The notes below the pieces were generated by a model. The model searched no databases. It was not told where the DNA came from and saw only the letters and a program-made list of their open reading frames with translations. From Solirubrobacterales bacterium (GTDB taxonomy: Bacteria; Actinomycetota; Thermoleophilia; Solirubrobacterales; JACPNS01), in contig JACPNS010000007.1 of NCBI GenBank assembly GCA_016185345.1, positions 1 through 46,134 of the forward strand: DNA of 46,134 nt, written 5' to 3'. A program made the translations under genes and the position numbers. Positions 1-46,134 of the stretch are shown here, piece by piece. Numbering within the stretch: position 1 is the stretch's first letter; every line of letters begins with the position of its first letter.

Positions 1-192
1 GCGGCCTTGGGGGTCGTAGGAGTAGGTGTTTCCGCCCGGCGATGCGGTGAGTTCGCCTCGCGCGTTGTAGGTGTATGGCGCGCCGTTCTTGGCGGTGCGG
101 TTTCCGGCCGCGTCGTAGGCGTAGGTGTCTGCGTGGTTTGCGAACTGGACGCGGGTTAGGCGGTTTACGGCGTCGTTCCTTGTCCGGCGCAA
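1..192 (-). pseudogene. RHS/YD-repeat protein fragment, continues past left edge
   Basis: Read on the minus strand, this stretch is open and encodes typical YD repeats, including DTYAYDAAGNRT, YTYNARGEL and NTYSYDPQGR. RHS/YD proteins are large surface or secreted polymorphic-toxin shells. The frame runs off position 1. An in-frame TGA lies at 210-208 and no ATG or GTG follows it; the only candidate start is TTG at 192. The missing normal start and absent N-terminal region suggest a 5'-truncated remnant. A second RHS fragment lies at the right end on the opposite strand. The YD identification is sure; calling it a pseudogene is inference because the rest is outside the window. Confidence 0.75.
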
Positions 193-217
193 ACGCCTGC
201 CAGTTGATCACCAGTCG

Positions 218-246
218 CTGACTTCGGAAGCACCTCCCGTTAGCCT
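218..246 (+). promoter_or_regulatory. Predicted promoter of the FlgD-Ig-like gene (leaderless type)
   Basis: A CTGACT -35-like box at 218-223 is followed by 17 nt and a TAGCCT (TAnnnT) -10 box at 241-246, with six bases to the GTG at 253. This spacing places the transcription start at or next to the start codon, and no Shine-Dalgarno sequence is present. The same arrangement recurs at other genes in the window. Confidence 0.5.
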
Positions 247-252
247 CCCTGC

Positions 253-2139
253 GTGACCCGCGCCAAGCAGATCTCGCGAGTTGTCTTCGGCCTTCTCGTG
301 CTCGCCACGTTCTTTTCGTTCTTCGTCGCGCAACGGCTGAAGAGCACGGATCCGCTGGTCTACTCGGTGAACATCAAGCGATACATCTCGCCGAATGCGG
401 ATGGGGTGCGTGACAAGGGGCGGGTTCGGTTCAGGACCAAGAAGGCCGACGTCGTTCGCGTCGAGGTTGTTGACCGCACCGGCAGCCCAGTGCGCGTCCT
501 CGCCGACGACGAGAAGCTCGAAGCGGGACCGCACACCTTCTACTGGAACGGTCGCTACCGCGGGTTCCTCGACGCCCAGGGCAACAAAAACCGCGGGGCC
601 GCCGTGGCCGACGGCGCTTACCGCGTGCGGATCACGATGCGGGACAACGGGCGAACTTTCGTGCCGGACCAGTTCTTCGTCGTCGATTCCGTGGCACCAG
701 AGCTCTCCGCGACCGTCAACGGTGGACACACGATCTCGATCCTCCAGGAACGCAAGCCGGTCAGGGTCAGTTTCAGCGGCGTCGAAGGAACCCGGCGCGC
801 CGTCTTTCTTGTCTACCGCGTGCGCGGACAGCGCGCTGGCGCAAAGCCGATCGCCTCGTTTTTCAGCGAACGCGGAAAGAACAGCGGAACCTGGGATCAG
901 ACAGTCGGATACTTCCGCGAGTGGAGCGAGCCGTGTCTTGGCGTCAAGCGCAGTGGGCGCGCTCGACCGGCGCCGGTTAGCAGCTACGTGATCATCGCGA
1001 AGGCGTGTGATGCGGCGGGCAACCAGGGGACCAGCAGCACGACGCTGCCGCCGCGGGCGGGAACAACTCGTGGACTCTCCGGCATCACGCTTACGGGAGT
1101 TCAAATCGCGCCGCCGGTAATGCCAGTGATGATCGACGCACGCACGAGTTTCCGCGTAAACCCGCCGAGCGGGGGGTACAACTACAGGCTCCAGCGTGTC
1201 GGCGGCCGGGCCGTTGCGACTGGCCGTGGACGCGGTCCGACGCTGCGAATCGACATCCCGCGCACGTCTGCCGGGCTCTACACGCTCCGCGTCGCGGCGC
1301 GCAGGCCGGTGCGCGGCGATCGCGGCATCGCGAGGACGCCAGTGGCGGTCAATGCGGGTCGAAGCAAGAAGTTCATGATCGTTCAGCCCTCAATCGCCTG
1401 GCAGGCAACCAACCCTGTTGACACGACCGGTGACGGATTCTCCGACGCCTACCCGCAGCTCCCGCCGGGCAAGCAGCAGAGCATCGCGCTGAATCGCTTC
1501 CTTGCGCTGCAGTCGGGGACGGTTGGATTCGAATCGCAGGAAGGCGCGTTGTCTGAGTACCTGACGACCTCGCAACGAGGGCTCTCCGCGCAGACAACGA
1601 CCGATGCCGCGCTTGCCGCAGACCCTACGGCCGCCTTGAAAGGCAAAGATGCAATCCTGTTCACCGGTGACGAGCGCTGGATCACGGCCGAGCTCGGCGT
1701 TGCGCTGCGCGCGTTCGTCCAGCGCGGGGGTAAGGTCGCGTTCTTCTCGGCCGATGCGTTCCGCCGCACCGTCTCGCTCACCACCACCGACGTGGTTGGC
1801 CCGACCGAGCACCGCCAACGCGACATCTTCGGCGAGACGGTTCAATCAGTCAGCGAGGCGCCGGCTCCGGTCATCGCGTTCCAGGATGAACTCGGATTGC
1901 TGCGAGGCCCGACCGGACTGTTCACAAACTTCGAGCAGTCCAGGCAACAGGCCAGGGGCGCCGAGATCCTCACGGCTGCCGGTCGAGAAGCCGGCGCACC
2001 GGCGCTGATCGGTTACAAGCTCGGCAAGGGCACCGTGATTCGAGTCGGCGTGCGCGGCTGGTCTGCGGAACTCGCGGGCGGCGAACAGCCGAACGTCGCC
2101 TACACCACCGCCGCGATCATCGAGGTGCTGACGCGATGA
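253..2139 (+). CDS. Membrane-anchored FlgD-Ig-like / DMFase-like C-terminal domain protein
   Basis: This 628-residue protein starts at GTG 253. One N-terminal membrane segment (about residues 9-26) is followed by a FlgD-type Ig-like domain (about 40-150). That domain carries SPNADGVRD and a GPHTFYWNGR strand, a pattern seen in cell-surface and secretion-linked proteins. The middle is beta-rich. The last third (about 385-600) resembles the C-terminal, glutamine-amidotransferase-like domain of N,N-dimethylformamidase beta-subunit relatives: KDAILFTGDERWIT, then LRAFVQRGGKVAFFSAD. I see no evidence for amidase activity itself. Its stop overlaps the next ATG by 4 nt, so it is probably co-translated with the O-antigen ligase-like gene and acts outside the cell in surface-polymer assembly. 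The exact role is unknown. Confidence 0.7.
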   Translation: MTRAKQISRVVFGLLVLATFFSFFVAQRLKSTDPLVYSVNIKRYISPNADGVRDKGRVRFRTKKADVVRVEVVDRTGSPVRVLADDEKLEAGPHTFYWNGRYRGFLDAQGNKNRGAAVADGAYRVRITMRDNGRTFVPDQFFVVDSVAPELSATVNGGHTISILQERKPVRVSFSGVEGTRRAVFLVYRVRGQRAGAKPIASFFSERGKNSGTWDQTVGYFREWSEPCLGVKRSGRARPAPVSSYVIIAKACDAAGNQGTSSTTLPPRAGTTRGLSGITLTGVQIAPPVMPVMIDARTSFRVNPPSGGYNYRLQRVGGRAVATGRGRGPTLRIDIPRTSAGLYTLRVAARRPVRGDRGIARTPVAVNAGRSKKFMIVQPSIAWQATNPVDTTGDGFSDAYPQLPPGKQQSIALNRFLALQSGTVGFESQEGALSEYLTTSQRGLSAQTTTDAALAADPTAALKGKDAILFTGDERWITAELGVALRAFVQRGGKVAFFSADAFRRTVSLTTTDVVGPTEHRQRDIFGETVQSVSEAPAPVIAFQDELGLLRGPTGLFTNFEQSRQQARGAEILTAAGREAGAPALIGYKLGKGTVIRVGVRGWSAELAGGEQPNVAYTTAAIIEVLTR

Positions 2140-3674
2140 TGCAGCTAGGAGTTGTAGGCGCGCTCGAGAGCCTCGGCCTCGTGTTGATTGCTGCGCTGAT
2201 CGCAGGCTGGCTACTCGCCTCGAGCGAACGCATGCGCTGGACCAGCGCCGTGCTCGTGCTCGTGCTCACGCCGCTCGTGCTCGCCGGTTCAGTTGTCGGC
2301 GACGAGCAGTCGAGCCTGCCAGAACTCTCTGCTCCTTTGATCGGGGCTGGTTTGATCGCCGGTGTGATCGCGCTGGCGGCGGTCGCCGCGGTGTTCGTGA
2401 AGTACCCCCGCGCCGTAATGCCGATCGCTCTCGCCACGATCGCCTTCCGCGTGCCGATTGACATCGGCGGCGACTCAGTGAAGCTTCTGCTCCCGCTCTA
2501 CCTGACGATCGGCGGCGCCGTCGTTGCGCGCGCGTGGATGTACTGGCGCGGACGCGCGCTCGATGCTCCTCGCGGGCCGAAGCTGCTGGACCTCACGATC
2601 GTGGCCTTCCTCGGCCTCTACGCAATCCAGAGCCTCTACGCCGACGACGTCTCGGTCGCCACCCAGAACTTCTGCTTCTTCTACGCGCCGTTCGTGTTGC
2701 TCTACGGCCTCGCTGCTTCGCAGAAGTGGGATGCCAAGTTGCTTCGCACCTGCTTTGTCACTCTCGTGTCAGTCGCGTTGGTGCTCGTCTTTGCGGGATT
2801 CATCGAGTTCGCCCGCGGTCGCTATCTGATCACGATCGGCGGATCGCAGCCCTCGGATTTTGACCCGTACTTCCGCGTGCAGTCGCTCTTCTTCGACCCG
2901 AACATCTACGGGCGGTTCCTGGCGGTCGTGATGCTCGTGGCGGCGGCGGTGATGCTCTTCACCGACAAGACCAAGCGCGTGCTCGGCGCGGCGTTGATCC
3001 TCGCGATCCTCTGGGCGGGACTGGTGCTGTCGCTCTCGCAGTCGAGCTTTGCTGCGCTGCTTTCTGGACTGATCGTGCTCGCGGCGCTTAGATGGAAGGC
3101 GAAACCTGTGCTGATCCTGACCGGGGCGGCGATGCTCCTCGGGGCGATCTTCGCGATCGCGTTCCCATCTGTGACCGGCGTAGAGCTGACAAGCGGCAAG
3201 GGTGCAGAGAGAGCAACGAGCGGGCGGCTCGACCTCGTGACCGGCGGCCTCACTCTGTGGAGCCAGAAGCCATTCTTCGGCCACGGCTCCGGTGACTTCT
3301 CCGAGTCCTACCGTGCCAACAAGCTCGCCAAGCGCACCGTCTTCGGACCGGCAAGCACGACCAAGTCCCACACCGCGCCACTGACGGTCGCGGCTGAGCA
3401 GGGGATCGTGGGGCTCGCGGCGTTCATCGCTCTGCTGGTCGCCGGATTCGGCGCGGTCTTCCGCAGAGTCGGCAGGGAGGACGGTCCGCGAAAACGTCCC
3501 GGCCTGGTCGCCCGCGTCGCAGTTGCCGCTGGCTTCACTGCGATCTTCGTTCATGCTCTGGCTTATGCCGCGTTCCTGGAGGACCCGCTGATGTGGGTGC
3601 TGCTCGGCTCCGCGGTCTCGCTCGCGGCCATCCCGCGCAACGGCGTCGAAGAAGAATCCAAAGAAACCTCGTGA
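2136..3674 (+). CDS. O-antigen ligase/polymerase (Wzy/WaaL-like) membrane protein
   Basis: A 512-residue, strongly hydrophobic protein with about 11-12 membrane segments. The Wzy_C/O-antigen ligase pattern is visible. A charged loop after helix 5 contains DPNIYGRFLAVV. A later helix carries LSLSQSSFAALLSG, and a periplasmic loop follows with GRLDLVTGGLTLW and FFGHGSGDFSESY. Members either polymerise lipid-linked glycan repeats or transfer glycans to an acceptor; sequence alone does not separate the two. It overlaps the preceding gene by ATGA and the following flippase gene by GTGA, so the three form one translationally coupled operon. Family is sure; polymerase versus ligase is open. Confidence 0.82.
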   Translation: MMQLGVVGALESLGLVLIAALIAGWLLASSERMRWTSAVLVLVLTPLVLAGSVVGDEQSSLPELSAPLIGAGLIAGVIALAAVAAVFVKYPRAVMPIALATIAFRVPIDIGGDSVKLLLPLYLTIGGAVVARAWMYWRGRALDAPRGPKLLDLTIVAFLGLYAIQSLYADDVSVATQNFCFFYAPFVLLYGLAASQKWDAKLLRTCFVTLVSVALVLVFAGFIEFARGRYLITIGGSQPSDFDPYFRVQSLFFDPNIYGRFLAVVMLVAAAVMLFTDKTKRVLGAALILAILWAGLVLSLSQSSFAALLSGLIVLAALRWKAKPVLILTGAAMLLGAIFAIAFPSVTGVELTSGKGAERATSGRLDLVTGGLTLWSQKPFFGHGSGDFSESYRANKLAKRTVFGPASTTKSHTAPLTVAAEQGIVGLAAFIALLVAGFGAVFRRVGREDGPRKRPGLVARVAVAAGFTAIFVHALAYAAFLEDPLMWVLLGSAVSLAAIPRNGVEEESKETS

Positions 3675-5203
3675 TCAGCTACCTCCGCAGGCTCGCAAAG
3701 ACCGGCTCGGCCTACACCGCGTCGAGCGTCCTGGCCAAGCTGATCGCGCTCTTCACGCTGCCGATCTACACGAAGTACGTCTCGCCCGCCGGCTTCGGAC
3801 AGGTCGAGATCATCGCCACAACGGTGATCGTGCTTTCGATCCTTTTCAGGCTCGGCGCGATCGAGGCGTTGCTGCGCTTCTACTTCCTCGACAAGTACGA
3901 CCCGCGCCAAGTCATCCGGACCGGCTTCTGGGGATTGGCGGTCACGACGACGATCGGTGTGGCGATCTGCTTCGCGCTGGCTGGTCCGCTCGCAACCATT
4001 CTGCTCCGCGACGCGCCGGGCGCAGACACGCTGGTGCAGATCGCGACGATCTGGTTCTGGTTTGCGACGTTCTACGAACTGCTGATGGCGCTCTTCCGGG
4101 TTGAGGAGAAGGCCGGCGCGTACGCGCTGGCGAGCATGACCAATGTGCTGATCACAGTGCCGCTCTCGTTGTGGTTCGTGATCGGCCGCGACATGGGAGC
4201 GGAAGGCCTCGTGCTCGGCAACGCGCTCGGCACGATGATCGTCGTCAGCGGGCTGCTGATCGTTCACGTCACTGCTGGCCGCATCCCAAAGCCCGGCCTG
4301 CCCCTCGCCAGCCCGATGCTGCGCTTCGGCCTACCGACCGTGCCGGGCGAGATCTCGCTCTACGCGCTCAACTGGGTCGATCGGATTCTGCTCGTGAACA
4401 TCCCGGCCTCGCGAACGGCCGGCCTCGCCGCCGCCGGCCTGTACTCGATCGCCTACAAGCTCTCTCAAGGTGTGACCATATTTGTGCGCGCCTTTCAACT
4501 CGCGTGGCCGCCGCTGGCCTACTCGATCAAGTCGGATGCCGAGGCCAAAGTCGTCTACGGGCGCGTGCTCACCTACTACCTCCTGATCACGGGCGGAGTG
4601 GTGACGGCGTTGACTCTGCTCGCGGGACCGCTGGTGCGGCTTCTGACTTCGCAGCCGGACTTCTACGCGGCCGATCGCGCTGTGCCGTATGTTGCGACGG
4701 GGGTTGTGTTCTACGGCGCGTACCTCGTGCTCGTCTCGGCAGTTGCCCGCATGGGCAAGACCGGCTCGCTCTTCCCCGTTGCTTTCGCGGGACTCGTGGT
4801 GAACATCGGCCTGGGCCTCCTGCTGATCCCCGACCACAACATCGTCGGCGCCGGCATCGCGCTCGTCGGCGCGTATCTCGTGCTGCTGGGTCTGATGTAC
4901 ATCCGCGCGCGCCAGACGCTGGGCATCGTGCTCGAGTGGCGAAGGATCTTGCAGATCGCCGGGGTCGCTGTGGCCGTGGCGGTGATCGGCGACAACCTGC
5001 TTGAACCTGTGGGCACGGCCGCCGTGTTCGAGCGCATCGCCTGGTGGTTCCTCTATCCAGCCCTGCTTCTGATCACCGGCTTCTTCAGCCGCGCGGAGCT
5101 TGCGCAAATCCGGGACGTCCGCGCGCTGATCAAGCGCGCCCGGGGTTCGAAGTCCTTGGGCGATCGGCCGGATGTCACGCAAGAGGTGCACGGGCCGGAG
5201 TAG
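3671..5203 (+). CDS. Wzx-type polysaccharide flippase (MVF/MATE-like)
   Basis: A 510-residue multi-helix transporter of the polysaccharide biosynthesis (Wzx/RfbX) family, which flips undecaprenyl-linked glycans to the outer face of the membrane. The N-terminus LAKTGSAYTASSVLAKLIAL and the loop PIYTKYVSPAGFGQVEI are typical of the family. I chose GTG 3671 because it overlaps the upstream TGA (GTGA) and the family homology begins directly there. The last ~20 residues (GSKSLGDRPDVTQEVHGPE) do not look like flippase sequence. They lie in a 46-nt segment that is a near copy of the antisense 3' end of the neighbouring phosphotransferase gene, so the tail is probably acquired. Confidence 0.85.
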   Translation: MISYLRRLAKTGSAYTASSVLAKLIALFTLPIYTKYVSPAGFGQVEIIATTVIVLSILFRLGAIEALLRFYFLDKYDPRQVIRTGFWGLAVTTTIGVAICFALAGPLATILLRDAPGADTLVQIATIWFWFATFYELLMALFRVEEKAGAYALASMTNVLITVPLSLWFVIGRDMGAEGLVLGNALGTMIVVSGLLIVHVTAGRIPKPGLPLASPMLRFGLPTVPGEISLYALNWVDRILLVNIPASRTAGLAAAGLYSIAYKLSQGVTIFVRAFQLAWPPLAYSIKSDAEAKVVYGRVLTYYLLITGGVVTALTLLAGPLVRLLTSQPDFYAADRAVPYVATGVVFYGAYLVLVSAVARMGKTGSLFPVAFAGLVVNIGLGLLLIPDHNIVGAGIALVGAYLVLLGLMYIRARQTLGIVLEWRRILQIAGVAVAVAVIGDNLLEPVGTAAVFERIAWWFLYPALLLITGFFSRAELAQIRDVRALIKRARGSKSLGDRPDVTQEVHGPE

Positions 5204-5336
5204 GGCTACGCCCGACAAGCCCACCATGCAAAGCCGACTAATCCACCAACCTTCGATCGCTAAAGCGCGCGCGTGACCCGAAAGCCCTGCGCGATCGCCC
5301 GGATCTGATGCAGGAGGTGCACGGCTCCGAGTAGGG
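5160..5336. repeat. 46-nt direct repeat spanning two convergent gene ends (copies 5160-5205 and 5291-5336)
   Basis: The two copies match at 38 of 46 positions with no gap, 131 nt apart. The right copy is the 3' end of the CDP-alcohol phosphotransferase on the minus strand. The left copy, read on the minus strand, still resembles that enzyme's C-terminus (VALLRPVHLLRDIRPIAQG against LLALLGAVHLLHQIRAIAQG). On the plus strand it forms the last codons and the stop of the flippase gene. Confidence 0.8.
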
Positions 5337-6171
5337 CGAGCAAGATTCCACGCGCCCAGATCGACTCCACCCGGTCGTCGCCCCAAGAGAGCAGCATGTC
5401 GATGATCGAGGCCGCGGCCACAAGGTTGATGAAGCCGGGAAAGACAATCAGCTGCCCGAAGTTCGTGTACCTGCTCCAGAGCCAGCCCCGGCCCGAGCCG
5501 CCGGCCATCGCTTCAGCACCTGACGCCTCAAGATTCAGAGCATCCGGGTCGCCACCCATGCGCGCCATCGCCGCCCGGACCATCGGCTCAGAGCCGCGCA
5601 GCTCGGGCCTGTCGCGGTAGACGCCCCACATTATGTGGTCGCGCGCGCTGTACGGAACCCGCACCAGCGAGAGAATCACGATCATCGCCGCGGCGAGCCA
5701 CCACCAGTCGCCGGTCTCGTGAAAGACGGCCCAGCCGAGCGCGCCGGTCATCAGCGCGGGGATGTAGTAGTGCCCGACCCAGTCCAGATACGCGCCCCCG
5801 GCGCCAGAACTCTTGCCCTCAATCTCGCGCTCGAAGCGCGCGAGCTCTCCGTCGCAGAAATCCAGCACGAACGAAAGTTGAAGCAGCAGGATCGCGGCGA
5901 TCTGCGCCCAGAAGGAGTTGATAGCCAGCAGCCCTGCTCCGACCAGTCCAATCAGGATCCCGACGACCGTCGTCTGGTTGGCGCTGATCCCGGTCGGCAG
6001 CAGCACCCGCGTGACGCGGATCGAAAGCTTGCGCACGCCGCGCGCATACACGCGCCGCAGGTCGCGCGGCTCGTCGGCCGCGCCGGTGCCCTCGCCGCCG
6101 CAGATCTTGATCAGCTCTGGGAGTGGCGGCAGATTCTTCCGCGAGATCTCTGCGCTGGTCGTCACAATCAC
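5260..6171 (-). CDS. CDP-alcohol phosphatidyltransferase family enzyme, variant active site
   Basis: A 303-residue integral membrane enzyme. The CDP-alcohol phosphotransferase motif is D104-FC-D107-G-EL-A-R112, then G126-AYL-D130-WVG-H134. The fourth, normally catalytic Asp is His here, and the gap between AR and G is longer than usual (13 instead of about 8). The family moves a phosphoalcohol from a CDP-alcohol to an acceptor alcohol and releases CMP. About six membrane segments follow a soluble N-terminus. GTG 6171 is used; GTG 6165 is equally possible, since a TACTGT box (6178-6183) precedes both. It is divergent from the NTP transferase and G1P dehydrogenase genes, which could supply its CDP-linked substrate. 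The substrate is inferred, not seen. Confidence 0.8.
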   Translation of the reverse strand: MIVTTSAEISRKNLPPLPELIKICGGEGTGAADEPRDLRRVYARGVRKLSIRVTRVLLPTGISANQTTVVGILIGLVGAGLLAINSFWAQIAAILLLQLSFVLDFCDGELARFEREIEGKSSGAGGAYLDWVGHYYIPALMTGALGWAVFHETGDWWWLAAAMIVILSLVRVPYSARDHIMWGVYRDRPELRGSEPMVRAAMARMGGDPDALNLEASGAEAMAGGSGRGWLWSRYTNFGQLIVFPGFINLVAAASIIDMLLSWGDDRVESIWARGILLALLGAVHLLHQIRAIAQGFRVTRAL

Positions 6172-6177
6172 CCCGAC

Positions 6178-6229
6178 AGTACTCGCTGGAAACGTCGTTC
6201 GAATCGCGTCGGCCAGTTGCCGGTACCGT
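6178..6229. promoter_or_regulatory. Divergent promoter pair between phosphotransferase and NTP transferase genes
   Basis: On the minus strand a TACTGT box (plus-strand 6178-6183) sits 4-10 nt before two candidate GTG starts. On the plus strand TACCGT (6224-6229) sits seven bases before ATG 6237. Both fit -10 boxes of leaderless transcripts. The 65-bp gap makes co-regulation of the two directions likely. Confidence 0.45.
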
Positions 6230-6236
6230 TCCGGAG

Positions 6237-6962
6237 ATGCCCGAGCTGCCCGTCATCTATCTCGCAGCCGGCCGCGGATCGCGGCTTGGCGACCTCACCG
6301 CAGATCAACCCAAGGCCGTGGTCGAGGTTGGCGGGCGCCCGCTCGCCGATCGCGCGTTTGCGTATCTGCGCGCGGCGGGGTTCGATCGCATCGTCGTGCT
6401 CACCGGACACGCCGCCGAAGCATTTGACGACTACGACGTCGAGACGATCTTCAACGATCGCTGGGAGACCGAGAACAACATCACTTCGCTCTGGCAGGCA
6501 CGCGGGATCGTCGCCGGTGGCTGCACGATCGTGAACTGCGACTTGCTCTTCGAGCCAGAACTCGCGCAGCGCCTCGCCGACACCAAGGGAACAGCGATCC
6601 TGGTGGATGACGTGCTTCAAGTTGACGAAGAATCAATGAAGGCCACTGAGACCGACGGCGGGCTCGACCGCCTGCACAAGTCGATCCCGCTGGCCACATC
6701 GATCGGCGAGTACATCGGCCTCACCCGCATCGATCCAGCCGACGGCCCGCGCCTTGCCGAGATCCTCGACGAGTTCATCGCCGCCGGAAACACGCAGGTC
6801 TATTACGAGGATGCGATCGAAGCGCTCTCGGAGGAGCGCTGCGTGCGCCTCGAGCGCATCGGCGGCGCCAAGTGGGTTGAGATCGACGACCACGATGATC
6901 TTGCCCGGGCGCGCGACGAAATTGCGCCGGCGATCGATGGGAAGGCTGCAGTCAGTGGCTGA
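6237..6962 (+). CDS. MobA/LicC-like NTP transferase (probable cytidylyltransferase)
   Basis: A 241-residue nucleotidyltransferase. The N-terminal signature LAAGRGSRLGDLTADQPKA is the nucleotide-binding loop and lysine of the sugar-1-phosphate/phosphocholine nucleotidyltransferase superfamily. Later come IVNCDLLFEPEL, in the usual position of the metal-binding Asp, and WVEIDDHDDL near the C-terminus, as in LicC-like cytidylyltransferases. The start is ATG 6237, where homology begins and a TACCGT box lies seven bases upstream; the frame is open further upstream but that part is not family-like. It overlaps the next gene and is divergent from the CDP-alcohol phosphotransferase. CTP:glycerol-1-phosphate cytidylyltransferase is an attractive assignment but is inference from the neighbours. 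A phosphocholine or phosphonate substrate is an alternative. Confidence 0.75.
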   Translation: MPELPVIYLAAGRGSRLGDLTADQPKAVVEVGGRPLADRAFAYLRAAGFDRIVVLTGHAAEAFDDYDVETIFNDRWETENNITSLWQARGIVAGGCTIVNCDLLFEPELAQRLADTKGTAILVDDVLQVDEESMKATETDGGLDRLHKSIPLATSIGEYIGLTRIDPADGPRLAEILDEFIAAGNTQVYYEDAIEALSEERCVRLERIGGAKWVEIDDHDDLARARDEIAPAIDGKAAVSG

Positions 6963-8031
6963 GGACATCGACCAACTGGTGTCGGCCATTGCCTCAACGA
7001 GGCAGATCGACCTTCCGCAGTTCTTGCGCAGCGTCGAAGGCAACGAGGCTTTGGCTGCCGAGCTCGCCGAGGTGCTGAGCGCGATCGATTCCGGGTCGCC
7101 GCTGATGGTGTCCGGAACTTCCCAATCAGCCGCTGTCTGCAACGACCTCAGAGTTTCCGGCGCCATGCGCGAGATCGTCCGCGACAACACCCGCAGCGAA
7201 GTCGAGCGCATCGCGGCCATCGCTGTGCGCGAGCACGATGCGCTGATCGCAGTCGGCGGCGGGCGCCCGATCGATGTCGCCAAGTCTGCGGCGCTGGCCT
7301 CCGGTCTGCCAGTCGTCGTCGTTCCGACTCAGCTTTCGGCAGATGGAATTGCCTCTCCGATCTCGGTGATCGCCGAAGCCGACGGCGCGGTGGTCAGCGA
7401 GCGCTCGTCGCTGCCCGTAGCTGTGCTCGCCGATCTGGAAACGCTTGCGGCAGCCCCGATCGGCTTCGCGCGCGCGGGGGTGGGGGATCTGCTGGGCAAC
7501 AGCAGCGCCCTGGTCGATTGGCGGATCGCGGCCGACGCAGAGAAGGACTCTGTCGATGATTTCGCAGCGCTGCTCTCAAGCTGCGCGCTGCTTCTGATCG
7601 ACGGCCTCGACCTTTCACCGCTTGGCAGCGGCAAGCTGACGATCGAACTTGCCCGCCGGCTGCTCGACGGGCTGGTCCTGAGCGGCCTCGCAATGGAGAT
7701 CGCTGGCTCCTCGCGCCCGTGCTCTGGTTCGGAACACCTGATCAGCCACGCGCTCGACCGACTTGAGCCGGGAACGGCCACGCACGGCGAGCAGGTCGCG
7801 TTCGGCACGCTCGTTGCCACGAAGCTGCAAGGCGGCGATGTTGACGCTGTTCGCGAGAGCATCGCCGCGGTCGGCATGAAAGGCGCGTTGACCGGTTTCG
7901 ACCTCGGCGCGGCGCGTCTGGCCGAGGTCGTCGCCTACGCACCTGCAACACGCCCGGGCCGATACACCGTGCTCGATCGCGATCGCCCCTCTGGCGCCGA
8001 GCTCCGCACGCTGCTTGAAGAGCTCCTGTAG
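6955..8031 (+). CDS. sn-Glycerol-1-phosphate dehydrogenase (EgsA/AraM-like)
   Basis: A 358-residue member of the iron-containing alcohol dehydrogenase/dehydroquinate synthase fold with the full glycerol-1-phosphate dehydrogenase pattern. GGGRPIDVAK (101-110) binds the NAD(P) phosphates. VPTQLSADGIASP carries metal ligand D130. GVGDLLGNSSALVDWRIA matches the family. SSRPCSGSEHLISHALD and THGEQVAFGT supply the histidine ligands (H261 or H265, and H277). The family reduces dihydroxyacetone phosphate to sn-glycerol-1-phosphate, the archaeal lipid enantiomer; in Bacillus AraM feeds a bacterial G1P lipid. I chose GTG 6955 because GGGAAGG (6939-6945) lies about 9 nt upstream; ATG 6937 is an alternative. 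It overlaps the NTP transferase gene, so product and substrate may be handed on. Confidence 0.82.
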   Translation: MAEDIDQLVSAIASTRQIDLPQFLRSVEGNEALAAELAEVLSAIDSGSPLMVSGTSQSAAVCNDLRVSGAMREIVRDNTRSEVERIAAIAVREHDALIAVGGGRPIDVAKSAALASGLPVVVVPTQLSADGIASPISVIAEADGAVVSERSSLPVAVLADLETLAAAPIGFARAGVGDLLGNSSALVDWRIAADAEKDSVDDFAALLSSCALLLIDGLDLSPLGSGKLTIELARRLLDGLVLSGLAMEIAGSSRPCSGSEHLISHALDRLEPGTATHGEQVAFGTLVATKLQGGDVDAVRESIAAVGMKGALTGFDLGAARLAEVVAYAPATRPGRYTVLDRDRPSGAELRTLLEELL

Positions 8032-8048
8032 TCCCATCACCTCGTACG

Positions 8049-8075
8049 TTCGGCCACCCGGGCAGGGGGGCCGAA
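8049..8075 (+). terminator. Hairpin downstream of the G1P dehydrogenase gene
   Basis: TTCGGCC (8049-8055) pairs with GGCCGAA (8069-8075), and an inner CCC can pair with GGG across a short loop. It starts 18 nt after the stop at 8031. There is no T-run, so it is a candidate GC-type terminator only. Confidence 0.4.
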
Positions 8076-8347
8076 TGCTGCACTGAATCGACGCTCTTGC
8101 ACGCGGCTTATCCCGTGTACCAGGTCGTTCCTTACTCAAGGGTCAGACCGAAAGCGCCGACAGAAGGTTGTTACTGAGAATTTCAGACTTTTCAGGCAGA
8201 CGGGTCCGTCGATCGGACCCAAGCAGTGAAGGAAACCAACAAGGGATGCAGGGAATGCACGGATGTGCGCGGAGTCAGGGCGGCACCCAGGGCTGTCGTG
8301 TGACAGTTCGACCGAATCGATCGGTGGAGGCAAGGGTTCAGAACTAC
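8076..8347 (+). promoter_or_regulatory. Leader region of the giant secreted protein gene, with a perfect hairpin
   Basis: This gene-free stretch (part of the 316 nt between stop 8031 and the chosen start) holds a perfect 7-bp hairpin: GGGTCCG (8202-8208), loop TCGAT, CGGACCC (8214-8220). The giant gene's frame stays open back to 8168, but the encoded residues (Gly/Gln/Arg-rich) do not look like a signal peptide, so I read it as untranslated leader. I looked for known riboswitch cores and recognised none. No clear -35/-10 pair is visible. Confidence 0.35.
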
Positions 8348-11300
8348 GTGACAAGGACGTCGCGAATTGCTCTTCTCACCCTGACGACTCTGGTCGCGGC
8401 GTGCATTTTTTCGGTCGCGCTGTTTGCGCAGACTGCGAACGCGAACGTAACGACGACCCTTGACGCGCGGTACCAGCAGAACGGCACGACTACCGAGATC
8501 CCGAATCCGGTCGCCGGCTCGCACCCCGACTTTCGTCAGACCCTGAACATCGGAGGGACCGACGACCTCCAGCGCCTCGTGCTCGACTTCCCGCCCGGAC
8601 TGATCGGCGACCCGAACGCGATCGCGGCGGCCAGTCGCTGCACAGTTAATTACACCGGGGTTACTTCGTCGAGCGGCAGCCCGAGTTATGCGGGATGCCC
8701 TGCATCGAGTCGGGTCGGAACAATTCGCGCCGTCGCAGAATCCGGGCTCACGTGTTCGGACATCACCCTGACCGGCTCGATATATCTGCTCCAGAACCGG
8801 CCCACTGCCAATCCCGAGGTCCCCGCCTATCTCGGCATCAACCTCTCTGGTAGCGCGAACGTATGGCTCCTCTTCTGCGCAGGTCTCACCGCGAACATGA
8901 ACATGACCGCGAGGATCACGCTGCGTCCGACTGACCAGGGCCTGCGCGTCGAGATCATCGACGACCTGCCAAAGACAGACCCGATCATCGGCGGAGACAT
9001 CCGGATCAGGCAGATCGATGAGACGATTTCCGGCATGGCTCCAAGCGGTAAGCCATTTCTGACGGCGCCAACGCGTTGCGGCGCGTCCTCGAGCTGGGAT
9101 ACAAACGTCTTCACGCGGGCCTACTCGTCGAATACGAACACGAACGCGAGTATCGACGGCACCGCTTACTTGTCCGCGAGTTCGTCGCGAACCGGTACCT
9201 GCACGGCTGCGGCTGCGCCTGCACACACCTTCTCGCTCACGCAGACCAACACGCGGCCTGGTGCGCCCGTAGGGCTGCGCGCAGTTCTGAACAATCCGGT
9301 CCCCACGACCAATGTCAACCAGGCCCCGTATGCGAAGAGCTTCTCGTTGGTCCTGCCGGTCGGCATGAAGGTGAACCCGGCCATCGGCGCCCGCCTGGGT
9401 GGCCCCGGCGGTGGATGTACGGAGGCGCAGTTCCTCCGCGCGGATGCGAACAACCCGGTCACCGCAGCGACGCCCACCTGTCCTACGACCAGTGAGGTCG
9501 GAAACGTTGCAGTCACCGTGCCGGAAATCACGGGCGATCTTTCTGGTCGCATCTATCTCGGCGAGCCGCGCGCGGGCGACGCTGCGGCAGGCATTTACCG
9601 CCTCTATATAAACGCTGCGCGCGGCGGGGTTGTGACCAAGTTTCAAGGCACTGCAACCGTAAACGCCAGCAACGGCCAGGTGACGGTCGCGGTGGACAAC
9701 GTCAACACCTACTTCACCGGACTGCCGCAGTTCAACTATTCGAGGTTCGACATGGACTTCAACTCGAACTCGGCCGGTATCGGCTCGCCGAGTTCCGGCG
9801 CGGTGACCAACCCGCAGGATGGCCAGCAGATGCTCGTGAACCCGCAGTGGTGTGGAGTTCACACCGCGAGTGCCACGGTCGTGCCCTGGACCTCACCGAC
9901 GCAGTCGAATGAGACCTTCCCGACGAGCCTCACCACCGCCGCCGAAGCTGGCGCCCCCTGCGCCTTCAACACCTTCAACACGACGAACGTGACCTTCTCT
10001 GCGAGGATGACCAACCCCGGCACCGGCTCCGGCGGCACGCTCAACGCCCGAGCCGGTCAGCATTCGGACCTCACACTGAACGTGGCCCGGGCCGACCGCA
10101 CGGACAATCTCAAGAACTTGGTGTTCAAACTTCCGGTCGGGTACGCCGGCTCGGCAAACGCAGTACCGACCTGTTCAGGTATCACTTCGTCCTCGCTCGG
10201 GACGTGCACCAACGCGAACGCCCTCGGATCCGCCGCGGTCACGGTTGGCAATGGACCGACCACGATCGCGATGTCCAGCACGATCTACAACGTCGTGACC
10301 GACAACAGCTCGCAGACGGCCAAGCTGGCGATCGTCACCCCGGCGAATGTCGGACCGTTCAGCCTGGGCAACGTCATCAACTACTCGATCCTGACGCTCG
10401 ACAACGCAACGTCCTTCCGTCTGGTTTCGACAACCGACCTCACGCAATCGATCCTGGGAGTCCCGATCGATTACCGAAACATCGCGCTGACCCTGAACGG
10501 CATGGCTGGCGCAACGCCATTTCTGACCAATCCGTCGGAGACCTGCGGCCAGCCACTCGTGTTCGACGCGGCGATCACCGCGGCGGGCAACCCGAACGGC
10601 GCCTCCGGTACACCGACGACGCCTGGCCCGGCCATTACGCCAGCGAACTCAACCCCGCAGTCGCTCGACTGCACAACCAGCGTGCAGCCCTTCACCCCGG
10701 GACTCGCCGTAACGCCGACCACACTCGCGACTGCGCAGCCGACCGGACTGACGCTCACCGTTTCGCAGTCGCAGACTGCAGCGACCACGCAACAGTCCAC
10801 GATCAAGGACGTGACGGTCACGATGCCGACCGGCCTTGAGATCAACCCGGGATTCGCGGCGTCAGCGACGGCCTGCCCCACTGGAACGATCACGGCCGAC
10901 ATCGCCGCGAAGACCAACACCTGCGCCGGTACGGCCACGAAGATCGCCGATGTGACGGTCAACACTCCGTTGCTGGCGACGGCAGTGACCGGCCAGATGT
11001 ATCTCGAACAGCCGGGCGGAACACCCACGACTCGCTACAGGTTTGTTCTCTACATCAGCATGCCCGGCGGCATGATGATCGTCCGTGGCGGTGCGACGCT
11101 GAATGGCTCGAGCGCCGGCGGGGTTTCCGGCAGCACCGGGGCCGTGAACAGCGGAACTGGCCAGCTTGTCGCGACCTTCACGGGCCTTCCCGACGTGCCG
11201 TGGTCGTCGATGGCTCTCAACTTCAACAGCACGACGCCGATGTTCGTCAACTCCGACACGATCGGCACGCAGACCTTCACCGGCAGCTTTGCGCCCTACT

Positions 11301-14300
11301 CAACGAGTTCGTCCAACCCAGCGACGGCCACGGCGAGCTACTTGACCAACTACAACGGCACGGTTGGATCGATTGGCGCCGACCCCTGGGCGCCGACCTT
11401 CAGCCAGACAATTTCATCGACCGCGCCGAACGCACACCCGGACCTGAGCATGACGGTCAACCGATCGGAGAAGAGCCAGCAGCTCAGCTCGATCACGTAT
11501 GCACTGCCGTCTGGTTTGACTGGTGCTCCGGCGGCGGTCCCGACCTGCAGCCAGGTCCAGGCCGATGCGGCCGCCTGTCCAGCCAGCACCCGGATCGGTT
11601 CCCTCACGACGAGCGTCGGTTCGGCTCTCGTGGCGACGCCTGGCGTTGGTCTCGCAAGCCTCAGCGGAAACCTATACAACACGGCAGCAGCGGGCGCCCT
11701 CGCCAAGTTCACGGCGATCGTTCCGGTCGTACTGGGACCGTTCAATCTCGGTTCGATGACCCTTCCGGTCGCCGTTTCGATGAGACCCGCGACTGATCCG
11801 GACCCGTACGGCCTGAACGCCAGCGTCTCGCTGCCCAACCGCTACGAGGGCGTGAAGATCCGTTACCGCAGCCTCGCCGTGACGATCAACGGCGTTGCCC
11901 CCGGCAACGGCGCGAACTTCCTCACCAACCCGAGCCAGTGCGCAACGAGCAAGACGACGACGGCAACGATGACGTCGAATCTCGCGAACGTCGCCACCGG
12001 CACTCAGAGCTTCACGACCGGCGCCTGCGCTGGCGGATTCGGCGCAACGCCGCCGACGATCAGCGTTGCGAGCAACCCGGCGCCCGTCGCAGCTCAGGCC
12101 CCGATGGGAATCACCGCCAACGTCGCCAACGCGACCGGCAACCCAACCGTCAAGCGGATCAATATCACGATGCCCGCGGGCGTCACGTTGAACGCCGCAG
12201 TCGGAAACAGCGGGGCGAACACCACTTGTTCGACGGCGAACATCGACGCTGACACCTGCGGTTCGGCCACCGTCTACGGAACCGCCACGATGACTACTCC
12301 GCTGATCGCGGGCAGCTTCGTCGGCAACATCTATCTCGAGACGCCGACTACGACCGGCAACCCGGATGAGCGTTTCCGCGTCGCGATCATCGTGCCGCTG
12401 CCCGGGCAGAAGCTGATCATCCGCGGCAAGATCCGCGTCAACGGTGACACCACTGTGACCGCGGGCGGAACGGGATCGGTTGATACCGGAACGGGCGTCG
12501 TCACGGCCGACTTCGACAACCTGCCGGACCTCTCGTTCAACACCTTCAACGTCAACTTCAACACCGGTTCGCGCGCAGTCATGATCGCGCCGTCCCCCTG
12601 CTCGTCAACGAACACGATCACCGGTCAGCTCTACCCGTACAACAACCCGGCGACGAACGTCAGCAACAACTCGAACCTGAACAACAACAGTCCGTGTGTT
12701 GCAGCGACCTTCAATCCGACCTTCTCGGCGTCGGTCTCCAGCACTACCGCCGGAGCCAATCCCGACCTCACGATGGCCGTCACCAACTCGGGTGCCAACG
12801 TGGACGCGCTGCGCAGCGCGACCTTCCGCATGCCGACAGGCTTTGTCGCCAACACAAACAACGTCGCGCGCTGCACCCAGGCGGTTGCCACCGCCGGAAA
12901 CTGCGCCACCCCGGCAGTCGGTACGGCGACGATCGTCGTGGGAACCAACTCCGAGGGCTACTCGATGAGTGGTTCGATCTACAACGTCACGCCGAACGCC
13001 AACGAGCCGGCGCGCCTCCAGGCGATCATTCCGATCAACATCGGGCCGTTCGTGCTCGGCAAGTTCTCGGCACCTGTCTCGACCAGCCTGCGCTCTGACT
13101 ACGGCATCGACGCAACGGCCTCGCTGCCGCTGCGCTACGAGGGCGTCGAGGTTCGCGTGCGCTCACTGTCGGTCACGCTTTCCGGCACAGTCGGCGGCCA
13201 GCCGTTCGCACAGAACCCGAGCGTTTGCTCCACGGTCAGCACGTTCAACGCAGACCTTGGCAACGGCTCCACAACCGTCAACCGCGTATCGCCCTCGATC
13301 ACGATCAACGGCTGCCCGCGCGCCTTCGGTACCGCACCGACACTCGCGGTCACGCCGAGCACCACCCAGGCAGCCGACCCGGTCGGCCTGACCTTCAACA
13401 TCGGCTCTGCGGCATCCAACCCGACGATGAAGCGCGTCCAGATCGACTTCCCGACGGGCATGGAGATCAACCCGGCATTTGCCAACGGCCTGACGCCGTG
13501 CACCGCCCCGACGGTCGCAGGCTGCGCTGCGGCCAACTCGATCGGAACGGTCTCGCTGACCACTCCGCTGCTTTCGACCAGCCCGCTCTCGGGCAACGTC
13601 TACGTCGTCACGCCGGGCACGACTGCCGGCACCCGATACAAGGTCGTGATGATCGTCGATCTGCCCGGTACGAACGAGCTGATCGTTCAGGGCGCTGTCA
13701 CCGTCAACGGTTCGACCACGATCCCGACCGGCGGAACAGGTGCCGTTGACAGCGGCACCGGCAAGATCTATGCCGACTTCGACAACATCCCGGACCTCGG
13801 CTTCACCGCGATGGCGCTGACCTTCAACAGTGGAACCCGCGCGATGGTCGTGAACCCGGAAACCAACGGAACGCAGACGTTCACCGGAACCTTCACCAAC
13901 AACGCGGGCGGCGCAAACGTCACAGCCAGCCCGACCTATGCGACGACCGGCGCGAGCACCGCGTTCAACCCGTCGTTCACCGCCACGGCGTCGAGCTATG
14001 TCGCCAACGCGCACCCGACGCTGACGATGAACATCGGACGCGCCGACAAGTCCAAGCAGTTGAGGAACCTAGCGATCCGCCTGCCCGCAGGTCTGACCGC
14101 AAACACCGCGGCAGTTCCGCAGTGCACCCAGGCAAGCGCCGCCGCGGCAACGTGCGCGACCACCCAGGCGACCTCACAGGTCGGAACGATTCCGAGCGTC
14201 ACGATCGGCTCGGGCACCGAGACCTACAACGTCACCGGAGGAAAGATCTTCGCGGTCGTCCCGAACGCGACCGAGCCAGTTCGCTTCCAGGCGATCATTC

Positions 14301-17300
14301 CGGTCGTCGTCGGCCCCTACAACCTCGGAAACATGACAGTGCCGATCAACGGTTCGCTGCGCGGCTCGGACTACGGCATCGACCTTGCGACCACGCTTCC
14401 GACCCGCTACGAGGGCATCGCCGTCCGCATCCAGACGATGCAGATGGTCATCAATGGCACCGTCAACGCCGCCGATTACATGAACAACCCGAGCAAGTGC
14501 ACGGCAGGCTCAATCAGCGCCGACATGACTGCGGCCGACAGCACGCCCGACAGCTCGACCGCAAATAACTCGTCCGTCTACACGGCCACGGGCTGCCCGG
14601 TTGCCTTCGGAACCGCTCCGACCACGACGGTCTCCGGCATCAGCACTTCGACCCAGACCCCGACCGGCATGGTCGTGAGTGTCAACTCGGCGACCGGCAA
14701 CCCGTCGATCGGTGGCGTCAGGCTGACGCTCCCAGCGGGCATGTCGCTGAACCCGGCCGTGGGCAACAATGGCGCCAACACCACTTGCGCCACGGCCGTG
14801 ATCGACGCGATTACGCCGAGCACCGACGCATGCCCGGCCGCATCGCAGCAGGGCACTGTCTCGCTGACCACTCCGCTGCTCGCGGGTACATTCACCGGCA
14901 AGGTCTACCTCGAGTCGCCCGGCACGACCGCGGCCACTCGCTACAAGCTGGCGATCGTCGTCGCACTGCCCGGTCAGATGCTGATCGTGCACGGCTCGGC
15001 CACGGTTGACGGGTCGACGACGATCCCGACCGGCGGAACTGGCGCCAAGGACTCCGGCACCGGAGTCATCGTCGCCGACTTCCCGTCGATTCCGGACCTC
15101 GCCTTCAACAACCTGACGCTGACGCTGGCCACGAGCAACCGTTCGATGCTGATCACCCCTTCGACCTGTCAGGCAGGTTGGTCGATCGGCACGCAGATCA
15201 CGCCCAACGGCGGCGGCGCTGCAGTCAACGGCACGCAGAACTTCACCACCTCGGTCAACTGCACGCAGTCATTCGCGCCGACCTTCTCGGGCACGCTCAG
15301 CTCGTACGTTGCCGGCGCCAACCCGAACCTGACGATCGCTGTGACCAACGGCGGCAGCACAGTAAATTCGATCCGCAACTTCAATGTGAAGCTGCCGACC
15401 GGCCTCGTCGCCAACACGACGGCCGTCGCTCGCTGCCCGCAGGCAAGTGCCACGGCAGGAACCTGCGCATCGACCACCCCGAGCAGCGCGGTCGGAACGA
15501 TCACGACCACGATGGGCGGTAGCTCCGAGCAGCTCTCGCTGGGCGGCACCGTCTACAACGTCGTGCCGAACGCGACCGAACCCGCGCGCCTCGCCGCGCT
15601 CATCCCGGTCCTCGTCGGACCGTTCAACCTTGGCAACCTGCCGGTTGACATCTCGACCGCGCTGAACGACGGCTCCGCCGATTCCACCCGCACATACGCG
15701 GTTGATACCTTCTCGCAGCTGCCGACCAAGTACGAGGGCATCGACGTTCGCGTGCGCTCGCTGAGCCTGACGGTCAACGGCACCGTCGGCGGTCAGCCGT
15801 TCATGATCAACCCGAGCGCCTGCATCAGCAGCACGATCGGCGCCGACATCATCTCGCCGGACCCGATAACGGTGTCACGCACGACAGCGGCAAACTTCAC
15901 TGGCTGCAATCGCGCCTACACGACTGACCCGACCCTGACGGTCACGCCGTCCACCCAGGCCGCGGGCCAGCCGGTCGGCCTGCAGTTCGACCTCGGCACC
16001 AGCCTGACCAACCCGACGACCAAGAACATCAGGATCAACTTCCCGACCGGCTTCGAACTGAACCCGGCCGCAGGCAGTGGCCTGAACTACTGCTCAGCTG
16101 CGAACCTCGCCACGACCCCAGGTCAGACGACATGTGACGGCAACGGCTCGCGCCTGGGCACGGTCACGCTGACCACGCCTCTCCTTTCGGCACCGCAGAC
16201 CGGCGCCGTCTACCTCGAGCAGCCGGGCACGAGCGCAACGACTCGCTACAAGGCCGCCATCGTGGTCAAGCTTCCGAGCAAGGACCTGATCCTGTACGGC
16301 GCGATCACGTTGAACGGTTCGAGCACGATCCCGACCGGCGGCACCGGAGCGGTTGACTCGGGCACCGGCCAGATCGTCGCCGACTTCCCGGGCATCCCGG
16401 ACCTTGGTTTCACCAACATGCGCGTCGCCTTCAACAGCGGCAGCAACGCACTGTTCGTCAACCCCGAGGCCTGCACGCTGGCAACCTTCAGCGCAGACTG
16501 GACCCCGACGGGCACCGGCGCAGTCAGGAACGTCACCAACGGCTACACCCCGGACACCAACTGCGCCGCGCAGCCGTTCGCGCCGACCTTCAACGGCAGC
16601 GCGTCGCCGACGACCTCGGCCGCCAACCCTGACCTGACGCTCAACTTCGTCCGCCCGGACAACAACCGCGACCTGCGCAACATCGCGATCAGCCTGCCGA
16701 CCGGTCTCGTTGCCGCGACCAGCGCGACCTCGCTCTGCTCGCAGGCCACGGCCGCTGCCGGTGGTTGCGCCGCCAACCAAATCGTCGGAACGGTTTCGAC
16801 ATCGATCGGATCCGGCGCCTCGACCTACACACTCAATGGCTCGATCTACAACGTTGCTGCCAACGCATCCGAGGCGGCGCGGTTCAGCGCGATGATCCCG
16901 GTCGTCGTCGGTCCGTTCGACCTTGGCAAGCTGACGATCCCGGTCCCGGCGACGCTGCGTTCTGACCTTGGCGTTGACGCCACGGCTCAGCTGCCGACCC
17001 GCTACGAGGGCATCGCAGTCCGCATCCGCTCGATGCAGATGGTGCTCAACGACACCGCCAACGGCAACCCCTTCATGATCAACCCGAGCAAGTGCCAGAG
17101 CAACTCGGTTGGCGCTTCGATGACCTCTGACGGCGGATCGCCGGCAACTGTTGCGAGCAGCTTCAGCTACACGACAACTGGCTGCACCGGCTTCACGACG
17201 GCGCCGAGCCTGACCGTTGCCACGAGCAACTCGGTCCCGGCCGAGCCCGCAGGCCTGACATTCACGATCAACTCTGCGGCCAACAATCCGACGATGAAGC

Positions 17301-20300
17301 GCGTCCAGCTGACTTTCCCCAGCGGCATGGAGATCAACCCGGCCTTCGGCACGGGACTGACCGCCTGCCCGACCGCGACGATCAACGCCGGCGGCGCAGG
17401 TTGCCTCGCCAGCGCGACGCTCGCAAACGTCACGATGGTCACCCCGTTGCTCAACTCGAACCCGACCGGCAAGGTCTACCTCGAGTCACCGGGCACGACC
17501 GCAACCACGCGCTACAGGGTCGCGATGGTCATCGACCTTCCGGGTCAGAAGCTGATCGTGCGCGGCGCGATCACGATCAACGGCTCGAGCACGATCCCGA
17601 CCGGCGGCACCGGTTCAGTTGACTCCGGCACCGGCCAGATCAGCGCCGACTTCGACAACATCCCGGACCTCGGATTCACGAGCCTGACGATGGCCTTCAA
17701 CAGCGGCAACAACGCGATGGTCGTCAACCCCGAGACCTGCGCCAACAGCTTCGGCGCGACCTTCACGCCGAACTCCAACACGGGCGCAACCACCAACACC
17801 TCACCGTCCTACCCGCTGAGCGGCTGCGGCGCCTTCGGATTTGACCCGAGCTTCACGGCCAGCGTTGACAACACAGCGCCTGCCGGTCACCCGAACCTCA
17901 CCCTGAACGTCGCGCGCAGCGACAAACAGAAGACGCTCAAGTCAATGGCGATTCACCTGCCGACCGGCCTCGTGGCCAACACGTCGGCAGTCGCAACGCC
18001 TTGCACCCAGGCCAGCGCGGCAGCAGCAACCTGCGCCACGACGGCTGCGGGCTCGCAGGTCGGAAGCTTCACGACGAGCTTCGGCTCGGGTGCCTCGACC
18101 TTCTCGCTCGGCGGCGGCCAGATCTTCCAGGTCACGCCCAGCAGCACCGAGCCGGTTCGCTTCGCGGCGATCGTCCCGGTCGTCGTCGGTCCGTTCGACC
18201 TTGGCAAGCTGACGATCCCGGTCACGTCAAGCATCCGCGCCGACTACGGCATCGACGTCAACGCGACGATGCCGCAGCGCTACGAGGGCATCGCCGTCCG
18301 CCTGCGCACCCTCGCGATGACGCTGAACAGCACGGTCGGTGGCAACAACTACATGACCAACCCGAGCAAGTGTCAGAGCAACACGATCAGCGCTGAGTTC
18401 ACCGCTGGCGACAACAGCGTTGACACTTCAAGCGCAAACAACAGCTCGTCGTTCACGACTGCTGGATGCTCGGCAACCGTCCCGGCCTACAACCCGACGC
18501 TCAGCACTTCAGTCAACCCGACCACTGCTGGCGCTCCGACAGCACTGACCCTGGGTGTGGCCGTCCCGACCGATAGCGCAACGACCAACCGCGTGCAGGT
18601 CGCGCTACCGGTCGGCATGGAACTGAATCCGGGCGTCGGCAACGGCCTCGTCGCCTGCTCGACGATCGACACAGACGCATCGCCCACCAACCCGTGCAAG
18701 CTGACCAGCAGCAACATCGCGACGGTCACGCTGAACACGCCGCTGCTGCCCGGCGCTCAGACCGGTGAGGTCTACCTCGAAACCCCGGGCAACACGGCGT
18801 CAACTCGTTACAAGCTCGCTCTGGTCATCCACCTGCCGGGCAGGGACGTGGTCATCAAGGGCGGCACGCTCGTCAACGGTTCGACGACGATCGCACCGGG
18901 TGGCCTCGGTTCGACCGACCCGACCAGCACGGCTACCGGTCAGGTGACTGCCGACTTCCCGGGCATCCCGGACCTTGGCTTCACGAACATGTCGATCGCG
19001 TTCAACAGCGCAAGCAAGCTCTTCGTCAACCCGAAGAACGCCGCCACGCAAACAGTTCAGGGCACGCTGACGCCGAACTCAGACGCGACCACCAGGTCCG
19101 CGAGCGCAACGTTCTCGACGTCCGGCGGAACCAGCGCGATCACCGGCTGGAACCCGACCTTCAGTGCCGCGCTCAGCACGAGCGTTTCGGGGTCGAACTC
19201 GAACCTGACACTGAACCTTGGCAACCCGCTTGGAATGCAGGAGCTCAAGAGCTTCGGCGTCACCCTGCCGGTTGGACTCGTGGCCAATACGGCAGCCGTC
19301 CCGCGCTGCAGTCAGGCCGATGCCGACGCAGGAACTTGCGCCGCTGCGAACGCGGTCGGAACGGTCTCGACAACGTTCGGCTCCAGCAACATTCTCGCCG
19401 AGGACTTCACAGTCAGTGGCACGATCTACAACGTCATTCCGAACGCCGATCAGCCGGCGCGCCTGCAGGCCGTCATTCCGGTGCAGGTCGGACCGTTTGT
19501 TCTGGGCCAGCTGAGCGTTCCGGTTCCGACCGCTCTGAACCCCGATCTAACGGTCACGGCGAGCGCCTCGCTGCCGAGCCGCTACGAGGGGATCGCCGTG
19601 CGCGTCCGCTCAATGCAGATGACCATCCAGGGTCAGCCGAGCGGCAACAAGTTCCTCGTTGCTCCGAGCAAGTGCGGCTCCAGCAACATCTCCGGCACGC
19701 TCACTTCGGACACGAACAACAGCTCCACGTTGAGCTCAGCCATAAACATCACCGGTTGCCCGAGCAACTTCACCACAGGCCCGACAATTTCAGTCTCGAA
19801 CACCACGAACACGACCGCCGCCCCGACTGGCATGACGCTGCAGATCGACTCCGCGGCGAGCAACCCCACGATCGGCAGCGTTGTGACGACGATGCCGCTG
19901 GGAATGACCCTCAACCCGGCAGTCGCAAACCTCAACGGGGCAATCAGCGCCTGCCCGACGGCGACGATCAACGCACTGGCCTCAAACCCGAATGCCCCGG
20001 CCTGCCCGGCCGCCAGCAAGGTCGGCGACGTCTCGCTGGTCACGCCGCTCCTGCCCGGAACCAAGACCGGAGCGATCTACCTCGAAGAGCCCGGCAACAC
20101 CGCCGCCACGCGCTACAAGCTCGTGATGATCGTTGACCTTCCCGGCACGAAGCTGATCGTCCGCGGTTCGACCACCGTCAACGGCTCGAGCGACCTCGTC
20201 GGCGGCCTCGGAGCAACCGACGGTGGCAGCCCGACGGGCCGCATCGTCGCAAGCTTCAACTCGATTCCGGACCTCGGATTCACGCAGCTGATGATTGCCT

Positions 20301-23300
20301 TCAGCGGCGGCGCGAACGCGCTCTTCACCAATTCCGAGACTGCAGGAACGCAGACCGTCGCCGCACAGATCGCGCCGCAGTCGGGCGGATCGACGATCAC
20401 CGCGAACGGCACGTACAGCACCGTCTACGGGGGCAGCGGATCTCAGGCATCTGAACCGTTCAACCCGACCTTCGGCGCGACATTCAGCACGCTCGACGCC
20501 GCAGCCAACCCGGACGTGACGATCACTGTAAACCGTGCCGACTACACGCAGCAGATCGAGGACTTTGATCTGCACCTGCCGCCGGGGCTTGTGGCCAACA
20601 CGGTCCTGACCCCGCGCTGCTCGCAGGCAGACGCCGCGGCCGGCACCTGCGCCGCCGCCAGCGCGGTCGGATCCGTCACGACCAGGATCGGCACCGGCAG
20701 CGACCAGCTGACGATGAACGGCACGCTATACAACGTGATCCCGGATGCCGCGGAGCCGGCACGTCTTGCGGTCGTCATTGCAGTTCAAGTCGGTCCGTAC
20801 AACCTGGGCAAACTGAGTCTCCCCGTCACGACGCAAATCGTCACTGGCGCGCAGGCGAGCGACCTATCGATCGACACGCATACCGCCCTGCCGAAGTTCT
20901 ACGAAGGCGTCCCGGTGCGTATTCGTGAGCTGCAGATCCTGCTCGAGGGGATGGCCGACCAGGGAACCCCGTCAACGACCGACGACAAGCCCTTCATGAT
21001 CAACCCCTCGCAGTGCGCGAGCAACACCCTCAGAACGACGATGACGTCCACCCTCGGCAACGCGGTCACGATCGGCTCGCCCGGTGGCGACTTCACAATC
21101 GCCAACTGCGCCAACGCGCCGTACAACCCGGCGATCACGGCAAGCCTCAGCACGACCGAGCGCGGCAAGCCGGTCGGCATCGACCTTGGCTTCCAGTTCA
21201 GCGGCAACTCTTCATCGACCAAGAAGATCGTCACGACCTTCCCCGCGGGCATGGCGATCAACCCGGGCGTCGGAAACTACGGCGTTGGCATGACCTGCGC
21301 CGTAGCGACCGTGCAGGCCGGAGGAGTTGGCTGCCCGTCGAGTTCAAGGCTTGGCGCGGTCTCGCTCGACACGCCGCTGCTGCCCACGACTCAGACCGGC
21401 GCGCTCTACCTCTTGCCGCCAGTCGGCAACCAGGCAGCTACGCGCTACCGCCTTGGTCTCTTCGTGGATCTGCCCGGCGCGGGCGACCTCTACACGACCG
21501 GCAGCGTCACCGTTGACGGCTCGTCTGACGTCCCGACCGGTGGAACCGGCGCGGTCGACTCTGGCGATGGCCAGGTCATCGCGACCTTCGACAACCTGCC
21601 AGACCTGCAGTTCAACAACCTGACGATCAGCTTCAAGACGACCGGGGCCGGCGAGCACGCACTGTTCACCAACCCGAACACCTGCGGAACGTTCAACGTT
21701 GTCGCGGACATGTCGCCGTGGGCCCGCCCGACCACCTCCGAGCAGGCAAGCACGAGCTTCACCACGACAGACACGGTCGCAAGCTGCATCCAGACCGAGT
21801 CCGCCGACCAGCCCGGATACGTTTCAGCTGAGCTCGGAGCGATCGGCCCTGACTTCAACAACCCGGCAGGCCCGGCCTACTACGCAGGTGCAAGCCAGCC
21901 GGTCACGATGACCGTCAACCGCCCCGACTCCGACAAGTCGATCAAGCGCGTCAAGTTCCTCCTGCCCCCGGGCCTCGTCGGTTCTGCCGACGCTGCTCCG
22001 ACCTGCACCCAGGCCTCGGCCGACGCAGGTGACTGCGCAACGACGCAGGCCGGTAGCCAGATCGGAACCGTCACGCTGAAGATCGGTGATTCCTCTGACA
22101 CCTACGAGATCACAGGTGGCCTGTTCAACACCGACGCCCCGAGCAACCGCCCGGCCAAGTTCACGTTCATCGCTGACGTCAACGTCGGACCGTTCGCCTT
22201 CGGCAAGGTGATCGTGCCGGTCGACGTCAACCTCGACAACAACGACTACAGCCTCTTCGCCGAGACCGGCGACATGCCGCAGGTCTTCGAGGGCATCCCG
22301 GTGCGCATCAGCCAGATGAAGATCGCTCTCGTCGGTACCGCCGACCAGGGCACGCCGTCAACAGCTGACGACAAGGTCTTCATGAGCAACCCGCGCTCGT
22401 GCTCGACCACGCTGAATGTCCGCGCGGTCATCACGTCCTCACCTGGCAATACGACCAAGAACGCAACCGCGCCGCTGGCCGGACCGTTCACCAACTGCTC
22501 GAGCCTCAACCTCAACGCCAACACCGTGACGATCGAGAACCAGCCAGTCGCTCCTGAAACGGGCAACGGAGCAGAGCGCCCGACGGGCCTCAACGTCCAG
22601 GTCCACCAGGACGAAAACCTCGCGACCCAGGCGACTCTGAAGGAACTTGAGCTTGCTCTTCCGGGCTTCCGCCTCAGCGCGCCGGCCGCCAACGGCCTCC
22701 AGGCCTGCACGGCGTCTCAGCTGAACAATCAGACCTGCCCCCCCGAGTCGCGAGTCGGTACCGCCTGGCTCGACACATCACTGCTGCCGAAGAATCAGAC
22801 GAGCCCTGATGGTCCGGGAACGCACTCGCTTTGGGGCGCGGTCTACCTCGAGACTCCGGGAACGGCAAGCGACGGATCTGACCGCTACAAGTTGGCGATC
22901 CAGCTGACCGGCAAGACGTTGATCACGATCCGAGGCATCGCCCGAGTCAACGAGACCACCGGCGAGATCACGACGAAGTTCGAGGGTCTGCCAGATATCC
23001 CGTTCACCGACTTCCGCGTCGAGCTGACCGGTTACAAGAAGACCGTCGCCTCTGTGACGACCTACTTCCCGCTGCTGCTCAACCCGGAGGGCGTCGTTGG
23101 CTCTCCCAGCACGGTCCAGGCGAGCGCCAACCTCACGCCGCACTCGGGCACCGCTCCCGTCACGCGTAGCTCGACGCTGTCAATCGATGCTGCACTGGCG
23201 AAGACATTCACGCCCACGACCACCTCGGACATCAGCCCACTGACCAGCGGCGGGCATCCGACCGCCGAGTTCAACATCTCGCGCGGTGACGGCCAGCAGG

Positions 23301-24973
23301 ACATCAAGAACGTCGCGATGCAGCTCCCGGCCGGCTTCCTCGGAAGCGCCGCCGCTGTGCCGCTCTGCCCGCTTGGCAGCGCCTCTGCAGGTACCTGCAA
23401 CGACCAGAGCAAGGTTGGAGACGTCGTCGCCGAGATCGGCCAGTACGGCCAGAAACTGACGCTGCCCGGAAAGGTCTACCTGACCGAGGGCGTCGGCGGA
23501 GACATCGCCGGAATGTCGATCAAGGTGCCCGCGAAGGCCGGTCCGTACGACCTCGGTGACTTCATCACCCAGGGTCGTATTCAGATCCGCCCGAGCGACC
23601 ACGGCATCACCGTGAACTTCGTTGACGTGCCGAAGATGTTCAAGGGCGTCCCGACGCACATCCAGAACATGGACATCACGCTGCCGGGTATCGCGCAGAG
23701 CACGCAGAAGCCGTTCCTCTACAACGCCTCGGACTGTTCGCCGTTCAGCATTGTCACGAGCCTCACGCCGTACACCGGCGCCGTCGCAACTGACAGCGAC
23801 TCCTACCAGGCAACCGGCTGCCCGGCGCGTGCGTTCAACCCCTCGATCTCCTTCGCGGCGACGAGCGCCGGCGACGATCGCACGGCACCGTCCTGGACGA
23901 TCAAGATGCGCACCGACACGGGCGACTCGACGCTGAAGTCAACGACCGTGGTGCTGCCCTCGGTGATGACCGTGAACGTCGCGGGAATCAGCGACGCCTG
24001 CCCGGCCGACCTCGTCGCGTCGCGCAGCTGCCCGGCGACTTCGAAGATCGGCACTGTGACCGTTGATACGCCGCTGCTCTCCACGCCGGTCACCGGAACC
24101 GTCTACATGGCCAAGAGCATCTCCGGCCAGTCGCTGCCGGACCTCCTGGTGGATATTCCTGCCCCGATCGACATGCAGATCCGCGGCGCCAACAGCTTCG
24201 TCACCGGAGCCGGTGCCAGCCAGATCAAGAGCACGTTCAACAACCTGCCGGACCTGGTCTGGAGTGAACTGACTATGACCATCTCGGGCGGACCGAAGGG
24301 CATCCTTGGTCTTCGCTCCGACGGCAAGTGCGCACCGGCGGCATCGAGCTTTGCCAGCCACTCCGGCCAAGCGGCCAACCAGGACAGCCCGGTCACCGGT
24401 CTCACAGCCTTCTGCCAGCGTCTCATCGCCGTCTGCGCAAATCCGGTGGTCAAGGTTTCAACCAAGGGCGCCAAGAGAAGGGGCAACAAGAAGGTTTCGA
24501 CCGCGCTCTCATTGACCACGGCATCCAACTGTCAGGAAATCAAGTCGGTCCGCGTCTCGTACCCGAAGGGCACGAAGATCAACAAGAAGCTGATCAAGTG
24601 GAAGAAGACGAAAAACAAGAAACAGGCCAAGGCCTACGCCAAGAACCTGAAGAACCTGACCGGTAAGGCTGGCACCAAGAAGCTGACCGCCAAGGACTTC
24701 GCTGTCTCGGGATCCAACGGCCTGAAGTTCAAGGCTGCCTTCCCGGCCAACTCCCGGACGCTGACGATCAACACGAAGTCCAGCGCGCTGGTGCCGTCGT
24801 ACAAGACCTTCTGCGGCCACGTGACCAAGAAGAAGTACAAGAAGAAGTACAAGACCGCGCTGAAGAAGTGCCAGAAGAAGAACGTGACCTACACGTTCGA
24901 GATCACGAACGTGGATGGCACGGCTTATCGCTACAACTACGTGGCGCCGGCTGGAAGCAAGTTCTTCAAGTAA
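8348..24973 (+). CDS. Giant secreted modular repeat protein (5,541 aa)
   Basis: Starting at GTG 8348, the protein opens with an ideal Sec signal peptide (MTRTSR, a long hydrophobic core, cleavage after AQTANA at about residue 32). An AAGGG lies 11 nt upstream. The mature protein is a chain of about 24 homologous half-modules of roughly 200-220 residues, arranged as 12 A/B pairs. A-type modules run [FW]xPxF, then HPDLT/NPDLT, LPxGL, a two-cysteine loop, GTIYN, EPARL, VGPFxLG, RYEGI and NPSKC. B-type modules run PxGL, NPTxKR, PxGMEINPA, a two-cysteine loop, TPLL, VYLExPG, TRYK, DxGTG, IPDLGF and VNPE. Paired cysteines suggest disulphides outside the cell. The last ~180 residues are very Lys-rich (for example KKKYKKKYK) and end FFK, without an LPXTG or a membrane anchor. 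No catalytic motif is seen. A structural or adhesive cell-surface role is inference. Confidence 0.85.
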   Translation: MTRTSRIALLTLTTLVAACIFSVALFAQTANANVTTTLDARYQQNGTTTEIPNPVAGSHPDFRQTLNIGGTDDLQRLVLDFPPGLIGDPNAIAAASRCTVNYTGVTSSSGSPSYAGCPASSRVGTIRAVAESGLTCSDITLTGSIYLLQNRPTANPEVPAYLGINLSGSANVWLLFCAGLTANMNMTARITLRPTDQGLRVEIIDDLPKTDPIIGGDIRIRQIDETISGMAPSGKPFLTAPTRCGASSSWDTNVFTRAYSSNTNTNASIDGTAYLSASSSRTGTCTAAAAPAHTFSLTQTNTRPGAPVGLRAVLNNPVPTTNVNQAPYAKSFSLVLPVGMKVNPAIGARLGGPGGGCTEAQFLRADANNPVTAATPTCPTTSEVGNVAVTVPEITGDLSGRIYLGEPRAGDAAAGIYRLYINAARGGVVTKFQGTATVNASNGQVTVAVDNVNTYFTGLPQFNYSRFDMDFNSNSAGIGSPSSGAVTNPQDGQQMLVNPQWCGVHTASATVVPWTSPTQSNETFPTSLTTAAEAGAPCAFNTFNTTNVTFSARMTNPGTGSGGTLNARAGQHSDLTLNVARADRTDNLKNLVFKLPVGYAGSANAVPTCSGITSSSLGTCTNANALGSAAVTVGNGPTTIAMSSTIYNVVTDNSSQTAKLAIVTPANVGPFSLGNVINYSILTLDNATSFRLVSTTDLTQSILGVPIDYRNIALTLNGMAGATPFLTNPSETCGQPLVFDAAITAAGNPNGASGTPTTPGPAITPANSTPQSLDCTTSVQPFTPGLAVTPTTLATAQPTGLTLTVSQSQTAATTQQSTIKDVTVTMPTGLEINPGFAASATACPTGTITADIAAKTNTCAGTATKIADVTVNTPLLATAVTGQMYLEQPGGTPTTRYRFVLYISMPGGMMIVRGGATLNGSSAGGVSGSTGAVNSGTGQLVATFTGLPDVPWSSMALNFNSTTPMFVNSDTIGTQTFTGSFAPYSTSSSNPATATASYLTNYNGTVGSIGADPWAPTFSQTISSTAPNAHPDLSMTVNRSEKSQQLSSITYALPSGLTGAPAAVPTCSQVQADAAACPASTRIGSLTTSVGSALVATPGVGLASLSGNLYNTAAAGALAKFTAIVPVVLGPFNLGSMTLPVAVSMRPATDPDPYGLNASVSLPNRYEGVKIRYRSLAVTINGVAPGNGANFLTNPSQCATSKTTTATMTSNLANVATGTQSFTTGACAGGFGATPPTISVASNPAPVAAQAPMGITANVANATGNPTVKRINITMPAGVTLNAAVGNSGANTTCSTANIDADTCGSATVYGTATMTTPLIAGSFVGNIYLETPTTTGNPDERFRVAIIVPLPGQKLIIRGKIRVNGDTTVTAGGTGSVDTGTGVVTADFDNLPDLSFNTFNVNFNTGSRAVMIAPSPCSSTNTITGQLYPYNNPATNVSNNSNLNNNSPCVAATFNPTFSASVSSTTAGANPDLTMAVTNSGANVDALRSATFRMPTGFVANTNNVARCTQAVATAGNCATPAVGTATIVVGTNSEGYSMSGSIYNVTPNANEPARLQAIIPINIGPFVLGKFSAPVSTSLRSDYGIDATASLPLRYEGVEVRVRSLSVTLSGTVGGQPFAQNPSVCSTVSTFNADLGNGSTTVNRVSPSITINGCPRAFGTAPTLAVTPSTTQAADPVGLTFNIGSAASNPTMKRVQIDFPTGMEINPAFANGLTPCTAPTVAGCAAANSIGTVSLTTPLLSTSPLSGNVYVVTPGTTAGTRYKVVMIVDLPGTNELIVQGAVTVNGSTTIPTGGTGAVDSGTGKIYADFDNIPDLGFTAMALTFNSGTRAMVVNPETNGTQTFTGTFTNNAGGANVTASPTYATTGASTAFNPSFTATASSYVANAHPTLTMNIGRADKSKQLRNLAIRLPAGLTANTAAVPQCTQASAAAATCATTQATSQVGTIPSVTIGSGTETYNVTGGKIFAVVPNATEPVRFQAIIPVVVGPYNLGNMTVPINGSLRGSDYGIDLATTLPTRYEGIAVRIQTMQMVINGTVNAADYMNNPSKCTAGSISADMTAADSTPDSSTANNSSVYTATGCPVAFGTAPTTTVSGISTSTQTPTGMVVSVNSATGNPSIGGVRLTLPAGMSLNPAVGNNGANTTCATAVIDAITPSTDACPAASQQGTVSLTTPLLAGTFTGKVYLESPGTTAATRYKLAIVVALPGQMLIVHGSATVDGSTTIPTGGTGAKDSGTGVIVADFPSIPDLAFNNLTLTLATSNRSMLITPSTCQAGWSIGTQITPNGGGAAVNGTQNFTTSVNCTQSFAPTFSGTLSSYVAGANPNLTIAVTNGGSTVNSIRNFNVKLPTGLVANTTAVARCPQASATAGTCASTTPSSAVGTITTTMGGSSEQLSLGGTVYNVVPNATEPARLAALIPVLVGPFNLGNLPVDISTALNDGSADSTRTYAVDTFSQLPTKYEGIDVRVRSLSLTVNGTVGGQPFMINPSACISSTIGADIISPDPITVSRTTAANFTGCNRAYTTDPTLTVTPSTQAAGQPVGLQFDLGTSLTNPTTKNIRINFPTGFELNPAAGSGLNYCSAANLATTPGQTTCDGNGSRLGTVTLTTPLLSAPQTGAVYLEQPGTSATTRYKAAIVVKLPSKDLILYGAITLNGSSTIPTGGTGAVDSGTGQIVADFPGIPDLGFTNMRVAFNSGSNALFVNPEACTLATFSADWTPTGTGAVRNVTNGYTPDTNCAAQPFAPTFNGSASPTTSAANPDLTLNFVRPDNNRDLRNIAISLPTGLVAATSATSLCSQATAAAGGCAANQIVGTVSTSIGSGASTYTLNGSIYNVAANASEAARFSAMIPVVVGPFDLGKLTIPVPATLRSDLGVDATAQLPTRYEGIAVRIRSMQMVLNDTANGNPFMINPSKCQSNSVGASMTSDGGSPATVASSFSYTTTGCTGFTTAPSLTVATSNSVPAEPAGLTFTINSAANNPTMKRVQLTFPSGMEINPAFGTGLTACPTATINAGGAGCLASATLANVTMVTPLLNSNPTGKVYLESPGTTATTRYRVAMVIDLPGQKLIVRGAITINGSSTIPTGGTGSVDSGTGQISADFDNIPDLGFTSLTMAFNSGNNAMVVNPETCANSFGATFTPNSNTGATTNTSPSYPLSGCGAFGFDPSFTASVDNTAPAGHPNLTLNVARSDKQKTLKSMAIHLPTGLVANTSAVATPCTQASAAAATCATTAAGSQVGSFTTSFGSGASTFSLGGGQIFQVTPSSTEPVRFAAIVPVVVGPFDLGKLTIPVTSSIRADYGIDVNATMPQRYEGIAVRLRTLAMTLNSTVGGNNYMTNPSKCQSNTISAEFTAGDNSVDTSSANNSSSFTTAGCSATVPAYNPTLSTSVNPTTAGAPTALTLGVAVPTDSATTNRVQVALPVGMELNPGVGNGLVACSTIDTDASPTNPCKLTSSNIATVTLNTPLLPGAQTGEVYLETPGNTASTRYKLALVIHLPGRDVVIKGGTLVNGSTTIAPGGLGSTDPTSTATGQVTADFPGIPDLGFTNMSIAFNSASKLFVNPKNAATQTVQGTLTPNSDATTRSASATFSTSGGTSAITGWNPTFSAALSTSVSGSNSNLTLNLGNPLGMQELKSFGVTLPVGLVANTAAVPRCSQADADAGTCAAANAVGTVSTTFGSSNILAEDFTVSGTIYNVIPNADQPARLQAVIPVQVGPFVLGQLSVPVPTALNPDLTVTASASLPSRYEGIAVRVRSMQMTIQGQPSGNKFLVAPSKCGSSNISGTLTSDTNNSSTLSSAINITGCPSNFTTGPTISVSNTTNTTAAPTGMTLQIDSAASNPTIGSVVTTMPLGMTLNPAVANLNGAISACPTATINALASNPNAPACPAASKVGDVSLVTPLLPGTKTGAIYLEEPGNTAATRYKLVMIVDLPGTKLIVRGSTTVNGSSDLVGGLGATDGGSPTGRIVASFNSIPDLGFTQLMIAFSGGANALFTNSETAGTQTVAAQIAPQSGGSTITANGTYSTVYGGSGSQASEPFNPTFGATFSTLDAAANPDVTITVNRADYTQQIEDFDLHLPPGLVANTVLTPRCSQADAAAGTCAAASAVGSVTTRIGTGSDQLTMNGTLYNVIPDAAEPARLAVVIAVQVGPYNLGKLSLPVTTQIVTGAQASDLSIDTHTALPKFYEGVPVRIRELQILLEGMADQGTPSTTDDKPFMINPSQCASNTLRTTMTSTLGNAVTIGSPGGDFTIANCANAPYNPAITASLSTTERGKPVGIDLGFQFSGNSSSTKKIVTTFPAGMAINPGVGNYGVGMTCAVATVQAGGVGCPSSSRLGAVSLDTPLLPTTQTGALYLLPPVGNQAATRYRLGLFVDLPGAGDLYTTGSVTVDGSSDVPTGGTGAVDSGDGQVIATFDNLPDLQFNNLTISFKTTGAGEHALFTNPNTCGTFNVVADMSPWARPTTSEQASTSFTTTDTVASCIQTESADQPGYVSAELGAIGPDFNNPAGPAYYAGASQPVTMTVNRPDSDKSIKRVKFLLPPGLVGSADAAPTCTQASADAGDCATTQAGSQIGTVTLKIGDSSDTYEITGGLFNTDAPSNRPAKFTFIADVNVGPFAFGKVIVPVDVNLDNNDYSLFAETGDMPQVFEGIPVRISQMKIALVGTADQGTPSTADDKVFMSNPRSCSTTLNVRAVITSSPGNTTKNATAPLAGPFTNCSSLNLNANTVTIENQPVAPETGNGAERPTGLNVQVHQDENLATQATLKELELALPGFRLSAPAANGLQACTASQLNNQTCPPESRVGTAWLDTSLLPKNQTSPDGPGTHSLWGAVYLETPGTASDGSDRYKLAIQLTGKTLITIRGIARVNETTGEITTKFEGLPDIPFTDFRVELTGYKKTVASVTTYFPLLLNPEGVVGSPSTVQASANLTPHSGTAPVTRSSTLSIDAALAKTFTPTTTSDISPLTSGGHPTAEFNISRGDGQQDIKNVAMQLPAGFLGSAAAVPLCPLGSASAGTCNDQSKVGDVVAEIGQYGQKLTLPGKVYLTEGVGGDIAGMSIKVPAKAGPYDLGDFITQGRIQIRPSDHGITVNFVDVPKMFKGVPTHIQNMDITLPGIAQSTQKPFLYNASDCSPFSIVTSLTPYTGAVATDSDSYQATGCPARAFNPSISFAATSAGDDRTAPSWTIKMRTDTGDSTLKSTTVVLPSVMTVNVAGISDACPADLVASRSCPATSKIGTVTVDTPLLSTPVTGTVYMAKSISGQSLPDLLVDIPAPIDMQIRGANSFVTGAGASQIKSTFNNLPDLVWSELTMTISGGPKGILGLRSDGKCAPAASSFASHSGQAANQDSPVTGLTAFCQRLIAVCANPVVKVSTKGAKRRGNKKVSTALSLTTASNCQEIKSVRVSYPKGTKINKKLIKWKKTKNKKQAKAYAKNLKNLTGKAGTKKLTAKDFAVSGSNGLKFKAAFPANSRTLTINTKSSALVPSYKTFCGHVTKKKYKKKYKTALKKCQKKNVTYTFEITNVDGTAYRYNYVAPAGSKFFK
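8480..24420 (+). repeat. Twelve A/B module pairs inside the giant gene
   Basis: Approximate starts of A modules: 8500, 9965, 11388, 12710, 13964, 15272, 16577, 17840, 19148, 20459, 21818, 23211. B modules begin about 620-730 nt later (for example 13322, 14605, 15915, 17190, 18480, 19765, 21118, 22500, 23830). The central pairs are regular (1,254-1,311 nt, 418-437 codons) and the outer ones more diverged. A and B share the same order of landmarks: Pro-Gly strand, Cys-Cys loop, Gly-Thr, Arg-containing strand and closing NPxxC. The array therefore probably arose from one half-module duplicated to a pair and then amplified. Confidence 0.85.
16896..18223 (+). repeat. 50-nt identical direct repeat in adjacent A modules (16896-16945 and 18174-18223)
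   Basis: Both copies encode the stretch around PVVVGPFDLGKLTIPV and are identical at all 50 bases, although flanking module sequence differs at many synonymous positions. The offset is 1,278 nt, about one A/B pair. Exact identity inside a diverged repeat suggests recent gene conversion or unequal crossover between neighbouring modules. Confidence 0.85.
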
Positions 24974-24998
24974 GCCGCGGTTCTTAGCGAGATTTCTT

Positions 24999-25030
24999 CC
25001 AAACCCTGGCCCATGTGGGCCGGGGTTTGG
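24999..25030. terminator. Strong bidirectional terminator hairpin
   Basis: CCAAACCC-T-GGCCC (24999-25012) pairs with GGGCC-G-GGGTTTGG (25017-25030) around an ATGT loop: 14 pairs including one G:T. It lies 25 nt after the giant gene's stop and 12 nt beyond the stop of the converging minus-strand gene, so it can end both transcripts. Confidence 0.8.
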
Positions 25031-25042
25031 CATTTAAGTGGC

Positions 25043-25468
25043 TCAGGTACGCGTCGCCCTCACGACGTACTGCGTTGCTCCGGTGACCAGCAGCAGTAGT
25101 ACCCCCGGAACAATGAAGAACGCGCCGACTCCAGATGAACCGAGCCCGCCTGCGATGGCAACGAACGCGCTGAAGACCCAAGCCATGTTGAGCGCGGCCT
25201 GATCGGCGTCCTTGCGCGCAATGTGGAGAAGAATCGCGACAAAGACTCCGAGCGCGAGCGGCGCGAATGCGAGAACGGCCCCGCCAGCGCCGCTGTCCTC
25301 GACGATCGTCCTCTCGATGACCGATTCGCCGGCGTCGGAAATCAAAATCGTGGTGATCGAGCCGACCGTGAACGCGTAGACCGCGAAGGCGACTCCGTAG
25401 AAGATCGGAAACAGAGAGATGAGCCCCGCCATACGGCTCAGGCGATCGCGTGACTCAGGCGAGCTCAT
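25043..25468 (-). CDS. Small four-helix membrane protein, unknown function
   Basis: A 141-residue protein with about four predicted membrane helices (FPIFYGVAFAVYAFTVGSI; LAFAPLALGVFVAILLHIA; AWVFSAFVAIAGGLG; GAFFIVPGVLLLLVTGA) and a short charged N-terminus. I do not recognise the family. Its ATG directly follows the TGA of the upstream glycosyltransferase (TGAATG), so it is translationally coupled to that gene and probably serves the same surface-glycan process. It ends just short of the bidirectional terminator. Confidence 0.65.
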   Translation of the reverse strand: MSSPESRDRLSRMAGLISLFPIFYGVAFAVYAFTVGSITTILISDAGESVIERTIVEDSGAGGAVLAFAPLALGVFVAILLHIARKDADQAALNMAWVFSAFVAIAGGLGSSGVGAFFIVPGVLLLLVTGATQYVVRATRT

Positions 25469-26392
25469 TCACACACCGTGCGCTTCGTTCCAGGCCGCGG
25501 CAGCTTCACGCAGACCTTGGCCGTGAGACGGTTGGATCGCCGCACGTGCGTGCCAAAGAAATCGTTTCGGCTCGTGCCGCCGAGTGATCGCAGATGCGAG
25601 CGCGCGCTCGAGGTAGGTGATCGCGACGAGCACGCGCACGATCCCCGCCTGAGCTGCCCCATGGTGCTTGCGCATGTAGAGATCGCGCCCGCGGTGATAC
25701 TCCACGATCCGCCGCCTCGCAGAGTCACCGTGGGAGAGCCCCTCGCGGTGAAAGACCTTCGCGCCAGGCACGTAGAGCGTGTAGCCGCCGGCGTCAGCAA
25801 GTCGCTTGCACAGATCCACCTCATCGCCGTAGACGAAGAAGTCCTCATCAAGGTTCCCGATTGCGTTCGAGCGTTCGGTTCGCAAGAGCAACGCCGCAGA
25901 CTGAGCCCAGTCAACCCGGCGAGTCTCGCTGCCACCGCTCTGAACAGTGAAGACGCGATGCAGCCAGAAGACACCGGCGAGCGCCGTGCCAACGCTCGTG
26001 AACTTCCAAGCACACGGCTGCGCGACTCCGTCGGCGTTCATCAGCAACGCGCCAGCAGCAGCGGCATCGGGATCAGCTCGCAGCGCCTCGATCAGGGCAG
26101 CGACCGCACCTTCGGTGATTTCGGAATCCTCGTTGAGCAGCAACGCAAACTCACCCCGAGCCTCACGCAAGAGCCGCGAGTCATTCGCCGCCTTGCCCTC
26201 ACGCCGCGTCAGCTGAATCAACCGCACATGCTCGCGCCCAGCCGCGTACTCCGGCGACCCATCATCAGAAGCATTGTCAAGCAGCAGCGTCTCGTAGGAA
26301 ACGCCCTCCGGCGTCCAATTCTCGATCGCGTCGAGGCACTTCTTCAGCAGCTCGCCGCCGTTGGTGTTGACGATGCAATACGACAGATCCAC
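25469..26392 (-). CDS. GT2-family glycosyltransferase (rhamnosyltransferase WbbL-like)
   Basis: A 307-residue GT-A glycosyltransferase. The N-terminus YCIVNTNGGELLKKCLDAI and LLLDNASDDGS form the nucleotide-sugar binding fold. LLLNEDSEI holds the metal-binding Asp motif, and DEDFFVYGDEVDLCKRL is the acceptor/catalytic-base region typical of WbbL-like rhamnosyltransferases. It would act at the cytoplasmic membrane face, adding a sugar from a nucleotide donor to a lipid-linked glycan; the sugar cannot be read from sequence. Start GTG 26392 has a TACGCT box seven bases upstream and no Shine-Dalgarno. It is divergent from the GT4 gene, 46 bp away, and first in a two-gene unit. Confidence 0.82.
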   Translation of the reverse strand: MDLSYCIVNTNGGELLKKCLDAIENWTPEGVSYETLLLDNASDDGSPEYAAGREHVRLIQLTRREGKAANDSRLLREARGEFALLLNEDSEITEGAVAALIEALRADPDAAAAGALLMNADGVAQPCAWKFTSVGTALAGVFWLHRVFTVQSGGSETRRVDWAQSAALLLRTERSNAIGNLDEDFFVYGDEVDLCKRLADAGGYTLYVPGAKVFHREGLSHGDSARRRIVEYHRGRDLYMRKHHGAAQAGIVRVLVAITYLERALASAITRRHEPKRFLWHARAAIQPSHGQGLREAAAAWNEAHGV

Positions 26393-26399
26393 GGCCGCG

Positions 26400-26432
26400 A
26401 GCGTACCGGCCGCCGCCTCGCCCAGCGATAAT
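26400..26432. promoter_or_regulatory. Back-to-back leaderless promoters between two glycosyltransferase genes
   Basis: The minus-strand box TACGCT (plus coordinates 26400-26405) is seven bases from GTG 26392. The plus-strand box GATAAT (26427-26432) is six bases from ATG 26439. Each promoter's -35 region must overlap the other's -10 in this 46-bp gap. Confidence 0.5.
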
Positions 26433-26438
26433 CCCCCG

Positions 26439-27527
26439 ATGCGCGTCCGAGTCGTCGATCCACCTGCCTACACGCCGCCCTACGACCACGCGCTCTGCGC
26501 GGCGCTCGCTGCTGCCGGGGCGGAAGTTGAACTGGTCACCTCCGAGTTCCGCCACGGCCCGCGCCCGGCGCCGGACGGCTACGCGCTGAACGATCACTTC
26601 TACCGCGTGAACGGCCCGATGCCGATCAAGCTCGCGCAGCACCCGATCGACATGTTGCGCCTGCGCCGCTTGCCCAAGTCCGATGTCACGCATTTCCAGT
26701 GGCTGCCGATCCAGGCGATCGATCGTCACCTGCTGCCCAAGGGCCCGACGGTCCTGACGGCCCACGACGTGATCCCGCGCGAGCCGCGCCCCGGCCAGCT
26801 CGGGGCGCTGGGCAAGACCTACAACGCGGTCGACGCGGTCGTCGCTCACAGCCGCCACGGCCGCGACGTCCTGATCGAGGCGCTGGATGTGGAAGCGGCG
26901 AAGGTCCACGTGATCCCTCACGGAGTCTTCGAACACCTCACCAAGGTCCCGAACCCCAAGCCGCTCCCACCCGAGCTCGCCGCCGTCGAGAAGCCAGTCG
27001 TCCTGCAGTTCGGATTGATGCGCCCCTACAAGGGAATCGACCTGATGCTCGAGGGCTTTGCCGCCGCTGACCCGGACGCCGAGCTCTGGCTCGCCGGCGC
27101 CGCGCGCATGGACACCGAAGTTCTCAAGACACTCGCCAGCAACCTCGGCATCGCCGACCGCGTCCGCTGGATCGAACGCTTCATCGGTGACGACGAGCTG
27201 GCGGCCTACTTCGAGCGCGCCGACGTGGTCGCGTTGCCGTACCGCCAGATCGACCAATCGGGAGTGCTTTTCACCGCGCTCGCATTCGGCAAGCCGCTGC
27301 TGCTCACGCGGGTCGGAGGCTTCAGCGAAATCGCGGATGATCACCAAGCAGCGCTCGCCGTCGCACCCGACGACCTGACCGCCATCGCTCGCGGCCTGAC
27401 CGAGCTGCTCGGTAACGATTCCGAACGCGAGCGTCTCAGCGCTTCCGCGATGGTATTGGCGGACGGCGAATTCGGTTGGTCCGCGATCGCACAGAGAACT
27501 TTGGAGCTCTACTCAGCTCTCCTGTAG
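26439..27527 (+). CDS. GT4-family glycosyltransferase
   Basis: A 362-residue GT-B enzyme. The N-terminal half begins RVRVVDPPAYTPPYDHALC; the interdomain part has VHVIPHGVF; the C-terminal donor domain has LQFGLMRPYKGIDLMLEGF. The region matching the GT4 E-x7-E segment is PYRQIDQSGVLFTALAFGKP, where the first Glu appears replaced. The start is ATG 26439, where family homology begins; the frame is open to 26361 but would overlap the divergent gene. A GATAAT box lies six bases upstream. Probable role: cytoplasmic addition of a sugar in the same glycan pathway as the neighbouring GT2. Donor and acceptor are unknown. Confidence 0.82.
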   Translation: MRVRVVDPPAYTPPYDHALCAALAAAGAEVELVTSEFRHGPRPAPDGYALNDHFYRVNGPMPIKLAQHPIDMLRLRRLPKSDVTHFQWLPIQAIDRHLLPKGPTVLTAHDVIPREPRPGQLGALGKTYNAVDAVVAHSRHGRDVLIEALDVEAAKVHVIPHGVFEHLTKVPNPKPLPPELAAVEKPVVLQFGLMRPYKGIDLMLEGFAAADPDAELWLAGAARMDTEVLKTLASNLGIADRVRWIERFIGDDELAAYFERADVVALPYRQIDQSGVLFTALAFGKPLLLTRVGGFSEIADDHQAALAVAPDDLTAIARGLTELLGNDSERERLSASAMVLADGEFGWSAIAQRTLELYSALL

Positions 27528-27536
27528 CCTGCGAGT

Positions 27537-28565
27537 GTGAAGCGTTCGCAGCTGTCTATCCCGCTCTCCTTTGTAATTCTCGCGATCGCCGCTGCATCCG
27601 CGTCGGCAGCCACTCCCTACGGAAGCAAGCTTGCCTATCCGCCGAACCAAACACCATGCGGCTTTGCGTCCAACGCCGGTTCGGGTCCCACCTGGGTTCC
27701 AGGCGCATATGCGTACTGCACCTTCATTCAACGGACGGCACCGTTGTCGCTGGCTCATCCGGCAGTAAATCCCATTCAAAGCTCGGGAGTGATCACCCAA
27801 GTACGAACCTCGTTCGGCACGCCACCGCCCGCGACGTCGGGTGGATCGATCGCGTTGCAAAGCTTCGACGGTGCGGACCTGCGAGCCGACAAGGTCTCAG
27901 ACCCGATCCTCTTGCCAGCGTCGCCGGGGACGTACGCATTTCCCACTCGCCTTCCGGTGACCGCGGGCCAGCTCATCGGCCTTCGCCTCGGAATGCGAAT
28001 CGGATCGATCAATCCCGGTGGCGCCATCTCGATCCCGGTTGCCTTTGAGGACACTGGTTCTGGCAGTGCGGGCACGTTCACCGGTCAGTTCGGGACGGTC
28101 GCACCCGGGTCAACCGCCTCGTCATCTTCAATCAACGTCACGAACGGATTGCTTCAGCTCGCTTGGGACGTCGAGCCCGACGAGAACGGCGACGGTTTCG
28201 GCGACGAGACGCAGGACGCCATCGCTCCACTACTGCGCCGGGACGGATCTCGCAAGCAGCGCGTTGTCTTGCGCAAGAGCGTCCGCCTCGCGGTGACGTC
28301 CAACGAATCTGGATTCGTCAACGTCTCGGGAACCATGCGCATCGGCGCCGCGAAGAAGTCGACGAAGCTCGCGGCGCAAGATTTCCCGGTGGCCAGAGAC
28401 GTGAACACAAAGATTGCATTCGTCGTCAAGAAGAGTCTCCTGAAAAAGATCTCTGCAGGGTTGAAGAAAAAGCGGACGGTCACGATCAAGCTGGTGGTCG
28501 TCGCCCGTGACCGTGCTGGCAACCCATCAGCACCTCAGACGCTCAAGCTCACAGCCAAGAAATAG
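27537..28565 (+). CDS. Secreted protein with DxNxDGxxD-type motif and basic C-terminal domain
   Basis: A 342-residue exported protein. The Sec signal peptide (MKRSQLSIPLSFVILAIAAA) probably ends at SASA, near residue 24. A beta-rich middle is followed by EPDENGDGFGDETQD, a calcium-binding, thrombospondin-type-3-like acidic loop, at about residues 214-228. The last ~110 residues form a Lys-rich beta domain (KKSLLKKISAGLKKKRTVTI and RDRAGNPSAPQTLKLTAKK). This layout is common for secreted proteins of Solirubrobacterales-like actinobacteria (general knowledge, not searched). GTG 27537 follows the GT4 stop by 9 nt. A TAGCCT box lies six bases upstream, but its TAG is the upstream stop codon, so promoter evidence here is weak. 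Function unknown. Confidence 0.7.
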   Translation: MKRSQLSIPLSFVILAIAAASASAATPYGSKLAYPPNQTPCGFASNAGSGPTWVPGAYAYCTFIQRTAPLSLAHPAVNPIQSSGVITQVRTSFGTPPPATSGGSIALQSFDGADLRADKVSDPILLPASPGTYAFPTRLPVTAGQLIGLRLGMRIGSINPGGAISIPVAFEDTGSGSAGTFTGQFGTVAPGSTASSSSINVTNGLLQLAWDVEPDENGDGFGDETQDAIAPLLRRDGSRKQRVVLRKSVRLAVTSNESGFVNVSGTMRIGAAKKSTKLAAQDFPVARDVNTKIAFVVKKSLLKKISAGLKKKRTVTIKLVVVARDRAGNPSAPQTLKLTAKK

Positions 28566-28584
28566 CCACAGCGCCGCGACCCGC

Positions 28585-28590
28585 GATAAT
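28585..28590 (+). promoter_or_regulatory. GATAAT -10 box of the membrane GT2 gene
   Basis: The sequence GCGATAATC occurs here nine bases before ATG 28600. The same 9-mer precedes the GT4 gene (26425) and the phosphoglycosyl transferase gene (30437), suggesting a shared promoter type for the glycan genes. Confidence 0.5.
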
Positions 28591-28599
28591 CGACGCCCG

Positions 28600-29733
28600 A
28601 TGCGCACCGCCCTCGAGATCATCTTCTGGCTGTCCGCTGGCCTGCTCATCTATGCGCAGTTCGGCTACCCGCTACTGCTCGCGATCTTCTCAGGGCCCGC
28701 GCCGCAGGCGCCGAGCAAAGCCGACTACCCAAGCGCCACCCTGATCATCGCCGCCTACGCCGAGGCCACCGTGATCGAGGCCAAGGTCAAGAACGCCCTC
28801 GCGCTCGACTACCCACGCGAGTGCCTGCAGATCATCGTCGCCTGCGACGGTTCGCCAGACGACACGCCGGCAATCGCCCGCGCAGCAGGAGCCGACCTCG
28901 TGCTCGACCTCCCGCACGGCGGCAAGATGGCCGCGCAGAACACCGCCGTCGAGCAGGCAACCGGCGAAATCCTCGCCTTCAGCGACGCCAACACAATGTG
29001 GGAGCCCGACGCGCTCAAGCGCCTCATCGATGCATTCGAAGAACCCGGCATCGACTACGTCTGCGGCCGGGTCAACTTCGTCAACGAGACCGGCGACAAC
29101 CAGGAAGGTCTCTACTGGCGATACGAGATGTGGCTGCGCGCTCGCGAGTCTTCGTTGAGGTCAGTCACCGCAGGCAACGGCGCGATCTATGCGGTTGACC
29201 CCGCGACCTACAAGGCGATCTCCCCCGTAACCGGCCACGACCTTACGCTCCCATTCCGCACCGTCAAACTCGGCGGCCGCGCAATCGACGCACCAGCGGC
29301 CCGCGCCTCCGAGGTCATGGTTCCGAACATCAGCGGTGAGTTCAAACGCAAGCGCCGCATGATGAGCTTTGCCTGGCCGATCATTCTCGGCGGCGGGATG
29401 CTCAAGCCCAAGGGTTACGGCGCGACCTACACGTGGATGATCTTCTCGCACCGCGTACTGCGTTACGAGGCGCCGTTCCTGCATCTGGCCGCGCTGATCA
29501 CCAGCGCGATCCTCGCGCCGGAGTCCACGCTCTACCTCGTGCTCCTGATCCTCCAGCTTGCGCTTCTGCTCGCCGCACTCATTGCGCCGATCATCAAGTT
29601 CAAGCCCTTCTTGGTCGCTCGCTACTACGTGCTCACAACTGCGTCTGTCGCGCTCGGGTTGGTGGACTACATGAGGAAGGGCACCGAGCAGATCCTCGAC
29701 GAGGGCTGGACGCCGCCAGAAGGAACGCGTTAG
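28600..29733 (+). CDS. Membrane-bound GT2-family glycosyltransferase (BcsA/HAS-like layout)
   Basis: A 377-residue enzyme with one N-terminal membrane helix (IIFWLSAGLLIYAQFGYPLL), a cytoplasmic GT-A domain (LIIAAYAEATVIEAKVKNAL, IIVACDGSPDDT, AFSDANTMWEPDAL, TAGNGAIYAV, VTGHDLTLPFR) and about three C-terminal membrane helices. This matches membrane glycosyltransferases that extend or cap surface polysaccharides. The Q-x-x-R-W motif of truly processive synthases is not visible; the matching place reads GEFKRKRRM. It may therefore add single sugars. ATG 28600 is chosen for the hydrophobic start and the GATAAT box. Its stop overlaps the converging relic gene by 4 nt. Confidence 0.8.
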   Translation: MRTALEIIFWLSAGLLIYAQFGYPLLLAIFSGPAPQAPSKADYPSATLIIAAYAEATVIEAKVKNALALDYPRECLQIIVACDGSPDDTPAIARAAGADLVLDLPHGGKMAAQNTAVEQATGEILAFSDANTMWEPDALKRLIDAFEEPGIDYVCGRVNFVNETGDNQEGLYWRYEMWLRARESSLRSVTAGNGAIYAVDPATYKAISPVTGHDLTLPFRTVKLGGRAIDAPAARASEVMVPNISGEFKRKRRMMSFAWPIILGGGMLKPKGYGATYTWMIFSHRVLRYEAPFLHLAALITSAILAPESTLYLVLLILQLALLLAALIAPIIKFKPFLVARYYVLTTASVALGLVDYMRKGTEQILDEGWTPPEGTR

Positions 29734-29880
29734 CCAGCCGTCAGCTGCTCTCGAAGCTCCACGAGCTTGGCCTCAAACTTTGGAACTTCGCCTTCGGCGT
29801 GCCTTTCGCGCCAAGTGACTCTTGAGAATTCGTATGTGTTCGAGCGAAATCTCGACACGCTCTGCGTCAGTGCGGGTCAT
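29730..29880 (-). pseudogene. Frameshifted small partner of the MNT gene (possible HEPN-like relic)
   Basis: ATG 29880 overlaps the MNT stop (ATGA), the usual arrangement of a two-gene toxin-antitoxin unit. Frame one reads MTRTDAERVEISLEHIRILK and then derails into Arg-rich sequence, stopping at 29773 after 35 codons. The next frame continues sensibly as EGEVPKFEAKLVELREQLTA and ends at TAA 29732-29730, so a one-base frameshift around codons 23-26 is likely. The start resembles the N-terminus of HEPN/DUF86 (HepT-like) toxins. The total of about 49 residues is far shorter than the usual ~110-130, and no RX4-6H motif is seen. Toxin relic is my inference; a genuine 35-residue peptide is the alternative. 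Confidence 0.45.
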
Positions 29881-30401
29881 AGGCCAACTGCCTCCTCAAG
29901 AGCTGACGATCGAATTTTTCCCCTCAACCCACGCGACGGAATCACGTCGACGTCATGGTCGAGAACCTTGTGAATTTCGCGCTGGAGTCGAGCTAGGTCC
30001 ACGAGGGTGAAAGGGGATTCGATGTCGATCAATAGGTCGATATCGCTGGCCGGTCCGTCTTCGCCGCGGGCGACGGAGCCGAACACGCGAACATTTGAAG
30101 CCCCGGCATTCTGGACCTCAGCGAGCACCAGATGGCGATGACGCACGAGCTTCCGCCCGAGCTCCGTCTTCGGTTTGAACCGTGGCGGAGACAACTTCAA
30201 GAGTCGCGAGACTTCGGGCTGACTCCGGCCCAGGCTCGCGGAGATCTCGCGCTGAGTCATCCCCGCCTGGTGGGCATCCGCAACCGAGTTCACGAGCAAC
30301 TCACGAGCCTGTGCACGCAATTGTTCAGCTGTTTCCGCCGACTCCGCGAGCCGCCGTTCGATCACCGCGTGGAAGTGAGTGGGTGTGACGACCGTCGGCA
30401 T
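29877..30401 (-). CDS. HTH-fused minimal nucleotidyltransferase (MNT/MntA-like antitoxin)
   Basis: A 174-residue protein. Residues about 48-70 (MTQREISASLGRSQPEVSRL) form a helix-turn-helix of the XRE/sigma-like type. Residues 103-135 form a minimal nucleotidyltransferase: VRVFGSVARG, then SDIDLLIDI, that is GSxxRG with D120 and D122 as metal ligands. MNT proteins of MntA-HepT modules AMPylate and silence a HEPN RNase partner, encoded by the overlapping next gene. Here the partner looks broken. The start ATG 30401 has TATACT six bases upstream, and a 14-bp perfect palindrome covers the promoter, so the HTH probably represses its own gene. The frame is open further upstream, but that would read through the promoter. 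Confidence 0.8.
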   Translation of the reverse strand: MPTVVTPTHFHAVIERRLAESAETAEQLRAQARELLVNSVADAHQAGMTQREISASLGRSQPEVSRLLKLSPPRFKPKTELGRKLVRHRHLVLAEVQNAGASNVRVFGSVARGEDGPASDIDLLIDIESPFTLVDLARLQREIHKVLDHDVDVIPSRGLRGKIRSSALEEAVGL

Positions 30402-30407
30402 CGACCA

Positions 30408-30436
30408 AGTATAGCAATTGCTATCAAACCGAGTAA
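30408..30436 (-). promoter_or_regulatory. MNT gene promoter with 14-bp palindromic operator
   Basis: On the minus strand TTACTC (plus 30431-30436), 17 nt and TATACT (plus 30408-30413) form a -35/-10 pair, followed by six bases to ATG 30401. The perfect palindrome ATAGCAATTGCTAT (30411-30424) overlaps the -10 box and spacer, an ideal place for a repressor such as the gene's own HTH domain. Confidence 0.65.
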
Positions 30437-30438
30437 GC

Positions 30439-30444
30439 GATAAT
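30439..30444 (+). promoter_or_regulatory. GATAAT -10 box of the phosphoglycosyl transferase gene
   Basis: GCGATAATC (30437-30445) precedes ATG 30455; the GATAAT hexamer is ten bases away. It lies 15 nt from the MNT operator palindrome on the other strand, so the operator could also affect this promoter. Confidence 0.45.
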
Positions 30445-30454
30445 CCCGCCCAAG

Positions 30455-31036
30455 ATGCGCCGCGCCTTCGACATCCTCGTCTCCGCCCTGGCGCTGCTCG
30501 TCGCCAGCCCGATCCTGCTCGGCGCAATCCTCTGGATCGTCATCGAATCCCCAGGCTCGCCATTCTTCCGCCAGCGCCGCGTAGGCAAGGACGGCCAGGA
30601 CTTCATGCTCATGAAGCTGCGCACGATGGTCAAGAACGCCGAGTCCAAGGGCGCCGGCCTCGCAGTAGACGAGAACGACGACCGCATCCTCAAATCAGGC
30701 GCGTTCCTCAGGCGATTCTCGATCGACGAGATCCCGAACCTCATCAACGTCCTAAAAGGCGAGATGAGCATCATCGGGCCAAGGCCAACCGTGCGCGCCC
30801 AGGTGGACAAGTACAACGAGCACCAGCTTCGACGACTCGAGGTCAAGCCCGGCATCACCGGCTGGGCTCAGGTCAACGGCCGGGCGGCACTGCCCTGGAG
30901 CGAGCGCATCGATCTTGACGTCTGGTACGTCGATCACCGCAGTGCAAAACTCGACGCGCAGATCATGCTGCGAACGATCAAACTCCTGTTCAGCGGCGAC
31001 GACCTCTACCGAGGCGAAACCGGCGGATGGAAATAG
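30455..31036 (+). CDS. Small phosphoglycosyl transferase (polyprenyl-phosphate sugar transferase)
   Basis: A 193-residue monotopic phosphoglycosyl transferase, the catalytic core found in PglC and at the C-terminus of WbaP. It has an N-terminal membrane hairpin (FDILVSALALLVASPILLGA), FFRQRRVGKDGQDFMLMKLR, the D-E dyad in RRFSIDEIPNLINVLKGEMS, IGPRPTVRAQV, and KPGITGWAQVNGR. The enzyme transfers a sugar-1-phosphate from a UDP-sugar to undecaprenyl phosphate, the first step of lipid-linked glycan assembly. The glycosyltransferases, flippase and polymerase in this window could complete the pathway. The sugar is not readable. It converges with the hydrolase gene, with 4 nt between stops. Confidence 0.88.
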   Translation: MRRAFDILVSALALLVASPILLGAILWIVIESPGSPFFRQRRVGKDGQDFMLMKLRTMVKNAESKGAGLAVDENDDRILKSGAFLRRFSIDEIPNLINVLKGEMSIIGPRPTVRAQVDKYNEHQLRRLEVKPGITGWAQVNGRAALPWSERIDLDVWYVDHRSAKLDAQIMLRTIKLLFSGDDLYRGETGGWK

Positions 31037-31040
31037 CCCG

Positions 31041-31898
31041 CTAGGCCCGACGCTTCTTGCGCTCGGAAGCGCCGTCCTTGCCGACAACCTTCGGCGACCA
31101 ACAATCCTCGACGAAGTCGATCACTTCGCCGGTGATGCGCGCCGGCGTCAGGCGCAGCTCGGCGATCGAATTGGCGTCGATCAGCCGGGCGTCCGGCAAC
31201 AGCGCGGCAAGGTCCTTGGCGTCGTTGTACGGGTGGATCGGGTCGTAGTGGTGACCGATCACGAGCGTCGGCTGCTTGATGTTCTTGCGTTGCTCCTGGG
31301 TCGGAGCGATCTGGCCGTAGAAGAGGCCCTTCAAGATGTCGACCGTTGACTTCGGGTCGCGCTTCACAAGATCCAGCAAGATGTTCGCGCCGAACGGCAG
31401 TGGTGCTTCTGGGATCAGGCGCGCGGCGCCGGACATGACCTGCGCCACCGGCTCGGCCCACTCAGACAGTGCGGCCAGCGGCGTGAAGAAGAGCGGTCCG
31501 CCGATCATCGCGTTCTCAAGCGCTGGCATCTCGGTCACCAGGCCGCGCACGCGCGACGGGTTGTTAGTGGCCAGCATCAGGGCGATGTTTGCGCCCAGCG
31601 ACGTACCGACAAGCACGGCCTCTTTGATCTCCAGATCCTCGAGCACCGAGTCGATCGCCGCGGCGTAGCGCGGGATGTCCCAGTTGTAGAGGTGATCGCG
31701 GTGGCCGTCGGACTTGCCGTGACCAGGCAGCTCGATCGTGATCGCCATGTTGCCGTTCTCGGCGAGCGCGAGTGCGAGCGGCTCCTGCATGCGAGCGCTC
31801 ATCATCAAACCGTGGATCAGGACGACGACGCGCTTGCCGCGGCCGTAGGTCTCGTAGGCCAGACGGTGTCCCTGGAACGTTGAGTAGCCCGGTGCCAT
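31041..31898 (-). CDS. Alpha/beta-fold hydrolase
   Basis: A 285-residue cytoplasmic alpha/beta hydrolase with the oxyanion region VVVLIHGLMM, LPGHGKSDGH, the nucleophile elbow VGTSLGANI (S100) and a late Asp in GHHYDPIHP (D219). The His expected about 25-30 residues later is not visible; that place reads ANSIAELRLTPARI. The protein may therefore use a different base or be a non-classical member. The C-terminus is basic (SERKKRRA). Start ATG 31898 has a TAGATT box six bases upstream. Substrate unknown; esterase or lactonase type is only a family-level guess. Confidence 0.72.
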   Translation of the reverse strand: MAPGYSTFQGHRLAYETYGRGKRVVVLIHGLMMSARMQEPLALALAENGNMAITIELPGHGKSDGHRDHLYNWDIPRYAAAIDSVLEDLEIKEAVLVGTSLGANIALMLATNNPSRVRGLVTEMPALENAMIGGPLFFTPLAALSEWAEPVAQVMSGAARLIPEAPLPFGANILLDLVKRDPKSTVDILKGLFYGQIAPTQEQRKNIKQPTLVIGHHYDPIHPYNDAKDLAALLPDARLIDANSIAELRLTPARITGEVIDFVEDCWSPKVVGKDGASERKKRRA

Positions 31899-31904
31899 TG
31901 CGTA

Positions 31905-31932
31905 AATCTACAGCGTTACCGCCGAATTACAA
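31905..31932 (-). promoter_or_regulatory. Predicted leaderless promoter of the alpha/beta hydrolase gene
   Basis: On the minus strand TTGTAA (plus 31927-31932), a 16-nt spacer and TAGATT (plus 31905-31910) are followed by six bases to ATG 31898. No Shine-Dalgarno is seen. Confidence 0.5.
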
Positions 31933-31943
31933 GGTGCGAAGCG

Positions 31944-33005
31944 TCACAGAGGCCAGCTGAACCCCCGACGCTCCTCCGGCGGTGGCACCGGAAGCGGCGA
32001 CGCAGGCGCATTCTCGACCGGTTCGTTCACGTGGTAGGCGATCGGCGATGCGTCGTTCGGGGTGTCGGGATAGAACACGCTGGCTACCGCATGCAGGTGG
32101 CCGCGACCGACCGACAGCTCGAACTGCCCGCCGGAATACATCTCGATGTCGTGGGCGTCGCAGTACTCGATCACGGCGAGCAGCTCAGACAACGGGCCGA
32201 ACCGCGACGGCTTGATGTTCATCCCGCGCGGCGCGAACTCCAGCGCCTCAATGTCTGCCACTGAATGCATCGGCGCGTCCCAGGTCAGTCGCTCGACAAC
32301 TCCCGGCGCTTCAAGCAACGGGCGCGTCTCATCGGTGAACGCCGCATCCTCGATCCACGCGTCGGGGAAGCACTCGATCGAGTTGCGGTACATCTCCTCG
32401 GTCGGCGGATTGTCAACCGGGCTGTCGGTGTAGAAGCCCTTCAGGTCAACCTGGCGGACCAGGCCGGTCTCGCCGAGCTGCTCGAACAGCTCGCGCGACC
32501 ACGAGTTCTCGGCGTCGAGCTTGAACTCGAGCCACGGCGCCACGCGGAGCCAGTTCGCAACGCGAGAAAACTCCGGTGGTTCGCCCAGGCGCAACGAAAG
32601 AATGAACCGCACCGGCGAATACTCGCGCCCAAGCGCTTCGGCAAAGTCCAACCCGTTCTGGCGCAGCGCGAGGTCGAGTGCGGCGCTCTCAAATCCCCAC
32701 GTTCGGTAGTTTGGCGAGGCAGCGTTTAGCGGCGGGGCGACCCACAGCGGCAGCGTCTGGAGGTGCTTCGAGAACTCGTCGAACGTGCCGTCAAAGGTCA
32801 GGTCGATCTTCGCGTCCTTCTGCAGGACGTCGTGATCGAGCGTGTCGTACGTGACGTCCTCGCCGCGCCCGGTCTTACCAAGGCCGTGCACGACGATCTC
32901 GGTCGTCACGCGGTCGAACCCACTGGAGACGGCTAACTCATGGCGGACAAATTCAGACGACTCGATCTTCAGCGGGAGATCCGCGAACGCGGCGTAATAA
33001 CTCAT
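31944..33005 (-). CDS. Enolase-superfamily protein (MLE/OSBS/dipeptide-epimerase-like)
   Basis: A 353-residue protein whose middle and C-terminus match the enolase-superfamily barrel. LEFKLDAENSW is the first metal-ligand strand (K-x-D). WIEDA matches the next acidic strand, and LTWDAPMHSVADIEAL resembles the third. NIKPSRFGPLSELLAVIEYC matches the general base Lys and following helix. FELSVGRGHLHAVASVFYP is the closing segment. These enzymes abstract an alpha proton from a carboxylate, as in cycloisomerases, racemases and OSBS. The N-terminal capping part is not easily recognised and the C-terminus is Pro-rich (SPLPVPPPEE). Start ATG 33005 has TAGATT/TTAGAT 5-6 nt upstream. Substrate unknown; no menaquinone or peptide-recycling neighbours are present. 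Confidence 0.65.
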   Translation of the reverse strand: MSYYAAFADLPLKIESSEFVRHELAVSSGFDRVTTEIVVHGLGKTGRGEDVTYDTLDHDVLQKDAKIDLTFDGTFDEFSKHLQTLPLWVAPPLNAASPNYRTWGFESAALDLALRQNGLDFAEALGREYSPVRFILSLRLGEPPEFSRVANWLRVAPWLEFKLDAENSWSRELFEQLGETGLVRQVDLKGFYTDSPVDNPPTEEMYRNSIECFPDAWIEDAAFTDETRPLLEAPGVVERLTWDAPMHSVADIEALEFAPRGMNIKPSRFGPLSELLAVIEYCDAHDIEMYSGGQFELSVGRGHLHAVASVFYPDTPNDASPIAYHVNEPVENAPASPLPVPPPEERRGFSWPL

Positions 33006-33057
33006 CGCCGAATCTAATCAGCCCGGTCCGCCGGATCTCCCACTGCGTCCTGCCTAG

Positions 33058-33540
33058 CTACTTGACTGTCAGTTCCTTGTACATGCCTTGCGAGTAGTGC
33101 CCGCTGATGTTGCAGACCAGTACGTACTTGCCTGCTGCGAGGTCGAGCGAGTTCGCTCCGGACTTACCGGCCTCCAGCTCGCTGATCTCGCCAACGCTGT
33201 CCTTTTCGCTGACCCTGCCGTCTTTGACCGGAAGATCTGCGGCTGGCGTGTCGGTCTTCAGTACGATCAACTCATGCGGGGCCGCTCCGTCGTTCACCGC
33301 CGTGAAGTCAACCTTCCCGGCCTTCGCGACTGGAGCGTTGGTGTCGATGGACCATTCGGTCAGCTTCGCGTCGATCATGCTGACCGGGGCGCTGTTCGAA
33401 GCGCTTGACTGGGCCGCGCCGGAGCGCCCGCTGCTCGCATTTGAATCCTTGTTGGAGCCGCAGCCGGCGATCGCAAATGCGGAGGCGACCGCGACGACGA
33501 CGAGCGCGACTGCGCTCTTTGATGAGCTCATCGGTTTCAT
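33058..33540 (-). CDS. Cupredoxin-domain lipoprotein (type 1 copper)
   Basis: A 160-residue lipoprotein: charged N-terminus, hydrophobic stretch and lipobox AIAGC with C27 as lipidated residue, then a Ser/Ala/Asn linker. The cupredoxin domain carries the four type 1 copper ligands H89 (APHEL), C143, H148 and M153 (VCNISGHYSQGM). Such proteins shuttle electrons or bind copper outside the membrane. I place the start at ATG 33540 because AGGAG lies four bases upstream and the signal peptide begins there; the frame is open to 33576. Adjacent genes give no clear electron partner. Confidence 0.82.
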   Translation of the reverse strand: MKPMSSSKSAVALVVVAVASAFAIAGCGSNKDSNASSGRSGAAQSSASNSAPVSMIDAKLTEWSIDTNAPVAKAGKVDFTAVNDGAAPHELIVLKTDTPAADLPVKDGRVSEKDSVGEISELEAGKSGANSLDLAAGKYVLVCNISGHYSQGMYKELTVK

Positions 33541-33631
33541 CTGTCTCCTGAGATATCGGGGCGAACGTGACTGCATAAACCTATCGCTCTATGCGCAGCC
33601 ACTGACTCCCCGTTCAGGTAGTTTTCAGGCG

Positions 33632-34567
33632 ATGAAACTCGAAGGGATCCACCACATCACGGCGATCACCGGCGACGCACGGAAGAACGTCGAGTTCTAC
33701 GTCGGCACGCTCGGTTTGCGCCTGGTCAAGAAAACCGTCAACCAGGACGACCCGACGGTCTACCACCTCTTCTACGGCGACGAGCGCGGAGACCCGGGCA
33801 TGGATCTGACCTTCTTCGAGTACCCCGGCGCCGTCCAAGGCCGCGCTGGCGCGGGCTCAGCGCACACAGTTGGTTGGCGCGTCGGCAGCGAGGCGACGCT
33901 CGATTTCTGGGAGCACCGCCTTGCGAAGGAGGGTTTTGAATCAGCGCGCGAGGACGGCGGCCTGACCTTCAAAGATCCAGAAGGCCTTCGCCACCTGCTG
34001 ACGGTTTACTCGGGCGACCAACCGCCGCTCAGCGCGATCGCCCCCGACATCCCGGCCGAGCACGCGCTGCTTGGCTTCGACGGCGTTCGTGCCTACGCGG
34101 CCGATCCGGCGCGCAGCGCGGCTCTACTTGAAGAAGTCCTCGGCTTCAAGCAGAGCGAGACCGGAGAGTGGACCGTGGGCGGCGATCAGCGCTCCTCGTA
34201 CTACGTCTACGACCAGGCCCCCGACGCCCCGGGCATCCAGGGAGCGGGCAGCGTCCACCACGTCGCCTTCGCGACCTACCCGGAGGATCAGGACCGCTGG
34301 CAGAAGCACATGGCCACGGCCGGCGCGCAGGCGACTCCCGTGATCGACCGCTTCTACTTCAGGTCGATCTACTTCCGCGAACCGTCAGGCATTCTGTTCG
34401 AGCTGGCGACGATGGGACCAGGGTTCACGGCCGATGAGCCGCTCGAGGAGCTTGGCCTGAATCTCTCGCTGCCGCCGGACTACGAGCACCTGCGTGAGCG
34501 CCTGGCGGGAGTCCTCACGCCATTACCCGATCCTCGCGGCGAGCGGGCAGGCATCTCCAACGACTGA
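33632..34567 (+). CDS. VOC-family ring-cleaving dioxygenase-like protein (MhqO/YkcA-like)
   Basis: A 311-residue protein with two vicinal-oxygen-chelate modules. The first begins LEGIHHITAITGDARKNVEF, the hallmark of the MhqO/YkcA group of putative ring-cleaving dioxygenases. The likely Fe/Mn ligands are a His in GIHH (residues 7-8), a His in SVHHVAFAT and a Glu in GILFELATM. The group is linked to breakdown of quinones or hydroquinones and to thiol stress in Bacillus. ATG 33632 is used because homology starts there and TAGTTT lies seven bases upstream; the open frame reaching back to 33107 is antisense to the cupredoxin gene. Probably monocistronic. Confidence 0.8.
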   Translation: MKLEGIHHITAITGDARKNVEFYVGTLGLRLVKKTVNQDDPTVYHLFYGDERGDPGMDLTFFEYPGAVQGRAGAGSAHTVGWRVGSEATLDFWEHRLAKEGFESAREDGGLTFKDPEGLRHLLTVYSGDQPPLSAIAPDIPAEHALLGFDGVRAYAADPARSAALLEEVLGFKQSETGEWTVGGDQRSSYYVYDQAPDAPGIQGAGSVHHVAFATYPEDQDRWQKHMATAGAQATPVIDRFYFRSIYFREPSGILFELATMGPGFTADEPLEELGLNLSLPPDYEHLRERLAGVLTPLPDPRGERAGISND

Positions 34568-34760
34568 ATGCGCGTGCGCTGCGCGGCGGCGGCGGGAACT
34601 CGAAGGAGCTGACTCATCGCCGCAGCCGGTAGACGAACTTCGCCACACTCACCGCTCAGGGCGGCATTAGTTCGGGCGATCCCCGAACCCCACACGCCGA
34701 GCAGCACTATCTGAGCTTCAGCGAACAAGCAGGAAAGCGCGCCGCCGCTCATTCCGGCGC

Positions 34761-35495
34761 TCATCGACCGGTCATCGTGATCCGTGAATCCATCTGACCG
34801 GGCACCTTGAGCGCCAGGAAGGGGCGATCGCTTCTCTTCCTGGGAGCAATGACCCGGGCCGAGAACTGCGTGAGCACCAGTTTCGTCTGCTTTGAGTAGG
34901 ACTTGCGAAACAGAGGCGGAAGCTTCGAACGAGTGGGAATATCAACGCGGACCACGCCGTCCTTGCTGACCGGCAAAACAAGGTTGATCGACTGTCCTCG
35001 GAAAGGCTTGCTGGTTGTGACGACCGCAAGCATGCGGGCGGGCTCACCGCCCCGGGGCTTGTAATTGAAGAGCCTGATCTTTCCCTTGAAGAGCGAGAGC
35101 GCACCGTACATATCCGCCGGTTTTCCAGGTTCCCCGAGGATTCCGGCGACCGACCCATCCCCGACCCGTGACGACTTGGGGCAAGTTGCCGGATCACCAT
35201 TGGTAGGGAGGCGTGCTCGGCAGACAGAAAGACTGTCGGAGTCTCCGTTGAATCGGGCTGACGGCGAGTGAACTTCGATTCGAGCGATTTCGTCCGGAGT
35301 CTCCGACGGCGTGGCGGCGACACTCGTGGCAGTCACCTTCAGGCTGATTTCCCGACCGGCGATCGTCGTTCCCGCGCCGCCAAACGTCACACTCGTCCGT
35401 CCAAGCGCTGCGGCAGCCACACCCGTGGCGCTGACGAGAGCCGCGCACACAAGCGCGAAGAATGCAAGTCGCCTCAGTGGCCTGGCTAATTGCAT
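34761..35495 (-). CDS. Secreted single-module relative of the giant repeat protein
   Basis: A 244-residue exported protein with a signal peptide (RRLAFFALVCAALVSATGVAAA). Its middle carries the landmarks of one module of the giant protein in the same order: a two-cysteine loop ending TCPKSSRVGDGSV (compare ACPASTRIG, GCPSSSRLG and TCPPESRVG in the giant), then YGALSLFKGKIRLFNY, EPARMLAVVTT and a late strand with LVLTQFSARVIAP. No catalytic motif is seen. The start overlaps the stop of the upstream coiled-coil gene by 10 nt, so the two are an operon. It may be a minimal unit or ancestor of the array, or a partner. Function unknown. Confidence 0.7.
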   Translation of the reverse strand: MQLARPLRRLAFFALVCAALVSATGVAAAALGRTSVTFGGAGTTIAGREISLKVTATSVAATPSETPDEIARIEVHSPSARFNGDSDSLSVCRARLPTNGDPATCPKSSRVGDGSVAGILGEPGKPADMYGALSLFKGKIRLFNYKPRGGEPARMLAVVTTSKPFRGQSINLVLPVSKDGVVRVDIPTRSKLPPLFRKSYSKQTKLVLTQFSARVIAPRKRSDRPFLALKVPGQMDSRITMTGR

Positions 35496-36043
35496 GTTCC
35501 AGGCTTCTCAGTACACGTTCGAATTCGCGCCGTATCGGCCTGAATCTCGTTCATTGTCTTCTCCAGGTCCGTCAGGACCGGTCCGAACCCGACCACAAGA
35601 TCCGAAGTGCTCTTGAATTCCTTGTCGATCGACCTGAGTCGCTTTGAAACCGAGCGAAGCTGCGGCGTAGCGCCGGAAAACTCATTCATTGAGGCGAGCA
35701 GGCTCTGCAGGAGTGCTGGCAGCTCATAGAGCGTGGCTGTACTTGTGCTCATGATTTCGAGCTGACCCAACGCTTGTTCGATCGGAGTCTGGAACTGCCG
35801 CTTGGTCTGATTCAGTTCTTTGAGCAGCGAACGCGATGTTCCGGCGCTCGTCGGCGCTGGCAGGCTGGGCACCGCCGCCTGTTCGCTCTGCGCAACCTTG
35901 GAGCTGGCCGGGCTCTCATCATCCTTCCGGACGATCTGCAGCAATAGGACGTTCGTGATGATCAACAGCACCACGATCCCGATTGATGCCGCAAGAAGCA
36001 GTTTTTGCCATGGCTGCATGGCGCCGAAACCTTCACCGTTCAT
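35486..36043 (-). CDS. Single-pass membrane protein with coiled-coil ectodomain, unknown function
   Basis: A 185-residue protein: short cytoplasmic N-terminus, one membrane helix (LLLAASIGIVVLLIITNVLLL, residues about 15-36), a Ser/Pro/Ala linker and a long helical, probably coiled-coil region rich in heptad Leu (SLLKELNQTKRQF, LYELPALLQSLLASMNEF, LRSVSKRLRSIDKEFKST). It ends with two cysteines (RTCTEKPGTC) that could form a disulphide. I do not recognise the family; a loose likeness to the tail of MCE proteins is not enough for a call. It overlaps the single-module secreted gene, so the two probably work together at the cell surface. Confidence 0.65.
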   Translation of the reverse strand: MNGEGFGAMQPWQKLLLAASIGIVVLLIITNVLLLQIVRKDDESPASSKVAQSEQAAVPSLPAPTSAGTSRSLLKELNQTKRQFQTPIEQALGQLEIMSTSTATLYELPALLQSLLASMNEFSGATPQLRSVSKRLRSIDKEFKSTSDLVVGFGPVLTDLEKTMNEIQADTARIRTCTEKPGTCN

Positions 36044-36246
36044 GCGGATCCGTTCCCGGAACTAGCCCGTTCCAGCGTGTCTCATTGATAGTTCCCCCAT
36101 ACATCGCCTGCTCAGGCTACCTGCAGAATGAGTCGCCCGTGCCCGCTGCAAACGAATAATCTATGCCCGAGCAACTACAAGTAACTCACTAGTGTTAGTG
36201 TCGATTTATCGGTAGTAACAACGGGAACGTCACGGAGGGGAGCCGG

Positions 36247-36975
36247 ATGGAGCCTCAAGCGAGCCTGCTGCGCCTGATTGGAATTTCGAAGTCTTACGGC
36301 TCGGGAGACCAAGCTGTTCGCATTCTCAATGATGTTGATTTCAATCTTGCGCGCGCGGAGTTCGTCGCGATCAAGGGTCCTAGTGGCGCTGGGAAGTCGA
36401 CCTTGCTTCACATCGCTGCCGGACTCGACCATCCGACGGAAGGCACGGTCGTTTTCGACGGCTCGGATCTTGGAATGATGTCGGAAAACGACCGCACCAT
36501 GTTTCGTCGCAAACACCTTGGATTCGTCTTTCAGTTCTTCAACCTCGTTCCCGGGATCGACGTTCGCGACAACGTGGCCCTGCCTCTGCTGCTTGACGGT
36601 ATGCCGCGTGGAGAGGCCGCGGAAACGGCTGCCGAGGCGATCAGGGAAGTCGGTCTCGGCCATCGGATGGACCACCTCGCTGGAGAACTCTCAGGTGGGG
36701 AGATGCAACGAACAGCCGTCGCCCGCGCGATCGCGCCAAAGCCGGCATTGATCGTGGCCGATGAGCCGACCGGCAATCTCGACACGCAGACTGGTGATGC
36801 GGTTCTCGATCTGCTTGCGGGACTCTGCGCTGAGCGCGCAACGGCGATATTGATGGTCACGCACGAGGACCGTGCTGCTGCCCGGGCAGATCGCGTGGTT
36901 GAGGTCCGGGACGGACGACTCACCGATCACGCGGTTGCCGACACGGCCATCGCAGAACGGCGACTGTCGGGATGA
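36247..36975 (+). CDS. ABC transporter ATPase, MacB/LolD type
   Basis: A 242-residue ATPase with Walker A GPSGAGKST (44-52), Q-loop FVFQFFNLVP, signature LSGGEMQR, Walker B ALIVADEPTGNLD and H-loop VTHED. The MacB/LolD/FtsE branch drives FtsX-type permeases that move lipoproteins, peptides or toxins by mechanotransmission rather than classical import. GGAGGGG (36234-36240) lies six bases before ATG 36247, one of the few strong Shine-Dalgarno sites in this window. The next gene overlaps by ATGA and encodes its permease. The upstream gap is shared with the divergent coiled-coil membrane protein gene. Confidence 0.88.
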   Translation: MEPQASLLRLIGISKSYGSGDQAVRILNDVDFNLARAEFVAIKGPSGAGKSTLLHIAAGLDHPTEGTVVFDGSDLGMMSENDRTMFRRKHLGFVFQFFNLVPGIDVRDNVALPLLLDGMPRGEAAETAAEAIREVGLGHRMDHLAGELSGGEMQRTAVARAIAPKPALIVADEPTGNLDTQTGDAVLDLLAGLCAERATAILMVTHEDRAAARADRVVEVRDGRLTDHAVADTAIAERRLSG

Positions 36976-39497
36976 ATGCGGCCGGGCCGCTGTTTCGGCT
37001 CTCGCGAAGGCGACTCGCCTCGCGTCCACTGCGCACGGCACTGAGCGTCGTGTCAATTGCCGCTGCGGTTGCGTTCGTGTTTGCGGTGCAGGTGATCAAT
37101 CTCAGCCCGTCTGCTTCGTATCGCGAACTCGAGGATGCGGTTGGGGGCAAGGTTGATGTCTACATGGCGTCTCGTTCCGAACTGGGCGTGCCAGCCCGGC
37201 TCTTCAGCCGCATCGAGGAAGTCCCGCAAGTTCAGAGCGCGGCCCCGATCACGCAGCAGCTCGTCACGGTCTCGACCGCAGAGGACTCGACGCGGGTTGC
37301 AATGATCGGCGTCGATGAACGCCTGAAAGAGTTTCGCCCGAAGGCAGCCGACTCCGAGCTCTTCCAAGCCCGAGATGAGTCCGCCAACGGGCTTTACCTG
37401 CCGCAGCACGTCGCGCGCCAGATTGCGGTCGGCCCTGGCGACCAAGTCTCGGTCCGGTACAACGCTGAAGTTCGAACGGCGCTCGTCGCTGGGGTGCTCG
37501 ATGAACGGTCATCCGACGCGCTGAGTGGACTCTCTGTGGTGCTTGCCCCGCTCGGCCTCGCGCAGAGTCTCACTGGAACCGGCGGAAGGTTGACGCGCGT
37601 GTTGGTGAAGCTCCGAGGCCCGCAGGATCAGCAGACTGCTGCCGCGTTGGCCAGCGCGAGCGAGGGACTGCTTGATGTGCAGCAAAAGGGTTCGGAGGCC
37701 GCGCTGTTTGACAGCGCGACCTGGATCGAACGCCAGACGGCGTCGCTCTTCGCTGCGCTGACGCTCCTGATCGGCGCGCTGCTCGTTTTCAATGTCGCCG
37801 CGCTGAACGCGATCGAACGGCGACGCGACGTAGGAGTGATGAGAATGATCGGCGCGACCCGGCGGGTGATCCTGCTCCATACGGTCGCCGAGGCGGCGCT
37901 GCTCGGAGTCGTCGGGTCGGTGCTTGGGGTCCTCCTCGGTCGGGTGCTCCTGACGCTGATCGCGGGCAGCGGCCCGGAGTACCTATCGGCGGCATTCTTG
38001 GCCAGTCCCGGAATCGTGGTGCCCGCGGGACTGGTTGCGCTTGCCGTCGGCGCCGGGACGATCGCGGCGGTCGTTGGGGCGACGATTCCAGTCGCCTTGC
38101 AGCTTCGGTCTGAAAGCGCAACGAATCCAGCTGCGGAGTCATCGGCCAACGGTTCGCCACGCACGCTCGGATTTCGCACCGTTTTTGCCTGCGCGGTGCT
38201 TCTCGCAGGCACGGTCTTCGCCCTCGTCGTTCCCTCTGGCATATCGGTCGGAATCCTCTTGTTGATCCTGGGCGTGGGGGTCCTGATGCCGACGATCGTT
38301 CGGCTGGCGGTGAAAGCCGCTAGCAGCGCCATGCCTCGTCCGGGGGGTCCGGCCCGGCTCGGAATCGCCGAATTCGTTGCGTTCCCCGGGAGGGCTGTGG
38401 CACTCGCCTCGATCTGCGCGATGTCCTTTGGAACACTTGTGCTTATAGGCGGATCCGCTGCGAATCTGGAGAGGGGGATTGCCTCACTGGGTGGCAATAT
38501 GTTCGACGCGGGTGATCTTTGGCTCTCAGTGGATGGGCCCGAGAACAGAATCGGAACCCAGGGCTTTGACGCCACGCAGTTCGAGAGCGTGCGTAAGATT
38601 TCTGGCGTCAGCGAGCTTCGCCCATACCGTCTCACCTATCTTGATTTCGATGAACGGCGAGTCTTCGTGATCGGCTACGCGCCGGGAGTGACGAGGCAAC
38701 TCAACGGAAACGAATTCATCGTCGGCGACAGGGAGGCGCTCTCCAAAGGCCTTCCACGAGTCGGAGATGTGGCAGTCAGCCAAGCGCTGGCGCGGCGCGA
38801 AAAGCTGCGACTCGGGCAGCGCTTCGATCTGCCCACACCGACCGGAATCCAGCGCGTGAGGTACGTCGCGACCATTAGTAACTACGGCTGGCAGGCTGGC
38901 GCAATCACGATGGGGGGAACGACGTTCACCAAAGCGTGGGGCAGCGAGGAGGCGTCGATGCTCGGGGTGAAGTTGTCTCCGGGAGCCCCCCTGGCGACTG
39001 TGGACAAGCAGCTGCGCGCGCAGCTCGGCGCGGACTCAGGCTTCCGGATCGAGACTCCAGCACAGGGCGTTGAACGCGGTCGTGAGAACGTCAAGCTGGC
39101 GCTCTCGCGCCTGAAGCAGATCGAACTCACGGTACTGATCGGTGCGATCCTGGCGGTGACCGCAAGCGCACTGACCGCGGTGAGTCAGCGTCGTCGCCGA
39201 ATCGCAGGACTTCGTGCGATCGGAATGTCGCCAGTTCAGACCGCGACAGCACTCTTCGTCGAGATGAGCTTCGTTCTCCTGGTAGGAGCGATTGTCGGGG
39301 TCGCGCTGGGCCTCGCGGGGCAGCGCATTCTGCTGTCAACGTTTGAAGAAGTCGGCTTTCCAGCCCACTTCGCGATCGCTCCTGGACCGCTGATTGCCGT
39401 TGCGGCGGCACTGCTATTGATCGCCGTCGTATCTACGTTGCTGTCAACGCGAGAGGCGCTTCGTCGCTCGATCGTTGACGATCTGGCATTCGAGTGA
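36972..39497 (+). CDS. FtsX-like ABC permease, duplicated (two FtsX domains)
   Basis: An 841-residue permease. After an N-terminal membrane helix (VVSIAAAVAFVFAVQVI) comes a large extracellular domain, then three helices (about 255-385: SLFAALTLLIGALLVFNV and following). A middle hydrophobic block (about 400-500) leads to a second extracellular domain and three final helices (LTVLIGAILAVTASALTAV, FVLLVGAIVGVALGLAG, LIAVAAALLLIAVVSTLL). This double-FtsX, ten-helix layout is typical of Gram-positive transporters paired with a MacB-type ATPase. It overlaps the ATPase gene by 4 nt. Cargo unknown; nearby lipoproteins and the two-component system suggest envelope defence or lipoprotein handling. 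It converges with the prenyl synthase gene, one base apart. Confidence 0.85.
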   Translation: MNAAGPLFRLSRRRLASRPLRTALSVVSIAAAVAFVFAVQVINLSPSASYRELEDAVGGKVDVYMASRSELGVPARLFSRIEEVPQVQSAAPITQQLVTVSTAEDSTRVAMIGVDERLKEFRPKAADSELFQARDESANGLYLPQHVARQIAVGPGDQVSVRYNAEVRTALVAGVLDERSSDALSGLSVVLAPLGLAQSLTGTGGRLTRVLVKLRGPQDQQTAAALASASEGLLDVQQKGSEAALFDSATWIERQTASLFAALTLLIGALLVFNVAALNAIERRRDVGVMRMIGATRRVILLHTVAEAALLGVVGSVLGVLLGRVLLTLIAGSGPEYLSAAFLASPGIVVPAGLVALAVGAGTIAAVVGATIPVALQLRSESATNPAAESSANGSPRTLGFRTVFACAVLLAGTVFALVVPSGISVGILLLILGVGVLMPTIVRLAVKAASSAMPRPGGPARLGIAEFVAFPGRAVALASICAMSFGTLVLIGGSAANLERGIASLGGNMFDAGDLWLSVDGPENRIGTQGFDATQFESVRKISGVSELRPYRLTYLDFDERRVFVIGYAPGVTRQLNGNEFIVGDREALSKGLPRVGDVAVSQALARREKLRLGQRFDLPTPTGIQRVRYVATISNYGWQAGAITMGGTTFTKAWGSEEASMLGVKLSPGAPLATVDKQLRAQLGADSGFRIETPAQGVERGRENVKLALSRLKQIELTVLIGAILAVTASALTAVSQRRRRIAGLRAIGMSPVQTATALFVEMSFVLLVGAIVGVALGLAGQRILLSTFEEVGFPAHFAIAPGPLIAVAAALLLIAVVSTLLSTREALRRSIVDDLAFE

Positions 39498-39498
39498 G

Positions 39499-40344
39499 TC
39501 AGCGATTCAACAGGAAGGCGCGCGAGATCACTACGTTTCGTCGCCACCTGGGGACCACCGGACACCCTTCCGCGCAGCCATAGCCCTCGCGCTCAATCTG
39601 CCGCAGTATTTCTCGATAGAGCGAAGCGCAGGCTCCGGCGGCACGCCCGCCCTCGGGAAGAAGTCGGCTCACAGGCTCGCCTTCGTCAAGCCACGCGTCT
39701 GCGCGCGTGATCTGGTCTTTCAAGAGCAACTCCCTGTGCCCGGGATCGGTCGAACCGAATCGCCTCACAGTCTCACCGGCGATATAGCAGCGTCCTTCGA
39801 GCCGGTCGAGATCGATGTCGCGCAAAATGTGCGCACGCTGCACCCCGATACCCAGCGCGGTGATCCTGCGTTCTGCCTCATCAGACCTCGCGCCCGCAAT
39901 CTGGGCAACCATCACACCAACGGCCCCGGCGACACGGCGGCAGTAGAGATCCACGTCCTCCTCAGTCTCGACTGTGGAGCCGACCATGTCATGGCGCATG
40001 GCCAGGCAGAAGTCAGCGACGGGCTCCGGCTGCAACCCACGCCTCGCCGAAAGATCGGCGAAGACCGCTGCCTCGTGACCCGTTGCCGATTCACCCTGGC
40101 TCCAGGCCTCGACGGCACCAAGGCGTTGTTCTGCATCTTCCTGACGCTCATCCACGAGGTCATCAAGTGTGCGCAGCGCGCCGTACAGGAGTCGCAGATC
40201 GCGCCGCAAGCCACTGGGAAGGAGCAATGCGACCGACGTGAACGTGCTGTCTCGCCCGGGTCGCCGCGGTTGAACGGCTGTTTGATCCGACCCCGAAAGC
40301 TCGGCAACGGTAGGGTCGAAGGCCGGTTTCCGCATTGGATCCAT
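39499..40344 (-). CDS. Squalene/phytoene synthase-family enzyme
   Basis: A 281-residue all-helical trans-isoprenyl diphosphate synthase of the squalene/phytoene synthase family. The first Asp motif is LRTLDDLVDE (61-65), the second RAHILRDIDLDRLEGRCYI (175-180). The enzymes join two C15 or C20 prenyl diphosphates head-to-head to make squalene, phytoene or hydroxysqualene. No desaturase, HpnC/HpnE or cyclase gene is present here, so the product is open. ATG 40344 lies one base after the upstream kinase's stop (TAGGATG), suggesting coupling; ATG 40335 is an alternative. The position beside sensor-kinase genes is unusual for a terpenoid gene. Confidence 0.8.
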   Translation of the reverse strand: MDPMRKPAFDPTVAELSGSDQTAVQPRRPGRDSTFTSVALLLPSGLRRDLRLLYGALRTLDDLVDERQEDAEQRLGAVEAWSQGESATGHEAAVFADLSARRGLQPEPVADFCLAMRHDMVGSTVETEEDVDLYCRRVAGAVGVMVAQIAGARSDEAERRITALGIGVQRAHILRDIDLDRLEGRCYIAGETVRRFGSTDPGHRELLLKDQITRADAWLDEGEPVSRLLPEGGRAAGACASLYREILRQIEREGYGCAEGCPVVPRWRRNVVISRAFLLNR

Positions 40345-40345
40345 C

Positions 40346-42133
40346 CTAGAACGATGTCGTGCCAGCGGGCGTTTCGCCAGAAACATGAGTTCTCGGGAGC
40401 ACTGCCGACAAGATCGTTCCTTCGCCATCCGGACTCAAGATCTCAAGTGAGCCCCCGAAGGCGCTCACTCGTTCAATCAATCCAGCCAGTCCCGAACCAG
40501 CCCCAAGATCGGCGCCGCCCACGCCGTCGTCACTGACGATGAGACGTACGTATTCTCCCTGCTCGAGCACCTCAAGAGTCACCCTGCCAGCTCTTGAATG
40601 GCGGGTCGCGTTCGCCAAGGCTTCAGCCGCGAGAAAGTAGATCGTGGCTTCGACCTGGTCAGGAAGACGCCGATCCGGGACCTCGAGAACCGCTGCGGGC
40701 ACCGGGCTGCGATCGGCGAGTGCTTGTAGCGCGCCGGACAGCCCGTTCGAAGACAGGTTCGCTGGGTGTAGGCCTCGAGCGATCTTCCGCAGTTCAATGG
40801 TTGCTTCGGTCAATCCATCGACGGCCTGTTCAAAGAGCGCGGCAGCCGCAGCGGGATCGTCAGACAGTTTGGACTTTGCGCGGTTGAGCCCCATCGCGAT
40901 CGCGAGCAACTGCTGTTGCGCGCCGTCGTGCAAATCGCGTTCAAATCTCCGCCGTTCGGCGTCCGTGGATTCGACGAGACGGAGCCGCGAGCTCTCAAGC
41001 TCCTTCACGTGGGCGCGGAGTTCGGCCTCGAGTCGTTTGTTCTCCAATGAAAGCGCCGCCGCGCCGGCCGCTGCCTCGATCAGCTTGGTCTGGTCTCCCA
41101 TCGACTCGTCGTAGATGATCGCTGCGATCATCTGGCCGTTGGAGTCAACCGTTTGCCAGCGCTGCGTTGAATGCATGTGTGGCGGCTTAACAGGCTGCCC
41201 GTCGGCGTCGACGAACTGCTCACGGTCGGGTAGCCAGTAGGCAAGTTGAAGCGTTGGATCGTCGAGCGCCTGAGCGAGTACGTCGCGTAGATCCTTGTCC
41301 AGATTCTCGCCATTTGCAAGCATCGCGACCAGATCGCCTACGGCGCCAGCGCGGGTGAAGCGCCCTCGCACCAGCCCGTAGGCGACCGCAGCCGGAATCG
41401 ATAGCGAGACGGAAAGCACCACGAGATTCAGCGACCGAATCAACTCCCCTGAAGCACCGGCGATGTCACTCACAAAGATCAGAGCAAACACCGCGATGGT
41501 GAGCCCTCCGCTCCAGATCACGGGTGCCAGCTGCGAGCGTCGCGACGGCACGGACGCGTACCAGCGCCGCGTCAGCGCGACGGCGAGCCCGATGACCAGA
41601 AGTGCATTCAGCGTCAGTCGAGCGGCGGTGATCGCGTTGAACATCGTTTCGTCCGTACGAAGCAGAAGTGGATTGGCGCCGCAAGTCACGCAATCCAACC
41701 GCGGATCCAGAACGAACATCGCCGGCCACGCGAGGAGGAACGCATCGAAGTAGCCAAGGGTGATCACGGCGCGTTGGAACCTCGTGTCGAACCGCCCCGT
41801 TGGGTAGATCATCAGGAGATGACCGATCAGCACCGGCATCACGTGACTCGCGAGCAGACCAACGACAAGCGGACCACCGGCGTCTGTTGCCTGTAGGCCC
41901 AACGGAATTGCGGCGAAGCCGATGGCGACGAGTACCCAGGCGGTGCGGTCACCCGGACGCCGGAGATTGACGACGAGGCCGACCGCGATGAATGAGGACG
42001 ACGCCAGAACTGCCAGAAGAATCACCGCGACCGGATATCTGACGTTTCCGTTGGAAGGCGCCAAAAGCGCAATCAGCAAGGCGGCCAATATCGTGGTCGC
42101 GACGACGACGATGCCCATTCGTACGGCTCGCAT
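40346..42133 (-). CDS. NarL-type sensor histidine kinase with multi-helix N-terminus
   Basis: A 595-residue kinase. Seven to eight membrane helices fill the first ~250 residues. A GAF-like soluble part follows (PTLQLAYWLPDREQFVDADG), then a coiled-coil linker and HisKA_3 dimerisation domain with the phospho-acceptor His in ERDLHDGAQQQLLAIA. The ATPase domain has the N-box AAEALANATRHS, G1 SDDGVGGAD and G2 GSGLAGLIERV. It probably phosphorylates the response regulator encoded at 42969-43637 on the same strand; a plus-strand lipoprotein gene sits between them and may take part in sensing. The signal is unknown. A second in-frame Met lies at 42118. Confidence 0.85.
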   Translation of the reverse strand: MRAVRMGIVVVATTILAALLIALLAPSNGNVRYPVAVILLAVLASSSFIAVGLVVNLRRPGDRTAWVLVAIGFAAIPLGLQATDAGGPLVVGLLASHVMPVLIGHLLMIYPTGRFDTRFQRAVITLGYFDAFLLAWPAMFVLDPRLDCVTCGANPLLLRTDETMFNAITAARLTLNALLVIGLAVALTRRWYASVPSRRSQLAPVIWSGGLTIAVFALIFVSDIAGASGELIRSLNLVVLSVSLSIPAAVAYGLVRGRFTRAGAVGDLVAMLANGENLDKDLRDVLAQALDDPTLQLAYWLPDREQFVDADGQPVKPPHMHSTQRWQTVDSNGQMIAAIIYDESMGDQTKLIEAAAGAAALSLENKRLEAELRAHVKELESSRLRLVESTDAERRRFERDLHDGAQQQLLAIAMGLNRAKSKLSDDPAAAAALFEQAVDGLTEATIELRKIARGLHPANLSSNGLSGALQALADRSPVPAAVLEVPDRRLPDQVEATIYFLAAEALANATRHSRAGRVTLEVLEQGEYVRLIVSDDGVGGADLGAGSGLAGLIERVSAFGGSLEILSPDGEGTILSAVLPRTHVSGETPAGTTSF

Positions 42134-42188
42134 CTACGCCCGACCGAGTCTGCGATTGCATTGCATAAGCCGTCTCACGAGAAGCCGG

Positions 42189-42194
42189 TAGCCT
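42189..42194 (+). promoter_or_regulatory. TAGCCT -10 box of the lipoprotein gene
   Basis: TAGCCT lies eight bases before ATG 42203, matching the TAnnnT boxes before other starts in the window. It sits in the 69-bp gap shared with the divergent sensor kinase gene. Confidence 0.4.
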
Positions 42195-42202
42195 AACCCC
42201 GG

Positions 42203-42964
42203 ATGAATAAGGGGATTCTCGTATCGCTCGCGGCTCTCGCGATTGCCGGAGCCACAGGTTGCGGATCGTCTGCAGCCGAGAACTCCGACTCGGCGGGCGC
42301 GATTCAGGTGAAGGCACCCGCCCCGCCAGGTGCGACCGCCTGCGCGGCGAACGCACTGCGAACTTCGGCTTCGCCCGACGACCTGGTGCCGAAGCCCGGT
42401 ACGTATGAGTACGCGGTAAAGGGATCCAGAAAGGTCGTCGGATCCAACGGTGAGGCAACACCGTTGCCTACGAGCATCCAGTTCATCGTCACGCCCGAGC
42501 GGAAGTACGGCAACGTCCGCTGCTTCAACGTCCAGCGTCGGTACACGGCGGCGTTGGCCGACACCGCGACCTTTTCTGTACGCGGCGGAGATGTCTACCT
42601 CACTCGCCTTGACACGCAGAACGGCGGGGAGTTCATTTCGGTCACACCCGAGCCGCCGGTATTGTCGCTGAACGGCGCGGAGCAACAATGGAGCGGTGAG
42701 TTCCAGGGTCCGACGAGTGCGAGATACACGGCGGAAATCGTCGGACTTAAGAAACTCCGAGTCGGCGGTAGTTCCCAGCAGGCAGTCGGAATCGAGTCGG
42801 AGACCAAATTCAACGGCGAACTCGACGGCAGCGAGAAGTCTGTCCGCTGGCTCTCGTCACGGGACAACGTGGTGCTGATGGAAACCGTCACACAACGCCG
42901 CACGTTTGGTGTCGACCGGCTTGAGATGTCGTACACGGCACGATTCAAGTCTGGCCCTGGCTGA
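42203..42964 (+). CDS. Putative lipoprotein, unknown function, between kinase and regulator genes
   Basis: A 253-residue exported protein. The N-terminus MNKGILVSLAALAIAGATGC has the shape of a lipoprotein signal with C20 as the lipidated residue. A linker rich in Ala, Ser and Pro leads to a beta-rich domain with two further cysteines (TACAANAL and NVRCFNVQR) that may pair. I do not recognise a family. It is divergent from the sensor kinase (69 bp) and converges with the response regulator (4 nt between stops), so it is enclosed by the two-component pair. It may be its target or an external sensor subunit; that is inference. Confidence 0.7.
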   Translation: MNKGILVSLAALAIAGATGCGSSAAENSDSAGAIQVKAPAPPGATACAANALRTSASPDDLVPKPGTYEYAVKGSRKVVGSNGEATPLPTSIQFIVTPERKYGNVRCFNVQRRYTAALADTATFSVRGGDVYLTRLDTQNGGEFISVTPEPPVLSLNGAEQQWSGEFQGPTSARYTAEIVGLKKLRVGGSSQQAVGIESETKFNGELDGSEKSVRWLSSRDNVVLMETVTQRRTFGVDRLEMSYTARFKSGPG

Positions 42965-42968
42965 GCTC

Positions 42969-43637
42969 CTACTGGAGCTCCAGATACTTCAATACCGCGA
43001 GAACCCGCCGATGGTCGTCGGGTGTCGCCTCGAGGTCGAGTTTGGTGAAAATCGAACTCACATGCTTTTCTGCCGCGCGGGTCGAGATGGTCATGTGTTC
43101 GCCGATCGCGTGATTGGTCCGGCCCTCGGCCATCAATGCGAGCACTTCGAGTTCGCGATCGGACAAGACGTCAAGATCACGCTCACGCGATTTGCGGCCC
43201 AGCATGTGGGAGACGATTTCAGGATCGATGGCCGACCCGCCGCTGGCTACGCGCATCAGTGAGTCCAAGAATTGCGGGACGTCGACGATGCGGTCTTTGA
43301 GCAGGTAGCCGAAACCGGCAGCTCCGTCGAGGAGCGATTCAGATGTCTGAAACATATCGGTGTATTGCGAAACGACGAGAATGGCAGTCTCGGGAAGTTC
43401 TGACTGAATGGTCTTTGCCGCTTCAAGGCCTTCACTGTTGTGGGTCGGAGGCATGCGCACATCGACAATCGCGACGTCGGGCCTGTGGGCGCGCGCCTTG
43501 CGCAGAAGGTCATCGGCGTCCCCAGCCTGCCCGACCACTTCCATCCCGGCGTCCCGCAGGAGGCTCACAATGCCTTCTCGCAAAAGCACAGAGTCGTCTG
43601 CGACGAGCACGCGCAACGGTCGCTTCTTCTTGTTCAT
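42969..43637 (-). CDS. NarL/LuxR-family response regulator
   Basis: A 222-residue regulator. The receiver domain has the acidic pair D14-D15 (VADDSV), phospho-acceptor D59 (AIVDVRMPP) and K114 (LLKDR). The output domain is a LuxR-type HTH (LSDRELEVLALMAEGRTNHAIGEHMTISTRAAEKHVSSIFTKL). ATG 43637 is chosen because the receiver fold begins there; the frame is open upstream to 43733 without family-like sequence. The natural partner is the HisKA_3 kinase encoded at 40346-42133. A perfect 18-bp palindrome about 105 bp upstream could be its own binding site, which is untested. Confidence 0.87.
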   Translation of the reverse strand: MNKKKRPLRVLVADDSVLLREGIVSLLRDAGMEVVGQAGDADDLLRKARAHRPDVAIVDVRMPPTHNSEGLEAAKTIQSELPETAILVVSQYTDMFQTSESLLDGAAGFGYLLKDRIVDVPQFLDSLMRVASGGSAIDPEIVSHMLGRKSRERDLDVLSDRELEVLALMAEGRTNHAIGEHMTISTRAAEKHVSSIFTKLDLEATPDDHRRVLAVLKYLELQ

Positions 43638-43741
43638 CGCTTCAGTGACCCCCCGAGGCCTGACATAAGACTCTCCCGCATACATGCGCCTAATTGTCCC
43701 GGAACGATGAGCCGCTTGTGTTCGGCAAACCACCCGCCCGA

Positions 43742-43759
43742 GGTTCGGTTAACCGAACC
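43742..43759. promoter_or_regulatory. Perfect 18-bp palindrome, candidate operator
   Basis: GGTTCGGTTAACCGAACC is fully self-complementary with no spacer. It lies 105 bp upstream of the response-regulator start and about 115 bp before the IS3 remnant, in otherwise non-coding sequence. NarL-type and TetR-type proteins bind sites of this symmetry. An element end or recombination site is also possible. Confidence 0.5.
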
Positions 43760-43862
43760 ATCGTTCACCAGAAAGCCGAACGCATCGACCGCTCCCTAGA
43801 CCGAAAATGTGCATGCGAAGCTAGCGACCGCATAGCGGGCTTCCGCAGGGGCCAGGCGCCCA

Positions 43863-43905
43863 GCGCGGAGCAATGATCGGAGACTCCCCCCGCATTGCTC
43901 CGCGC
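43863..43905. repeat. 13-bp perfect inverted repeat, 17-nt loop
   Basis: GCGCGGAGCAATG (43863-43875) is the exact reverse complement of CATTGCTCCGCGC (43893-43905). It lies at the 5' boundary of the transposase remnant and includes its apparent ATG at 43873. It could be a transcription-blocking hairpin at an element edge or a mobile-element end. No T-run follows. Confidence 0.6.
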
Positions 43906-44376
43906 GGCGCGTGTTTGTCGTCGGCCGGAGGACTCGCCGGGACTTGGTTAACAAGGGAAGGCAAGGTCTATTGCTGCGCCGTGCTCGACGCATTCAGCCG
44001 CAAGATCGTCGGGTGGTCGATCGACAGCTCGCAGACGACAGCGCTCGTCACCAACGCACTTGGAATGGCCGTTGGCGAACGCAACCCAGGCGTCGGCTCG
44101 ATAATTCACAGCCACAAGGTCAAGAACGCAGGTCTCGCTCCGTCCATGGGCTCTGTCGGATCGGCCCATGACAACGCAATGATGGAGTCGTTCTGGGCTC
44201 GCATGCAGGTCGAGCTGCTCAACCGCAAACGATGGAAGACGAGGATCGAACTAGCAACGGCCATTCACGACTACATCGAGCTCTTTCACAACACCAAGCG
44301 CCGGCACAGCGCTCTCAATATGCTGACGCCGGCTGAGTTCGAAACTCAACACCAATCAAACCAACTGGCTGCTTGA
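43873..44376 (+). pseudogene. Decayed IS3-family transposase (OrfB) remnant
   Basis: The frame encodes the C-terminal integrase-core part of an IS3-family OrfB: TREGKVYCCAVLDAFSRKIV, ALVTNALGMAVGERNPG, SVGSAHDNAMMESFWARMQ, YIELFHNTKRRHSALNMLTP. The N-terminus before TREGK is unrelated sequence. The first catalytic Asp (normally in W-x-T-D-I-T) is gone. A second in-frame deletion of about a dozen codons after GSIIHS removes the second Asp; here the text jumps to HKVKNAGLAPSMGS. Only the Glu of DDE (MMESFW) remains, so it cannot be active. Confidence 0.85.
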
Positions 44377-44390
44377 TTCTCGAATAGCGA

Positions 44391-44410
44391 GTCCACCAAA
44401 GCCGGGGCAG
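44391..44410 (+). repeat. Probable right end of the IS3 remnant
   Basis: GTCCACCAAAGCCGGGGCAG follows the transposase stop (44374-44376) by 14 nt and resembles terminal repeats of this IS3 branch (from memory, not searched). I found no matching left end between 43638 and 43900, consistent with loss of the 5' part. Confidence 0.45.
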
Positions 44411-44421
44411 ATCATATTCTT

Positions 44422-45141
44422 ATGATCTATAAGAGAGATCAGCGAGCCATTGAACCTATGGGACAACCGAGAATGACCAGTCGACTGCGAGATCGTGTTT
44501 CCGAAAATTCGCCCAGCGCTAAGGAGCACGCTGCGATGTTGCCCTCCTCAGCTCCGCTTGACGACAAGATATGGGCGCTGGCCGAACTCTCCCGGATGAA
44601 CGCGGTCGAGTCCTGCGGCGCCGTGCTGATGTGCACGACCGACAGCGATCCTGTACTGAGGCGGTGCGCTGTGCGTGCACTGGTTGAAATGGATTGCAAA
44701 CAGGCCCCGTCAGCGCTAACGAATGCTCTGAAGGACAGCTCATCCGCAGTGCGTGCGGCTGCGGCACGCTACTCCCGTCACAGCGCGGACACTGCGGTCC
44801 TTGCCGCCTTAAGCTTCGCTGCCTCGTCCGATTCTGATCAGACGGTACGCACTGAGGCGGTTCAGGCGCTGGGTTATTCGCAGGATCGATCGGCCTATTC
44901 GGTCGTGGTTGGGAGTCTCGGCGACCACGTCCGACTCGTTCGGCTCGCCGCCGCGAAGACAGCCCTGCGGATGGACAGCGCCGCGGCTCGGCCCGTGGTA
45001 CGCGCCGCCGCGACGAACGCGAGCTTGGTCGAGAAGCTACTTCTCAGGTGGTTTCTCGTGCGTGACAAGATTCGACTGACGCATCTGTGGAACGGGGTCA
45101 AGACGTTCGGGAGGGCGTTGTTCGACTATTTCTTGCCGTAG
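44422..45141 (+). CDS. HEAT-repeat protein
   Basis: A 239-residue helical-repeat protein. Several HEAT-like units can be read: DDKIWALAELSRMNAVESCGAVL, DPVLRRCAVRALVEMDCKQA, SSAVRAAAARYSRHSADTAVL, QTVRTEAVQALGYSQDRSAY and HVRLVRLAAAKTALRMDSAA. HEAT solenoids bind other proteins; no enzyme motif is seen. The C-terminus is aromatic/hydrophobic (FGRALFDYFLP) and may touch the membrane. ATG 44422 is the longest start and lies just behind the IS end; ATG 44458 or 44473 may be the true one, since the first residues are not repeat-like. A TATAAG box at 44427 would suit the later starts. Confidence 0.65.
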   Translation: MIYKRDQRAIEPMGQPRMTSRLRDRVSENSPSAKEHAAMLPSSAPLDDKIWALAELSRMNAVESCGAVLMCTTDSDPVLRRCAVRALVEMDCKQAPSALTNALKDSSSAVRAAAARYSRHSADTAVLAALSFAASSDSDQTVRTEAVQALGYSQDRSAYSVVVGSLGDHVRLVRLAAAKTALRMDSAAARPVVRAAATNASLVEKLLLRWFLVRDKIRLTHLWNGVKTFGRALFDYFLP

Positions 45142-45146
45142 TGGAC

Positions 45147-46000
45147 ATGTTTCGCCTGCCGCATTGGGCGTTGGCGCAAGCGTGCACTCAGTTCTACCAC
45201 GATGACACGGCAGGCCGACTAGGAATCGTTCAGAACAACACGTTCGACAGCGCCGACCGCCTGACCAACTCCGGCTACGCCTACGACGCCTTCGGCCGCA
45301 TCACCTCGGCCCCAGGCGCAGACACCGGCGGCACAAGCGCCTTCACCGCGAGCTACTACGTAAACGACCTCGCCAGGTCGATCACCCAGGACGGCGTAAC
45401 CCAAACACTCGATCTTGACCCGATGCAGCGCATGTCGGTTAAGACCACGACCTCCTCCGGGCCAACGACGACCGAGAGCTACGCCTACGCGGGCGACTCA
45501 GATTCCCCGGCCTTCACGCAGAAGGGCGCCGCCTGGAACCGCACCGTCCTGGGCATCGGCGGAGCTGAAGCCGTGCAGGACTCAGCCACCGGCGTGAAGC
45601 TGCTGATCCAGAACCTCCGCGGGGACGTTGTGGCGCAGAGCACGACTGCCGGGACCTTGAGCAACTTCTCGCGCGTGGACGAGTTCGGCGTTCCCAAGGC
45701 TGCGCTTCCGGCTGGAACGAAGTATGCGTTCCATGGGTCCAAGCAGCGCGAGGCGCTGACTGGTGGCGGGATGGTTGCGATGGGGGTGCGGCTGTATCAG
45801 CCGCAGATGGGACGGTTCTTGCAGGTTGATCCGGTGCGTGGGGGGACGGCCAATCCTTATGAGTACCCGAGCGATCCTGTCAACTCTCAGGACCTTGACG
45901 GCAAGCGCAGGGCCCGAGTGCGCGTGAGCCTCGGCAAAGAGCGCACGAAAAAGCTGATTCGCAACCTCAAGGCGGAAGCGCGGAGGTTGCGCGACCTAGC
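45147..46000 (+). pseudogene. RHS-repeat core 3' fragment, interrupted by an IS481-family element
   Basis: The frame shows YD repeats (YAYDAFGRITSAPG) and the RHS core signature near the C-terminus: MGVRLYQPQMGRFLQVDPV, then GTANPYEYPSDPVNSQDLDG, after which the variable toxin tip begins (KRRARVRVSLGKERTKKL). The N-terminal bulk of an RHS protein is absent; the frame begins near the end of the HEAT gene (ATG 45147, or GTG 45087 overlapping it). At 46001 the reading frame enters an IS element and stops at 46034 with ten codons of IS sequence. It is thus cut at both ends and almost certainly non-functional. Confidence 0.8.
45995..46000. other. IS481-type target hexamer CCTAGC
   Basis: CCTAGC matches the NCTAGN target that IS481 of Bordetella duplicates on insertion, and it directly abuts the element end beginning TGTAAGACCC at 46001. 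Its TAG (minus strand, 45998-45996) is the stop codon of the transposase frame. The second copy would lie at the far end, outside the window. Confidence 0.65.
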
Positions 46001-46134
46001 TGTAAGACCCGAGCACGTTGTTCCTCTCAAATAGCCTCACGCCGGGCGGCTTGCGACCGAGAGATCGGTGTGGTCTCTCAAAGTTATAGAACTCAAGCCA
46101 GCCAGCAAGCGCCGCCGTGCGCTCAGCTGAGCTG
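45996..46134 (-). CDS. IS481-family transposase, C-terminal part
   Basis: Read on the minus strand from the window edge, the frame gives WLEFYNFERPHRSLGRKPPG and ends LFERNNVLGSYS. This is the W-x-x-x-YN-x-x-RPH-x-SLG tail of the DDE integrase core and the NNVLGxY ending usual for IS481 transposases. The stop codon TAG is supplied by the target-site hexamer just outside the element end. The DDE residues lie outside the window, so activity cannot be judged. Confidence 0.82.
   Translation of the reverse strand, partial: SSAERTAALAGWLEFYNFERPHRSLGRKPPGVRLFERNNVLGSYS
46001..46134 (-). mobile_element. IS481-family insertion sequence, 3' end, runs off right edge
   Basis: The element end starts TGTAAGACCCGAGCACGTTG. 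The minus strand carries the transposase C-terminus. The insertion interrupts the RHS fragment within its C-terminal tip region. Confidence 0.75.

What the first reader, a model, noticed from the sequence alone, without database searches (positions are those of the whole stretch)
5260..8031. Three-gene set that could make a CDP-activated glycerol-1-phosphate of archaeal stereochemistry in a bacterium
A dehydrogenase with the complete sn-glycerol-1-phosphate dehydrogenase pattern overlaps a LicC/MobA-like NTP transferase gene and is divergent from a CDP-alcohol phosphotransferase gene. Together they suggest DHAP to G1P to CDP-glycerol to a glycerophospho-linked product. The neighbours are a flippase, a polymerase/ligase and glycosyltransferases, so the acceptor may be a surface glycan rather than a classical lipid. 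Seen: the motifs and gene order. Known: G1P dehydrogenase chemistry and CDP-alcohol phosphotransferase chemistry. Inferred: that the three act in sequence.
Basis: partly seen in the sequence, partly recalled or inferred. Interest (0 to 1): 0.78.

Follow-up and report, generated by a model that had tools for sequence, protein, structure and literature searches.

The report
Bacterial mirror-image glycerol-phosphate surface-polymer pathway
Three neighbouring bacterial genes look like a dedicated route that makes the "archaeal" mirror form of glycerol phosphate, loads it onto CDP and puts it on a cell-surface polymer rather than into membrane lipids; the first two genes recur side by side across many bacterial phyla, which suggests that most bacterial "archaeal-lipid" dehydrogenases may really be wall or capsule genes.

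Summary
The triad is intact: CDP-alcohol phosphotransferase-like gene (5260-6171, -), LicC/PntC-type nucleotidyltransferase (6237-6962, +), and a dehydrogenase (about 6937-8031, +) closest to archaeal G1P dehydrogenases, sharing 47 of 58 archaeal-invariant columns (E. coli GldA 27). The third partner varies: a CDP-alcohol phosphotransferase, or a TagF-type CDP-glycerol glycerophosphotransferase. In 299 Thermoleophilia genomes, all 10 with full-length TagF are among the 18 with the pair. None of the pair genomes tested has PcrB/GGGPS or TagD over cut-off. Neighbours are Wzx, Wzy/ligase, LytR_C, Wzm/Wzt and glycosyltransferases. Best reading: DHAP to sn-glycerol-1-phosphate to CDP-1-glycerol to a glycerophosphate-bearing surface polymer. 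Stereochemistry, CTP use and acceptor are inferred. A 2021 paper judged CDP-1-glycerol likely absent from bacteria; the bacterial G1PDH clan has been read as lipid machinery. A 2026 paper reported the Streptomyces synteny without, in the passage I read, a pathway.

The parts
5260..6171 (-). CDP-alcohol phosphotransferase-like membrane enzyme (303 aa), proposed transfer of glycerol-1-phosphate from CDP-glycerol; fourth motif Asp replaced by His
   Evidence: PF01066 20.1 bits, best NCBIfam = CDP-OH half of Thermococcales IPCT/DIPPS 2e-12; predicted fold nearest AF2299 (Z 16.4) and IPCT-DIPPS (Z 14.8); motif; same-genus orthologues 82% and 65%
6237..6962 (+). LicC/PntC-type nucleotidyltransferase (241 aa), proposed CTP:glycerol-1-phosphate cytidylyltransferase
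   Evidence: PF12804 62.8 bits; nearest solved structures LicC 1jyk, PntC 6pd1, IPCT 4jd0/2xme; adjacency to the dehydrogenase conserved
6937..8031 (+). sn-glycerol-1-phosphate dehydrogenase homologue (364 aa from ATG 6937, 358 aa from GTG 6955)
   Evidence: NF002022 222 bits; G1PDH signature SSRPCSGSEHLISHALD and the three metal-ligand positions conserved; model pLDDT 92.9, Z 38.8 to 4rgq with DHAP
3593..5203 (+). Wzx-type flippase (PF01943); the mechanical ORF start overlaps the previous gene, so the true start is probably later
   Evidence: conserved next to the triad in same-genus G172 and G127
2136..3674 (+). polymerase/ligase with O-antigen ligase domain (PF04932)
   Evidence: conserved in G172 and G127
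253..2139 (+). 628-aa envelope-type protein with weak FlgD-Ig and DMFA2_C matches; a gene of similar length (626 and 631 aa) lies at the same place in same-genus genomes; role unknown
25469..26392 (-). family 2 glycosyltransferase
   Evidence: PF00535 55.7 bits
26361..27527 (+). family 4-type glycosyltransferase
   Evidence: PF00534/PF13439
28507..29733 (+). membrane family 2 glycosyltransferase
   Evidence: PF00535 72.1 bits

Best explanation
The three genes encode a dedicated cytosolic route to CDP-activated sn-glycerol-1-phosphate, and its use on an envelope glycan. (1) The dehydrogenase reduces DHAP with NAD(P)H to sn-glycerol-1-phosphate, separate from the G3P that GpsA makes for membrane lipids. 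(2) The LicC/PntC-type transferase couples it to CTP, giving CDP-1-glycerol, a non-homologous counterpart of TagD. (3) The membrane CDP-alcohol phosphotransferase moves phosphoglycerol to an acceptor at the cytoplasmic face, most likely a polyprenyl-linked glycan of the locus that Wzx flips and Wzy/ligase polymerises or attaches. In relatives step 3 is done by a TagF-type enzyme, so the constant part is the dehydrogenase plus cytidylyltransferase. Shown here: gene identity, conserved adjacency, co-occurrence with TagF, absence of lipid-pathway and TagD alternatives, surface-polymer context. Inferred: G1P stereochemistry, CTP specificity, the acceptor, and the order of action.
For: Dehydrogenase: G1PDH model 222 bits against 74 for the glycerol-dehydrogenase model; 47 of 58 columns invariant in 30 archaeal-clade G1PDHs kept, 27 in E. 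coli GldA; predicted structure closest to 3ce9 (uncharacterised), 5fb3, 4rgq with NADPH and DHAP, and AraM, all Z over 37, next a glycerol dehydrogenase at Z 32.9. Pair: nucleotidyltransferase adjacent in 17 of 17 strong class homologues, 55 of 68 bacterial and 0 of 30 archaeal-clade loci, 26 of 30 in a phylum sample drawn with the archaeal G1PDH model. Product: TagF family (PF04464, 182-390 bits) beside the pair in Solirubrobacterales, Nocardioidaceae, Clostridium sulfidigenes and Arenibacter; 10 of 10 full-length-TagF Thermoleophilia genomes carry the pair against 18 of 299 overall, Fisher 3e-14; in Actinomycetota 22 of 34 TagF genomes have a strong G1PDH (p 9e-15, not phylogeny-corrected), and TagD is absent from all 22 but present in 4 of the other 12. 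No PcrB/GGGPS over cut-off in 18 genomes; no TagD over cut-off in 18, and no hit at all in four TagF-bearing ones; no PEP mutase over cut-off; GpsA in 15 of 16 including the host; LCP ligases in 16 of 16. Context: Wzx, Wzy_C, LytR_C, CapD-like, Wzm/Wzt, GTs.
Against: No enzyme activity or product stereochemistry is known for this pair. The closest structural match, 3ce9, is an uncharacterised protein called a glycerol dehydrogenase. The window dehydrogenase sits on a long branch (about 2 changes per column) with unsure placement. The window genome itself has no TagF, so the product argument comes from relatives. The CDP-OH gene is on another contig in one same-genus genome, scores just below the Pfam cut-off, and has His for the fourth Asp. 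Some TagF loci also carry mannitol dehydrogenase and HAD genes, so a second polyol may be involved. Counts across genomes are not independent.
Confidence: 0.62

Rival explanations
1. The dehydrogenase reduces a different ketose phosphate and the pair makes a CDP-polyol other than glycerol (for example a C4-C6 polyol) for a teichoic-acid-like polymer. TagF-type enzymes also use CDP-ribitol.
For: TagF family donors are not only CDP-glycerol (established knowledge); mannitol dehydrogenase and HAD genes accompany several TagF loci; the window branch is long.
Against: Archaeal G1PDH columns and signature are largely kept; the G1PDH model clearly beats other dehydrogenase models; the mannitol dehydrogenase was not found in the CDP-OH contexts, including the window.
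Confidence: 0.14
2. The genes make a small glycerophospho compound such as glycerophospho-inositol, a compatible solute like that of Archaeoglobus; the CDP-OH enzyme uses a soluble acceptor.
For: CDP-OH gene is nearest to DIPP synthase/AF2299; relatives carry a CDP-OH protein with a nucleotidyltransferase-like N-terminal half beside the pair; CDP-1-glycerol is the reported precursor of archaeal glycerophosphoinositol (PMC8262930).
Against: Neighbours are Wzx, Wzy/ligase, LytR_C and CapD-like genes in the same genus, and Wzm/Wzt in others; TagF replaces the CDP-OH enzyme in other loci.
Confidence: 0.1
3. CDP-1-glycerol is used with diacylglycerol in a Kennedy-type reaction to make phosphatidylglycerol, whose head group also has the sn-1 configuration.
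For: The CDP-OH fold includes choline phosphotransferases; stereochemistry of the PG head group would fit (established knowledge).
Against: The genome has a PgsA/Cls-like CDP-OH gene elsewhere; surface-glycan neighbours; TagF in related loci.
Confidence: 0.05
4. The pair feeds an unlinked enzyme and the divergent CDP-OH gene belongs to another pathway.
For: CDP-OH gene lies on another contig in G127; weak Pfam score; altered fourth motif residue.
Against: A CDP-OH gene adjoins the pair or its dehydrogenase in 26 of 30 phylum-sample loci, often overlapping the dehydrogenase gene; all three same-genus genomes have an orthologue.
Confidence: 0.1
5. Archaeal-type ether lipid synthesis, or phosphonate/choline decoration.
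For: G1PDH homology; the transferase resembles PntC and LicC.
Against: No PcrB/GGGPS over cut-off in 18 genomes; no PEP mutase over cut-off, and no match in the host genome.
Confidence: 0.03

Closest known systems
Archaeal G1P dehydrogenase EgsA (4RGQ, 5FB3) and Bacillus AraM (9H4X)
   Same: Fold, three metal-ligand positions, SRPxSGxEH signature, full-length alignment
   Different: Not accompanied by GGGPS/PcrB; coupled to a nucleotidyltransferase; 222 bits against an archaeal equivalog cut-off of 413
TagD/TagF CDP-glycerol pathway of wall teichoic acid
   Same: Logic of CDP-glycerol made in the cytosol and used on a surface polymer; TagF family is the partner in several related loci
   Different: TagD replaced by a GT-A-type transferase and GpsA-derived G3P replaced by a G1PDH product, so the predicted enantiomer is opposite; the window uses a CDP-alcohol phosphotransferase, with no TagF in its genome
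Archaeoglobus glycerophosphoinositol and DIPP pathways (IPCT/DIPPS, AF2299)
   Same: GT-A-type cytidylyltransferase plus CDP-alcohol phosphotransferase; CDP-1-glycerol reported there (PMC8262930); AF2299 is the best fold match
   Different: That product is a soluble solute in an archaeon; here the setting is a Wzx/Wzy glycan locus in a bacterium
LicC (phosphocholine) and PntC (phosphonate) cytidylyltransferases
   Same: Closest solved structures
   Different: Fixed dehydrogenase partner in place of choline kinase or phosphonate genes; no PEP mutase over cut-off
Streptomyces araM-tagGH-CDP-alcohol phosphatidyltransferase synteny (PMC13118837)
   Same: Same gene set noted as a teichoic-acid-associated syntenic region
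   Different: The passage read gives co-location only, with no substrate, stereochemistry or wider distribution

Membership tests
sn-glycerol-1-phosphate dehydrogenase (EgsA/AraM) | sequence and fold nearer to G1PDH than to glycerol dehydrogenase | tested here: met
   222 against 74 bits; Z 38.8-39.6 against 32.9
sn-glycerol-1-phosphate dehydrogenase (EgsA/AraM) | metal-ligand Asp, His, His and G1PDH signature | tested here: met
   GDLLGN, SSRPCSGSEHLISH, THGEQ aligned to 4rgq and 5fb3
sn-glycerol-1-phosphate dehydrogenase (EgsA/AraM) | archaeal equivalog score cut-off of NF002022 (413 bits) | tested here: not met
   222 bits; the control B. subtilis, which encodes AraM, also matches, but only 3 of the 8 control genomes that match pass the cut-off. 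It is a G1PDH homologue, not an archaeal EgsA equivalog
sn-glycerol-1-phosphate dehydrogenase (EgsA/AraM) | G1P product from DHAP | not testable with these tools
   needs enzyme assay
LicC/PntC-type cytidylyltransferase | NTP-transferase fold and LAAGxGxRL..PK signature | tested here: met
   PF12804 62.8 bits over cut-off 27; best structures LicC and PntC; invariant residues
LicC/PntC-type cytidylyltransferase | use of CTP | not testable with these tools
   needs enzyme assay
CDP-alcohol phosphotransferase (PF01066) | fold | tested here: met
   AF2299 Z 16.4 over 215 residues, model pLDDT 75
CDP-alcohol phosphotransferase (PF01066) | complete D-x2-D-G-x2-A-R...G-x3-D-x3-D motif | tested here: not met
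   last Asp is His in the window and in the related actinobacterial stand-alone copies; longer spacer in the window genus
CDP-alcohol phosphotransferase (PF01066) | Pfam gathering score | tested here: not met
   20.1 against 22 bits for the window; relative L041 at 34.1 bits passes
Wall teichoic acid TagD/TagF pathway | TagD | tested here: not met
   no match in the window genome, none over cut-off in 18 genomes
Wall teichoic acid TagD/TagF pathway | TagF | tested here: not met
   absent from the window genome, present beside the pair in several relatives
Archaeal-type ether lipid pathway | PcrB/GGGPS | tested here: not met
   no match in the window genome, none over cut-off in 18

The most novel reading that the evidence does not exclude
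Most bacterial G1P dehydrogenases outside the PcrB-linked AraM type are not lipid enzymes. They are the first step of a widespread cytosolic CDP-sn-glycerol-1-phosphate pathway that builds surface polymers of opposite glycerol stereochemistry to CDP-glycerol-derived wall teichoic acid, with interchangeable TagF or CDP-alcohol phosphotransferase finishing enzymes.
Probability: 0.5. Interest if true: 0.8.

Novelty: new variant of a known kind. Interest (0 to 1): 0.68.

Why it matters
CDP-glycerol in bacteria is taken to be the sn-3 form, and a 2021 study stated that CDP-1-glycerol is likely absent from bacteria (PMC8262930). A conserved bacterial pair for it would overturn that, give a second way to make sn-1-glycerophosphate polymers (so far explained by phosphatidylglycerol head groups), and explain where many TagF enzymes without TagD get their donor. 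It also bears on the lipid-divide debate: the deep bacterial G1PDH clan has been used as evidence about ancestral membrane lipids (PMC6431249), whereas gene neighbourhoods here point to walls and capsules.

Tried and rejected
Ether lipids: PcrB/GGGPS searched in 18 genomes, none over cut-off. Phosphonate route: PEP mutase, none over cut-off; weak hits are below the family score. TagD: none over cut-off in the pair genomes. The G127 locus first seemed to lack the CDP-OH gene, a 316-aa unrelated ORF standing in its place; the orthologue was found on another contig. First ORF picking in high-GC loci gave wrong-strand genes and was replaced by six-frame profile search. A PHROGs scan of the giant neighbour protein failed on wrong coordinates and was not repeated. 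Literature terms for the exact triad gave no paper.
Full report
WHAT IS THERE. The window is contig C7 of a 2.43-Mb, 97% complete genome. The triad is intact: a CDP-alcohol phosphotransferase-like gene at 5260-6171 (-), then, divergent across 65 bp, a nucleotidyltransferase at 6237-6962 (+) overlapped by a dehydrogenase gene starting at ATG 6937 or GTG 6955 and ending at 8031.

THE DEHYDROGENASE. NCBIfam's G1P dehydrogenase model matches at 222 bits, the glycerol dehydrogenase model at 74. Among solved structures the best sequence hits are 3ce9 (an uncharacterised clostridial protein, 148 bits), then archaeal G1PDHs 5fb3 (139) and 4rgq (119); AraM (72) and glycerol dehydrogenases (67 or less) score lower. 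The predicted structure (pLDDT 92.9) aligns with 3ce9 (Z 40.6), 5fb3 (39.6), 4rgq with NADPH and DHAP (38.8) and AraM (37.7), with a gap to the first glycerol dehydrogenase (32.9). Of 58 columns invariant in 30 archaeal-clade sequences, the window keeps 47 and E. coli GldA 27; the SSRPCSGSEHLxSHALD stretch is shared with archaea and absent from GldA. That the Asp, His and His in these motifs bind the metal is established knowledge of the family, not tested here.

THE NUCLEOTIDYLTRANSFERASE. A profile of 17 orthologues finds LicC (CTP:phosphocholine), PntC and the inositol-phosphate cytidylyltransferases as closest solved structures. All of these use CTP (established knowledge), but specificity for CTP and for G1P here is inferred.

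THE CDP-ALCOHOL PHOSPHOTRANSFERASE. It is a divergent PF01066 protein whose fold prediction is nearest to AF2299 and to the Archaeoglobus IPCT-DIPPS. Its fourth motif Asp, regarded as the catalytic base in this superfamily (established knowledge), is His; so are the related actinobacterial stand-alone copies, while the larger proteins with a nucleotidyltransferase-like N-terminal half and the copies in Micromonosporaceae keep Asp. His could serve as a base, so this is an oddity rather than a disproof.

CONSERVATION. In 299 Thermoleophilia genomes, strong homologues of the dehydrogenase (E below 1e-40) occur in 17 besides the host, and all 17 have the nucleotidyltransferase next to it. Three contexts appear: (A) the window genus, wzy-wzx-CDP-OH with the pair; (B) a larger CDP-OH protein with an NTP-transferase-like half, then the pair, a second CDP-OH gene and a Wzm/Wzt exporter; (C) the pair with a divergent TagF-family gene, a mannitol dehydrogenase and a HAD hydrolase. 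Across genome contigs the pair occurs in Micromonosporaceae, Nocardiopsis, Clostridium, Fictibacillus, Thermoactinomycetaceae, Kerfeldbacteria, Stahlbacteria, a Chlamydiae MAG and Arenibacter: 55 of 68 non-archaeal loci (the class set included), against 0 of 30 in the archaeal clade. Because that set was drawn with the window family as query, I repeated it in 396 Actinomycetota genomes with the archaeal model NF002022: of the 30 best loci 26 have the nucleotidyltransferase and 26 a CDP-OH gene beside the dehydrogenase, many in one genus of 6-10 Mb genomes that is probably Streptomyces (genus name inferred).

WHAT THE PRODUCT IS. The TagF family uses CDP-glycerol or CDP-ribitol (established knowledge). 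Full-length TagF occurs in 10 of 299 Thermoleophilia genomes and all 10 are among the 18 with the pair (Fisher 3e-14). Four of those TagF genomes give no TagD hit at all, and none of 18 pair genomes has TagD over cut-off. In the phylum sample 22 of 34 TagF genomes have a strong G1PDH; TagD (110 bits or more) is absent from these 22 and present in 4 of the other 12 (p 0.01). These counts are not corrected for relatedness. They fit the pair being an alternative source of CDP-glycerol. No genome tested has PcrB/GGGPS over cut-off, and nearly all, the host included, have GpsA, so the dehydrogenase is not needed for ordinary G3P.

WHERE IT GOES. In the window genus the neighbours are Wzx, a Wzy/ligase-domain protein, and, in relatives whose contigs extend further, LytR_C and CapD-like genes; LCP-type ligases exist in all 16 genomes checked. 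A surface polymer is the best-supported destination. The acceptor is unknown.

NOVELTY. PMC8262930 states that CDP-1-glycerol is likely absent from bacteria and that Gro1P in bacterial envelopes comes from other donors. PMC6431249 reports a deep bacterial G1PDH clan and treats it as phospholipid machinery. PMC13118837 (2026) lists araM, tagGH, a CDP-alcohol phosphatidyltransferase and a nucleotidyltransferase as one Streptomyces syntenic region, without a pathway in the passage I read. I found no paper proposing the pathway, but only open-access papers could be searched. The parts are known kinds and their combination is a new variant.

LIMITS. Everything biochemical is inference. The window dehydrogenase is on a long branch, and the host itself lacks TagF, so the identity of its product leans on relatives.

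Noticed in passing
window 8168-24973 (+): A 5601-aa predicted surface protein made of about 1.3-kb repeats (roughly 430 aa each, 60-80% alike at DNA level), directly downstream of the triad; large ORFs lie at the same place in same-genus genomes; no Pfam match in its first 1500 aa.
   Followed up: partly
window 5260-6171 and L041, L042, L045, L046, L069, L091, L093, L109, L138: A CDP-alcohol phosphotransferase subfamily with His in place of the fourth motif Asp, beside the G1PDH gene in actinobacteria.
   Followed up: partly
L041:2086-3885, L042, L045, L046: A larger CDP-OH protein with a nucleotidyltransferase-like N-terminal half, resembling IPCT/DIPPS, encoded next to the pair; it implies a second CDP-activated unit in these loci.
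   Followed up: partly
L040, L044, L047, L049, L050: Mannitol-dehydrogenase and HAD-hydrolase genes beside the TagF gene, perhaps for a second polyol in the polymer.
   Followed up: no
L085, L087, L090, L094, L111, L114, L122, L127: G1PDH homologues in Lachnospiraceae, Acidaminococcaceae and unclassified relatives without the nucleotidyltransferase nearby; function unclear.
   Followed up: no
window 39499-40428 (-): Squalene/phytoene synthase gene in the same contig; crtB was also listed in the Streptomyces syntenic region with araM.
   Followed up: no
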